NCBI GenBank assembly: GCA_963930775.1
Contig: OZ005692.1
Location: forward strand, 1,075,601-1,139,600
From: Cliona cf. orientalis
Lineage: Eukaryota > Porifera > Demospongiae > Clionaida > Clionaidae
Direction: 5' to 3'
DNA: 64,000 nucleotides
This document shows positions 1 to 64,000 of this stretch, piece after piece. Under the pieces are notes generated by a model. The model was not told the DNA's origin and searched no databases. It saw nothing but the letters and a program-made list of their open reading frames with translations. The translations under genes and the position numbers were made by a program. The stretch's first letter is position 1; every line of letters starts with the position of its first letter.

Positions 1-2328
1 GAAGATAGCAGTCCCCGCCACCCTGACATTGTACGATGTCTACTGGCGTAAATTCGATAGGAGATGAGCAGATATCTGGCTTCTGCTTGTGGCAGTTGAA
101 CTCGCTCGCATAGGCCGCAGCGATGGTACGAATCTCGAGCTCTTTCATGTAGCAATCTAGGGTGTTAAACTCTGCAGCTGCCATCTTGTACTGCTTAAAG
201 ACGACGGCTCTTCGATTGGTGTAGTCGTATCCGTGGTACACCAGTGATTCTTTTCCCTCGGCAAATGGGTTAGGAGCTACTTTGAAGTGGATACTGACAG
301 CTGGTCGTTCCAGGACTAGCTTCTCTTGTAGGTCTATGAGTCTGTTTCTCCCTGGAGGTGGTGTCTTTTTGCCGTACTGGTCGATGATGGCTACGGAACT
401 CCAGTCTGGTATGGCAGTGCTGAGAGTGAATTTCCTGATAGCCGCCTTCTTGGCAGCAGCTGAACCATACACACTATCTGTCACAGACCTAAAGGACGAA
501 ATATCAAAAAATTATTTAATATCAATGTGAATGGGTTATGTTCTCTTCCAACATAACGCCAATAATATAAATACTTTAACATGCAATATTGAAGTATCAG
601 GAATGGGCCTGGGACAAGGCTAGCTCTGAATATTTTCAGGGCATTCTATAGTAGAATACCAAACATTCTATAGGAAAATTTTATCATTTTGACAAACAAA
701 GCTACAATTTAACATACCTTTTCACTGCCTCTCCGACCTCGCTTGGCTGTATAGCATCGAACTGCCTGATCATCAAGCGATGGTCACTCAGCTGTTTCAG
801 ACACTCGCTGAAGATGCCAATCATTTGATCGGTGTATGATTTGTTAATGTAGCCAAACCAGTACTGGATGTCCAGGCGCACGACCTGCTGCATCATGCTC
901 TGGTGGGAGATGCCTGCTGGATCACCATTAGGGTAGTGATCACCTCCTCCAGAATGGTACTTTGTTCCGTGACATGGAGCATCAGCAATATGAATCAGTA
1001 TCTAAATTATAAGCAGGCATAAGCATAATAATACCCTGGCATGGATATACTATTATTATTAGGTGGCTATATTATTTTCCATTTCTAAGTGACTTCCATC
1101 TTGCCTGCTTATAAATTTACTCACAACATAATTGTTTGTTTATTTGTTTTTACCTTGGACGCTTCTTCGCGCCATGATAGCTTCCAAAAAGTCTTGTTCA
1201 GTCCTCCCATGATATCTTCTGGTCCATCTCCCCCTCCATCAGCTACTATGGCTCCAACAAAGGATCGAAATGTGCCTTGGTCCCTACAATAACAAACTCA
1301 TAGCTTCAAATTCTTTGAATCACCCCCCCCCCCTCCAGTTCTCAAGACTAGGCACAGTAGAAGATAAATTTTCTAAACGTACCTTGTGAAATCCACCCAA
1401 GTTGTTCTGGTACTTTCACATACATCGTAATCAGTGTAGCGTACGAAAGAAAATCTCAAATCACAGCCTTTGTACTCAGTGGCTAGGTGGTCACGGAGAT
1501 TCTGAACGTTGCTTTTAACAGCTTCTATGTGGCAACCCATTGAACCAGTACAGTCAACCAAGAAGCAGACATCAACCTAGGCAAGAAATAAGCAGATTCC
1601 TTAACTTGAGAGCAAGGTATAATACTACGCATGTACCTGTGGATTGGTAATGTTGAGGGTAATCCCCACTTTCAGCAAGAATAAGGTGTTTCCATTCTTG
1701 ATATTGTAGTCCCCGAGTGTTAGTGACTTCCCATGTCGCGACTCCTCGAGGGGCACCTTTTGAAACTGTAGCATGAAGTCATCCAAATTGTGACCAACCT
1801 TATCCTCTACTAGCTTGCGAACCAGAGGAATGGAGTAAGTCTGTGAAAGTATAATAATGAGTGAATGATTTGGTAGTGAAGTGCATTATTACTGTGCATG
1901 TATATGCATATTTTAGCAATTGTGCCCTGTGGGATCTAGACCTGGAATCCAATATTCATATTTTCTAGTAATCTTGTGCATAAAAATTAATATCACACAA
2001 CCATCAATCACCCTCTTTGATATTCATAGACTGAGGTATTTCCCTTTTAACCAGCACAAACACCATCATAGCATGACTCCACACTTCCCCAGAAATTATC
2101 CTTCTATATGCATACATAATATATATAGTTCCGCTTAAGGAAGAGACGGTTTCACAATGGTATATAGAACTTCTAAGAATATCTGATATTCTAAGCTTAT
2201 ACATATCTTTGTAGTAGGGAGAGGAAGATGAAGCAGTGTGGATGCTAATTATAGTACATACTATGATAGTTAACTCTAATTATAGCGCATGTGTGATACT
2301 ATGAGTTTGTGTGTATGTGTATATGCAG

Positions 2329-2361
<33 letters not shown>

Positions 2362-3065
2362 AAAACGAGCTTTAAGACCACATTGCGAATATTCATAATA
2401 TTCATGCATGTGATTTCCAGGAGAGAGCACTGTACTGACCTCAGGTTCACTGGACGGGACCACCACAGTGTGCATCCTCTGGTCGGTTCCCTGGATGTAG
2501 AGTTCAAAGGGCGGCAGCATGATCAGAGAGATGGTGGAGCCATCCCGTACACCATACTCGCTCAGTTTGGCACCTGAGTCCTGAAGCTTCTTTCTATAGG
2601 GAAATACAATAGAATTTTAGCAGCCAAGGCACTTGTAAAATGCAGGCAGAAATAGATAAATCTCAGCTTTTTCCTGGTGAAAATTTAGAGGCCTATTACG
2701 GTAATACTAGCATTAGTAAAATGAGTAGGAATTAGTGATTTGGAATTTTAACCTGTCAGCCACTGTCACAAGGCGCTGCAGATGAGGAGGTGTCTGGGCA
2801 TCCTGTCTGTGAATCTGTTTCTTCAGGTCAAGCACAGTGGCATCCTGCAATCATAAACGTTAATTTTATGAATTATGCTTATTATTTTTGTATTTATTAG
2901 CTGGGATCACAAGGATCAATGAGCATGAGTAACTCTGCCTGCAGCTACTGTCATATTATGTACGGCTTCACTATGATTTATATGCAAACGTACACGTGGA
3001 TTATCGATGTTGATGTGAATGACGCCACCAGTCAGTTTCTTCACGGTTAGCCTCCACGAGCTCAT
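1..3065 (-). CDS. Ubl-Ubl-vWA-alpha-kinase protein, 3' end beyond window
   Basis: Eight exons read leftward: 3065-2994, 2844-2753, 2593-2440, 1840-1637, 1576-1383, 1284-1154, 1001-718 and 488 to the edge, all with GT-AG junctions. Exons 1-3 begin MSSWRLTVKKLTGG and form a ubiquitin-like fold; exons 3-4 form a second one (FELYIQGTDQR to TLFLLKV). Exons 5-7 are a von Willebrand A domain with the MIDAS-like VDCTGSMG, GGGDGPEDI and HIADAPCHGTKYH. Exon 8 starts an alpha-kinase (MHCK/eEF2K) domain, NPFAEGKESLVYHGYDY with VVFKQYK. vWA plus alpha-kinase is the Dictyostelium VwkA arrangement; the two N-terminal Ubl domains are unusual. In exon 6 the frame shifts by one inside a run of four T (plus-strand AAAA at about 1259-1262): DQGTFRSF and VGAIVADGGGD lie in different frames. 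This is an assembly error or a broken allele. Family sure, function inferred (protein Ser/Thr kinase). Confidence 0.85.
2332..2359. repeat. (TG)n microsatellite
   Basis: A TG dinucleotide run in the intron between exons 3 and 4 of the vWA/alpha-kinase gene, preceded by imperfect TG/TA-rich DNA from about 2305. Confidence 0.95.
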
Positions 3066-3283
3066 CTCCAAGTAAGCGTACAATTCTCAGTCAGCTAGCA
3101 GTTCAGCAGTATAATCTTGTATATCTATCGCAGTGGAATGGTTTGTACATGAAATTGAGCTTTATACCCGCTCAACACGCAATATCTGTGCTATTTCGGA
3201 CGAACGAGGGGCTCTCCCCTGGACTTTCCCGAGTCAAGTTTGCACGCTCATGCCACATGGGTGGGCGGGGCTCGAATTTCTTG

Positions 3284-3294
3284 TGCGCATGCGT
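3284..3294. promoter_or_regulatory. NRF1-like palindrome upstream of vWA-kinase gene
   Basis: TGCGCATGCGT lies about 220 bp upstream of the start codon at 3065. It matches the NRF1 core (GCGCATGCGC). The same motif sits upstream of two other genes here (33243-33255, 34196-34208) and in the duplicated copy of this promoter near 23700. Confidence 0.5.
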
Positions 3295-3386
3295 ATTGGA
3301 TGCCATACATACAGGTGGTCAAGTTTTTACAAGCATCATAACTGCATTGTTTATTAATTTTAATACTATGATTACACAAAACTGAC

Positions 3387-5822
3387 TTATTCCACAATGC
3401 CAACTTCAATGCTATCTGTCTCAACATACTTTTCTGGAGCATAAAGCGTAATCCCTCCTACCACCATCAGTCTACTGTCATCAAGATTGGCTACTGAACA
3501 GCTACTTCGACCAATCAGCATGTCACTTAAGACTTCCCACGAGTCGGTGGATGAGTTGTACATGCGAACAGCCGTGGTTATCGCGCCTTTTGAATCTTTC
3601 CCACCAACAGCTAGCAGTTTATCCTTGAACGATACACACGTAGCATGCACCACGGGTAGATTAGATAGTCTTTTCCATGCGCATGCAGTGTGAGGTATTT
3701 GTGGTTGAAGAGAGTCATTAGGTGAGAAAATCTTCTTAAGTATCCCTTTAGATTCTTGTGCTCTTGCCTGATCATGACATGAGGATAGGAGAGCGCTTAG
3801 CGCACAAGAATACACAGTGTTTGTCATAGTAAACTTATCATCCTCTCCACCAAGTAAGTATATCTGATCTCCACATAAGGTCGCTGAGGATTTGTATAGT
3901 GGCTGAAGCAGTGGCTCAGCAGTTGCCCACTGGTGCGTATCGGTGTTCAAAACCTCCACAGTTGTTATAGGACCATTGCCACTATTTCCACCTGCAACAA
4001 TAAGGCTCTCCTTGATGAGAAGTGACGACATGGAATATCGCTTAGTCGGCATAGATGGAAGCGCTTCTCTCCACCTGCGATGATTGTCACCTTCCTTGAT
4101 CAGACTGAGTATCTTATTGGAGTAGTCACCACATGCATAGCCGCCTACTCCAGTCGGTAAATTGTTGTATATCACCAGGGAGAAGTCATTGTATGGGAAA
4201 CCGGGAAGGCTCGACCAAGAGTTGCGAGAGACGCTAAACACGTGAATAGTGGTGTCCGTGAGTTTAAATGGAGTGATATAGATCTTATTACCGTCGATAA
4301 CTATATCTGCACCTCTCCTTAGCTTTCTTGGAGCTTTGGTTCTGCAAATTTTCCACTTTAATCTGAAATTTCCCGACTCAGCGGTTTGCCCTTCTTTTTT
4401 ATCTGATTTCATAGAAGCATCTGTGGTGTTCGTAGAAATTGTCACTTGGGCTATCGAGGGTTGTTGATCACCACTATTATCTGCTACAGTTTGACTGTTT
4501 TCTCTGTGTCCATGTACTTCGGTTATTTCTTGTTCAAGCTCCTCAATTCGCTTCCCAAATTGAGCTATCAACTGTTCATAATCTTCAAGCTTCTGATTTG
4601 TAAGCTCCAATTGAACATTTCTTTCTTTAACCAGTTCCTTCAGCTTTTGATTTTCCTCATTTCTAAAGCGTATATCTTCATCTTTCTGTTCTATAATCTG
4701 ACATTTTTTCGTAATGATGTCATCTCGCTGTTCAAGTGCCTGGTGATGCTGTGCGGTAATTTGTTCGTTCTGATCTGTGATTTCCTTCAGAAGTTGTTCT
4801 TGCATTCGAATAGTTTGTTGAAGCTCCAAAACATTTTGTGGATTCCCTTCTTCACTTGTACTTTGTGGCTGGTTAGCTTTCAAGCTTTGGCTATACTCTG
4901 GACCTTCTTTTAGCTTCACTATCCTCCTGCAGAGTTGAATGGCTGAGGGCCGTTCCTTGCTCTGATCTCCCAAACAGTCAAGAGCAATCTGTAAGAGAGG
5001 ATTATTCTGATCGATTTGACTGATGTGATTTTGTCGACGGTCAATTTCCGGTACACACACCATCAATGTTCCTCTGGGTAGGTCTGGGTGGCTGAATTGA
5101 ACCTTTTGTAATCGATTTCCAGGCTTTGGGAACAGTTGTGTCAAAATCTGGACAATGATGACACCAAACGAGAAACAGTCGATCTTCTCTGTGTACATGG
5201 TATCCTCTTGAACAGTTTCTGGAGCCATATACACTTCCGTACCGGGACACATGGTGCACGTCTGATGGCTCTTACTTGTAAAATCATCCAGTCTTGCCAT
5301 ACCGAAGTCAGTGACCTTGGCTCTCACATTGCATAGCAGTAGCACATTATTTCCTGAGAGATCTCTGTGGACAATGTTGTTGGAGTGAAGAAATGAGAGA
5401 GCGAGAGCAACATCGTGGCAAAAATTGACTTGGATGTGGTAGGGAATTGGCTGTGGGGAGTTTTCCAGGAAATGGGTCAAGCTGTCGTCCATCAACTCCA
5501 TTAGGAGCACGGGCAAGCGTATGTCATCAGGATCAAAATCTATGCCTAGATACTGAACGATGTTGGGGTGTCTCAGTGAGCTCATGAATTTATACTCTTG
5601 CTCAAACCTTCGTATCGGTAACTTGTGTTCATTAGTCGGAGTAGCCAGGCTCTGTGTTTCAATATCGAAAAGATTTGGGTGAAGGATCTTGGCCGCACAA
5701 ATAAGTTCATCACATTTAGCCTTATAGACTACTCCATACGCCCCCACACCAAGTTTTTGGTCCTTGAAGAGGTGGAGAGTTTTGAATTCAACCTGACTTT
5801 TTGTTATCTCCTCCGGATCCAT
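3387..5822 (-). CDS. Protein kinase (TKL-like)-coiled coil-Kelch protein
   Basis: An intronless gene of 811 codons from MDPEEITKSQ. A longer in-frame start at 5921 exists, but its extra 33 residues look like untranslated leader. Kinase domain about 16-310: glycine loop GVGAYG (25-30), lysine in CAAKIL (K45), HRDLSGNN with catalytic D154, DFG 172-174, APE 200-202. All key residues are present, so it should be active; the HRDLSGNNVLL form is typical of tyrosine-kinase-like kinases. Residues about 340-455 are a Gln/Glu-rich coiled coil. The C-terminal half (about 500-800) is a Kelch beta-propeller with blades such as IYLLGGEDD, LLAVGGKDS and LMVVGGIT. Likely a cytosolic signalling kinase using the Kelch part for partner binding. 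It lies on the same strand as the vWA-kinase gene, with its stop 322 bp from that gene's start. Confidence 0.9.
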   Translation of the reverse strand: MDPEEITKSQVEFKTLHLFKDQKLGVGAYGVVYKAKCDELICAAKILHPNLFDIETQSLATPTNEHKLPIRRFEQEYKFMSSLRHPNIVQYLGIDFDPDDIRLPVLLMELMDDSLTHFLENSPQPIPYHIQVNFCHDVALALSFLHSNNIVHRDLSGNNVLLLCNVRAKVTDFGMARLDDFTSKSHQTCTMCPGTEVYMAPETVQEDTMYTEKIDCFSFGVIIVQILTQLFPKPGNRLQKVQFSHPDLPRGTLMVCVPEIDRRQNHISQIDQNNPLLQIALDCLGDQSKERPSAIQLCRRIVKLKEGPEYSQSLKANQPQSTSEEGNPQNVLELQQTIRMQEQLLKEITDQNEQITAQHHQALEQRDDIITKKCQIIEQKDEDIRFRNEENQKLKELVKERNVQLELTNQKLEDYEQLIAQFGKRIEELEQEITEVHGHRENSQTVADNSGDQQPSIAQVTISTNTTDASMKSDKKEGQTAESGNFRLKWKICRTKAPRKLRRGADIVIDGNKIYITPFKLTDTTIHVFSVSRNSWSSLPGFPYNDFSLVIYNNLPTGVGGYACGDYSNKILSLIKEGDNHRRWREALPSMPTKRYSMSSLLIKESLIVAGGNSGNGPITTVEVLNTDTHQWATAEPLLQPLYKSSATLCGDQIYLLGGEDDKFTMTNTVYSCALSALLSSCHDQARAQESKGILKKIFSPNDSLQPQIPHTACAWKRLSNLPVVHATCVSFKDKLLAVGGKDSKGAITTAVRMYNSSTDSWEVLSDMLIGRSSCSVANLDDSRLMVVGGITLYAPEKYVETDSIEVGIVE

Positions 5823-5922
5823 GATGCACCTCTGTATTGTTGTACTTAAAGACAGCACATGCAGCTGCATACTGTAACATGCACAATGACAAAGAAAATT
5901 AAAGCAATCACATGATCTCACT

Positions 5923-6131
5923 ATAATAAGTATAAATCATTTTAGCCATTCATTGTCATAACAATGCAATATGAATAGCAGCCTAGCTTTGTTAATTTAG
6001 CCAATTATATACTGTCCCAGCGGCCATAGTGTACTGGTATGGTGTGTTATGATGTCGCAATTAAGTCACCTCCAGCTGTACAATTAGCACTGGCAACAGT
6101 TACTTTGAACTAATAGATTATGCCAGAACTC
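5923..6131. other. Intergenic/promoter DNA, no gene seen
   Basis: AT-rich DNA upstream of the kinase-Kelch gene. It should contain that gene's promoter, but I recognise no motif. Confidence 0.5.
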
Positions 6132-6637
6132 TCAAACCAGCGGTTGTAGGTAAATTCTCATCCCACAAAGGCTAAAAATAGCCATGCAGCATTTCTTGTG
6201 AAAATAAGATAATTCAAGTATGCCAAAGTATGATAGTATAGCTAATTTTGGTATAGTACTCTTCTGCAAACAGATGTACATTAACGACTTCATCTCTCCC
6301 AGAGTTTGTACGTACTGGTGAGCCACAACTGTGAATGCCACCAAAGATAGCAGTGAGATGGCTGTAATCATGATGTAATTGGCAGTTCCACAGCCGAGAT
6401 TATCACGGTGTATACAACAGCAATTATGGCACTAAACCATTTGGAAAATGGGAATTCTCCAGCAATAAAATTAATGAAACTAACGTGACGATCAGTGTAG
6501 CAATCCATAGAGCCCACAAGCCAAATGTCACAGATCTGAACCGGCCAATGAAAACATCAGCAACTAGGCCAAGGATGTGTACAGGACTGGCTATTACGGC
6601 AATGCTTGTTGTCCAGCACTTGATATCAGTATTGGTC
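6132..6637 (-). pseudogene. POT/SLC15-like transporter fragment
   Basis: Read leftward, NTDIKCWTTSIAVIAS then GLVADVFIGRFRSVTFGLW and two hydrophobic stretches resemble the first third of a proton-coupled oligopeptide (POT) transporter, whose family hallmark is a G-x-x-ADxxxGRxR segment. The fragment then changes frame (a second hydrophobic piece, VVYTVIISAVELP, is in another frame), and the rest of the 12-helix protein is absent. Its 5' side is cut by a LINE at 6638. A shorter copy of the same exon start is at about 23128-23190 (NTDEIKRWTTSITV). I call it a decayed fragment; the family assignment is from motif memory only. Confidence 0.5.
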
Positions 6638-7245
6638 ATTGAGAGAGATTGGAGTATCATGGAAGTGGCATGATTTATAGGAAGTTTTATGGATATTCCA
6701 ATCCCGTCACCTTACTTAAACTCTATCTTACTATCATTAGACCAAATCTGGAATATGCTTCCTCAGTCTGGGATCCCTCGCAAAAACTACAGATTGATGC
6801 ACTAGAAAGCGTGCAGAAATTCGGTCTAAGGATGTGCCTCAAATCTTGGAATGAAAATTATGATGACCTCCTGATAAGATCAAAAATCCTTTCATTAAAG
6901 ACAAGACGAATGCGGATGAAACTTTGTCACTTGTTCAAAATCATTAAAAAGATGACGGAGTTTCCAGATGCTCCGATCGCTGCAAAGAGGACTCCATACC
7001 TGCACAGATCAATTAATAACAACTCTCTTACAATCCCATGGGCAAGGACTTCAGCATATCAGCATTCCTTCTTTCCTAATGCCCTAGGCCTATGGAATGG
7101 GTTACCAGAGGACATGACCAGTGTAAATAACTTAATGTCTTTTAAGAACTTACTACTATTGAAACTTTAATTTCTAATAGGTGCACTTAAGCTATTTTGC
7201 TATTTGTGTGTCTACTGTATGTATACTGTTATCATACAGAAAGTG
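6638..7245 (+). mobile_element. 5'-truncated LINE (non-LTR retrotransposon) 3' end
   Basis: Positions 6649-7170 encode the C-terminal region that follows the reverse transcriptase in CR1/jockey-like LINEs: LYLTIIRPNLEYASSVWDP, then LESVQKFGLRMCLKSW and the terminal SFFPNALGLWNGLP. No RT palm domain remains, so it is a 5'-truncated insertion, followed by a short untranslated tail. The boundaries come from a paralogous empty site at about 23128-23210, in which the bases flanking this block (ending CAGTATTGG, resuming GAAGTGAA) are joined directly. Confidence 0.8.
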
Positions 7246-7316
7246 GTATAGAAGAAGTGAACAAGATCTATATATCATTAATGCACTCCTAGGAGGCGGA
7301 AGTCATCAGAACAGAA

Positions 7317-7538
7317 CATACCTGCCAACCTGTGGACAGTCTTGTGCTTGATATTTGTATAAAATGTGCTTGATTTGGGGCATTTTTGCTTGAAAATGCT
7401 ACTAGCTTCTTCAAAATGTATTAACATATTATATGGGCCAGGTTCTCACAAAAAATGAGGAATTTAGTGATTTTTTGTGAAGGATGGGTACCATTTTTGC
7501 TTGAAATCAAGCAGAAAGCTGGATGGTTGGTAGGTATG
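7317..7538. mobile_element. 222-bp MITE with CATACCTGCCAACC ends
   Basis: Terminal inverted repeats CATACCTGCCAACC (7317) and GGTTGGTAGGTATG (ending 7538), one mismatch. Both sides carry the 6-bp duplication ACAGAA (7311-7316, 7539-7544). The paralogous stretch near 23210 lacks it. Confidence 0.8.
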
Positions 7539-7666
7539 ACAGAAGCCATCATGATCTGAGCTAAGTTTGAAAAACGCCTGGTAAAGGTGTGACCGCTCCA
7601 CGGTTTCATATGCATGCGCGATAGCGTTTCGTTCCCAGACCCCACCCTGGATCCATGTCATGAATC

Positions 7667-10221
7667 ATGGAACGAGCACAGTGGGGTGGGGCATATCCTT
7701 ACGTCAACAACCTTCTGAGAAGACCAGAAGAGGATCAATATGGGGGGCGGGCCTCACGTCATGATCAACAACCTCGATCTAGACACGGACGTGATCCTAG
7801 GATGAAGGATCTGGTGGTAGAACTAAAGCCCGTGAATTGGCACGAGCTAGGTATACAATTGGAAGTTCCTCTTGACAGACTTGACAAAATAGATGAAGAT
7901 CATCAATCCTCTGAAAGGAAATTGAGTGAAGTGCTGCGGTATTGGCTACTCAACGACCGCAGCCCATCATGGGACAAGATCTGTGAGGCTCTGCAAAGGA
8001 TTGGAGGATTTGGTAGACTTGTACAAGAGCTAAGAATGAAATATTGCTCCCTTAAAACCTGTCGCGAGCAGCATCATACACAAGGTATTGAAAGCATGAT
8101 TGTGATTAACCCTCGGCGCATGCGCGAGGGTTACTGTAGTTGGTTTGTCTGTCTGTCTGTCTGTCTGTTACCACGCTAGCTGCTACATACCTCGTTTGCG
8201 AGTCCAATTTGCGGTATTGCAAGGTTCCTTATGGCGTTCCCAATTCATGATTTGTGTGGATTTCTCCGAAAACGCTTTGTTCGCCAGTTTTGGCGTCATT
8301 TGCCGATTCTAAGCTTCTTGACTTTGCCCGAGTTAGCGATAGCATGACTTAACGTATAAATAGGTTGCGCACTATATACGGTATATACGCCTCTAACCCT
8401 CAGCGCATGCGCGGTTGCATCAATCCCGCCCCTCACCAGCGAGCTAGCTTTTAACAACCGTGGCTTCTTCAAGTTCAATTCTAAGCGGCTTAGCTGCCTG
8501 TATTCTTGTGGTACCCTTTGACTCTCTGGCTTGTATGCATGCATGGAATTACAGTGCTTGAAACCAAGTGAGTTGCGATAATATTGGACATGCAATATTA
8601 GGCTCAGTGTAGCTACTTCAGTCTTGTGCCGAGGCTTTGCATGATAGTCCTTCTATATAGTTAAGATGTAGCTAGCTAAGTCCCCAAGAATTGGAGGTTA
8701 GGCTACAGTGAGGAAGGTTGACACCACAGTGTGGAGTTCGATACAGCACGCTAGGGTTGTTGCTGCTATGAGCTGTTGAACCGTCTTGAATAACACTGCT
8801 GTGCAAGTATAACCTGCTGTGCAAGCATAACATTAGCCTCATCCCTGTCTGGCCCTGGCCCCAGCCCTTTAGCTGCCCCCTTTTCTGCATGCAACTGTTG
8901 AAGCATGTAGCTTAAATGCCATGCAGCGCGCCGAGGGTTTTGTGCTCGAGAGAGCTCTAGTTGTTCTTTGCATTTATGTTTGTGCATATATTTCTTCCAA
9001 ATTATAGAGACTGAGATTGCAAGACCTGATAGTGGGACTGCACATGTATGTGAGGGGGTTGAGAGTACAGTATCATATGAAACAAAAGAAGTTATTGAAA
9101 GACTTCAGAGGGAGTTCAGAGAGCGAGTGTCTAGAATACGCTTATCATTAACTGCAACCATTTCGTTGACTGCCATCAAAGATTTGCTAAAAGAGCTACC
9201 TGCAGGAGAAGTGAAGAATCAAGTAGGCCACCTTCTAAGCAACAACTATAGCTTGATTATGAGCTCAGATGATATTGATCAGCTATTCGTACATCTTTCC
9301 AATATGCAAGCATGGGATTTCTTGCATCCACAGTTGCTCGAGTACTTGGTTCAAGAACTAGCTGACGATGAAATAAAGGAGATCATGACTGAGTACAAGT
9401 CTCTATTGATACAGTTTCGCAGTAAAACCAAAATGAGTGAACTTTCAGGGTGGTTTGGTGACATTTCTGAAACATCTACATTCAAAAAAATCGTGCTCTC
9501 TCTTGGCGATAATTGGAAAGATAAAACCTATGAGGAGTTTGAAGTCCTTAGAGTATCTCTTCTACACCAGCGTGTATTTTTCCAGTCATCACTACACCTT
9601 TGTGGAATATTGACTGACAGCATTTTAGTGGCACTTGCTATTCCCGATTCAATTTATGAAGAAACAATGGAGCAAATAAGGTCATCAGAAAATTCATTTT
9701 TGACCTTTCTTGTGGACAATAACATTTCTGCTGTCTTCGGTGAACGATTTTGTTTAATCCGAGATGCACGTAGCGAACTCCTGTTCCCTGGCCACCCTGC
9801 AGCTGGTCGACGTCACCGCCCTGGCAACCTTGTAGCTGGCATCCTTGGTCGCCTTAGTCGACGTGGCCACCCTGACAATCCTCCTGTCGTCAACCCTCCC
9901 ACCCCCGAGCTCGTGATCAACGTTCCCACCAATGAGGTTGAGGACGTCACTGCCAGCCTTCCTGTGATCATTGATGAACCTGACGTTGACACCACTGGCA
10001 GCCGTCCCGTGGTCATTGACGATCCTGACATTGACGCCACTAGCAGCCGTTCCGTGGTCATTGACGATCCTGACATTGACGCCACTAGCAGCCGTTCCGT
10101 GGTCATTGACGAAATCGAACCTGACCTTGACGCCACTAGTAGCCCTCCTGTGGTCATTGACGAACCTGACAATGAACCTGATGTATTTGCTGAACTTATA
10201 CCTTTAATATATCAACCCTGA
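7667..10221 (+). CDS. Death-domain protein, paralogue A
   Basis: Two exons, 7667-8084 and 9008-10221 (GT-AG, phase 1), give 543 residues. Residues about 46-128 are a death domain (MKDLVVELKPVNWHELG through LRYWLLND and SPSWDKICEALQ to LRMKYCSL). Exon 2 encodes a roughly 220-residue helical module shared by all three paralogues here, with LHPQLLEYLVQEL, LSGWFG, LSLGDNWKDKTYEEFE and FFQSSLHLCG. I know this module from uncharacterised sponge and cnidarian proteins but not under a named domain. The tail is Arg-rich, then carries four to five 15-residue acidic repeats (VVIDDPDIDATSS). Death domains assemble signalling complexes by homotypic contact, so an adaptor role is likely but inferred. Unlike B and C, the Cys/His cluster at the exon junction is mostly lost. 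Confidence 0.85.
8107..8425. mobile_element. Palindrome-(TGTC)n repeat element in intron of gene A
   Basis: A 27-bp palindrome (8107-8133, TAACCCTCG..CGAGGGTTA around GCGCATGCGC) is followed 13 bp later by a run of TGTC units (8146-8170). A degenerate second palindrome, CTAACCCTCAGCGCATGCGC, lies near 8395. The same design, reversed, is at 36578-36627. Right boundary uncertain. Confidence 0.6.
9992..10190 (+). repeat. 45-bp coding minisatellite in gene A
   Basis: Four to five tandem copies of a 45-bp unit encode SVVIDDPDIDATSSR-type repeats. Adjacent inner copies are nearly identical, pointing to recent copy-number change within the coding tail. Confidence 0.9.
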
Positions 10222-10310
10222 CTTTTTCCATACTACAGATAATTTTTGAGGTACAATATGCAATAGCCATAATAGTTACATCCTAAGTGGGAAAAAAAAT
10301 AAAATCAATC

Positions 10311-10335
10311 TAATGTAATGTAATGTAATGTAATA
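10311..10335. repeat. (TAATG)n microsatellite
   Basis: Five pentanucleotide units of TAATG about 90 bp after the stop codon of gene A. Confidence 0.9.
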
Positions 10336-10344
10336 TAATCATTA

Positions 10345-10860
10345 TACTAAGATTATAGTTGTCCGTGCGTCCGTGCGTCCGTCCGAGCGGGAGGTGACCG
10401 GAAGTGATTTGACCCGAGCTAAAAAGTTTTCTTTCTGGGCGTCACTGGACTTGGGACGATACAGCAGACAGCCAACTAACGGCGGCTGGCTATGGCCCAG
10501 CAGCCACTAAAGTGAGCTGCTTAAAAAAAACGGCAGGACAGTATTTAGACTGAACTGTACACTTACATATGGCGGCCTGGAGAATGCGAAAGAGTGACAT
10601 TCTGGAGTCGATGTTGCCCATAGGTGCTTTCCAGAGGGAGGCGATTCTATTCTAAACGTATTTTCTTGGGACCCCTTGTGAGCGAAGCTGCAAGACAAGT
10701 AACGAATGCTTTAGCTAGGTGATTGACAAAGTCACATGATTAGGCAGGATGTGCACATGCGCACAAATACGTAGGTAAAGGTCGTCGACCACACATGCAC
10801 AATAATAGCACAAGGATAAAGGAGTGAGCGAGCGAAGCGAGCTCACTCCTTGTATAATAT
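10345..10860. mobile_element. Repeat element with terminal hairpin, copy 1
   Basis: Starts near TTGTCCGTGCGTCCG and ends in a strong hairpin, GGAGTGAGC / GCTCACTCC (about 10820-10848). A diverged copy in the opposite orientation spans about 13683-15005: both share the hairpin end, GACCTTTACC, the ATTCTCCAGG block and the TCCGGTCACCTCCC block. No protein is encoded. A 3' hairpin recalls Helitrons, but neither end clearly fits that family, so I leave it unclassified. Confidence 0.7.
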
Positions 10861-11032
10861 AATATTATAAGTAAACTCAGCCCCAGAACATGCTACGAAG
10901 ATAATTCAAAGACCAGCAGATAGAGCATAAAAAACAAAAATTTACACGTTCCAGAATTTTCAATTTCACTTTCATTGTCGAGTTATAAGCGAAAATGTCC
11001 TTGTCAAAACACAAAAGCCACAACTACACTAC

Positions 11033-11115
11033 TGTCCAGATGGTCTAATGGTTAATCTCTGAGTCTGCCAGGCAGTGTGAAATGCGCGCCCCGGTTCGAA
11101 TCCCGCCACTGGCCA
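11033..11115 (+). mobile_element. tRNA-derived SINE head
   Basis: A pol III A box (TGGTCTAATGG, 11041) and B box (GGTTCGAATCCC, 11093-11104) lie at tRNA-like spacing, followed by a T-run. I could not fold a good acceptor or anticodon stem, so a SINE head or decayed tRNA is likelier than a working tRNA. Confidence 0.6.
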
Positions 11116-11528
11116 GAGCCGATTTTTTTTTTCCAACTCTTTTTAACTGCCAATGATGCTGGGAAAGGTTGTCTTTCATGTATATTGGATAATAAAAGAT
11201 TAAATACTAGTATGTATACTGATGTATCATCATCAATACACAGTTTAGGCCATATTGGCCAATGACAATGATATTTACCATAGCTAAATACTCGAGTGAA
11301 GCAAAGTTAGGTAAAGATCGTCATTGGCTGCTTCATGCTCTAGATATTAATGCTCACTATTAAAGCACCACATGATTTGGTAGCAAGTGCTGTATCTTGC
11401 GGCATTATCAATCTTTGTGGTGCAAGCTGACTGACTGATTGTCGTCCTTTTGGTGGTGGCTGGTTGTTAATTTAAAAGTGTTTCAAGTTGTGATCTACTA
11501 TCATTCGGTCAGTGAGTTGTTGAATACT

Positions 11529-11849
11529 ATGCCTCGTGGTAAAAAAAGTACAATTATTGTTCTCTACACTGAATTACGTATGCTTTTAATAAACAGTGTA
11601 CATCTTGTGGATTTATGTTTGGTAAAAAAGATGGTCAGCCAAGTAGCTAATACTAAGGCCTCTGATGGCTATTCTGTGGGCACCAGTGGTGGTAGGCCCA
11701 GTGGTACCAAAGCCTCTGATGGATATTCTGTCAGTATTAGTGGTGGTAGGCCCAGTGGTACCAAAGCATCTGATGGCTATTCTGTTGGAGGTAGGCCCAG
11801 TGGTACCAAAGCCTCTGATGGATATTCCGTCAGCACTAGTGGTGGGTAG
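11529..11849 (+). CDS. Short GRP-repeat protein (transposon-like remnant)
   Basis: MPRGKKSTIIVLY starts a 106-residue reading frame whose second half is repeats of GGRPSGTKASDGYSV. Such GRP-x-GT repeats, with an AT-hook-like GRP core, recur in many sponge and cnidarian repetitive proteins. The DNA is a minisatellite (11658-11880) with unit AGGCCCAGTGGTACCAAAGC plus a variable spacer. The frame stops after a change in repeat phase, and one more unit continues past the stop. I do not know a function and treat it as a fragment of a repetitive gene. Confidence 0.4.
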   Translation: MPRGKKSTIIVLYTELRMLLINSVHLVDLCLVKKMVSQVANTKASDGYSVGTSGGRPSGTKASDGYSVSISGGRPSGTKASDGYSVGGRPSGTKASDGYSVSTSGG

Positions 11850-12029
11850 GCCCAGTGGTACCAAAGCATCTGATGGCTATTAATATAATAATCATAACAT
11901 CTAAACTTGTTAAATTCAGTTTGTTTCTCCTAATGCAGATGTTTTTCTAGCTAAATGAACACACTTTTTTCCACTTAGGATGCGGTCAGTCTTCTTGTAA
12001 TAATAATAATATTATTATTATTTTGCATG

Positions 12030-12925
12030 ATTACACTCAACCTTTATTCTTCTGGTATAGAATAGTATGTATGTATTTTTGTCGACTACTTTCTCATCCT
12101 TAACTTGGTATACATTTTCGTCATCATAATACAGCTACAGCCATCCTATAATAATAGATATGTGTGTAGAATAATGGTGCAGAATGTCATATTATTACAG
12201 CAGAAAGGTTTTGCACAAGTTATACACAGGCATGATAAAAAGGTATATACTAGCATCAAAACTTTTAAACTCCATGCACCCACAACTGAAGAGCAAATCA
12301 AGGGAACAGAATGGCAAGGTGCCTTAACTGACATAACACTGTAATACTGATATCACTCCTCGTACAGTGGAATCTAGCTGTGTATAGTGGTCACTGTATA
12401 AGGCAGCCACCTTCTCACTACAGCCACTAAGATTAAGCTCTAAGTGGCAAAGCTCCATACATTACACATCTCTTTAACTTTAAAGCACTGTGTTTGCAGC
12501 CTTGGCCATGTTGGTAAAATGACCAATGTAGCTGTTGCCATAGTGATAGACAACGGCATGAAGGTCATAGAGGGGCAGGGTCTCGGCTGATATCTGATTG
12601 GCCACGTCTCCAAGCAACAACATAATTATTATGCCCAAAATAATGATTAATTTCTTTGTGCACGTAACATGACATTGTGTAAATTCATCAATAGTTATTG
12701 TAAATAATATAATTATTTCATTTGATCTTGTATAGTACATTCTTAAGTTGCCTCCTGTTGGAAACTTCGAGCTGCTCAATTTCAACTTGACCCGGTGTCG
12801 GCAGCTGAGATCAAAGATCAAGGCAGTAGCTAATAGCCACTCCAACGACCTCACCCTGGAGGAGTGTTTGGAGAGATTCACTGAGCCATGGCCAGAATCA
12901 CTCACACAGGAAGATGCTTTAAAAG
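12030..12925 (-). pseudogene. Scrambled copy of USP19 3' exons
   Basis: Three blocks match the intact USP19 gene at 25.8-33.2 kb. 12030-12145 (minus) copies the last exon ([19 protein letters not shown]) with an in-frame TAG from a duplicated CTGTAG. 12480-12615 (minus) copies the His-box exon ([20 protein letters not shown]) and diverges after NMAKA. 12741-12925 is inverted (plus) and joins part of exon 9 (LPPVGNFELLN) directly to exon 15 ([16 protein letters not shown]) without exons 10-14. Gene A lies upstream just as gene C lies beside the real USP19, so the block is debris of a segmental duplication. Confidence 0.85.
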
Positions 12926-13108
12926 CTACATGTAGGTTGTTGCAAGTGTACCCACGGGTGTTTGAGCCCAATACATATACGCATGCGGAAACTTAGTCGC
13001 CTACGCATACCGGTAATTTTTCCTACACGTAGCAACCAGGATGCACTTTCCTGTGGATAAGCACGTATTTTTTAACGATATTCACAACATACCAGTGCGA
13101 AGTGCAAA

Positions 13109-16100
13109 ATGGGTGGTGTGCTTCGTTCGCTGTGGCATCGTCCAAATTTCGTAGAGAATGATCCTCTTCGTATAAGAGATGATCTAGATTTACGACAGCC
13201 ACCCGTCCTCGCACCCGTCAGAGGCCGCGGCACTACCCGCAGGCCATCTGCATACGTAACCTCGTCACTGGGTGATTCAGGACGCCGCCATTCCGTGCTC
13301 CCTACCAGGCCTTCCTATCGATATCAGCCTCTGATCGCGAGGCCACGATTATTGGATCTGACGAATGAACTGAAAATGGTAAATTGGCACAGACTAGGGA
13401 CGCAATTGGAAGTCCCTCCTGACAGACTTGATAAAATAGAGGAGGATCATCCAACATCTGAAAGACGATTATATGAAGTACTGTGGTATTGGTTAAATGA
13501 CGAAACAGATCCTTCTTGGGATAAAATTTGTGAAGCTTTATGTAGGATGGGTGGATTTACCAGAATTGTCCGGGAACTAAAAGTAAAGTACTGCTCATTG
13601 AGAGCATGTGAATTCAGCTATTCTGTAAACATAACTTGTGCTCACTGTGATCAACACCATTGTAAGTTTATTAATACATAAATACAAAGAGTGAGCTCGC
13701 TCACTCCTTTATCTCTGTGCCGCATGATATTATTGTGCATGTGCCGTCGACGACCTTTACCTATATATTTGTGCGCATGATCAACCTAGCGCACGTGCAC
13801 ATCCTGCCTGATCATGTGATTTTGTCAATCAGCTAGCTAAATTACTGCAAATGATAATCGCGAATATTTTGTTGTTAAACGGACGTGCTAAACTAAATGC
13901 GCAAAAATACATACGCTATTGTGGTACAGGGTCGTTTGTCCGAAAATTATTTAACACAAAAAATTATTGCACGAAATATTTTAGACACGAAATATTCACG
14001 ATCAAGTTAGTTGTCCTGCAGCTTCAGAGAAGACGCTTAGAATAGAATCGCTTCCTTCTGGAAAGTACCTATGGGCAACATTGACTCCAGAGTGTCACTC
14101 CTTTGCATTCTCCAGGCAGCCATTGTAAGTGGTAGCGTAACGTGCCAATTATCAACATACGGTTTTCTCCCGTGTGTGCCGTTGCTTAGGAACATCGCCT
14201 GAACTTCGAATTCAAACTTGGACCAAAAGGTAGGGCGTCGCCAGGGCTACAAGTACCTAAAGTCTCATGGAGCTACCAATAAAAATACCTCTGCAACTTG
14301 TGGCAATTTTAGCTTATAATAATTGCGAATGCCAGTTATCAACAGTCGGTACATATTATTGGCACACTGTATACTTTCAATACAATCAATTATCGTCACT
14401 TGGAGCTTTGTCATCACAGTGCATGCAATCCAAGAGTAAGAAAATTATACAAAAATACTAGCAGGTGCATAATCATAAGCTCTAACTACTGAGGCAACTT
14501 CATGTTCATAGGTGAGCTTGTTCGATCTTTATCGTTTTTTCCAACTTGGCAGAAGCGCCTCCAGCGGGAACGGCACCATCGCATCTTTGCCCCTGTATTA
14601 AGAAAGTAAGATACTGTAAGGGTCGATCATCTTATCACAAATGGAGCAAAACATACCTTCAAAAGTCCAGCCTGAAGCAGAGAAGCGAGTCGCGATCGAC
14701 CATGCAAAGTTATTATTAAACGTGCCACGCCCACTGCCTATACTAAGGCCCTATGTCAATAATCGATACCCGTATTTCCGATAGTAGGTACCTGTCGGTA
14801 ATTGGTACATTACGCTACAGTCTGCCCTGGCGTTTTTTTGAAGCGGCTCACTTTAGTCGGTGCTGGGGCCATACCCAGCCGTGTCAGTGGGCTATTGATT
14901 GTATTGCCCCAAGTCCAGCGATGCCTAGAAATAAAACGTTTTAGCTCGGGTCGAATCGCTTCCGGTCACCTCCCACTCGTACACACACACGGACAACTAT
15001 AATCCTAGTATAATGATGATATTAAGCACTGTATTTAATATACATGCAGGAATATTAATTTTATCATTGTTTGGAGGGAAACCCATATTAATTTAAACTA
15101 AAATGTGGCTCCAAGCGCTTAATAATATTATCATAGAGTCGGTAGACTCTATAAGTAGGATGGCCCAGATATGCCATATATGTAATACATTACAAATACC
15201 CAAATATCTCAAAATAGGTAATTTTGTGAAATTTCTAAGTGTGAAAATCAGAATCTCCAGCAAATTGTGCATCTAGCAAGACCAAGATTATTCATCAAAA
15301 CAATTGTATATGCCAGAACCAGATATTTGAAAAATAGCCCATTTCTCATTCTTTCTTTCTTCTTTCTTTCTTTCTTTTTCATTATCAGGGCTAACTCAAG
15401 ACTGTCTGGACCGCTCGCCTTAGTTCTCGTATAAATCCACTCTATTTTGTAGCGCGCAGGTCCATGGCACGTTTGTTTGGCGTTATCTCGACAGCTATAC
15501 GAAATGAATCCCGTTATGTACCGAGAAACCCGCGCGTCAAGATGACGTTCTATTGATCACGTGTGGCGCGCGCCTCCCTCACTTAGAAAATTTCCAGAGT
15601 ATAAGGGAAAAAAAAAAGAAATTGAATGAATAGAGCGAGGATCGAACTGGGGTACATGAATCCGTACACCAGAGCCCTAACCACTGCACCACCGTGAACG
15701 CCGCTGCCAGGTGCTCTTTTGTCACGACTTTAAAGACAATGGTAGTACTAACCCTTGTGTGTCAAACCCTACCCTAAACCAAAAACCCTACCTACCCTTA
15801 GCCGTTCATATAATACTATGCAATTTAGCCCAGCCCCCTATGGGGGCTGGGCCGTGCGCCTATGGCGCGCGGGTTTCTCGGTACATAACGGAATTCATAC
15901 GAAATGGTGGCGGCGCATTAACTAGTGGGTGTGTCTGATACGCCATTTTGTCATACAATGCGCATGCTCGGAATATGTTGCCATGGTGAAATCATGTGAC
16001 TACGGTCAGGGGCGTGGCGCGCGCAATGCAGCATGAAGCGCTCAGACACTCGCGGCGCTCAGTTCTAGCTTCGAGCTAGGCGCCAGGCTCTCCTGTCTCC

Positions 16101-18266
16101 CGCGCGAGCTAGCTATAGCGTAGTTAACTAGGCCAGTGCAAGCTGAGCGCTATGCAGTGAACTAGGTATCAAGACTCTCGGCCTCAGCAGTCAGCATATT
16201 AAACAAGCCAGTTCACAACTTGAAGAGACACACCGCTACCTGGGCAGCCTTCTTTGTCAGCCACCTTGAAGGGAGTGGCCGCTAAGACTTTTCGCGCACG
16301 CGCGAACTTCGGTACCTCCCATCTACTAGCTACTTAGAGTTGAATGAGCAAGCCATTTAAGATGGCATTGATAAATTATGCTAAGAGCAATAAAAAAGAA
16401 CAGAAACAAGTATAAAAAACAATAAAATTGAAGGATGAAGTAGGGATGGCAGGATCAAAAAGTACACAAACAAGATTTGTAAGGCATAAGTAGCGATATC
16501 CAACCTCCAAATTTCACTGCTTTTTCCGCGGATTATCTTTTAGTGGAATATCAATGTTTGAGTATCAGAAGGTAGCTCTCCACGAGCTCTATCCAACGGT
16601 ACTTGTAACGTGTCCGTAGATAAAACCGTTGCGTAGCCACGCCCACCTAAACTTTCCTCATAGAAACTTAATACAAACAAAAATGAAGCTAGCAGCGGTT
16701 CCGCGGAACCGATTTGCACGGTTAAGGCGTCGGTAGATAGCTCATTCAGTGAGCTATCCAGCGCATTTTTTCTCGTGAGCGTACTCCTAACCGGAGCTGA
16801 GATATTTTCGATTTACTGGAGGCCCTTGGAGGTTGGATATCACTAGCATAAGCATCTGCTATACATCCCTGCGCTTGCTTTTTGAGGGGTGCAGAAATTA
16901 AATCAAAACTGACTATCCTGAACCATTGTGGCAACCAGAGAACAACCTGAATGTCTCCCACATGCCACACTTGACAAATACATCAACATTAATAGCTAGG
17001 TGCATAATAATCGAGAAAAGCAAGTGAAGGGATGTATAGCAGATGCTTATGCCTTACAAATCTTGTTTGTGTACTTTTTGATCCTGCCATCCCTACTTCA
17101 TCCTTCAATTTTATTGTTTTTTATACTTGTTATACTACTATCAGCATTGTGCGGATTTGAGTTCATAATCATGCGCTGCTTTCCTGAAGGTAGATAGCGA
17201 GGGTTCTATTATTATCGGTATGTGCCCAGGATAGTGACAATAAAATTAATTATCATGGTATAGCTAGCTATGGCAATGTCATTATATTATTATTATAGAC
17301 TAAGTATTTTTCTTCTTCACAGTATGTTGGCGTGCTTATACTGATAATCATGCAGAGTACGCCAGTCTACATTGTGATGTCAATTGTAACATTCTAAAGA
17401 TAATCAAAGAACTTCAGAAAGATTTTAGAGAACGAGTTAGTCACATCCGCTTGTCATTTAGAACTATTAAGGTGGAAGCGATTAAGGATTTATTGTTGCA
17501 AGAACTTCCTGCAGGAGAGGTGAAAAGTCAAGTGGGACTACTCTTAAGTAAAAATTTCAGGACAATTATGAGTTCATATAGCGTCGATCATCTATTCATA
17601 AATTTGTCAAATATACAAGCTTGGGATTTTTTACATCCACAGTTACTGGAGTACTTGGTTCAGGAACTCGGCAATGATGATGCAAAGAGGAGTATGGAAA
17701 GATACATATCTTGTTTAATACAATTTCGCAGAACAACAAAAATGCAGCAGCTTTCGGGATGGTATGGTAGGATAACTGAGCCATCTGAATTCCAGAAGAT
17801 TGTATTGTCTCTTGGAAGTGATTGGGAGGAAAAAACGTACGAGGAGTTTGAAGAACTAAGAGTATCATTATTACGCAAAAAAGCATTTTTTCAGTCATCG
17901 CTACACCTTAGTGGAGTATTAACTGGCAGCCTTTTGGTGGCATTAGTAATTCCCAAGTCAGTTGACATAGCAGTAATGAGGCAAATGCTAGGTGAGCGTC
18001 AGCTATTGAATTTTCTCATGGACAATGGCATTTACAGTATCTTTGCTGAACAACTATGTTTAATTCAAGATGTATCAAAAGCTCTTCTCTATCATACTTA
18101 CTCCACTGATCCCGACTCTGAAATATTTCAAACACAAGCTATGACTACGTATACATATACACCCTCGAGGCCGCCGCTTCCGCTTTTCGGCGAGAATACA
18201 TCATCATCTGAGGAAAACATAGACTCTGAGCGTTCTTCCGCTTGCAGTGCACAATATTTCCCGTAA
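13109..18266 (+). CDS. Death-domain protein, paralogue B
   Basis: Exons 13109-13661 and 17323-18266 (donor GTAAGT, acceptor TTCACAG) give 498 residues from MGGVLRSLW. A basic N-terminal leader is longer than in A or C. Death domain about 81-163 (LLDLTNELKMVNWHRLG to LKVKYCSL). The exon junction creates a Cys/His cluster, CAHCDQHHLC plus LHCDVNC. Exon 2 carries the shared module (QAWDFLHPQLLEYLVQEL, LSGWYGRI, LSLGSDWEEKTYEEFEELR). The tail is short and Ser/Glu-rich (SSSEENIDSERSS). The 3.66-kb intron is filled with inverted-repeat elements, while gene C keeps an 83-bp intron at the same site. Both exons are open and the splice sites intact, so the gene looks functional despite the repeat load. 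Confidence 0.85.
13683..15005. mobile_element. Repeat element with terminal hairpin, copy 2 (inverted)
   Basis: Opposite-orientation relative of 10345-10860, starting with GAGTGAGCTCGCTCACTCC just after the exon 1 donor of gene B and ending near the TCCGTGTGTGTGTACGAG-side block. It is longer than copy 1 because of extra DNA around 13850-14040 and 14140-14820, which may be further insertions. Confidence 0.65.
15501..15905. mobile_element. Inverted-repeat element carrying a tRNA-like segment
   Basis: A perfect 25-bp inverted repeat (15511-15535, CCGTTATGTACCGAGAAACC plus five bases; partner 15867-15891) bounds the element. On the minus strand at about 15633-15702 it holds a pol III A box (GGTGCAGTGGTTAGGGC) and B box (GTTCGATCC), so a tRNA-derived piece is captured inside. 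No coding capacity. DNA from 15006 to 15500 shows only a small palindrome (ATAGAGTC/GACTCTAT) and a TTTC run near 15360. Confidence 0.75.
16406..17130. repeat. Large fold-back with perfect 85-bp arms
   Basis: Arms 16406-16490 and 17046-17130 are exact reverse complements over 85 bp. A middle block (about 16820-16880) pairs partly with both arms (TTGGAGGTTGGATATC, GCATCTGCTATACATCCC). Perfect identity implies a recent origin. It lies in the intron of gene B and encodes nothing. The DNA at 15906-16400 is GC-rich, palindrome-prone repeat sequence. Confidence 0.85.
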
Positions 18267-18274
18267 CTCACGTT

Positions 18275-19379
18275 TAGGCCACACCAAACGAGATTTTAGT
18301 TTGAAATTCCCGTCCACGCATAATTGCACAAAGGATGCGGGCAGGCAGTCACGTATTCGTATTATGTGTTACTATGATTCTCATTAAAATTCTTATGAAT
18401 CTCATTAATTTTGATATTCCATGAATTCATTGACCTTATTGACCTTACCGAATTGAAGAAGCTTGCCGAACTTTGTCTATCATCATCGGACTTCAGGATT
18501 GTCCAATGCAACAATCAGTATCATAATAATAATATAGTAGTATTGTACACTAACATTAGTCAGTACTAAGCATTGTTTTTGTTGATAAAATAATGCAATA
18601 ATATACCGTAAACTCTGGTTATTAAGCGCACCTCGCTATTAAGCGCATGCCCTCTTCTTGTCATAAGCTATTGTTTATTAAGCGCATGCGCTTAATAGGC
18701 GTGGCGTTCTATTAACCTGACCTTGACCGGCTGGAAAGTATTTGGAGTCCAGCTATCTTTGGAGAAATGATGGCCACGAATAACGTTATCATGCAAGAAG
18801 ATCGACAAATCGCCAGCACTCGTCATCTTGAGCTAGCGCGAGCGGGCCTCGCATCCATCACGTGCCCAAACGTTTGTGGGCGTGGTTATGTGCCATATAA
18901 GCGCATATCCTTTATTAAGCGCATACCGTCATTCCGTTTACCGCTATAAGCGCATGCGCTTATTAAGCAGAGTCTACGGTATACTTATTGCCATAGTAGA
19001 ACGGCAATACAGAATGCAAAAGGCAATGAACGAGTGGTATTTCCGAGGTATCGTCGTTCTGGTATGGCAATAAGGTATTTATCGTACATTTTAATAAGAA
19101 GCCTAATTCTGTTTAGTATAATATTATAGCTCGAGCAGCAAAGCTAAGAAGGGACTGCTTTAGGTTTTGGAGATGGTGCGGCTATCATTTCAGGCACCGA
19201 AGACTAAGTAAGGTAATAAAAATGACTGATATAGCAGCAATTCACTTTCTCCTCTGTGCGAGTGAATGGCGCTCAACGTTCAACCATTGTTCAACGTTTC
19301 AACACAGTAAGAGGGTCGGCTACGCCAAACTAGGGCGGGCGGTGGACGGGAAACTAAAGTCTCATTTGGTGTGGCCTTA
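18275..19379. mobile_element. TIR element beside gene B, interrupted by a MITE
   Basis: Ends TAGGCCACACCAAACGAGA (18275) and TCTCATTTGGTGTGGCCTTA (to 19379) are inverted repeats of about 28-40 bp with a few mismatches. The element begins 8 bp after the stop codon of gene B. A younger MITE (18604-18981) lies inside it. No open coding region. Confidence 0.75.
18604..18981. mobile_element. 378-bp MITE with TACCGTA ends
   Basis: TACCGTAAACTCTGGTTATT at the left and its near reverse complement at the right, ending GAGTCTACGGTA. TTAAGCGCA-type subterminal motifs repeat on both strands inside (AAGCGCATGCGCTTA). Confidence 0.85.
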
Positions 19380-19418
19380 CTTATTTACACTTGTCCTACT
19401 AATCAGTTATTTATATAT

Positions 19419-19558
19419 AAGTTAGACACTGAAGCCAAGGGATCTACAGGATTTAGAATACTGAAGACACTGATATAAAATCCTGAAGGCGAAGCCTGAG
19501 GTGTCTGAAGTATTCTAAAGATTGTAGATCCCATTGGCTGAACTTGAGTGTCTAACTT
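19419..19558. repeat. 140-bp fold-back
   Basis: AAGTTAGACACT at 19419 and its complement ending 19558, with further pairing inward (GGGATCTACA/TGTAGATCCC, TTTAGAATACT/AGTATTCTAAA), form one long imperfect hairpin. Confidence 0.8.
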
Positions 19559-19964
19559 ATTCAGTTAGACTCTAGCATGCTATAGGGTACTCAGTTTTTA
19601 TGTATATAGTTACACTGTATTCTATGATTGTATCTGACTGCTCTGCATGATTAACTAATGTTCCAGAAAGTGCAAATTAAGTTGTTTACAATTAGGAATT
19701 TGGAATATTCAGATGAGATTTCCTCATGCTACAAACCCAAATCCAAACCCAAGGAGGCATGAAATTGAGACAACCACATAATCATGGTCAAAATAACGAT
19801 TAATTTCTTACGGTGGGCCATGGTTACAGAATCTTGCAGCTAGCTAGCTACTGAAATTAGATTATAACCGTAGTCCTTGCACCCAGACTATAGGCCTAGC
19901 CTTCAATATTGCTGTATCGATGCCTTGCGGTATATAGCTACCTATTCTTGTTTCCTGGTGTCCT

Positions 19965-20195
19965 TGGTGCCTCCAGTGCCCTTGGTGCCTCTGGTGTCGT
20001 TGCATGGTGCCCTTGGTGCCTCTACTAAAATCAAGGGCACAAGAGGCACCAACAATGCCAGAGGCACCAATGATAGCTACCAGGGGCCGCACCAATTAAC
20101 GGCGCCAAAAGCACCAAGGGCACCAACGGCAACGACACTAGGGGTACCAACAACACCAGAGGCACCAAGGGCACCAGCGGCATCAGAGGCACTGT
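19965..20195. repeat. Mirror-arranged GGTGCC/GGCACC minisatellite
   Basis: Degenerate units of CCTTGGTGCCTCT fill the left third. From about 20033 the units switch to the complementary AGGCACCAA form, so the array can fold on itself around TACTAAAATCAAG. Confidence 0.8.
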
Positions 20196-20224
20196 AGTAC
20201 ATTGTAGCTATAATATAATATTAA

Positions 20225-22887
20225 GGTACCATTTAATTGCGTGGGCGTGAGCGTCAGGAATGGCTAATTCAATTAGCGAATCGTGAAGGGGCGTGGCCGA
20301 AGAGGCCATACGAGTGCTTTTGGTCGAAGGTGGGCGTGTCCAGAATCGGCCAGGGATGATTATGCGCGTGTAATTAGCGACCGGAAGTGGCCCCTGAAGA
20401 AAAGGCCGGTAATTGCCCACATCAAAGCAAGATCAAAGCATTCTTGCTTAACTATTAACCGCAACGACAAAAAAATTATACACTAAGTAGAAATTACACA
20501 CTAAGTAGAAAAAAAAAAAATATGAAAATTCATGGGGGGTTTGGGAGCACTTGGGGAGATAATTTTTACATGGGCACGCAGAATGGGTCGAAACTAGAGA
20601 TTTGACCCTGGGGAATTTTGATTCATGTCTTAGAATTAAAGTTACGGCCCTTTAAAGTTTACCCATATGTTTGTACAGCGAAGCCATGTGTTTGCAATGT
20701 TTTGAGTCCCGGTGTGCGTTATTTAGAAAATCGCTAGTCCAGTACATGCATAGGCTACCATGGAGCTGGTATTGTATCCAGAGACTTGCTGAATGGATGA
20801 GGAAGCAGTCACAGCAGTAACTCTCCCGTTTTTGCTGAGAGGTAGGTGGGGTAATACAGCTATAGTTTTACATTTTGTATGTGTGGATCAGTGTATGGGA
20901 AAATACATCTAATTGAGCTCTAGAAACATAACTAACTAAAATTGTTTTGTGCTTTTCCCCTAGCCTTGTGTGTGTGCTGTGGTGATCTTGAGTACTAGTA
21001 CAAAGTAACGTGTTACAGTGGCCACAGGTACTGAACCTCTTCCCCTAGCCTTGTGTGTGTGCTGTGGTGATCTTGAGTACTAGTAGGAAGTAACGTATTG
21101 CAGCGGTCACTGGTACTGAACCTCTCAACACTGATCATATACTTCTAGGCTTTATTAGGAGCATAGACGGCCTTGTTTCCGATTGTATGGGTATCCAGCT
21201 CAACTATGTGGTGGTTTCTGGACAATTTTTTTACAGTAATACTCGGGATGACTATAATAATATTACTATACTGTAGCGTGTGAATATTATATACATGCAT
21301 GTTTCTAATTATGTGGAACTTTTTGTGCTTAGTGTGCATGGTAGGTCCTTAGATGATTTCCTTAGATGATTTCCAGCAAGCTCAAATCACCTGAGGTACT
21401 TGGTATTGTTACTATGGTATACCAATGCTAAATCGTACAGGCACTGTACATTGATTAAATTATTGTGGGCTAGGGTAGCTGTTTTGAACATGACTTGACT
21501 ATCTCCAGGATGCTCTACTCTGCTGAAGAATGGTTTTAGTGACATTAGATGTTGTTACCATAGTAATATATACCAAATGTACATAAAGTATTGCAGTGTA
21601 TGTATGTGCATGGTAAACAATCAATGTAAAGTAAGCCTAAGTGCATATTAATTTGTGCGAACCTATACAATGCAGGTATGTATACTTATGTGCCGCAGTT
21701 TTTTTTTTCTGCTTAGTGTGCACGGTAGCTTGAAAAAAAGCAAATTTAAATAAATAATCTAATTCAGGGGGGGTTTGGGAGTACTTGGGGGGACAATTTT
21801 TACATGGGCACGCAGAATGGATCGAAACTAGAGATTTGACCGGACAGATTTTTGATTCACACCTTACAATTAAAGTTACGACCCTTTGAAGTTTTCCCAT
21901 ATGTTTGTATAGGAAGCCATGCATTTGCAATGTTTTCCGCCCACGCGCTACGTGAGGGGCGGGGCCACGCGGGCACATCAACGTGACGACCATTACCCAC
22001 TTTGGTCAAAATTGATGTACAGGCTGCCTGCGTGCATTGTATGGCTCTACTATGCATCCGGCTCAACTATGTGGTGGTTTTTGGACAATTTTTTTTTCTG
22101 CTTAGTGTTCTGGTCGCCTTGAAAAAAAAAAAAAAAAAAAAAAAAGCTAATTAGGCCTAATTAAGCCTGTGGGCGTGTTCCTGGCACTGTGTGGAGTGTG
22201 TGCGTGTGCGTTAATGCAGGTTTTATTGCTTCCGATTGGGCGTGGCTTCACGGGCCAGTGCTTGGACATCGGGGCCGGGGACTTGGCTGCGGCGATAGGT
22301 GGGCGTGTCCCGGATGCGGTGGTGACCTTTGAACCCGTCCAGGAGGCTTTGGGGGCGTGGCAGGAGGTCAAAGGTGAGGCCATGTCTGTTAATGAGGCAC
22401 TGTACGGCGGTGCGATCGAGGGGCCTGTAGGGCTGGACGGAAGCTGACGATGGTTTGAAGCGGATGTGGTTGCGATGACGTGTTGTTACTCCGCCCACAC
22501 AGGAAATGAGGTGAGCTCTTGCGTGGGCGGTGTGGCAGAACGGCCTCCAAGTGTTTGTGTGTGTTTTGGCCTTGAGGAAGCTGTGTGTTTTAATTGGGAT
22601 TGATTGTGGGCTTCCGGTGGACATCCGGTGGTTAGTAGGCACTTGATTGAGAATGGTGGTCCTTGGGGAACAGGGTGGGGCTGTTTTGGGCGTGGCCTGG
22701 CCCCTCCCTTCCGGCTCGGCTTCCGGTCCATGGAGGATATTAAATGAACACTTCCGGCTCTAGCAGCCACACCCCTGAGACCTGTGCAATTAAAAGGGCG
22801 TGGTTACACAACATGCACCTCACTAATGACTTTGATGTGGTTTTGGTGTCATATCCCCACCTCACGCCCACGCAATTTAATGGTACC
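20225..22887. mobile_element. 2.66-kb DNA element with TTAA target site
   Basis: Left end GGTACCATTTAATTGCG and right end CGCAATTTAATGGTACC belong to 27-bp terminal inverted repeats with one mismatch. TTAA flanks both sides (20221-20224, 22888-22891). TTAA duplication is typical of piggyBac and Kolobok elements. No transposase reading frame is visible, so it is non-autonomous. Inside are a 170-bp direct repeat (20534-20705 and 21769-21935), a tandem 80-bp duplication (about 20961-21125), repeated CTCAACTATGTGGTGGTTT blocks (21199, 22061), an A-run (22123-22145) and a GC-rich right part. Confidence 0.85.
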
Positions 22888-23127
22888 TTAAAACATGTAT
22901 ATACGGTACTATTATAATACAGTGCGTAAATGCTGACTTTGCATATTTCGTGACTCTTATATGAAATACCGTATTTCTTCTAAAAATTCGGCATGAAAAT
23001 AATAAGCTTTGCCGAATTTTTAGAGGTTAATATTCAACGTTCTGTCTGCGTGTGCATTCTATTCCCGTTTATAGCATATATGCGTGACGACCTTTGCCGA
23101 AAATTAGAGACTATTTTCAATCATTAA

Positions 23128-23400
23128 TACAGTAATGCTTGTCGTCCAGCGCTTGATTTCATCAGTATTGGAAGTGAATAAGATCTATCATTATTAATGC
23201 ACTCCTAGGAGGCGGTCGTCAGTCGCTCCACATGTGAATATTCCGGCTCGTTCCCAGACCCACCCTGGAAGTATGTATCTAGAGTGGCAGTGAATTTCTA
23301 CAATGGAAACATGGTTGAAGGAAGTGCCCCTTACAAGCCACCATAGTTTCTTCACGGTCAGTTTACACGAGCTCATCTCCTAGTAAGCGTACAATTCTCA
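23128..23400 (-). pseudogene. Duplicated transporter start and vWA-kinase exon 1
   Basis: Two fragments of other genes in this window lie next to each other. 23128-23190 (minus) repeats the transporter exon start (NTDEIKRWTTSITV) found at 6.6 kb, and 23191-23280 repeats its flank. 23340-23376 (minus) repeats the start of the vWA/alpha-kinase gene (MSSCKLTVKKL versus MSSWRLTVKKL), and its promoter side (CAATTCTCAGTCAGCTAGCA) continues to about 23456 and again after an inserted MITE to 23705. Neither fragment is complete. Confidence 0.75.
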
Positions 23401-23456
23401 GTCAGCTAGCAATCTAGTAGTATATTAAATCTACTGCACGGCAGTGGAGTGGTTTA

Positions 23457-23656
23457 TACCGTAAATCTGGAAATTTTCGTTGTAAAAATATTTTCGTAGT
23501 CGATGGCGGCTACGAAAATTAATCTTACGAAAATTAGCATGCACTATTAACGCTAATGCGTTAATTAAGCCTAAGGGTCGTTCCTACGAAAACGTTTTTA
23601 CACGAAAATTTATCATACGAAAGTTTCTTTACACGAAAATTTCCAGATCTACGGTA
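23457..23656. mobile_element. 200-bp MITE with TACCGTA ends
   Basis: TACCGTAAATCTGGAAATTT at the left and AAATTTCCAGATCTACGGTA at the right. The insertion splits the duplicated vWA-kinase promoter; the original at 3.1 kb has no insert. Internal CGAAAATT motifs repeat in both orientations. Confidence 0.9.
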
Positions 23657-23754
23657 CTTGAAATTGCTATTTCGGACCTACGAGGGGCTAGAAGTTACTT
23701 GTGCGCATGCGTAAAATCGTAGAGCTACACTCCCTGGATTTCCCCTCCCTCATG

Positions 23755-24095
23755 CAGGGGCGTAGCTTAGTTGTTTCTTTGTTGCCCGGAAACCCCCCCT
23801 GGCAATCAGATTTAGTATTATCTTAGTATGATTTGGCTATCAGGAAGGATCAGGAAACCCCCTTGGTTTCCAGATTCAATATGCAGACACTAAAATCTCC
23901 TGAAACTTAGCCTAGATCTCTTCCTTTTGTGCTTTTCTCTGCCAAAATCTCGAGAATCTAGCAAACTCTTGCTGAAAATGGCGATCGTTAATTAGAGGGC
24001 GTGGCCGAAAAGTGGGCGTGGTCATTAAATTTTTCGCGCACGCTTCGCGCGCAATTGCTTGGAAACCCCCTCAGAAAATCCTGGCTACGCCCCTG
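23755..24095. mobile_element. hAT-like MITE just upstream of gene C
   Basis: CAGGGGCGTAGC and GCTACGCCCCTG form the ends, the CAGGGGC form common to hAT-type elements. TCATG flanks both sides. Its right end is 49 bp from the start codon of gene C, so it must form part of that gene's promoter or 5' leader. Confidence 0.75.
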
Positions 24096-24144
24096 TCATG
24101 TGATGCATGCATGGGCGCGGGATTGACCTTTGAGTCAAAGGCAG

Positions 24145-25718
24145 ATGGGAGGTGTATTTCGTTCGCTGTGGCGTGGTCCTACAAATCGAGTCTCGCTACC
24201 ACGTCCACCAGATCTTGGGCACATTCCCGACCTACGACGTCGACGCCACCGTTCCAGTGTACCTATCCGTTGCGATATTGGGTGTCAATATCTGCCCACT
24301 CCACAATTATGTGATCTAGTGTATGAACTGGAAATGGTAGATTGGCACCAACTAGGGGTGCAGTTAGAAATCCCTCCTCACAGACTTGACAAAATAGAGG
24401 AGGATTATCGAACATCTGAAAGACGATTATGTAAAGTACTAGAGTATTGGTTAACTAATGAAATGAATCCTTCATGGGATAAAATTTGTGAGGCTTTACG
24501 TAGGATGGGTGGATTTGTCAGAATTGTCCGTGAACTAAAATTAAAGTACTGCTCACTGAGTGCAAGTGAATTCCGCCGTACTGTAACTTCTATAACTTGT
24601 GCTCGCTGTAATCAGCACCATTGTAAGTTTATAAATTAAAGCATAGTATTAATGTACTGTATTATTATGTCATTGTTCACTATATATTACTTTTCTTGTT
24701 CACAGTATGCAGGAGTGCTTATACTGATAATCATATCAGTTTACATTGTGATGTCGATTGTAACATTCTAGAAACAATCGAAGAACTTCAGAGGGATTTT
24801 AGACAGCGAGTTACTCACATCCGCTTATCATTTAGAGCTGTTTCACTGGCAGAGATTAAGGAATTATTATTGCAAGAACTTCCTGCAGGAGAGGTGAAAG
24901 GTCAAGCTGGAGTACTTTTAAGCAACAATTTCACGGCCATCGAGAGTTCACATAACAGCGATCGTCTATTCACATATTTATCCAATATACAAGCTTGGGA
25001 TTTTTTACATCCACAGTTACTGGAGTACCTGGTTCAGGAACTCGGCAATGATGATGCAAAGAGGAGTATGGAAGGGTACAAATCTGGTTTAGTACGATTT
25101 CGCAGAACAACAAAAATGCGGCAGCTTTCGGGATGGTTTGGTAGGATAACCGAGTCGTCTACATTTCAAAAGATAGTGTTATCACTTGGAAGTGATTGGA
25201 AGGAAAAAACGTACGAGGAGTTTGAAGAACTAAGAGTATCATTACTACGCCAGGAAGTATTTTTTCAGTCATCACTACACCTTTGTGGAGTATTAACTGG
25301 CAGCCTTTTCGTGGCACTAGTTATTCCCAAGTCAGGTGATGTAGCAGCAATGATGAAAATGCTAGGTGAGCATCAACTATTGAAGTTTCTCATGGACAGT
25401 GACATTTCTAGTATTTATGCTGAGCAAGTATGTTTAATCCGAGATGTACCAACAGCTTTAAGCACTGGCCCTGAACCACGTGCACCCCAAGAACTGGATA
25501 GTGGAGGTAAAGGTAGAGTGCCCAAGTTACAAATAATAGAGATAGATGAACCACGGGTACCGCGACCACCACGACCACGGATGCGTGCTATACCCATACC
25601 CGAATTCGATGCTTCTGTGGTAGATCATGGTGTACCTTCTACATTTCAACCACCTGGCAAAAGCTCAAGTACAACTGTAAAGCATCTTCCCATTGAACCT
25701 CCTGAACATTATTTATAA
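24145..25718 (+). CDS. Death-domain protein, paralogue C
   Basis: Exons 24145-24622 and 24706-25718 (83-bp intron) give 496 residues. I chose MGGVFRSLW at 24145 over an ATG five codons upstream because it aligns with the start of paralogue B. Death domain about 57-138 (LCDLVYELEMVDWHQLG, EYWLTNEMNPSWDKICEAL). The junction forms CARCNQHHLC..HCDVDC, a possible small zinc site. The shared module spans most of exon 2 (LHPQLLEYLVQEL, LSGWFGRITE, LSLGSDWKEKTYEEFEELR). The tail is Pro/Arg-rich (VPRPPRPRMRAIPIPEF), unlike A and B. It ends 44 bp from the USP19 stop, tail-to-tail. Likely a death-domain adaptor; partners unknown. Confidence 0.87.
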
Positions 25719-25762
25719 AAGTACTACAGTGTAGATAATAATTATTTATTAATAGTTAACAG

Positions 25763-28700
25763 TTACAGTGTCAGTACATTTATTTGTGTTCTTCTGGTGT
25801 AGAATAGTATGTACGCGTTTTTGTCGACCACTTTCTCATCCTTAACTTGGTATACATTTTCATCATCATAATACAGCCATCCTATAATATTTATAGAAGA
25901 TACGAATGTGTGCGTATAAATGTGATAGTGCACGTGCATGTTAATGTAGAAAGGTTTATTATTATACACAGATAAGAAGTTACTATATCAAAGCTTTTAA
26001 GCTCCACCCATAAGTTTCATTTAGGGGGTGGGGTGGGGAGGGGGGGCACTTGCCCCCCTTGGAAGCTGGCTGCCCTCCCCCCTCCTTGAGAGTAGCCACC
26101 ATCCATACATGTAATACATATTATACAAGTAAAAAGTTTGAATGGTGAAAGTGTCCAAAGCAGCAGTTCTGCTCATTTTTAACCCACAAACTAGCTGAAG
26201 CTTTGCGCTACATGTGGTAGGAGACACATCCCATATCCTTGCAACATTTGACTTAAAATGGAGTGGATATCACTGACTGGCTTTCCCTATCAGAGTGCTC
26301 AGAAGCCATCAGAAACAGTCTCAGAGGTTGAAACATTAAAAAAATTTCAAGGGGGAGCATACCCCCAGACCCCCTAATATAATCAAGCTAATGAGCACTA
26401 CGTCATTCTTTGCGGATGGAAAAACATACATGTCTTTTGCCCCCCCCCCCCTCCAACAACTTTTCAATTGTTGCATTTGCCGACGGAAATTCTAAATGAA
26501 ACCCTGGTCACTGTAATTATTTCATATCGTAGTTAGTTGAATACAACACATGATCCAATTTAACGCAATAAATCAGCATTTTACAAATTCTCATAACGTT
26601 TATATATGGAGCGATTGACGACCTTTTCCATAAACACGCACGTTTTTCAATATTGAAATTATTTTCTTTCCATGCATAGTATTAGACTAAGTACGGTAAT
26701 AATTTACTATTATCCCTCACTATGATCCTTGCCCAGCCCCTCGCTGCTTGGAGCCTTGGCAGTGTTGGTGTAGTGACCGATGTAGCTGTTGCCATAGTGA
26801 TAGACCACGGCATGGAGGTCATAGAGGGGTGGAGTCTCGGTTGATATCTGATTGGCTGCGTCTCCCAACAGGTAGGGTGACATGTCCAATCCACTGTGGA
26901 AAAATTTTAATAAACAATAATTGACAGTGAAAGAGATTTTGATGCAGCCACAGGCTCAATCCAAACCATGCTCTCAAAGCTTATGACATTCTGTACATAC
27001 ATGTAGCTATACAGACAGCCACCACTAACGTTAAAAGTAGGTTGCATAGGAAACAAATTGGCTAATCAATCCAGGGACTTGTAGATAGCCATTTGAAATG
27101 AAGCATACAGCTAATTTGGGAACCCCTGAATTATCCCTCAATTGATCCTGTTAAAAATTTCTCGCTGTTACTAAGTACAAGGAATGATGATGGAGCTCAC
27201 CTTATAGGGAACTTGACCAGCTTCATAATCTTATCTCTGTAGTAGCCATTCCGGAACGAGAACCTCTTCAGATGGACGATGAGAATATCGGGTAACCTCC
27301 AAACAGACATCTGCTTAGTGGCTTCACAGTGCTTCTTACAGCGAGGACAGTACCTATGTTATGTACATGTATGCGAGAAGGAAAGTCAAATCATGACTGT
27401 ACAGTATACGAAGCAACTGAGTACATACGCAAAGTTGATCATGACACATGCATGGTCCCAGCTATCATGTCTTGCATGCACGAGTTTACCCCTAAAATTA
27501 AAATTTCAGAGTGCTACGCTTAGCACAGTACATGTATGTTTACATGACATTGCACATCTGCTTATAACGAAATTTGGGATATGATCAACATCTTTGCAAC
27601 GACCTACATGTAGCTTTACCAAGAGTCTTCCTGAGTGAGTGACTCTGGTTCAGTGAATCTCTCAAGACACTCCTCCAGGGTGAGGTCGTTGGAGTGGTCT
27701 TTGCTGCCTTGACCTTTGACCTCAGCTGCCAACACCGGGTCAAGTTGAAATTCCTACCATGAGATTAAAAATTAAAGGTATTGCAATTGCATTATTGATA
27801 AAAAAATTTACCAATTCAGAAAATTTGAAGTGAGTGATTATGGAGTCTTACCAGTGTAGGTTTTGTTGTTATGGTGACAGATCCCGCCTCCTTTGGGTTG
27901 TTCCTCCAGTCCATCGCTACGAATGGACTATCTATCTTCAGCAAACCATCACCTACAGTGCATAGTACAGAGTGGTAAAAGCTGCCATATCCTCTATGTA
28001 TAATCATTAACAGAGGGCAAAAATTTAGCATGATAAAATTTTTGCTAATGAGAGCAAGTGGCAAAATTCTCCTGGAGAAAATTTCCACATGTACAGTAAA
28101 TACATGAATTAATACATATCATGCGTAATGGTGCATTTCACAGACTTAGCCATACCCAAGTCTTGCAAACGCTCCGCCTCTCCCTTATTGTCGCCATAGC
28201 GATCCACAGGAATAAACGTGTACATTGGCAGCTGCTTCTTCTCTCCTTCTCCTCCTCCCTCCTTGTCTTGGCCACCTGTAGCCTCTCCACCCTCACCACT
28301 CACTCTAGACTCGGCACTCTTTGCACCTCGAGATGTGATGTCATCATTTCTAGTCACTTCTACAGAAAATCTGCAAACATCAAACGTACATGTACATAAT
28401 TATGATCAATTCCCTGAAAATGTGTTATTTAGCTCAGAGTATCCTAAAATTTAATAATTAGGAATTTTGAAGGTAAAAAATATTATGGCACTACATTGTA
28501 CATGTATGCATAATGCATAAGAACAGGAGTAGATAATGGGATAAGAATTAAGTGTATCAACCTGTTAGGGATTATCAAATTCATGGAAAACAAACTTTTG
28601 GCATAGCTAACAACCTGTCTCAGTGAAATTGCTGACCTTGCAAATTTCTCGGCCACGCTGGCCAGCCTTGAGTAGGTTAGCTTAGACTGAGGTAGACTGA

Positions 28701-31700
28701 CGACGAACGGCAGACCAACAGGTGTGGGCCGACCACCTCGACAGCGAACCTTGTGGCAGCTCCAATCTCTACGCTGACACTCACTGCATGGTGATGGAAT
28801 TGTTAGCATACACACAAGTTGTAGAGTTTACTACAAGCATTGTACTGTGTTTGTGCAAATAAAATGCAAGATCTAATTAGCGCAAGAAAATTCGTGTTCT
28901 AGGATTTCTCAAAATATATGTACATCTTAATGTAGAGTGTGATGACCTAAAATCGTGCTAAAATTAAAATCATAATTATTTTTTTGCTTGCGTTCTACTA
29001 GCATAAACATGGTATGTCGTGATAAAGCACACATGTACATGTACATGTACATGTACATGTACATGTAAGCCGGTCACATACATGTACACTGGGGTGGGGA
29101 GCGGAGGGATAAATTAACTACCTTCTCTCCCTCTCTCTGACTCTCCCTCCCTCTCTCTCTCTCCCACTCTCTGGGGGTATAGCTCACTGCTTCATTTACC
29201 TGCTGCAGTAGCCCACTGCCTTGCACTTGCTACACCTCTGTATCTTCTTTCCCTCCTTGTTCATCAAATCCTCCCCAGAGCGGCTACACGTCGCACACTT
29301 GGAGGGGAAGGGGGGAAACTGCAATCGTTGGATCACATGCAACTCCACTACCTTCTCTCGGGCTGATCTCTCTGACAGAACCTCAGAACTGGAGGAAAGA
29401 GAAAAGTGCATGCATAATCCAATTACATCTCATGAAATTAAGAACCATGATCACTTTTCCACATTATTCTTTCTAGTTCCTAGCTAGTGAATGAAGCTTC
29501 ATTGACAAGCTTGAATAGAACTCGAAGGGTGGAAAAATGATTATAAAGTCAAAGTAAATTTTCTAACACAATGATGATGTCATTATCGCCAATGTCCTTG
29601 ATTGGTTGACGGTTGCTGGAGAGCATGTTCTGAAACTTCCCATTGTAAGCTTCAAACACACGTAGCTGTAGAGTCAAAGTACACAGTCAAGGAGAAAGAA
29701 AGAGAGAGAGAGAGAAGGGGAGGGGGAGAGAGAGTGAGGGAGAGAGAGGGACAGAGATTACTCACTTGAGACATTGATATTCCCCTTCTCTTGGCTACTG
29801 ATCCCTTGAGCAGCTCCAAGTTTCCATCAGGAGGCAGCTTAAGAATGTACTGCAAAGATCAAATAACGAGACAAAAAATGCATAACAAGATTATTTATGT
29901 AACAAAGTAACTAAAAGGAGTTCCCAAAGCATAATATTATAAGACCTTGTAGCCTTAAAAGCAGGCTACCGTAGTTAATCAAATACAACGCATGATCCAA
30001 ATTTAACATAATAAATTAGCATATTTTTTACGAGTTCTCATAACGTTTATATGTGGAGCGACTGATGACCTTTACCAGAAAAATGTGCGTTTTTCAAAAT
30101 TGAAATCATTTTTTTCCATGAATTGTACATGTATTAGATTAAGTATGGTATATAGGAAACAGTGGCAAAATGGGATACTCAGTCCAGTGATTAGTAGCCA
30201 AAATGGTAGCCAATGGCTATATAGTTTGTAGGGAACCCCAGGTGACTAATTAATCCATCTATACATTATAGTATATACATGTACCTTTGTGGGGAGGTGT
30301 CTCGGATTGCTAGGGACAAAGAAGACTGGAAGATTCCGCAGCCTCCCAGGAATGGGCACAGACATAGACATGAAGGGGTCAAAGGTCACGGATTCCTATT
30401 AATGCAAAAAAAAAAGTACCCGTCTGGAAATCAGAAATTTTAGAAATTCTCTTACCTTGGCGCACACAGCACACACCAGCGTGGACTTGAACAATCCCTG
30501 AAATAGATCAACAAAGTATGAATCGTTTCTCATCTTGTAGACCTTCCACGCCTCTTCAGCAACTTCTGCGTCTGGTCGACCATCTGATTCTACGGTAGGC
30601 GTCTGAGGCTTCTTGCGAATTCGGTTAAGATCCTCGTGTAATCCGTCAAGCAAGTACGACATGAACTCGTGCGAGTCGTGTTGCTGATAGTTTCCGAAAT
30701 GGCTGCTTCTCGAAGCGATCACAGATCGTAGCTTTTTTGGAGCAAAATATTCGTATTCCCCAGACCACAGCTTGCGGATTAGGAACGAGAATGCCTTTGC
30801 CAGCTCCCCCTTGAACCCCAGGGGGTTGTCCCTGTTAATATCCGCTAGATGGCGCCCGTTGACGAAATAGTCTCGAACCGGTAGAGTGTTACTTAGGCAT
30901 TGAATTACGCTGTTCATGAAACATGAGTTGCCAATGTTACATAGTCCAGTGAAACTAGGACGGCTGAGTTGGTACTCACGAAAGAAGGGGTTTGAAGTTT
31001 CGAGGTCTGCTGCCAATGTCCCACCGGGGCTGAATTTTGAAATCGAGGGGCCACGACTAGACCCCCCTGAAGCAGTAGTGGTACCTCTATCTGTGTGGTG
31101 CCCCCCACTGCCAGGGTAATTCCATTGATGATGGTGGTCCCCTGAAGATGAGGAGGGGGAAGGAGTGTGGCCCCCACTTGAGGGGGAAGTTGGGGTTTGT
31201 GATTGATTTCTGGGGGGTTCTGGTGATTTTTGATGCAACGAATTACTTCCATTTGATGATGGAGTATTAAGATCCAGATTAGAGACCTTTTGTTGCGATG
31301 TAATGGTGATGTCATTGGAAATTGTCGGTTGCTGATTGGATTGCAGGTTCATAGCTTCAAGTGCGATATCTAAATCGTTAAGAGCTGCATGTATGTCGCT
31401 AGGGTTCCCATTGGACGATGATGATGTAATTCCGTGACTATGTCTCGTAGCCTCCAACGTCTTCCATCTTTGTCCGGGTGTCTTCTTCCTCAAGACAACA
31501 TTGAGTGAGTCTGGTTTGAAATTGTAGTGGCTAGCACCAGCATCTATTGCACCACTGGATAAAAATTAAAAAAAAATTCTTATTGTTTGAGGGTATATAC
31601 AATGATTTTAGTTGGTCATGCTCATCTCTCTCTCTTTCTCCTCTTCTCTCTCTCTCCCTCCCCTCTCTCACCTCAATTGGATGTTCCACACGAAGGTTGT

Positions 31701-33150
31701 TGATAGAGTTGATCCTTTGTGACTGCTCAAAAACCTATCGTCACTGCATACACGAAAATAGAGCAAGAAAGATGTCAACTAACATTCACTATACCTTACT
31801 CAGTATCAATAATTTACTCTGTACAATGGTACATTAACGCTTACTCTATTGTGACATCAATTTTCTAGACTATGACTAACTTTGTCTGGAACTGCAGCTC
31901 CATCGAGTTCTCTTGAAAGGTGACTTTACATTTCGTCTCATTCAGGTGACTGAGTTGGATCTTTAGATTAACAGTATCTCCACCCTATATAACAATATAC
32001 AGTGTACACATCTATAATGCACATAATAACTACAGGAGATGCATAATAATATTATGTTACATGTATATATAGCCCCCCTCCTAAATTCCCAGCTACATGT
32101 ACATGTATAATAATATTATACAAGGGGGGGATATTTTTGGTAACAATTGAGGTCTAGGGTATAATAGATTTTAAACTTACCATATCATAGAAGTCGTGAG
32201 GTAAGTGGTTGACATACGTCAAATCTTGAGGCACTGCATAATAATAATAATAATAATAATATTTATGACCAATAATATTGACATGATCGATCGTGTGTAA
32301 TACAGGTTACATATACTTATACCGATTTTCTTTGGCTGAGGGGGAGTTGCTGAAGATGATGAGGCTCCACCTGTTGGAGGGACTTGTTTCTGTGTGTGAT
32401 CACCATTGCTACTGGCAGCTGCTGAGGGTTGTGAACCTTGACCTTGAATCTACGATAACAATGCATAACAATTCATATTACTGCCAAGCAATGTACACTG
32501 TTATTAGCTTACTACTAGAATATTGATCTACATTTAACGCAAAATCACATAAGATTTAGTATTTTCAAATGCAATACTAAATGCTCGGCATACATACAAT
32601 ATATTATACATGTATGTACCTCATAGTCTGTCCATTGTATAGGCTCCGCCTTCTTTAGCTTAAGCTCCACCCTCACCCGGCCAGGCTTGACCTTGCACTG
32701 AGACGGAACAATACGACCAGCCAATTCCGTCTCCCAATACAACTCACCTGCAAGATATTAAAAAAGTAAAATTTTGCAATAGAGAAGACTTATGAATAGT
32801 GCTTCACTTGAAAAACTTGAAGACATTGAAGGTTGAAGTACCATGTACATGCATGTGTATAATTTTCTTTGATAAATTTTAAATTATTACTTTTATGCAA
32901 GTGCAAGGTTGGAAGATAGAAGCTACAAAGCTTATCCTTAATTCTACTATTAATCTGCTACCAGAGTGCAGTATAAAATTAATAATTTATTTCAAAACGT
33001 GTGTTTACCTCCTTCATAGACAGCGCAGTGCTGTTCGTGAAACTCTGCTTTAATCTCTCCTAGCGTCTGGGGAGGTCTCACTGGTCGAAGCTTCAGTGAG
33101 GCCGTCACAAAGTCGCCGCTTTGGTACCACTCAACCTGTTTCTTTGCCAT
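25763..33150 (-). CDS. USP19: USP19-type ubiquitin carboxyl-terminal hydrolase
   Basis: Eighteen phase-consistent exons: 33150-33009, 32747-32620, 32449-32323, 32233-32181, 31984-31881, 31734-31672, 31554-30456, 30395-30285, 29849-29766, 29665-29568, 29388-29200, 28783-28637, 28370-28156, 27952-27852, 27753-27620, 27353-27201, 26893-26721, 25881-25763; 1079 residues. Exons 1-2 are a CS/p23 domain ([17 protein letters not shown]), exons 5-7 a second one (ending [12 protein letters not shown]), then a Ser/Thr-rich linker. The USP core opens with [16 protein letters not shown] (catalytic Cys) and [13 protein letters not shown] zinc finger is inserted ([36 protein letters not shown]). It closes with the His box [12 protein letters not shown] and [18 protein letters not shown]. 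Human USP19 has the same order plus a C-terminal membrane helix, absent here. Upstream in-frame ATGs exist (33234, 33276). Confidence 0.92.
26014..26502. mobile_element. 489-bp TIR element in last USP19 intron
   Basis: GTTTCATTTAG and CTAAATGAAAC form the ends. The inside has G-rich then C-rich runs and the phrase GGGGGAGCATACCCCC. No coding capacity. Confidence 0.65.
26525..26698. mobile_element. TACCGTA-type MITE, copy in last USP19 intron
   Basis: Homologous over its length to 29967-30150, sharing TTCTCATAACGTTTATAT and GGAGCGA..GACGACCTTTT. Right end GACTAAGTACGGTA; left end TATCGTAGTTAGTTG. Confidence 0.8.
29041..29066. repeat. (TACATG)n microsatellite
   Basis: Hexanucleotide TACATG run, self-complementary, in the USP19 intron between exons 11 and 12. 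The ACATGTACATGT motif recurs often from 44 to 52 kb. Confidence 0.9.
29967..30150. mobile_element. 184-bp TACCGTA-type MITE in USP19 intron
   Basis: Ends TACCGTAGTTAATC and GATTAAGTATGGTA are inverted repeats with one mismatch. Second copy at 26525-26698 in the same gene. Confidence 0.85.
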
Positions 33151-33242
33151 GCTTGCGCTTAGACCAGGTGAGTGCGCATTATTTGGGGCTTGGTAAAGTT
33201 GGTAATGATCGCCACATGCGGCGGCGGTAGCCATGCAAAGAA

Positions 33243-33255
33243 TTGCGCATGCGCC
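33243..33255. promoter_or_regulatory. NRF1-like site upstream of USP19
   Basis: TTGCGCATGCGCC, 93 bp upstream of the chosen USP19 start. An identical 13-mer lies upstream of the next gene (34196-34208). The position supports the start at 33150 rather than the two upstream ATGs. Confidence 0.6.
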
Positions 33256-33395
33256 AAATATTCTGACCGCATGCACATGGCATAAAATTACTTGTATATA
33301 TGTTCACAGGTTTTTGGTCTAGGGACAAGACTCTGTAATGCTAATAATACAGTATAATGCAGCTAGATGCAGCAGTTCCAATAGCTGAGCTATTT

Positions 33396-34116
33396 CTAGA
33401 GAAATTCGACTAGAAAATAATTAAAGATTAAGTTCTGGTCAGATGCAATCCTACTGACCACAAGACGGAGCCCTAGGCTGGTACTAACACGAGTATTAAA
33501 CTTTCCACTATTAACAATTCCATTGTTCGTCATACAGCTTCCAAATTGGTGCTCAGGATCGAAAAGCAAGGTAAACCCTCCAGGAACTGTGGCATTTGTC
33601 GATCCACTGTTCGTAGATCTACCATCAATAAGGGTGCATGGTTTTAGACCCACTATCGAAAATATAAGATAGAATTCGTTCCTCTTGAAGCCGTCAGTGA
33701 TGCCAATTGTGGGACCATTATCCCCCACACTGGATGGATCCAGGCTTGCAGTGACACGAATCAGTAACTGTGAGGAGGGGGGAGGGTCCAGTGGGGCAGT
33801 GATTGGGACGCGGAGAAGCCTGAGTTTGAGGCTCGTAGTATTTCCCTGTCCCTCTGAACTCGATAGAATGGTCGGTGATGTTGGCACTCGAGTGGATGAA
33901 TAAAGCATACTGCTTTATGGTGTTGGGAGAGATAAGTATGGTTTTCGATGAAGAAAGTGGCTGCCGTTGAAAAAAAGATTTGAAATTGTGATGAAGCAAA
34001 ATAATTACAAAATTTTAATGTTTTATGCTTACCACAGAGAACCCTTGGCTTAAGCAAATGACCAGGAACAGAGTTTCTAGATACTTTGAGGAAATAATTG
34101 CTGGCTGTCTAGGCAT
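33396..34116 (-). CDS. Small secreted protein, frameshifted as read
   Basis: Exon 1 (34116-34034) encodes a signal peptide, MPRQPAIISSKYLETLFLVI and on to SQGFSVV. A short intron (GTAAGC to GGCAG, about 34033-33968) leads into exon 2, which starts PLSSSKTILISPNTIKQY and reads ANITDHSIEFRGTG. The protein-like frame then moves by one near 33850 and continues as TTSLKLRLLRVPITAPL, GFKRNEFYLIFSIVGLKPC and FTLLFDPEHQFGSC to a stop at 33396. I find no intron that would repair this, so it is an assembly error or a pseudogene. The beta-rich sequence matches no family I know. An ATG at 34203 lies within the NRF1-like motif and is an unlikely start. Confidence 0.5.
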
Positions 34117-34195
34117 GTTGAGCTGAAAACTAGCTCTAGAATCTATAGAGGATGATGCAATCATCGTAGGAGGGGCTGAGCATGCACGAGATTCA

Positions 34196-34208
34196 TTGCG
34201 CATGCGCC
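34196..34208. promoter_or_regulatory. NRF1-like site upstream of the secreted-protein gene
   Basis: TTGCGCATGCGCC, the same 13-mer as at 33243-33255, 80 bp upstream of the signal-peptide ATG at 34116. Confidence 0.6.
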
Positions 34209-34527
34209 ATGAATCCCGCGCTGCAGCGGCTATTGTCCATCATAACGTTTGCTGTACTTTACAGCGTCCAAATTATTGGTGTGAAGCATCAAATCTATTT
34301 AGAAATCGCTATACCATAACTTCTCAACCACGAAAATAAGCACCCCACGAAAATTATCCGCCATACAGTATAGAATCTGTACTGCAAAACTATAGTACGT
34401 ATTTAAAATCCATGGTCATAAACGAGGCAGAGCTATCGGGTACTGCCACAGAATTATCCTAAATTTTTATATACATCACCATTACACTCAATGCACATAA
34501 ATTAATTATAATTTAATTTTAATTTTA

Positions 34528-35466
34528 TCACTTCTCTATAATGGTGTCCTGACTAGGTGTAACTGTCGACCTAAAAGTGCACTGCAGCTTCTTATTCTTC
34601 AAGTTCTCCTCTGCAACCTTCGCTCCAAATCCTTTCAACTCTGCCTCAATCTCTTTCAACATTTTCGACTGCTTCTTCCCCTCCTCTGCCAGCCTCTCTG
34701 TCTGATTATCGACAAATCTTGATACATTTGCACCCACGACAATCACCCGTACGTTATACAAACTCGTAAGAATATCCTTCATTTGGGTGACCTTCACTTT
34801 AAAATCATTAGCACCAATTTTTGTCGCAACAGAGATTTCTTTAGTGATTTGTCGTGGGTCCTTCTTTTCCTTCTGATCTTTAAGCTTTTTAGCTTCTCGT
34901 ATCTGCCGTAGCGATACTAGCTTATAGACGGGACCGCGCTCTCCTGTCGGCTTACTTTCCAGTACAATGTCCGCACGCTTGCTTTCGGCGAGTTTTTCAG
35001 CTATCTCTCCGTCCATCTCTCCAAGATTAGTGCCGTCCAGGTCAATTAGAACGACTCTTTTGTCTTTAACCTTTTTCTTGCCGGTTTTCCTGACCCTCCC
35101 GTGCGGTAATATTCGTCTTGGTATTCCCCTCAACGGGGCTGAGTCATGTAGATATCGGTGAGATAGTGAAGTGCACATAACAGTGTGATGAAGATGCATC
35201 ATATTCAATGATACAGCACTCAGGGGTAGAAAATAGCTCATATTGAAGGAATTTCGTTGCCATTGTACTACTAATGGTTGTTGCTGTGTCCTGCATGGAT
35301 GTGATTTTGCTGATAAGGATTGAAGAGGATGGTGACTGCCACTGAGACTCCGCTGAGCTGGATGCAGATACCGATAGCAGCCGCCTGAATTGAGGCACAA
35401 TCTTCTTCCATACTTCAGCACAGGCATAGTGCCAGAGTAGGGTCTCCAGCAATAATTTAACATCAT
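34528..35466 (-). CDS. MTIF3: Mitochondrial translation initiation factor IF-3
   Basis: An intronless 312-codon frame. The first 100 or so residues are basic and Ser/Leu-rich with no conserved domain, as for a mitochondrial targeting region. The IF3 N domain is about 128-195 (KRVVLIDLDGTNLGEMDGEI, RADIVLESKP, GPVYKLVSLRQI). The charged linker KKLKDQKEKKDPRQ leads to the IF3 C domain (KEISVATKIGANDFKVKVTQ, MKDIL). IF3 binds the small mitoribosomal subunit and keeps it free of the large subunit for initiation. Length is close to the human protein. The exact start is uncertain since several Met codons precede the domain. It is divergent with the phosphatase gene. Confidence 0.88.
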   Translation of the reverse strand: MMLNYCWRPYSGTMPVLKYGRRLCLNSGGCYRYLHPAQRSLSGSHHPLQSLSAKSHPCRTQQQPLVVQWQRNSFNMSYFLPLSAVSLNMMHLHHTVMCTSLSHRYLHDSAPLRGIPRRILPHGRVRKTGKKKVKDKRVVLIDLDGTNLGEMDGEIAEKLAESKRADIVLESKPTGERGPVYKLVSLRQIREAKKLKDQKEKKDPRQITKEISVATKIGANDFKVKVTQMKDILTSLYNVRVIVVGANVSRFVDNQTERLAEEGKKQSKMLKEIEAELKGFGAKVAEENLKNKKLQCTFRSTVTPSQDTIIEK

Positions 35467-35670
35467 AGGTAGTCTATTGAGGGTGGCATCTATTGTTAAA
35501 GGGAGAGAAGGAGATCAGAACTACAACAATTATTAGTACCCTGACATGCAGAACTCACCTTTGACCCTACATACTATTGATCACGTGATTATTCACGCAT
35601 GGGCTGGCTATGGGTGTGGCTCGTTCAACCTCTGCAAACAAAGGGCCTGGGGTCGAAGCTATATTGCGAG
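35467..35670. promoter_or_regulatory. Probable bidirectional promoter with E-box
   Basis: Only 204 bp separate the start of MTIF3 (leftward) from the chosen start of the phosphatase gene (rightward). Near the centre, 35581-35588 is TCACGTGA, a CACGTG E-box of the USF/TFE type. Shared regulation is inferred from spacing. Confidence 0.55.
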
Positions 35671-38637
<2,967 letters not shown>

Positions 38638-38639
38638 CT

Positions 38640-39430
38640 TGATTAAATTTAATATCTCTGTTAATATTATATAGCTATGATAATAATTATGTATATTAAT
38701 TATGATAGGACTTGAAAATTAATGCACAATCTTTAATACTGATTCTGAATCAATGCTAAGATCATGATGATGACTATAAACATTTTAACCATCTTAGATG
38801 ATGAGAGAACTACCGGTATGCAATATTATAATAGAGAGAGAAGGGGCCCGGGGGTGGTAGAAAGAGAGATAAATTAATTAAGGTAACCAAGTTATCCCTT
38901 AATTAATATTGCCAAGCTCCTCCTGGCTGCAGGTATCTTATTATGTCAATGCATAGTGTACTATTATTATGGAAATTTTCTCATGAATAATTATTGTGCA
39001 CGCATTGTACTAAAATCGGTTGTCAGCCCAATATGCATAATTATGGTTGGTTTTGTCATGAAAGGTGACAGTTACATCATTGTGAGAATATAGTTTTGAA
39101 ACTGAAACCTGTTTGCCTTGCATTTGTGTGTGGTAGTCGATAAGATTGTGGGAATTAGCACACTGGATGCATGCATGCATGGACGTCACTAATATTATTA
39201 TCAGCTCGGGGAATTAAAAAACATTGAGTACTTTACTCTATTGATCGAACTTGATAGTTCCCCAACTTTCAGAATGATGATATCTAAACAATAACATATG
39301 GCGACAGTTGTAGCCAAAATTCAATATTAAGTCAGTGTCCACAAACCCTATATATTTCCAGACTGTCACAGTGATATTCTCAGTTTACTGGTATTTGTAG
39401 CTATTTGCTATCACACCTTCAAGTTCAAGA
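38640..39430. other. Intergenic DNA, no gene seen
   Basis: AT-rich DNA with a short GA run near 38835 and a TGCATGCATGCATG run near 39168. It should hold the promoter of the next gene. Confidence 0.5.
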
Positions 39431-39432
39431 AA

Positions 39433-42400
39433 ATGTTGACAGTCAGTATCATACTTAGTCTGTGTCTGATCACATCATCACAACAAGCAAATAATATCTA
39501 TCTGCTGCCTGAAACGTCTCCAAGTGTTACCCAGTGCCCGGTGGGAGTTAAACGATGTTACACTTTCAGACATCTACAGGATCATGGTGATTTATTTCCT
39601 GAACCCCCAGACTACAGCATAAATACGAAAATTGTCCTATTAGCCGGAACTCATATTAACAATGAAACACTTCTCTTCAGCCACGCTACAAATTTATCAT
39701 TGGTTGCAGCAAATTCTAGCATAGGTGCTACTGTTCAATGTCATGGAAGTGCTGGATTTGCATTTGAGCATATTCTGGGATTATCGATTTCAGGAATTGA
39801 GTTTAGAGGCTGTGAATCGTTCACTCAAAGACGTAATAGTAATATACAAGTACGCTATTCCTTACATATTTATCTATCGAGAGACATTGAGCTTAGAAAC
39901 ATTACCATGAAACATGGTCAGAGTATAGGTTTACTTGTTGTACATGCATATGGATACTTCTCCATCGTTGGCTGTCGATTCTTATCTTCAGATACTGAGC
40001 ACTTCAGTCTGTACATGTACATAGAGGAGAGAGAGGTGCAGTATACAAGCATCACTATTATAAATTCCGAGTTAACAGGCCCAGATGACTCTGATCCTCT
40101 TCCAGCGCTAGCGTATGGATTAGCCAAGCTTAAAATGACTCAAGAAGGGGCAGACTATTTCGTGAAAATTATGGTCAAGAATGTTGTTGCAGATACAAGG
40201 GGAGGAAGCATAGACTTTGTTCTCTGTGGAATTAGATGCACTTACAATCTACTAACACTCTCTTTCAAGCAAGAAATGCATACTTGTGAGCATGTGACAA
40301 AAAATGTGATTATATTAAGTGATGCTACATTTCAGGATTCTCTTTTGTCTTTGTCCAATAGTGAGGAGGCTGCATCTCTAATTCTTTCCAATGTCTTATT
40401 TCAAAATGCCTCGCTATTTAAGTCGTATGACTTCCATCTCATTCTTCACAATGCTATATTTCAAGACGGCTCTCACTGGAGCGTTGATAATATGACCATC
40501 CAGGGGTTGCTTTTATATCAGAGAAACACAAACGATATTAGTTTAAGTTTTAGTTATAACAATGTCATACTTGATCGAAATGCACATGTGGTCATAGCTG
40601 ATAATTACATGCCTCATAAAGATGCGCCATTCACTCTATATTTTGCTGAGGTCATTGTACTGCATAATAGCACAATAATTTTCAAAAATAACACTGGAAA
40701 GTTGAGTGGAGGCCTTCTTCTTCATTCCAAATCAAGGATAACTTTCAGAGGTTCTTCATCCATTACCTTTGAGAATAACAGAGGAAGCAGAGGCGGTGCA
40801 CTGGCCTTATATGGATTATCCGTTTTGAAATTCAATGGATCTTGCAGCCTGATTTTTATCCAAAATCATGCTACTATTGATGGAGGAGCAATATTTGTTC
40901 AAGATGATGATTATCTACTTTATTCCACTCCTACAGACTCTGGCTACGTTCAATTTTATGATTCAGGAGAAACCAATACCAATACGATTTCCAATTGTAG
41001 TGGATCGGAGCCAATAAATTTTAAGTTTTCTGAAAATTCAGCGATACAAGCAGGTAGCTCATTGTATGGCGGATGGATATCAAATAACAACAGCTGCTTC
41101 AGATTTGAATTTGATCAACCTAAGAAAAACGATTTATCTTTCATATCCTCAAATCCGACACGAGTATGCATCTGTAATGAGGATTCGAAACCGGATTGTG
41201 ACATTAACCGAGTGACCGTAAATGTCGTTCCAGGGCAAATTTTTGAAATAGAGGTTGTGGCTGTGGGTCAAATGTTTGGTGTTGTTCCTTCCTTTGTACA
41301 GGCTGAGTTTGTGGGTGAAGGGAACGGTGAGTTTGAGCAAATAAATCTTGTTCAAAGTACAAAACAACGGTGTACGAAGCTTGCATTCATATTGAGGAGT
41401 GATAATGCGATAGTTAGCATAAATCTGACTGCGAATAAACAAACTATTCCTTTTGATGCTTATTTGACACCAATTCCACATATTGAACAGCTATATACAC
41501 AACTCCAGATTGAAATAAACCTTGAAAAATGCCCTATTGGCTTCTATTTTAGCAATGTAACCAAATCATGTGATTGTCAGCAGATTTTGATCGACCACAA
41601 TGTTCAATGTGAAACGAAAACCCTTACACTGAGAAAGAACAGTCCCTCACAGTGGATAAGTACGACCACTCAATATCTTCAAATTTTCCAAGACTTAGGA
41701 ATCATCGTACATGATCACTGTCCATTCGATTATTGTCTGCCTGCAAAGTCTATTAATCTCACTTTTCCCGATCAACAGTGTGCCTTCAATCGAGCTGGTA
41801 TCCTATGTGGGATGTGTGAATCCAACCTTAGCCAAGTACTTGGAACGTCTAACTGTAAAAGGTGCTCATCAGCTTGGATAGCTTTGATACTTCCACTCAC
41901 CGCTCTAGCTGGAATAGCTCTTGTTTTAGGGTTAATGCTTCTCAACATAACTGTTTCGGCTGGTACGATAAATGGATTGATATTTTATGCCAACGTGGTG
42001 AGAGCGAATCAGGCAATATTTTTCCCACATCACGCATCCAATTCATTTCTTAGTGTCTTTATAGCATGGCTCAATCTTGATTTTGGCATTGAACTGTGCT
42101 TCTATCATGAGTTTAACGCCTATGCCAAAACCTGGCTACAATTTATGTTTCCACTATACATTTGTTTCATTGTGGCTGTGATTATCATCATTACAAAGTA
42201 TTCTTTGAGAGCTTCTAAGCTTCTTGGCAGCAATTGTGTTCAAGTACTGGCAACTCTTTTTCTTCTATCATACTCCAAACTACTACGTAACATCATCACG
42301 GTGTTTTCTTCGACTGTACTAGTCTATCCCAACCAGTTCCCCAGGAGAGTTTGGCTTTATGATGGCAACATCGATTACCTCGCTGGAAAGCACATACCGC

Positions 42401-43074
42401 TTTTCATTACTGCATTGCTTTTTCTAGTGTTTATCTCAATTCCATACACCGTGACTCTTCTTTGTTTCCAATACCTCCAAAAGGTGTCAAATATGAAGTT
42501 ATTTTTCTGGGTAAAAGAGCTTTATCCTCTCTTTGATGCCTATGCTGGACCATACAAGGGGAAGCATCGCTATTGGACTGGACTTCTGCTCTTGGCGAGA
42601 GTGGCTCTATTTATAATATATTCGGTTAATACAACACACAATCCTACAGTGAATCTGCTCACAAACGTAATTGCTACATCTATCCTTCTTGCTTATCTTG
42701 CAGTTTGTGGTGGGGTTTATAAACACTGGTTGCTGGAGTTGATTGAAAGCAGTTTCATCCTTAACGTTTGCATCCTCTCGGCTGGAGTACTCTACTACCT
42801 CCAAAATGGAGGGGGTACAAGAAATGCATCAATAACATACACTTCCACAGGAATTGCTTTCGCCATATTTGTGGCCATTGTTGTCTATCACATTGTCAGC
42901 GCATCACAAAGATGTTGGAAGAAATCCAACAACAAAAGAGCATCAACTGCTGGAGATGAAATAGATGATGATCGTGGTGCAGATCCATCCACCACTGACC
43001 TAAGCCAGTTGAATCAAAGTGAAGAAGTTACCTATTCAGTGGTGGAGCTCAGGGAACCTCTTATTAGCTACTAA
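39433..43074 (+). CDS. Large beta-helix and multi-pass membrane protein
   Basis: An intronless 1213-codon frame from MLTVSIILSLCLITSSQQ, a signal peptide. Residues about 60-540 are short repeats rich in Asn, Ser and Ile (SGIEFRGCESF, LILSNVLFQNAS, ITFENNRGSRGGALAL), as in a right-handed parallel beta-helix. A Cys-rich stretch (CPIGFYF, CAFNRAGILCGMCESNLS, CKRC) precedes about seven membrane helices from residue 815 (WIALILPLTALAGIALVLGL) to about 1160. The short cytoplasmic tail has a YSVV sorting-type motif. Such beta-helix/multi-TM proteins form large families in sponges and some protists; I know no tested function. Surface recognition or adhesion is a guess. The leader and domain order are complete. 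Confidence 0.85.
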   Translation: MLTVSIILSLCLITSSQQANNIYLLPETSPSVTQCPVGVKRCYTFRHLQDHGDLFPEPPDYSINTKIVLLAGTHINNETLLFSHATNLSLVAANSSIGATVQCHGSAGFAFEHILGLSISGIEFRGCESFTQRRNSNIQVRYSLHIYLSRDIELRNITMKHGQSIGLLVVHAYGYFSIVGCRFLSSDTEHFSLYMYIEEREVQYTSITIINSELTGPDDSDPLPALAYGLAKLKMTQEGADYFVKIMVKNVVADTRGGSIDFVLCGIRCTYNLLTLSFKQEMHTCEHVTKNVIILSDATFQDSLLSLSNSEEAASLILSNVLFQNASLFKSYDFHLILHNAIFQDGSHWSVDNMTIQGLLLYQRNTNDISLSFSYNNVILDRNAHVVIADNYMPHKDAPFTLYFAEVIVLHNSTIIFKNNTGKLSGGLLLHSKSRITFRGSSSITFENNRGSRGGALALYGLSVLKFNGSCSLIFIQNHATIDGGAIFVQDDDYLLYSTPTDSGYVQFYDSGETNTNTISNCSGSEPINFKFSENSAIQAGSSLYGGWISNNNSCFRFEFDQPKKNDLSFISSNPTRVCICNEDSKPDCDINRVTVNVVPGQIFEIEVVAVGQMFGVVPSFVQAEFVGEGNGEFEQINLVQSTKQRCTKLAFILRSDNAIVSINLTANKQTIPFDAYLTPIPHIEQLYTQLQIEINLEKCPIGFYFSNVTKSCDCQQILIDHNVQCETKTLTLRKNSPSQWISTTTQYLQIFQDLGIIVHDHCPFDYCLPAKSINLTFPDQQCAFNRAGILCGMCESNLSQVLGTSNCKRCSSAWIALILPLTALAGIALVLGLMLLNITVSAGTINGLIFYANVVRANQAIFFPHHASNSFLSVFIAWLNLDFGIELCFYHEFNAYAKTWLQFMFPLYICFIVAVIIIITKYSLRASKLLGSNCVQVLATLFLLSYSKLLRNIITVFSSTVLVYPNQFPRRVWLYDGNIDYLAGKHIPLFITALLFLVFISIPYTVTLLCFQYLQKVSNMKLFFWVKELYPLFDAYAGPYKGKHRYWTGLLLLARVALFIIYSVNTTHNPTVNLLTNVIATSILLAYLAVCGGVYKHWLLELIESSFILNVCILSAGVLYYLQNGGGTRNASITYTSTGIAFAIFVAIVVYHIVSASQRCWKKSNNKRASTAGDEIDDDRGADPSTTDLSQLNQSEEVTYSVVELREPLISY

Positions 43075-43397
43075 TAATTATTAATAGTTAGCTTGAGTGA
43101 TCGTGTGCTTTTATTAAGTATGCATTGGTGTGCTGATACTTCAGAACTGACATTAGTAGTTTGCTTACGCATAGATTTTTACGAAATTTTCTTGTATGTA
43201 ATAGAGTGTCCTCCAAACGTGGAGTACAAACGCCTATATGAACTTTAATTTGCCAAACAATTACCCCGGTATTATTGATATTGCGTGCATATGGTAAGAG
43301 GTCGATAAAGACAGATGCTTGGAATGTAACATTGCTGATTGTCGACCTTTACCACTACATCCGGTAAATAAACCTACTACACCCTTAGATCCATAAA

Positions 43398-43398
<1 letters not shown>

Positions 43399-43444
<46 letters not shown>
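43399..43444. repeat. Poly-C tract of 46 bases
   Basis: An unbroken run of about 46 C, 325 bp past the beta-helix gene; the G-rich strand could form quadruplexes. Shorter C runs occur at 45598-45616, 50107-50126 and 60067-60078. Confidence 0.95.
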
Positions 43445-43584
43445 ACTATTGTCTTATCCAGCCCAGTATAACTGCATAAGCATTTGCATTATGCCGCTGC
43501 CTCTGAGTAGCCCTATCCCTAGGCATACCACTCCTAGTATCTTTTCCAATGGTGCACAGATTATCTGCACTGGATGCTATATAC

Positions 43585-43756
43585 CTCGGAGGTCAGTGCA
43601 GACAACCATCACAATGTTCTGAGCATGAGAAAGTGCATCTGTTGGTGTGGCCCACTGGGACACCTGTTTACTATGTACGACTCCACCGCTGATTGATTGT
43701 GGTGAGGGGGCTTTGAATAGGAGTGTGGTTTCCATATAGATCTCCCCATCCAAACC
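43585..43756 (-). CDS. Unrecognised internal exon
   Basis: Read leftward, a 172-bp stretch is open for 57 codons between a good acceptor (TTGATAG) and donor (GAGGTATAT). It gives GLDGEIYMETTLLFKAPSPQ, then GGVVHSKQVSQW and DALSHAQNIVMVVCTDLR, which looks like real protein. The other frames of this strand are less protein-like. I do not recognise the family and could not find its neighbouring exons, so it may be a stranded exon of a decayed or very dispersed gene. Confidence 0.45.
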
Positions 43757-43933
43757 CTATCAACCACAAGAAATGGGGTGGACAAAACATACACATACAC
43801 ATATACACATACGTATACATACACACACACACACAACATCAGTAACTGCAACACAGCACTCAGGGTTGCTTGAGGGAAGTACCAAAACTTGAGCATAATT
43901 GAATCTCTAGACTATAATAGGCCCGAGGGGGTG

Positions 43934-44090
43934 TTGTGGTCCATACTGTATGCCATGAGTAACTTTGAATTCTGCTTCAGTTCCTCAACCTATAATTAAA
44001 TATTATACCTGGAAATCTCTATATAATATTATGCATGCAGGTACTGAAGCAGATGGGTTATAGCATTGACCACAATACCCTACTGCACTC
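43934..44090. repeat. Inverted duplication of a short exon-like block
   Basis: 43934-43989 read leftward (ELKQNSKLLMAYSMDHNT after TTATAG) and 44040-44090 read rightward (VLKQMGYSIDHNT after TGCAG) are diverged inverted copies, one with a 15-bp gap. Each sits behind an acceptor-like AG. Confidence 0.5.
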
Positions 44091-44818
44091 CATAGTCCAG
44101 AAATTCAATCTTTTTTTATATTGATTTTTTGGTTACCAAGCGTCAAACTCTAGTCTCTCAGGCTACCTCCAACCCTCCCTACAGTACATGGATGCGTGGC
44201 ATGTAGATCTGGTATAATAATTATTATAGTACAGTACAGTCAGGCATTGTGAGAATAATGGTACACGTATATACCCGTTTGGCTGGCCAGATTTTGGTTT
44301 GGCCTGTGTGTGCAAGCTTGTAAATTTGACAGGTGTTTTTGTCATCTGCGAGGCTTCTCTGGTGGTGCCCCCAGATAGCCGACACAAACCACTAGATACC
44401 CCGAGGCATACATGCATGTACATGTATGTACATGTACATGCATGTATAATAATATGCCACATGCATGTATGCAATGGACCTCAATCTGATTAGAAGGTGG
44501 GAACTAATGCTATAGTGCTTTTGATTCTGGTGTTTCATCCCATGGGAGAAATGAATGGGAAATAAGGTAGTGGTTTTCCAATGGAATAATCCAGTTTAGG
44601 CCACCGGCTAGCCTAGCCAATCGCACCTCCATGATAATTATGGCCTAAGGCATGTATATAAGTGTGTGTGCGGCTGATTTTGTCCCGTGAGGCTTGCATG
44701 TCAATGTGGCTGCATATTGTTTCACGCGTCGGAATGAGTAGGAAATTAGTGGTATGATCATGTAATTTCGTAATGACCTCTTTGTTTATGTGGTATCAAC
44801 CAAAGCTCAAAATTATTT

Positions 44819-44956
<138 letters not shown>

Positions 44957-44979
44957 AGAGGGAGGGAGGGAGGGAGGAG

Positions 44980-47900
44980 ATAGAAGTAAATGGCACAATG
45001 ACACTGGTGTATGCAGGAGTCTAGCCAAGATCAGTCGATCCTGCCTGATAAAAAATGCATTAATAATATTATATCTCTTGCTTGCTGCGGTGCATGTGAT
45101 AATCAAAGCCAGGGAGGTGCCTAACTTAGTCATGTTTATGGCACTTCAAAATTCTAACGGCTGCTAACCAAATTACACATTTAAACATTCTCTTAGGCAT
45201 TTGGAGAGCACCTACCAATTACAGGTCACAAGGGAGTATGTACGGTAGCTGGCAAAGCAGCCATTGGCCTGATGATTTGACTAGCACTGTAAGTGTGATT
45301 TGGATACTCCCTTTGACTTTGAACCAAAGTATATTTACTAAGACCAAGTTACTTCCACGCACTCAATACACGGCCAAATCTCAGCCCATTAATTCAATTA
45401 CTGGAATTGATTTTTAATTCCCTAGGTACTTGTGTAAATCCGGTGTGAAAGATCTTCAGTACGATCTGCGTTTGAAGTCCAGATTATTAATGCACACCTC
45501 ATGAATATCATTATCGTCATCTGCGCTTGTGCACCTAAGCATACATGTTTACAGCAGCTGGAGATTTGGAGGTGAGATCAAAAAGTCACCCACCCCTCCC
45601 CCCCCCCCCCCCCCCCACCAAGCTCACTGATAGGATACATGATGATATCACTGACGCTTATCTTCGTACATAGTATAACTCTTACTGTCCAAAACAAATG
45701 TCGCTATGGCATTGTATGGGTAATTTTATTAACGCAGACTGCAGCTGTATATGATCCTTAATCCATTTACAGCTGGGGCCTAGCTCTCAGCTCGTGCATG
45801 CTAGCTATACTACCGTACGTAAGTCAAAATCAATTAAGTTGCCAATAATTATTGTTTCAGTTCCTATATATAATTTGTGATATCGATGTCACCATGCATG
45901 CATTGTGATATTGATCAGGCTATAAATCATATAGATCCATGCAGGCCTGTATGGATAGTTAGTGAGTAAGTGAAACATACCCTGTTCCTGTTAGTGTCAT
46001 GCTAGTACATGCAATACGGTGACTGTTCACATGAAAGTATGTTTGTAAGCATCTGAACTACAAGATCGATCATATCAGGCATGTTGTTACAGCCAGCTAT
46101 ATAGTAACCAGTATTGAGCATATTGGAACGAAAATGTTGACTATCCAGCTGCAACATTTCTGGTAAGTCTGTGACAATGGACACTACCTTTAACTGACAT
46201 GTTAATACTATTAGGGTGAATTTATTCAATTCCATATTGCATCATGAGCTAGGTGGTGCCGTTAATGTTTCTACGCTGATGTCCATATATGCACATCTGA
46301 AAGCTGAACATTATTATCAGCTGTTTACAACACAGCAGTTTCTTGTTGAGCTTCCTGAAGAAATTATATTACGTCATCATTACATCATTTGTTTGCCTCT
46401 AGGGCCTCGCAATATCGAAGCCTTTTAATGAGTTACAGCTGCAATTAAGGCATACTACTTCTACTATTAACTTAACTACTGCGTATGCAATACAGGTAGT
46501 TACCGGCATGATGCGGCATTAAAAGTGTGAATTAATTAATTGGTTGTTCTGTTAGCCATGAATGGAATTGCCGCAAATCATTTTTAAGAGTCTAGACCGG
46601 CCATAGCCAACAGGCTCTTAGCAGTCGACCATTTATAATTAAGGCTAGCACTGAATCCACTTTATGGTACAAGATATATCAATAATGATGCGTAAATATT
46701 GCTTGCACATTAATATTATTAGTACATTGCAGCCCTTTGACATCATATTTTGCATTAAACTTACTCGGGAAATTTTATATATAGCCAGTTCACTGGCCGG
46801 CCAGAAGACCGAGGGTATGAGGGAAGGAAAATATTGTAAACAGAATGCCTTTAATTGGGTAGTGGCAGGACTTGAAATGGTGCGAAACTCAGGTCAAAGA
46901 AGTTCGAGCACCATAATTAGCATTAATTCCTGCAGCTTGACCCAGGTGGCAGTATGCAGCTAGCCAGCTGGCTCTAGTAGCTAGTAGCTAGAATATAGCT
47001 GCCATATGGCACTGCCTAGCTAGGGGAGATCCTTCGAGTAAGGTGGTTGGAAGGGCGTATAATTATAAAGCTGCTGCCACGTAAATAGCCTTGGCAATGA
47101 TTGGAGTTTGTGTACATGTTACGTGCATAAATTAAACCTTACATTGTACATACTATTCTGTCCATGGTGTTAAATTAATTTCCTAATAATATTTTGTTTA
47201 CTTACTGTTCCCATAGCTCGGGATTTAGGTGATATTGATTTTATCTCTAGGTGGGGTGCCTTCGAAAACTTAAAGAGATGCTGGGGGGGGGGGCACGGCT
47301 TCTATACTATCATACCAACAAACATCTGATAATTAATTTTACCAGTACTTGATTATCTACTTCCAGTAACACTTCCTGTCTTAAAAGTTGGTTCCAGTTC
47401 AAATTTCTCCCATCCTCCCTCCCACCCACACATTCCCAACAGTTCTAATGTTTCGCAATCATTCAACTAAATCACCAGGGTATCCCCTTACTAATTATCA
47501 TATAATTGATAACAGCTGTCTGGCCGGCCATGGTAGCCAAGCAAGCGTGTCATTGTGCTTTGTCTTTGAAGATCGAAGACCGACCAGTAGCTGTACAAAC
47601 TCGATTGCTACATTTGGCAGGTTGCCAGGGAAACCTGCTGTTCCATTTGGCATCGCTGAATGGGCGCCGGCGATACTGGCACTTTTAATGAATCACTATA
47701 GTACTATTATAGTGTGTGTATCTGCACATGACATGTGCATGTGTGTACATGCATGTACATGTATGTATGTAGCATGTTTATATACAAGCATGCGTGTGAC
47801 CGTGTGTTGTAACTTGTATGGATTACCGAGCTGCATTAGCGTTGCCATGGCTTCCCCACTGCTGCTCATAATATAGCCTTATAAATACTAGATAAAGTGT

Positions 47901-48690
47901 GATGCCCTATATAATGTGTGTAGGGGTGTGTACGTACTAATAGTCTATACTCCACATAATTTGTACACTATGCTATACATAACATTGTACGTACATGCAT
48001 GTACATGTACTAAAATGTACATGTACATGTACATGCACATGTGTACAGATTCCTGAATCACTACATTCAATGAGTACTCTATAATTAACTCAAAATCGTG
48101 CACTTGTACAATGCCGGTAATCGAATTTTCAAGTTTTGTTACGAACAAGAAGCATTGTGTAGCCTCTGAAAACCGTGGGAAGGCTGATAAAAATGACGCT
48201 ACATGCTCCATTTGGCCATTCGTGAGCATTTGTATAGACTCATGCATGAATCACCACGATCAATGCATAATTATTGTACTATAATTGAATTACTGTCGCG
48301 GCATTTTTTGTCAATGGATTCCTAAGAAACGTGTATTATGTTACTTTTCAATGATCGAGCATTATGCATTTTTGTGTAGACTCGTGAAGCAGTTCAGTAC
48401 TCATGTACAAACTTAGAATTTAATTACATGTACCTATATATAACATCACTCCGTATAATATTATTATTATTATTATAAACGTTATGTGAATTCATAGAAT
48501 TAATGCTAATTTCTTACAACCATGCATTCATTCCATTAGAATAAGCACGGCCGGTATGCATACTTTAATTTTTTATCATGCATATCGATCCCTGCATATT
48601 ATATATAGTATATGAGAACACTGCCATTCACATTCACAATGAACGTAGATAATAATGATTATGAACACACACATGCACAAAATGACATAC
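44980..48690. other. Gene-poor AT-rich DNA
   Basis: Only short frames without recognisable motifs, plus C/G runs (45598, 47283) and ACATGTACATG clusters (47740, 48000-48035). I find no supported gene. Confidence 0.5.
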
Positions 48691-48700
48691 TAAGAATTTC

Positions 48701-49021
48701 TATCTATAATCTTCGATCGTCTCTGTGTACAGATACCATGGATGCTATATTATTATATATTAGCTATTATTCACAATGTCATAATGGAAGTACAGTATGT
48801 TACCTTACGAGTGTGCATGCATGTGTGTGGTAGTATAACAATTATTCACATTCTATCTATAATCTTAAATCATCTCTGCATGCATACGTACATCTACTAT
48901 ACTATGCACTATTATGCTATTCTCATAATAATATTATACACAAGCTAAGGTCCATACAATGTCATAATGTTACAAGTAAGTACAATGTTACCTTACGAGT
49001 GTGCATGCATGTGTGTGGGGG
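48701..49021. repeat. Tandem duplication, about 150-bp unit
   Basis: 48701-48837 and 48854-49021 share TATCTATAATCTT at the start and TGTTACCTTACGAGTGTGCA at the end, with indels between. No coding potential is shared. Confidence 0.75.
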
Positions 49022-49483
49022 TATCGTGTGTTTAATGGTCTTTGGCTTCAGCAGCTGGTTCCTAGACAGGCGGCTTTTCTAAGATCTCTTGATTAGTCAG
49101 CTATAGGGCGGCCACTCCTAAGATCCAGCCTGTGGATAATACAATTTTGAATCCTAGTATATAGCTGGATCAGACAGACAGACATGCACAGTAGGTGTAG
49201 GTATAAATAGCAATATTAGGTTTCTCTGAGTCTATTAAGACACCTCCTCCACATGCATACAGACATAATTATAAGTATACACTAGCGCTATCATGCACAA
49301 TAGACCAGTCACCTGTTAATACTTGTATGCAGCTTTGTTCTATACATGTACAGTTGTCGCTGTGTACTTCTTTCTACATTTTATTATGTCACTGTATAAT
49401 AATATTATTATCATCAGTACTGGTACTACAGTAGATATCTCGGCTAGTCAAAGTGTGTACTGTATTGTGTTGGTTCATTTGTG

Positions 49484-49512
49484 CCTGTGTGTGTGTGTGC
49501 CCGTGTGTGTGC

Positions 49513-49545
<33 letters not shown>
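49484..49545. repeat. (GT)n microsatellite
   Basis: GT run broken by CCC triplets, in otherwise featureless DNA. Confidence 0.9.
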
Positions 49546-49547
<2 letters not shown>

Positions 49548-50202
49548 CGTGCTACTCTCCCCTCTGAGAATCCAAAACACCGTATCAGCCGCTACAACAC
49601 ATGCACATACACTATTGTAATAGCTATAGATCGAGTGAGTTAATTAATAGCCCATTCACTTTGAAATGCCCAAGTCTCAAAGAGTCACATAAGAACCAGG
49701 TGCACCATACACTACTACACTAGTCACCATATGTAGCCATGCAAGTATGGTCAGCAGCACCAGCTCAGTCTGAGACTTAATGCTATATTTTTTGTCTGCA
49801 CGACCACCCACCCAAGAAAAGAATGCTCGGTTGAATATTTTTTTTTATTGTTTGATTATGCAGCAATTTCATGCATCGTGCAGCTCATGTCAGAAACAGT
49901 GCCGTTGCGTATGTCAATCCTGAATCATAAATACTCAATGCATAGCAGAAAGCATTAAATTTTATAGTAATTACTTCTATAAAGGAGCTGATCTAAATTA
50001 TAAAAGTTGTACCATGCAATTTGCACCTGATCATGAGTTAGCTAGCTACCCTACCAGCCAGCAATTCCTCTAAATTCAATTAATATGGTGGTTAGCAGCT
50101 CACAGCCCCCCCCCCCCCCCCCCCCCACACACACACACTGGTAAACCTCAAGATAATACGTGTGTACTAGCTGCTATCAATCTGTACATGTGTACATGTG
50201 TA

Positions 50203-50652
50203 CTGGTGATAACAACAAGAAAAGGATACAGTGAGAAGTCCCGGCCCTGAGCTGGTAAACCTCAAGACAATAAACAATTCCTGCATGTGGGGTACTGTTT
50301 AGATAATTGGCTAGATTTACATTTTATGTAGCTGTAGTATAGTATTATAGGAAAGCCAGGAAATTTAAGATGGAGTTTGCAAACTTAATTTGTTACATGT
50401 ACTAGCTGTGGCTTAAAACAATACCAGGTGTTTCCTTTAAAAAATATTATTTGTTTTGGTGGTGGTGAGGGTGCAGGTGGGGAGGGGACTTCTCAGTTAT
50501 CTTTTTCTTGTTGTATCACCAGTACATGTACACATGTACAGCTAGATTACACATGTACAGATGGATAACAGCTAGTACACATGACAATGTTGTATTGTAA
50601 TGAGTCGAGGGAACTTCTCTTATCCATCTTTTCTGTGTTGTTGCATCACCAG
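50203..50652. repeat. Fold-back with three related arms
   Basis: 50203-50241 (CTGGTGATAACAACAAGAAA and on) is the inverted, diverged copy of 50486-50522, and a third copy in the second orientation is at 50610-50652. ACATGTGTACATGTG runs lie beside the arms. Confidence 0.7.
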
Positions 50653-51078
50653 GTAGCTACACAGGTAGCTAGCCATTCAGAGCATTCAGCCCCCGCTAAC
50701 TGATAGATGTGAGAGTTCAATGGTCACATGAACAATGCCTGACTCACAATGTTTGTTTTGTACTATTATATATAGTACATGACAAAATATTGGTGTATAT
50801 CAGCATATCGTATGGTTTATCGTGTCTGAAGAACACAAAGCATACTCACCAGTGACTCCCGTGACCAACATGGACTATTGTTTAAGGGAAGACTGATAAT
50901 AAAAAATAATAGTAGTGTGACATTGTGTAGTATAGCTACTCTTTGTTGACTTGTCCTGTAACATTAGAATTATGTTGGTAGTACTGTAGTATATTATAAT
51001 TATGATATATACATGTGGTGTAAGTATAGTCTGATAATGAATAAACGCCTCAGGCCAGTCCTGGAGTCATGCATAAGT

Positions 51079-51272
51079 CACTGATATGATGCTCAACATA
51101 ATCCACTCTATATAGAGGAAACATGAACAAGGCCTTGATCCCTATGTACAAAAGACTAACCTACAACTCTGGGGACACTGATATGATGCTCAACATGATC
51201 CACTCTAGAGGAAACACGAACAAAGCCTTGACCCCTATGTACAAAAGACTAGCTGTCTTACCTACAACTCTG
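51079..51272. repeat. 97-bp tandem duplication
   Basis: Two copies starting CACTGATATGATGCTCAACA at 51079 and 51176. The second is open on the plus strand (MIHSRGNTNKALTPMYKRLA) while the first has stops, so a decayed exon is possible but unproven. Confidence 0.8.
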
Positions 51273-51279
51273 GGCTCGG

Positions 51280-53687
51280 ACATGACCTACTATCATTTGT
51301 ACTACATATCCGTGGTGTGCCTATGATATGTACTGCTTTGTTAGAACTGTGTCTAATTTGTTCATCCTTGTTGTCTATTGTGTGTTCTATTGACAGGGTA
51401 GCTAGGTTTTACTAGCTGGGTGCCCTACCATCTTGTCTTCCGTATCATTACCACCAGTTAATATTCATTTTTTGTGTGTGCATCATGTGCACTATTACTG
51501 CAGGCTGAATTGAGCCAGTAGACTTATGCATTGCATAAGAAGATTAGTGCATGGTCACCTCAGGCAAGCTAGATTTTAGTCAGAGATAAGTATTATCAAT
51601 CTGCAGATCTGATCAGCAGATCTATTTTTGGAAATAACCTAGAACTGGGAGGATTGGGTCATTATGATGTAATTTGTACATGCATGTACATGTACATGCA
51701 CGCAACAAAGAAACATCCCATAAAGGGTCACTTAGTTATTTCTGTAGATGCACAATCAGCTATAGTGGTGTACATGTAACACTGGTGTTTCAATTAGTAG
51801 TACTAGTAGCCATCAGATTCCATTTATAATATTATAATTCTTGGAATAAGCAATTTCAGCAATCACTGCCTGACATTCCATATTGCATGCATGCATGCAT
51901 GCATGCCAGTGCTAGCAGCAGTAGTAACAGGGAAACTCATCACTGACCACTTTTCCTCCATACCTGTGGTCCACTTACTCAGCAGGGTATATACCACATT
52001 CTGCCAAGTCATCACACCACCATTACCATAGTACTATAGGCCAGCCAGGGCTCCCACTGATAGTCAACCTGCATGCATGTACCCACAGAACCAGCCAGTG
52101 CATGGCCAACACAGAAACTGAAAGTCAATATTATTCCCTGGAGATAAACAAGCTATAGCCACAGGCTAGGCCAGCTCATGACCCTGCAGTTCTAATAGCC
52201 ACAACAACACTGCATTAAATGTATTAGTGTGCAGTCCTGCATGGAATGGCATGATCCCTGCATCTCTAATGGATGGTGGGTTAATGAGGTTGGGGTCATG
52301 CAATAAATGACTTACTAATGCTTTTTGTACTGTAACAGCTCAGCAGTAGGCTTTTGTATGTAGTCTGCTGCCAGCCAAGATGGTCGTAATTATCATCATG
52401 ACCTTCCTCTTACAAAGCACTCACTGCTGGTCTATTCCCTGCATGGGTTTAATGGATCTGGAGTCATGCAGGGATTGTTACATGCATAGTGTGTAATAAC
52501 ATTATGCACCCTGGTACATACAGTTCCCAGCTTGCAAATTAGTTAAAAGCTTAAGTGAGTTCGATTGTTCTCCTACTGGCCAGTAGGTGGCCATATGCCA
52601 GCTACTCAGTGCCTCTCTACATGGATCAGTACTGTAACAGTGGCAGTTCAAGGTACATAAAAATTAAAATTTGGTGCCCATGAGTGCATTAACTAATAAG
52701 TGAGCAAACTGGTAGCTTTGATCAACTTCAGAAGCTGTTCAGCTCATGGGAATAACCTCTCCTATAATATATTATAGTGCAATAGTGCATCCTGTTTCAG
52801 AGGGTATCAATCAGTAACAGATGAACTGTTATCAGCCACACTATTTAGTGACTTAGTGATCATATTCACAGAATTTTAACCATGCAACCCACAAACATCA
52901 ATAGTGGATTTTTGAATAGACCATGCTGTCATGCTTTGACTAAACAGTGCAGGGAGGGACATACACATTAAACTCAGTCTATGAATTGGGCTGGACCAGC
53001 TCAACCATTCAAAGAGGTCATCAAATAAAGATAGTGAATCAAATCTTGTGGTGGATGAATACTGCTTTGGCTTAACCACACAAAAAGTACCTCCATAGCA
53101 GCTAGTAAACACCAAAGCAATTTTTAATTGTATTCATGGGTAGAAATAATTAGGTCATTATCTGCATACTATCAAAAGGTTTGCTGTATTGGCAGTGCAA
53201 GGTGCAGCATAGCAGTGTAAACTGTTGGCTTTCCTGTGTACACAAAGGCATGCTGGTTTACTCTACTGGGGCCAAAGTAGGTCTTCTGGGCATGATTATT
53301 TTTGATGTCCAGATGGCAGATGGCCAAGCTTTGGGAGATGGGCTTGTAAACATGTTGCGTAACCAGGAATAACTTAATTAGGGCAGCCTTTAGCTTCGGA
53401 ATTAATGGAAAAAGAGCAAGTGCATGTGTACATGCAGACCTACATGTACTCTGGAAGACTTTTTGCTGTAAAATTCATAGTAAACATGTCTCTTGGCCTG
53501 TGCATGGTTAATTTGTTTGTAACTGTCAGCATCTTTAGTGTGCTTTGTAAATAATAATTATTATTAGTTATTGATGCTATCCACTGATAGTATAATAGCC
53601 TTGCTGGAGCAGGGCAACTGAGGCTACTTTTTTTATCACTGATATGCATGCTATACTTGAGCAGTACTGCATGAGAGGGGTATTGTC

Positions 53688-53729
<42 letters not shown>

Positions 53730-54180
53730 AAGCATGTGACAAATTTAACTCATTAGCACAATGGGATTTTGTCTCATTGACACATGCATCAAACATGCAT
53801 GGCAAATGCATGCATCACTGCCAATACATGCATGTATGCACATGCACGTTTTCTATAGAAGCACACATGCTTATAATTAATATTGACCTTCTGACATGCA
53901 TATTATTAAGATTCAAGCATACTATTATTAATGTACATGTATAAGCACTGCTATGTCGCAATTATGCATGCATTCGCATTTTTATCAACAGTTGTACAGT
54001 ATCCATGTAATTGTACCATCAGAGAGTAAATGAATGCATGTACAGAGTATATGTAGATCAGAAAAATCAAGTAAGATGTTAAACATGATCCTAAACTCTA
54101 CTGTACTGTACTGGCTAAGCTGTATGAAATCTCAATATCAAAAAAAAAAATCAAACAGAAATCAACTACTTTTAGCTAGC
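51280..54180. other. Gene-poor DNA
   Basis: No supported gene. Contains TGCATGCATGCATG near 51883, a GA tract at 53690-53727 and an A run near 54140. Minus-strand 52876-53115 is open for 79 codons without any motif I know. Confidence 0.45.
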
Positions 54181-55096
54181 CTATTTTCTCCTTTTTTTTG
54201 TTGAAGTTTTTGTAATTTTTTTTGTACACACAGTCTGGTAGGTAAATGCAGTCTGCTTCAATCCGTTCCAGCGCTGCAGTCACTGAGGTGACGTCATGAA
54301 GAGAACCTGCCTCCAGGTGTGCAGTTACTCGTTTTCTTTCCTTTTTTGCAGAAGTGAATCGAATGGTAGATACGTACAGGGGAACAACTACGATGGTCAT
54401 TTTTTCTTGGCATTTTTTTCCACACACACGGTACGGTAAGGCTGGCTGGGCGCGCACGACGGGCGCAGTTGGAGATTAGTACGGACTTTTGACGATCATT
54501 TTCCTGTGGCGGCTGCTAGTTGCTCGGTTGCGGCATTGCATGCTGTAGCGAAGATTACTCTGCGATCGGTTGCATGATTCTCTCTCCCTCTCTCATTCGA
54601 TGGTAAAGGTTGCTAGCTGGCTTTCTTTCAGATCCTTTGATGGTTCTTCTTGAAGCTGCTGCGAAGAATGGAGAGGCCCTTTCGCTCACCTACTTAGTAG
54701 GTGGCTAGGCAGCTTAGCTGCCGATGGGCTGATGGTACTGAAGTTTAGCTCGCGAAACGGCTCATTTTATACACTCGCTGGTGAGCGCGCGCCGCACGGC
54801 TAGGTTGAGGGGTGGGGCTGAACTTTGCATGGACGATTTATTAATTGCGTCAGCAAAGCCTATTATCTACGTATGGCCACGTAAGCATGAGTTCATAAGC
54901 CGCGCCGATAAAGGCAATGTTTATGTTTTGCTTGCGGTGGCTATGCAGCTAAAGTATGGGTAGCTAGCTAGTGCTGAGTAAACAGGAAGCTGGAGAACCG
55001 CAACCGCAAAATATCATTATTAGGCACCGATCCAGTGCGCATGTGCAAACTGGTATTAGGTAAAGATCATTAGGGGCGTTGGTCAGGGTTTTCAAC

Positions 55097-55121
55097 ATGG
55101 CGGACGTCTCTTCGCAACTCT
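55097..55121 (+). CDS. Possible first coding exon
   Basis: AACATGGCGGACG is a good animal start context and encodes MADVSSQL, ending in a strong donor (GTGAGT) in phase 1. The DNA just upstream (54.45-55.08 kb) is richer in GC and CpG than its surroundings, as for a promoter. I cannot identify the next exon. The SND1-like exon at 60.1 kb begins in phase 0, so at least one exon would have to lie between if they belong together. Confidence 0.35.
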
Positions 55122-55365
55122 GTGAGTCTGTATTCACAAATTGTATTCATTCTCAATCGATTCACTGTTGTCTCTGTAGGTGAATACAGACAGGTCTGTA
55201 TACCACGGCATGTTTAATAATTACAATGTCGTCAATTTGTATCATGAAATCCCAGGAGGGTATTTATCTCTTTGAACGACACTGATCCAGTACGGGGCAG
55301 TCTGAGTGAGTCGTGTGAATTAATATTACCGTATTGTAATCACATGTGTAGTACCATGCCAAGTG

Positions 55366-55524
55366 GGATCAAGTGGCATAAACGGCCCCCAAATTTTCGC
55401 GTGCTATTGTGACAGGGTTTTAGGTCACCGGTATCTTCTATGGTTGAAAATTTTTGCGGGGCCGCAAAATATCATTCCTTCATAAGCCGATAAAGGCCGT
55501 GTGTATGTGCTTGCCACTTGATCC
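55366..55524. mobile_element. Short MITE
   Basis: GGATCAAGTGGCA and TGCCACTTGATCC are perfect inverted ends 159 bp apart. Part of the inside (TTCATAAGCC..CGATAAAGGC) also occurs at 54891-54914. Confidence 0.75.
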
Positions 55525-55827
55525 GCCAAGGGTAGAATTCTAGTCACAATATAAACATACAACTTTAGGCCCTTTCTAACATGTTAAACGTTTGGTTGGT
55601 CCGTACACAGATCAATTTGTGGTTTATCATTGTCAGCTGTGCTTCATGCAAGATTAATCGTATATGGCTAGCTAAATTATATACATCTGTCAACGACCTG
55701 TGCTTTATGATGGATGCTTTAAAAGGGCTTGTTTTGACGGCTTTCTTACACGCAACGTTACACATGAATCACCGAGTTAGTTACGAATATCAACCACTGA
55801 ATGGACAATGACTTTCTAGAGCAATTT

Positions 55828-55878
55828 AGTCTTGCAAGCCAGATCTAATTTTCGTAGGAGGGTCTGGCTTGCGAGACT
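55828..55878. repeat. 51-bp palindromic repeat
   Basis: AGTCTTGCAAGCCAGA pairs with TCTGGCTTGCGAGACT, one mismatch. Confidence 0.85.
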
Positions 55879-56029
55879 AGACCAAATTTAGAAAATTAAT
55901 TATCATCGTAGCTAAATTTAGGTGTTTCACTAATTAAGTACAATCATTTGAAAAGATGTAGGGATTTAACATGAGCATTCAATCTTAATTTTGTTAACCT
56001 TCAGTGCACGTATGAGGGGTATAATAGTC

Positions 56030-56046
56030 CCCTCCCTCTCCCTCTC

Positions 56047-56082
<36 letters not shown>
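56030..56082. repeat. (TC)n microsatellite
   Basis: TC-rich run in AT-rich DNA without a gene. Confidence 0.9.
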
Positions 56083-56084
<2 letters not shown>

Positions 56085-56779
56085 CCATAGCTAGGGGGGC
56101 TATGTCTAATTACCTTTCAATTTCATGCCATTATTTGCAATACTTTTGACACTTAAAGACGTGCAAATTTCTTATCTGCACTTTCAGGATATTGAGCAGA
56201 GAACTGTTGCATAGCTATGGGTCACCCACCATACCACCACTACCTAGGTGTTGCAAATTTCATGATCTGACTGTCAGCTGTGTTGAAATAGTCACATGGT
56301 GAGAATTAGTGATAAGTGGGTGCATGGGGAAATTAGCGCTGTAATTAGCGACAGATTTGTGAAATCTGCCAGGTTTTTAATCATCGAAATAATATTAATG
56401 ATAAGTGTTTGAGTGATTACTTGATTAATCAGCAAAATTGCATTCAGGTGGTCATTTTCACGTTTTAGCGAGAAGTTTTGTAAATGTGTTTTGATCTACC
56501 CTCAGGGGATGTGAATACATGTACTTTATTAATTCAACGAGCTGACTTGATTATGAAGTTGAAATTATCGCACTACCTTATAAATTATTTGTCATACGTA
56601 ATATATAAGATTTAATTGATAGTTATTGAAATTTGGTCCCATCGTAAGTTTGTGATGTAATAGTTCTGTGCTCCCATTGGTCAACTCTAGTCCAAAGACA
56701 TTTATTATTATAATAATTGTGCTACTTAGTTAAGTTAGTAAATCGCATGATGCTGGATGTTGACCAGTGGTTTATGAGT

Positions 56780-56858
56780 GCGCGTGCGTGCGTGTCTGCG
56801 TGTCTGCGTGTCTGCGTGCGTGCGTGCGTGTGTGCGTGCGTGCGTGCGTGTGTGTGTT
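56780..56858. repeat. (GTGC)n/(GTCTGC)n microsatellite
   Basis: Alternating GCGTGCGT and GCGTGTCT units, a purine-pyrimidine alternation able to adopt Z-DNA. Confidence 0.9.
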
Positions 56859-57121
56859 CGTGCCCGAGAATGCGTGTGCCGTTGGTAATGTTTTGCTGTG
56901 TGTTTTGAAAAGATAGTTTTATCACCAATTTCCGTGTAGATCTTTGGCTTACAATAACTCTGCATACCGTCTGTAGCAACCAATTTCAAAATGGATTTTT
57001 AACGGACATGTATTATTATACTATCATAATATCCTCCTTCTGTTACATGTAACATGCCGTGCCTGTATTGTCTCATGTATCTATAGCAACGATATACATG
57101 TGCTATACTGAGTCAGTCTAA

Positions 57122-57470
57122 GTGAAATTACCCTACGTTAACCTACAATTATACCTACACTTATCCGTTATACTTACATTACCTTACATTACCTGCTTTA
57201 CCTTAGATTACTCTTGTAATACTTATACTTTACCTTATATTAATTACAATACCTTACATTACTCACTTTACCCGAACGTTACAATACGTACCTGCTTTAC
57301 CTGCTTTACCCTACATTACATGGCCTGCTTTACCTTAGATTACTCTTATAATACTTACTTTACTTACAATACCTTACATTACTCACTTTACCCGAACATT
57401 ACATTACCTGCTTTACCTGCTTTACCCTACATTACTTATAATACATGTACCTGCATTGTCCTACTCTGAG
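57122..57470. repeat. Minisatellite of TTACC-rich units
   Basis: A higher-order unit of about 120-130 bp (from CTGCTTTACCTTAGATTACT) occurs twice, built of shorter TTACATTACC-like repeats. A long open frame on the plus strand follows from the repeat and is not taken as a gene. Confidence 0.85.
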
Positions 57471-57949
57471 TCAGTGTGTCTGAGTGTACTTCAATTGCGT
57501 GTGTTTAGCTTATTCCAGTTTTGAAAAACAAAAGATAAAGGGATCAGCATCAATCGATTCACCGGCAAAGTTTGTACAATTTTGAAGACCGTACATTTCA
57601 CTATAGCTTTCTGTTTTGAAAACTCCGTGCTCTTTGTACCGTACAATTATTAATACATGACTATGTTATGTACATGTGTACTAATTATTGTTGTTTGTAA
57701 GATTTGTGATACACGCGGAATCTGAGATTGTATCTTAGAATAGTATAATAATATTATGGCCAACTGTATGAAAATTTATACTATTATACGGTATTTATAT
57801 TGACATTTAGCATGCATGTATGTACATGCATGTTGTGACATACAGTGGTGAGATATGCGACTAAAAACCACATAATTGACTTTTAATGGCGTGCTGTTAA
57901 GATAATCAAATGGGCATTACCTTTCAGACGCTCTAACAAACCCGTCTCT

Positions 57950-57955
57950 CTCCCT

Positions 57956-57989
<34 letters not shown>
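57950..57989. repeat. (TC)n microsatellite
   Basis: TCCC then TC run. From 58120 to 58720 loosely repeated phrases such as CAACAGCTCTGT and GCGTTATTCAATAG occur three times, suggesting an old degenerate duplication. Confidence 0.8.
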
Positions 57990-57990
<1 letters not shown>

Positions 57991-59870
57991 CGTCTGTATA
58001 TCTGTCCCTCTGTTGCTCGAAATTGAATTTTTTTGGTAGTTTACAGTTTACTGTATGTGCATGTGTCAGTTGGTCCACTTAGCCTTCTAAGAGCAGCCAA
58101 TTGTCCCCAATTTTAGAACGCCACTGTGTCTTGCGATGATTAAGCTAAGGTTACTCAATACCTCTGTGACATGTACCTAAACATTAGTACCCTCTTTACT
58201 GATACATGTATTAATTATGTAGTTCACAATATTTTATTTACTCTAGCTTGTACCGATTGCACCCTTTGATGTGTCTTAGACTCGAGATTGAGAACAGCTA
58301 GTATTGCACAACAGCTGCTGCTGCTCTGTCTTGTGGTGCGTTATTCAATAGCTCTGTGTCATGTGTACCGATAATGCATCTAGCTATACTTGCTAAAACT
58401 ATCACCACCTCCATAATAATATTAATATTATACACATACACTCTCTCGGCGCTATAATTGCCATAATTATACCATGTAGACTTTAATTAAAAGCTAAATT
58501 ACGAGTACCTGGAGCATTATATAATTACGCAACAGCTCTGTCTTTAAGTGTGTGCGTTATTCAATAGTTCTGTCAGTGTCATATATTATACCTGGCCTAT
58601 CAGTATGCTAACATACGTTACATTAATAAATACATGCATTGTGAGCAACAGCTCTGTATCATATATCTGTCTGGCCTGTCAGTATGCTAATATTCTAATA
58701 CTCTCTGAACTATACCTATAGCTATGTAGCTCGCTCGTTTGCTCTAAGGCTAATGCATCTATAGGCTCTTGTTCTAATTGTTGTATAGGGCTTGACTTTT
58801 AAACACATGTTAGGGTATTTCAAGAACATCTGTTTGCCATTGTATTCGATGAATAGACGTCCCATTCACCGACTCAGAGATTTCAGCGGTGCAGAGACCT
58901 GCCTACAGTGTTAATTCATTGTCTGCATGACTTAATTAAATTTCCAGCCCACAAATTAACCGACCAATCTGATTCGTACGTGCGTGACGGAAGCTCGTAC
59001 AGTAACTCTGTCGTTGGTAATTGAGGTACATCATATACGTGACTACGGATGATGGATATAATATTATATTTGCATTAGCGACATAATAGTATAATTTGTA
59101 CGTTCACTTTTGGTATATTTTGACGCTAATTGAAAGATAATAATCATTGTAAGCTGGGAGTGTTGTCTTAGTGGTATGGGAATCGGACGCATAATTTGCA
59201 ATAATTACGCCATTATAATGAATTTGCAGACAAAATATTTGAGCTATAGATTACAACATAGTATATATAGTTGACGATGTATATATATTTATGTACTCCA
59301 ATATTAGGTAAGCATTATTAGATACATATACTTATTATGTCTCATTGGCGGTTAATTTTGGCAAATTGAAGATGCTGCAATATCAACATTATTATTAATG
59401 GGAAAGTTAATTAAACTTTCACAGGCTAGCGTGGCAAAACTCGAAAATTTCATACAGTATAATATGGCAGTATGTTATAGATGACAGATCTAGACAAATT
59501 TACAAAAACCTTTTTTCGTCCAAACTATAACTTTCCCGCTGTGCAGTATCTTAGACTAGTGCATGTACTAGCATGTTTAGCATTCTAGAAATATCATGAA
59601 TGGCTTTATCAGTTACAGAGTTGAAATATTAAATAGCAAATTAGCTATACGCAAGAATTCAACATGCGCTACATACAATAGCATTATAGCAGTCAGCTAT
59701 AATAGCGCATTGTCATATTATAGTTAAATTTGTTGGCTAAAATTGATACCCATTTATCGTTATCAAAACTGCATTCTTGGAGCCTTTGTTCTCACATGCA
59801 CTCACACACGCTCAAGTTCAGCCACGTCCACGTAGCTCGTGCGCAGGTGTGCTCAAATTCAGATATAATA

Positions 59871-60037
59871 CAGTGTTCTCCCCAGCATACCTAAGGCATG
59901 TCGGCCCAACAAGCCTTCAGTACAGAGTTTCCTTTGGTGTGGGAATAGGAATTATCCATGTGCTTTGAAGTGGCCACAGGCTCCACCCAAACTATGCCCT
60001 CCCATCATGCCTTGAGTTTAGCTTGGGGAGAACACTG
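59871..60037. mobile_element. 167-bp hAT-like MITE
   Basis: CAGTGTTCTCCCCAGC and GCTTGGGGAGAACACTG form the ends, the CAGTG start usual for hAT elements. ATAATA flanks both sides. It ends 45 bp before the SND1-like exon. Confidence 0.8.
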
Positions 60038-60082
60038 ATAATAATTATACTTTCCCGTGGCTCTCCCCCCCCCCCCCCTCAG

Positions 60083-60193
60083 GAATTTGTCTCCCTCCAA
60101 GATCCGTCAGACAGCTCAGACATTGCGGCCAAGATGATTGCTGAAGGTCTAGTGAGAGTTGAACGAAGGAGAGAGAGAAAGCTAACAAAATTG
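60083..60193 (+). CDS. SND1/Tudor-SN-like exon
   Basis: A 111-bp, 37-codon exon with acceptor CTCAG (behind a C run) and donor GTAAGT, phase 0 at both ends. EFVSLQDPSDSSDIAAKMIAE then GLVRVERRRERKLTKL resembles the last staphylococcal-nuclease-like stretch of SND1 (human: CPHVTLQFADSKGD to VKEGLVMVEVRKEKQFQKV). SND1 is an RNA-binding nuclease-fold protein of RNA-silencing complexes and splicing. The exon expected next (ending in LNLWRYGDF) and the preceding Tudor exons are not visible within reach, so the gene is either spread over long introns and beyond the window or only a fragment. Confidence 0.45.
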
Positions 60194-60671
60194 GTAAGTA
60201 TAAGGTTGTAACTGTAAATGGATAGTGATCATGGCTACTTGAAATGGTTAGCACGTGCTCGTGTTTTTAGCAGGTATGCTGCTAAATCGTCTTAAATGAT
60301 TGCAGCTGGCTGGGTCCTGAATACAGGTCTACGTATATGTAGAATATGGGATATTGTTAGCTATTATAGCTGGAGTTGATGATTCTTGAGAAATAAGCAA
60401 CACTTTATGCATGAGCATGTATTATAAAGTTGTGGTGTTAAAATGACTGGCTAGCACTTACAAGTGCACCCCCGAAAATTACCTGCCATATGGTCTAGCT
60501 GCACCAGGTGTGTCGTGCTCTTAAGTTCCTGATCCCTCCCCCCACCTCTCTCTCTCTCTCTCTCTCCCTCTCTCACACATGCACATACACACAGGTGCAC
60601 ACACATAAGCCTCTACTATACTATATCCTCTATTCCTCAATCAGTGGGTCACTTGTACCACAACACACTCA

Positions 60672-60674
<3 letters not shown>

Positions 60675-60745
<71 letters not shown>
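60675..60745. repeat. (TC)n microsatellite
   Basis: About 70 bp of TC, with a shorter TC run at 60546-60574. Confidence 0.95.
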
Positions 60746-60746
<1 letters not shown>

Positions 60747-61673
60747 GCTCTGTCTCTTTAGGTCTCAACACCCACCCAGCCATGCAGCCATGTTCTCACA
60801 CCTACATGCATGCACCCACTGTTCAATCCCCAATCCATTAGCCCTCCCTTTGTCAGAATATCCTAGCTTCCTCTTTTTGAAGCTTTTGTGTGTCTCCTTC
60901 AACCTTTATAAGTCATTGTTGTTTACACCAAAGCCCAGAAGCACAGCTGCAGTCAATTACCCACCCCACACAATGCATATACTATGTATGTGCATGCGTG
61001 GACGAAGCACAAAGTACACACAAGAATCTGTGGGGTAATGGCCATGCTCTATATAGCTCTATAGCTGGCCACCTGTTTACTACGTTTGCGGTTGGGTTTG
61101 AAAGAGCGGGCGTTTTTAGGCTTCTAAGCTTTGTGGCTTTGCTCCTGTCCAAGCCTTCACGCACCAGCTAGCCTCAAACGGGCGTGAACTATAATATAGC
61201 TAGCTACGTACTATATAGCTACCTGCAGAGGTAAGCTAAATCAGAAAAGCCAGCCAGCCAGGTGTGGGGGGAAGGTAGCTAGAAGGCTTCTCTGATGGGA
61301 ATAATTCAATCTGGTCCACCACCTTAGACAAAGTGACTGTTTTTGTTGATCTGCTTAGCTAGCCTATATGGTGCAGTACTAGCCATGACAATTTGTAATG
61401 TTTTAGCTAGCTACATGAGGGCCCAGAGAAGGGAGGGAGGATGTTAGTGGCTGGGTTAGATAAGCCATGGTTTGGTTTGAAGATATCTGGTTAAGGTAAT
61501 AGCGTAATGGGTGTGGTTTACCAGTTGGCACCTTGGTGTGTGTGGTGAGGCGGCTGAGGTACTTTTGTTGTGTGCTCATGTGTGTGTGCCTGTGGTGGAA
61601 TAAATTTTTAATTATTAAAACCCTTCATCCTTTGTGCGCCCACAATTGCAGTAGTACCTGTTTCTGTGGAGGG

Positions 61674-61678
<5 letters not shown>

Positions 61679-61751
<73 letters not shown>

Positions 61752-61777
61752 GAGAGAGGGAGAGAGAGAGGGAGAGA

Positions 61778-61808
<31 letters not shown>

Positions 61809-61830
61809 GGCGAGGGAGAGAGAGAGAGAT
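61679..61830. repeat. (GA)n tract
   Basis: About 150 bp of GA with GGGA interruptions. Confidence 0.95.
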
Positions 61831-61869
61831 ATAACAGAGACAGACAGAGAGAGTGATGGAGGGAGGGGG

Positions 61870-64000
61870 GGAGGTCTGAACAAGCCATCTTGCACCTTGC
61901 TCAAGCCATGATTATGATTATTATAATATCATCATCATCTTGAAATTCAAAGCTAGCAGTACCCCCCCCCCCCTCCCTCTCCTATAGCTAGTCAACACAT
62001 GATTGTTTGTATGATCACAAACCCACATTCCTCCTTCATGATTTCATGACAACACCGATCATCGTTTAAGCTTTATATTCCCTATAGATATAGTCAGTTT
62101 TGGGTCCAGTAACAATATACATATTCCTGTTAATATTGCTCATGAAAACTCCATGTGATTAATGTTCAGTATACATGTACGTGTGTAGGTTTAGTCCCCT
62201 AAGGATATGTATATTATAATATAAGTAATTAAGTGCTTATGTACGTACGGTCACGTATTAAAACTGATGTGTTTTCATCGACAAATTAGGTATGTAGGCT
62301 GTCGATGTAATTATATGGGGAGATTTTGTCACGAAGGATTTACCTGCAAATACAGTTATGATAACATCTTAAAAGTGTGATGTAAACATTAATATGGAAA
62401 GTTGACGATAAAATATAAAGCCATATACGTAATATTAATAATATTGCATACATGTTTAACTTACATGTATAACATTATGCTTGGACTAGCTATGTAGATT
62501 GTTGTTGCAACGATAGGAGGGTTTTTTTTGTCGAAAGAAAGGAAGTTATTTTCAGTGAGATCACTGTTTTTGAATTCTCAGTTGATCTTGAGTGTAGAAT
62601 CAAAACCACCTCTGCTTCAGTGTTTGATCTTCAGCAAACGATTATCTAACTGTCCAAGGAGTTGGCAGGATGTTATGTTCATGCTCATCAAAACTGTGCA
62701 GTACCGTCCTATAATATATTATAATACACTATAATAATATATATATACCTGCCTAGTACCTGTACTTCAGGTAGACTAGTGTGTATCAAAAACTGTCCCT
62801 ACTCTTCGGGCTTTGTTTTTTTTTCAACTTGTGATTATATCTAACCGTCTAAGGAGTTGGCAGGAGGTGTGTTTGTATATACATATGCACGACTGATGAC
62901 GTAAACTAGCTCTTAGTGACAGTTCCACTCCAAAGTACATATAATAATAATTATTATCTAAGCCACTTGAGCTACGTACATGTATGTAGGTAGTGCGTAT
63001 ATTATATTCCCCTCCACCACTTTTGGTCTGATGACTTAGTTTTAAAATTGTGTGTCTGCATGTGCCTATTCAAATTCTGAATCAGAGCTAGTTTTGCTCA
63101 AGTGGGGGCAGTCAGGAGGAGTGTGTGTATGTGTTAACATAATAATATTACTACAGCAAATTTTAATGCATAGGCCATATTATTAAAAAATTTTAATTAT
63201 TGGTGTGGGGTTTTTAAGGGGGAGTGGTTTAACAGCACTAGCGCTGCATATATTCGATCATCAACTTTATTTTTCTACCTTAATTCCAACAATCAAGGGC
63301 TATAATTATATTGATACGGTGGTTCGGAAAGCCCTTGATTCTGACTAATTTTGAGCGTTGATCGTTTTTCATTGCTCTATATTATATAGTTTGTCTATTT
63401 TGCTGATTGCTATGTTATTTTTACTCTGAGTTATGTTGAAATAAATTAGGTCAATTAGTGTGTCTTAACGAGTTTTCACCGTAAAAGGAAATTTGGAGCG
63501 CGGATCCATAATTGATTCGCTAAATCAATCAATTTACCCAGCACCACCCACACATTCACACACATGATAGTAACATTACATCATCATTACATCATAGATA
63601 TACATACTCATCCACACAATGCAATCAACATTCTCAGCTCATTCATGCCAAATTAGCTTACCTGAGTCAGTTTGACTCAGGAATGTCAAAGCTATGAAAT
63701 TGTCTAATAATATAGCTAATTCTGTCCGGACAATTTGAACATCGCTAACACATAGATACCGGAAAGAATTAAGTTGTATGAAAATAACTATGTGTCTGTA
63801 GGACTCCCCTTGTAATAATGCGATGTAATTATTATGTCATCGTACGTGCTATTAGTACATGTATCTAGATTTGTGATACATGGCCGCATATATAAGATAT
63901 TGATACCGGCCGCCAGTGATTTCCATATAAGGCATTGTTCGATCGTCGATCATTCCTTTATTAATAAAACTGGAAATCTAAGCTGCCCTCTCAGCTAATT
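61870..64000. other. Gene-poor AT-rich DNA
   Basis: No supported gene. A 30-bp phrase with CTAAGGAGTTGGCAGGA occurs at 62640-62670 and 62832-62866. Short hairpins: CAATCAAGGGCT/AGCCCTTGATT (63288-63343) and CCTGAGTCA/TGACTCAGG (63661). Confidence 0.5.

Follow-up and report, generated by a model that had tools for sequence, protein, structure and literature searches.

The TRADD-N domain (Pfam PF09034, structure 1F3V, as cited by Kaur et al. 2021, PMC8195603) has been proposed to interact with the domains that flank it and to switch through a conserved Ser. Members of the superfamily carry a uS motif, in which a tiny residue is followed by Ser, sometimes Cys, in the beta2-beta3 turn, and the pairing of a DED with TRADD-N is common in the literature covered by the excerpt of that study used here. 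The same excerpt describes expansions of the NCOA6 clade of TRADD-N in sponges and other marine invertebrates and lists STAND NTPases among the partners for an oyster. NLRX genes, in turn, have been suggested as the ancestral core of the NLRs, to which DEATH and CARD were added later (PMC12909245, as excerpted).

We analyzed a window of 64,000 nucleotides from the sponge Cliona cf. orientalis (positions 1075601-1139600 of contig C4; genome of 216.8 Mb in 149 contigs) that holds three plus-strand genes, A, B, and C, each combining a death domain, a module with a putative DED-like half and a TRADD-N half, and a tail. Like the vertebrate adaptor TRADD, these genes unite a death domain and TRADD-N in one protein. 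However, TRADD has TRADD-N before the death domain, whereas in the trio the death domain leads and TRADD-N follows, separated by an additional death-fold-like bundle; with the death domain on exon 1 and the module on exon 2 in all three genes, identity with TRADD proper was rejected. DEDD2 and the DED-TRADD-N dyad proteins, as far as the excerpt describes them (PMC8195603), also have a DED-type bundle directly before TRADD-N, but the trio adds an N-terminal death domain on its own exon, and its DED score is not significant. The NCOA6-clade expansions are likewise large and genome-wide, a likeness by description, and their C-terminal partners include kinase and ankyrin, as in relatives found here, whereas the tails of A, B, and C carry no recognised domain. 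Relatives in this genome also have the module ahead of NACHT, a domain absent from the excerpted descriptions of Amphimedon (PMC8195603). Compared with the excerpted account of NLRX genes, one relative (L047) and the pieces of an array on contig C14 similarly have NACHT, in L047 together with LRR, while Pfam recognizes nothing N-terminal in them at the thresholds applied; A, B, and C differ by lacking NACHT, and it is their module that the NACHT relatives carry at the N-terminus. By sequence, A, B, and C make up a minor local offshoot of a large immune-type family, one of a kind known from sponges and other marine animals.

Results

The common exon structure proposed in the original prediction is present, with two exons per gene and an intron of phase 1 in all three, exon 1 encoding the death domain and exon 2 the module, the tail, and the stop codon. 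Exon 1 and exon 2 lie at 7667..8084 and 9008..10221 in gene A, at 13109..13661 and 17323..18266 in gene B, and at 24145..24622 and 24706..25718 in gene C. Predicted donor/acceptor pairs that keep the frame (8084/9008, 13661/17323, and 24622/24706) delimit predicted introns of 923 (8085..9007), 3661 (13662..17322), and 83 bases (24623..24705), giving spliced products of 543, 498, and 496 amino acids; the GT..AG pair of gene A agrees with B and C in phase and corresponding position. A profile scan of the window at E <= 1, run on open frames of at least 25 amino acids with two profiles that both include window rows, picked up the module three times and a death domain of the trio type likewise three times.

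The predicted N-terminal death domain was borne out by Pfam Death (PF00531), with 32.4 bits in B (13355-13552) and 32.3 bits in C (24304-24510) against a cut-off of 22.6. Gene A reached 22.1 bits (7802-8005; E 1.6e-4), half a bit below the cut-off, and 87.2 bits with a death-domain profile from its own genome that has A among its rows. Identity of this domain within the trio is 62-74%, so that it is conserved as well as the module is.

The module spans about 230 residues where about 220 had been claimed, and the motifs LSGWFG and KTYEEFEELR are real, although not invariant, since A has KTYEEFEVLR and B has LSGWYG. Its identity to C is 77% in B and 59-63% in A, far above chance in both (E 9.9e-118 and 2.1e-84, respectively), while the N-termini, the tails, and, in A, the linker are poorly conserved. 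The module had been described as better conserved than the tails; this holds, as the tails are only 10-28% identical, but the death domain is conserved equally. Selection was assessed from dN/dS by the Nei-Gojobori method with bootstrap limits. For A against B and C, dS approaches saturation in most regions (pS 0.6-0.7), which leaves the ratios rough. The helical half gave 0.16-0.18 and the TRADD-N half 0.38-0.48, in line with the predicted selection on the module; the death domain gave 0.13-0.14, and the linker between death domain and module 1.6, on 28-29 codons at 17-21% identity that make the alignment doubtful. Values for B-C were higher and less certain, at 0.75 (0.36-1.69) in the death domain, 0.88 (0.28-4.34) in the linker, 0.60 in the helical half, and 0.31 in the TRADD-N half. 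Over the whole constant region the ratios were 0.51 (0.38-0.68) for B-C, 0.28 (0.19-0.40) for A-B, and 0.30 (0.21-0.39) for A-C, which are not the pseudogene-like values in all copies that would speak against a working family. The module is under purifying selection, yet no more than the death domain.

The C-terminal half of the module (9466..9765 in A, from alignment A4; 17772..18074 in B, by alignment; 25146..25448 in C) belongs to Pfam TRADD-like_N (PF20694) through transitive homology, and the description of the module as unnamed no longer holds. Pfam gave no direct PF20694 match in the 29 modules of alignment A2, which comprises all reference modules but one of 30 (the incomplete L038). 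Weak matches appeared in three of the 10 relatives scanned (L043, E 4e-4; L050, 0.017; L048, 0.02), at the expected strand-helix-strand. A genome search with PF20694 at E <= 10 turned up 47 matches, and 24 passed the cut-off; of 14 control genomes just one gave a match, and none gave one over the cut-off. At eight of the 47 places the window protein had already yielded a module match, three of these over the cut-off, and the other 39 lie elsewhere. The connection was made with four of the 24 places over the cut-off (L059-L062; 26.1-32.9 bits against a cut-off of 23.7), two picked for module overlap and two, L061 and L062, from the 39 places that no module match coincides with. Each of the four was matched by the A2 profile in an alignment that runs on from the helical half into TRADD-N (E 5e-24 to 7e-16 in a database of four), and none of 1000 shuffled controls reached E <= 0.01.

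The uS motif and the predicted fold agree with this homology. The beta2-beta3 turn holds Ser in 27 and Cys in 2 of the 29 A2 modules, and Ser in 25, Cys in 4, and Gly in 1 of the chosen set of 30 modules in A3; the residue ahead of it is often Asn instead of a tiny one (A2: N 13, G 10, S 3, A 2, D 1). Within the trio the turn reads GS in B and C and DS in A. A structure model of the module has two domains matching two separate known fold classes, the C-terminal one with the strand-helix-strand-strand-helix-strand order of an RRM-like fold. The solved TRADD-N structure was not among the best 50 of 998 chains aligned to the model with VIA-align, and PDB sequence searches with the window protein and alignments A2, A3, and A6 (the helical half, 16 rows out of 29) gave no convincing match, the best biological one being the MDA5 CARD (E 0.03 with A2, 0.08 with A6, 0.32 with A3). 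On homology, motif, and model, we conclude that the C-terminal half of the module is a TRADD-N domain of RRM/ACT-like fold. Because the named domain has a related role, its identification leaves the functional side of the original prediction standing.

The N-terminal half (9079..9459 in A, from alignment A5; 17385..17768 in B, by alignment; 24759..25142 in C, a helical bundle in the structure model) looks like a DED-type death fold, which the model makes suggestive. The best of the 998 chains was a DED, of whose 87 residues 85 were aligned, with 22% identity, and a CARD was also among the chains aligned, in a comparison where helical bundles reach middling Z by chance. The DED cut-off (PF01335, 35.9 bits) was not reached by any of the four of 29 A2 members with a match (best E 0.0019), and Pfam gave no DED match in the three module exons of the window. 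Members of a cluster on contig C10 score 15.4-18.4 bits for DED within the module. When all 47 TRADD-like_N places were compared with 11 of 94 DED places, the ones near module clusters, seven of the 11 overlapped.

Beyond the module, the genes have nothing in common in their tails (9766..10221 in A, 18075..18266 in B, 25449..25718 in C), whose coding stretches give no mutual DNA match (blastn, E <= 1e-4, the threshold for all DNA comparisons within the trio) and hold no recognised domain. In exon 2, B and C are 85.6% identical in DNA over 779 bp to the module end, the match stopping at 18083/25457, nine bases beyond it, and a constant head is thus joined to wholly different tails. DNA homology ends at 9766/18072 for A-B and at 9769/25449 for A-C. 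Since it stops at one boundary, the tails would thus have been replaced or newly recruited there and would not be the product of mere drift. Apart from its first 35 bases, exon 1 of B and C matches only from 13343/24301, so the N-termini differ too. In the tail of A, Tandem Repeats Finder and translation revealed five repeats of 45 bp that keep the frame (9943..10175) and carry VVID(D/E)-like motifs, and C has IIEIDE; we take these motifs to resemble SUMO-interacting motifs. A literature search by title returned nothing that joined sponges, SUMO-interacting motifs, and death domains.

Searching the genome with the module of C yielded at least 143 matches at E <= 10 (from the best 150 of 173 candidates), at least 84 of them at E <= 1e-3, the three of the window included, with 45 on C14 and 20 on C10. 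Maximum-likelihood analysis of 51 modules grouped A, B, and C as a clade (100/100) on a long branch, joined at 95/79 by the nearest rows, L013 and L015. The idea of an expanding lineage-specific set is thus right locally, but the set sits inside a genome-wide family. The architecture of a death-domain exon followed by a module exon is also seen among relatives, and in the C10 cluster a single unbroken frame, some 400 residues long, encodes both domains, the four members scanned scoring 39.5-48.4 bits for Pfam Death; because such single-frame fusions exist, the link between the two domains is independent of splice prediction. Among the matches listed (for death domains, the best 150 of 1292 candidates), 34 of 143 modules have a death domain within 8 kb upstream on the same strand, compared with 12 downstream and 1 on the opposite strand. 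A closer look gave 18 of 22 modules with a death domain upstream, a figure biased upward because 20 regions were partly picked for a known nearby death domain. Other relatives join the module to a protein kinase (L048), to ankyrin repeats (L057), or to NACHT and LRR (L047).

Open frames of at least 900 amino acids contain 36 of the 143 listed module matches, 35 of them on C14, and 11 of the 36 have NACHT downstream among the matches listed. Conversely, for 19 of the 104 listed NACHT matches (best 103 of 490 candidates), all on C14, a same-strand module lies no more than 8 kb upstream, compared with none on the opposite strand; two of the 104 have a listed death domain upstream. Pfam detected NACHT at E <= 0.01 in six of the eight C14 pieces scanned and a named N-terminal domain in none of the eight, L017 and L029 being without any match. 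In L017 and L029, visual inspection showed further module copies before NACHT, and in L033, L034, and L037 partial profile matches indicated such copies. An annotation based on Pfam alone would leave genes of this kind without an N-terminal domain. Membership of A, B, and C themselves among the NLRs was rejected, as a Pfam scan of the six window exons gave no NACHT match at E <= 1.

Discussion

An immune or cell-death adaptor role, as originally predicted, is the best reading of the trio. We put at roughly 0.8 the probability that the three genes encode cytoplasmic adaptors of the death-domain/TRADD-N kind that act in cell death or innate immunity. In such an adaptor, the death domain and the DED-like bundle would recruit the protein into death-fold assemblies, and the TRADD-N sheet, by way of its conserved Ser/Cys turn, could act as a bridge that holds or releases the flanking parts, following the model excerpted from PMC8195603. 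The tail would dock a partner, and gene duplication followed by tail replacement might have rewired one signaling head to different partners. Naming the module lets the trio genes be annotated and tested.

Other explanations of the module and the genes were weighed against this adaptor reading. The module could be one unnamed fold, a new lineage-specific domain without relatives, as the lack of a relevant Pfam match and of a convincing PDB sequence match in the window modules would lead one to expect; the end-to-end homology to TRADD-like_N proteins, the uS motif, and the match of the two-domain model to two separate known fold classes make this very unlikely, and it was rejected on the TRADD-N homology. 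A milder version accepts TRADD-N and denies the helical half any kinship with the death fold, taking it for an alpha-helical adaptor. In its favor, no module member seen reaches the DED cut-off, and helical bundles get a middling Z by chance; the DED as best chain, the CARD beside it, the weak DED matches inside the C10 modules, and the frequent DED-TRADD-N pairing in the excerpted literature make it rather unlikely. Decaying pseudogenes, which the B-C ratios in the death domain and linker would allow, are scarcely credible, since every one of the three genes has open frames and splice sites that keep the frame, and were rejected on the constant-region dN/dS.

The tails invite a separate objection, namely that an intron starts close to the module end and that the later frames are read-through into it. 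Weak donor-like sites stand at the boundary in B (GAT|GTATCA, 18072) and C (GAT|GTACCA, 25446), where DNA homology ends. These sites are, however, far from GTAAGT, the first-intron donor of both genes, and A has GAT|GC there, with its next GT (9770) a little further along and in another phase; moreover, the tail of A keeps its five in-frame repeats within 151 open codons. Non-coding tails are accordingly unlikely, and the reading as adaptors with exchanged tails is preferred.

The NACHT-linked relatives suggest that NACHT genes counted as having no N-terminal signaling domain can carry a divergent death-fold-like/TRADD-N dyad missed by Pfam. This would bear on the argument for NLRX as the ancestral NLR core, in a study whose main text does not contain the word TRADD (PMC12909245, as excerpted); among the papers listed, no title or abstract opening was found that joins TRADD-N or TRADD with NACHT, NLR, or LRR in sponges. 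We tentatively propose, as a possibility short of even odds, that the dyad is an overlooked N-terminal signaling part of sponge-type NLRX receptors, in one or several copies ahead of NACHT (the C14 array; NACHT-LRR in L047 on C5). Stand-alone death-domain/dyad proteins like A, B, and C might then be adaptors that couple these receptors to death-domain effectors through dyad-dyad contact, their tails exchanged as a unit at the fixed boundary behind TRADD-N.

Two minor features of the DNA were also recorded. Short blocks common to the flanks of the genes look like dispersed repeats. Four-fold-site identity of A with B and C peaks locally at C residues 328-386, a peak on few sites that may be gene conversion.

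Regions flanking the module

Among the three death-domain genes (A, B and C), DNA homology ends 3' of the TRADD-N half of the module, at positions 9766, 18083 and 25457, respectively, with a spread of about 10 bases around one point. Comparison of the three genes yielded no DNA matches between any two of the tails. The tail of gene A carries five in-frame 45-bp repeats (9943 to 10175, plus strand) encoding VVID(D/E)-like motifs, and that of gene C encodes IIEIDE (25520 to 25560, plus strand). In sequence, these motifs resemble SUMO-interacting motifs and are candidates for that role.

On the 5' side of the module, the linker that follows the death domain is rich in Cys and His in gene B (13610 to 13661 joined to 17323 to 17390) and gene C (24570 to 24622 joined to 24706 to 24765) when read across the intron. 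The joined linkers of both genes present the pattern CxxCxxxHHxC ... HCxxxC and may bind metal; gene A lacks this Cys- and His-rich stretch. A different CGCG-type stretch precedes the module in two relatives elsewhere in the genome (L043 and L049). Within the genes, four-fold-site identity between A and B/C reaches a local peak, based on few sites, at gene C residues 328 to 386, possibly due to gene conversion.

Module copies in the C14 array

On contig C14 of the whole genome (G000), long single-frame genes, each containing at least one module copy, are arrayed at approximately 4.8 to 5.9 Mb and 7.5 to 7.9 Mb. Pfam scans of eight array pieces (L017, L026, L029, L031, L033, L034, L036 and L037) placed a NACHT domain 3' of the module copies in six of them, and an N-terminal Pfam domain was found in none of the eight.

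Other genes and open frames in the window

An open frame at 6643 to 7170 (plus strand) had no Pfam match at an E value of ≤0.01; read by eye, it resembles the final portion of a non-LTR reverse transcriptase. At the window edge, an alpha-kinase fragment (2 to 511, minus strand) scored 22.2 bits against a cut-off of 21.3. The plus-strand frame at 39331 to 43071 (1,247 aa) matched the Chlam_PMP repeat weakly (25.4 bits; cut-off, 20.6), and its product is perhaps, as a guess, a large extracellular beta-helix-type protein. A minus-strand frame at 30402 to 31565 matched ubiquitin carboxyl-terminal hydrolase (UCH, 118 bits). Finally, a single-frame gene of 849 aa (3387 to 5936, minus strand) combines a protein kinase (Pfam Pkinase, 137 bits) with Kelch; judged by eye, this kinase resembles that of L048, another relative in this genome, in which the kinase is joined to the module.
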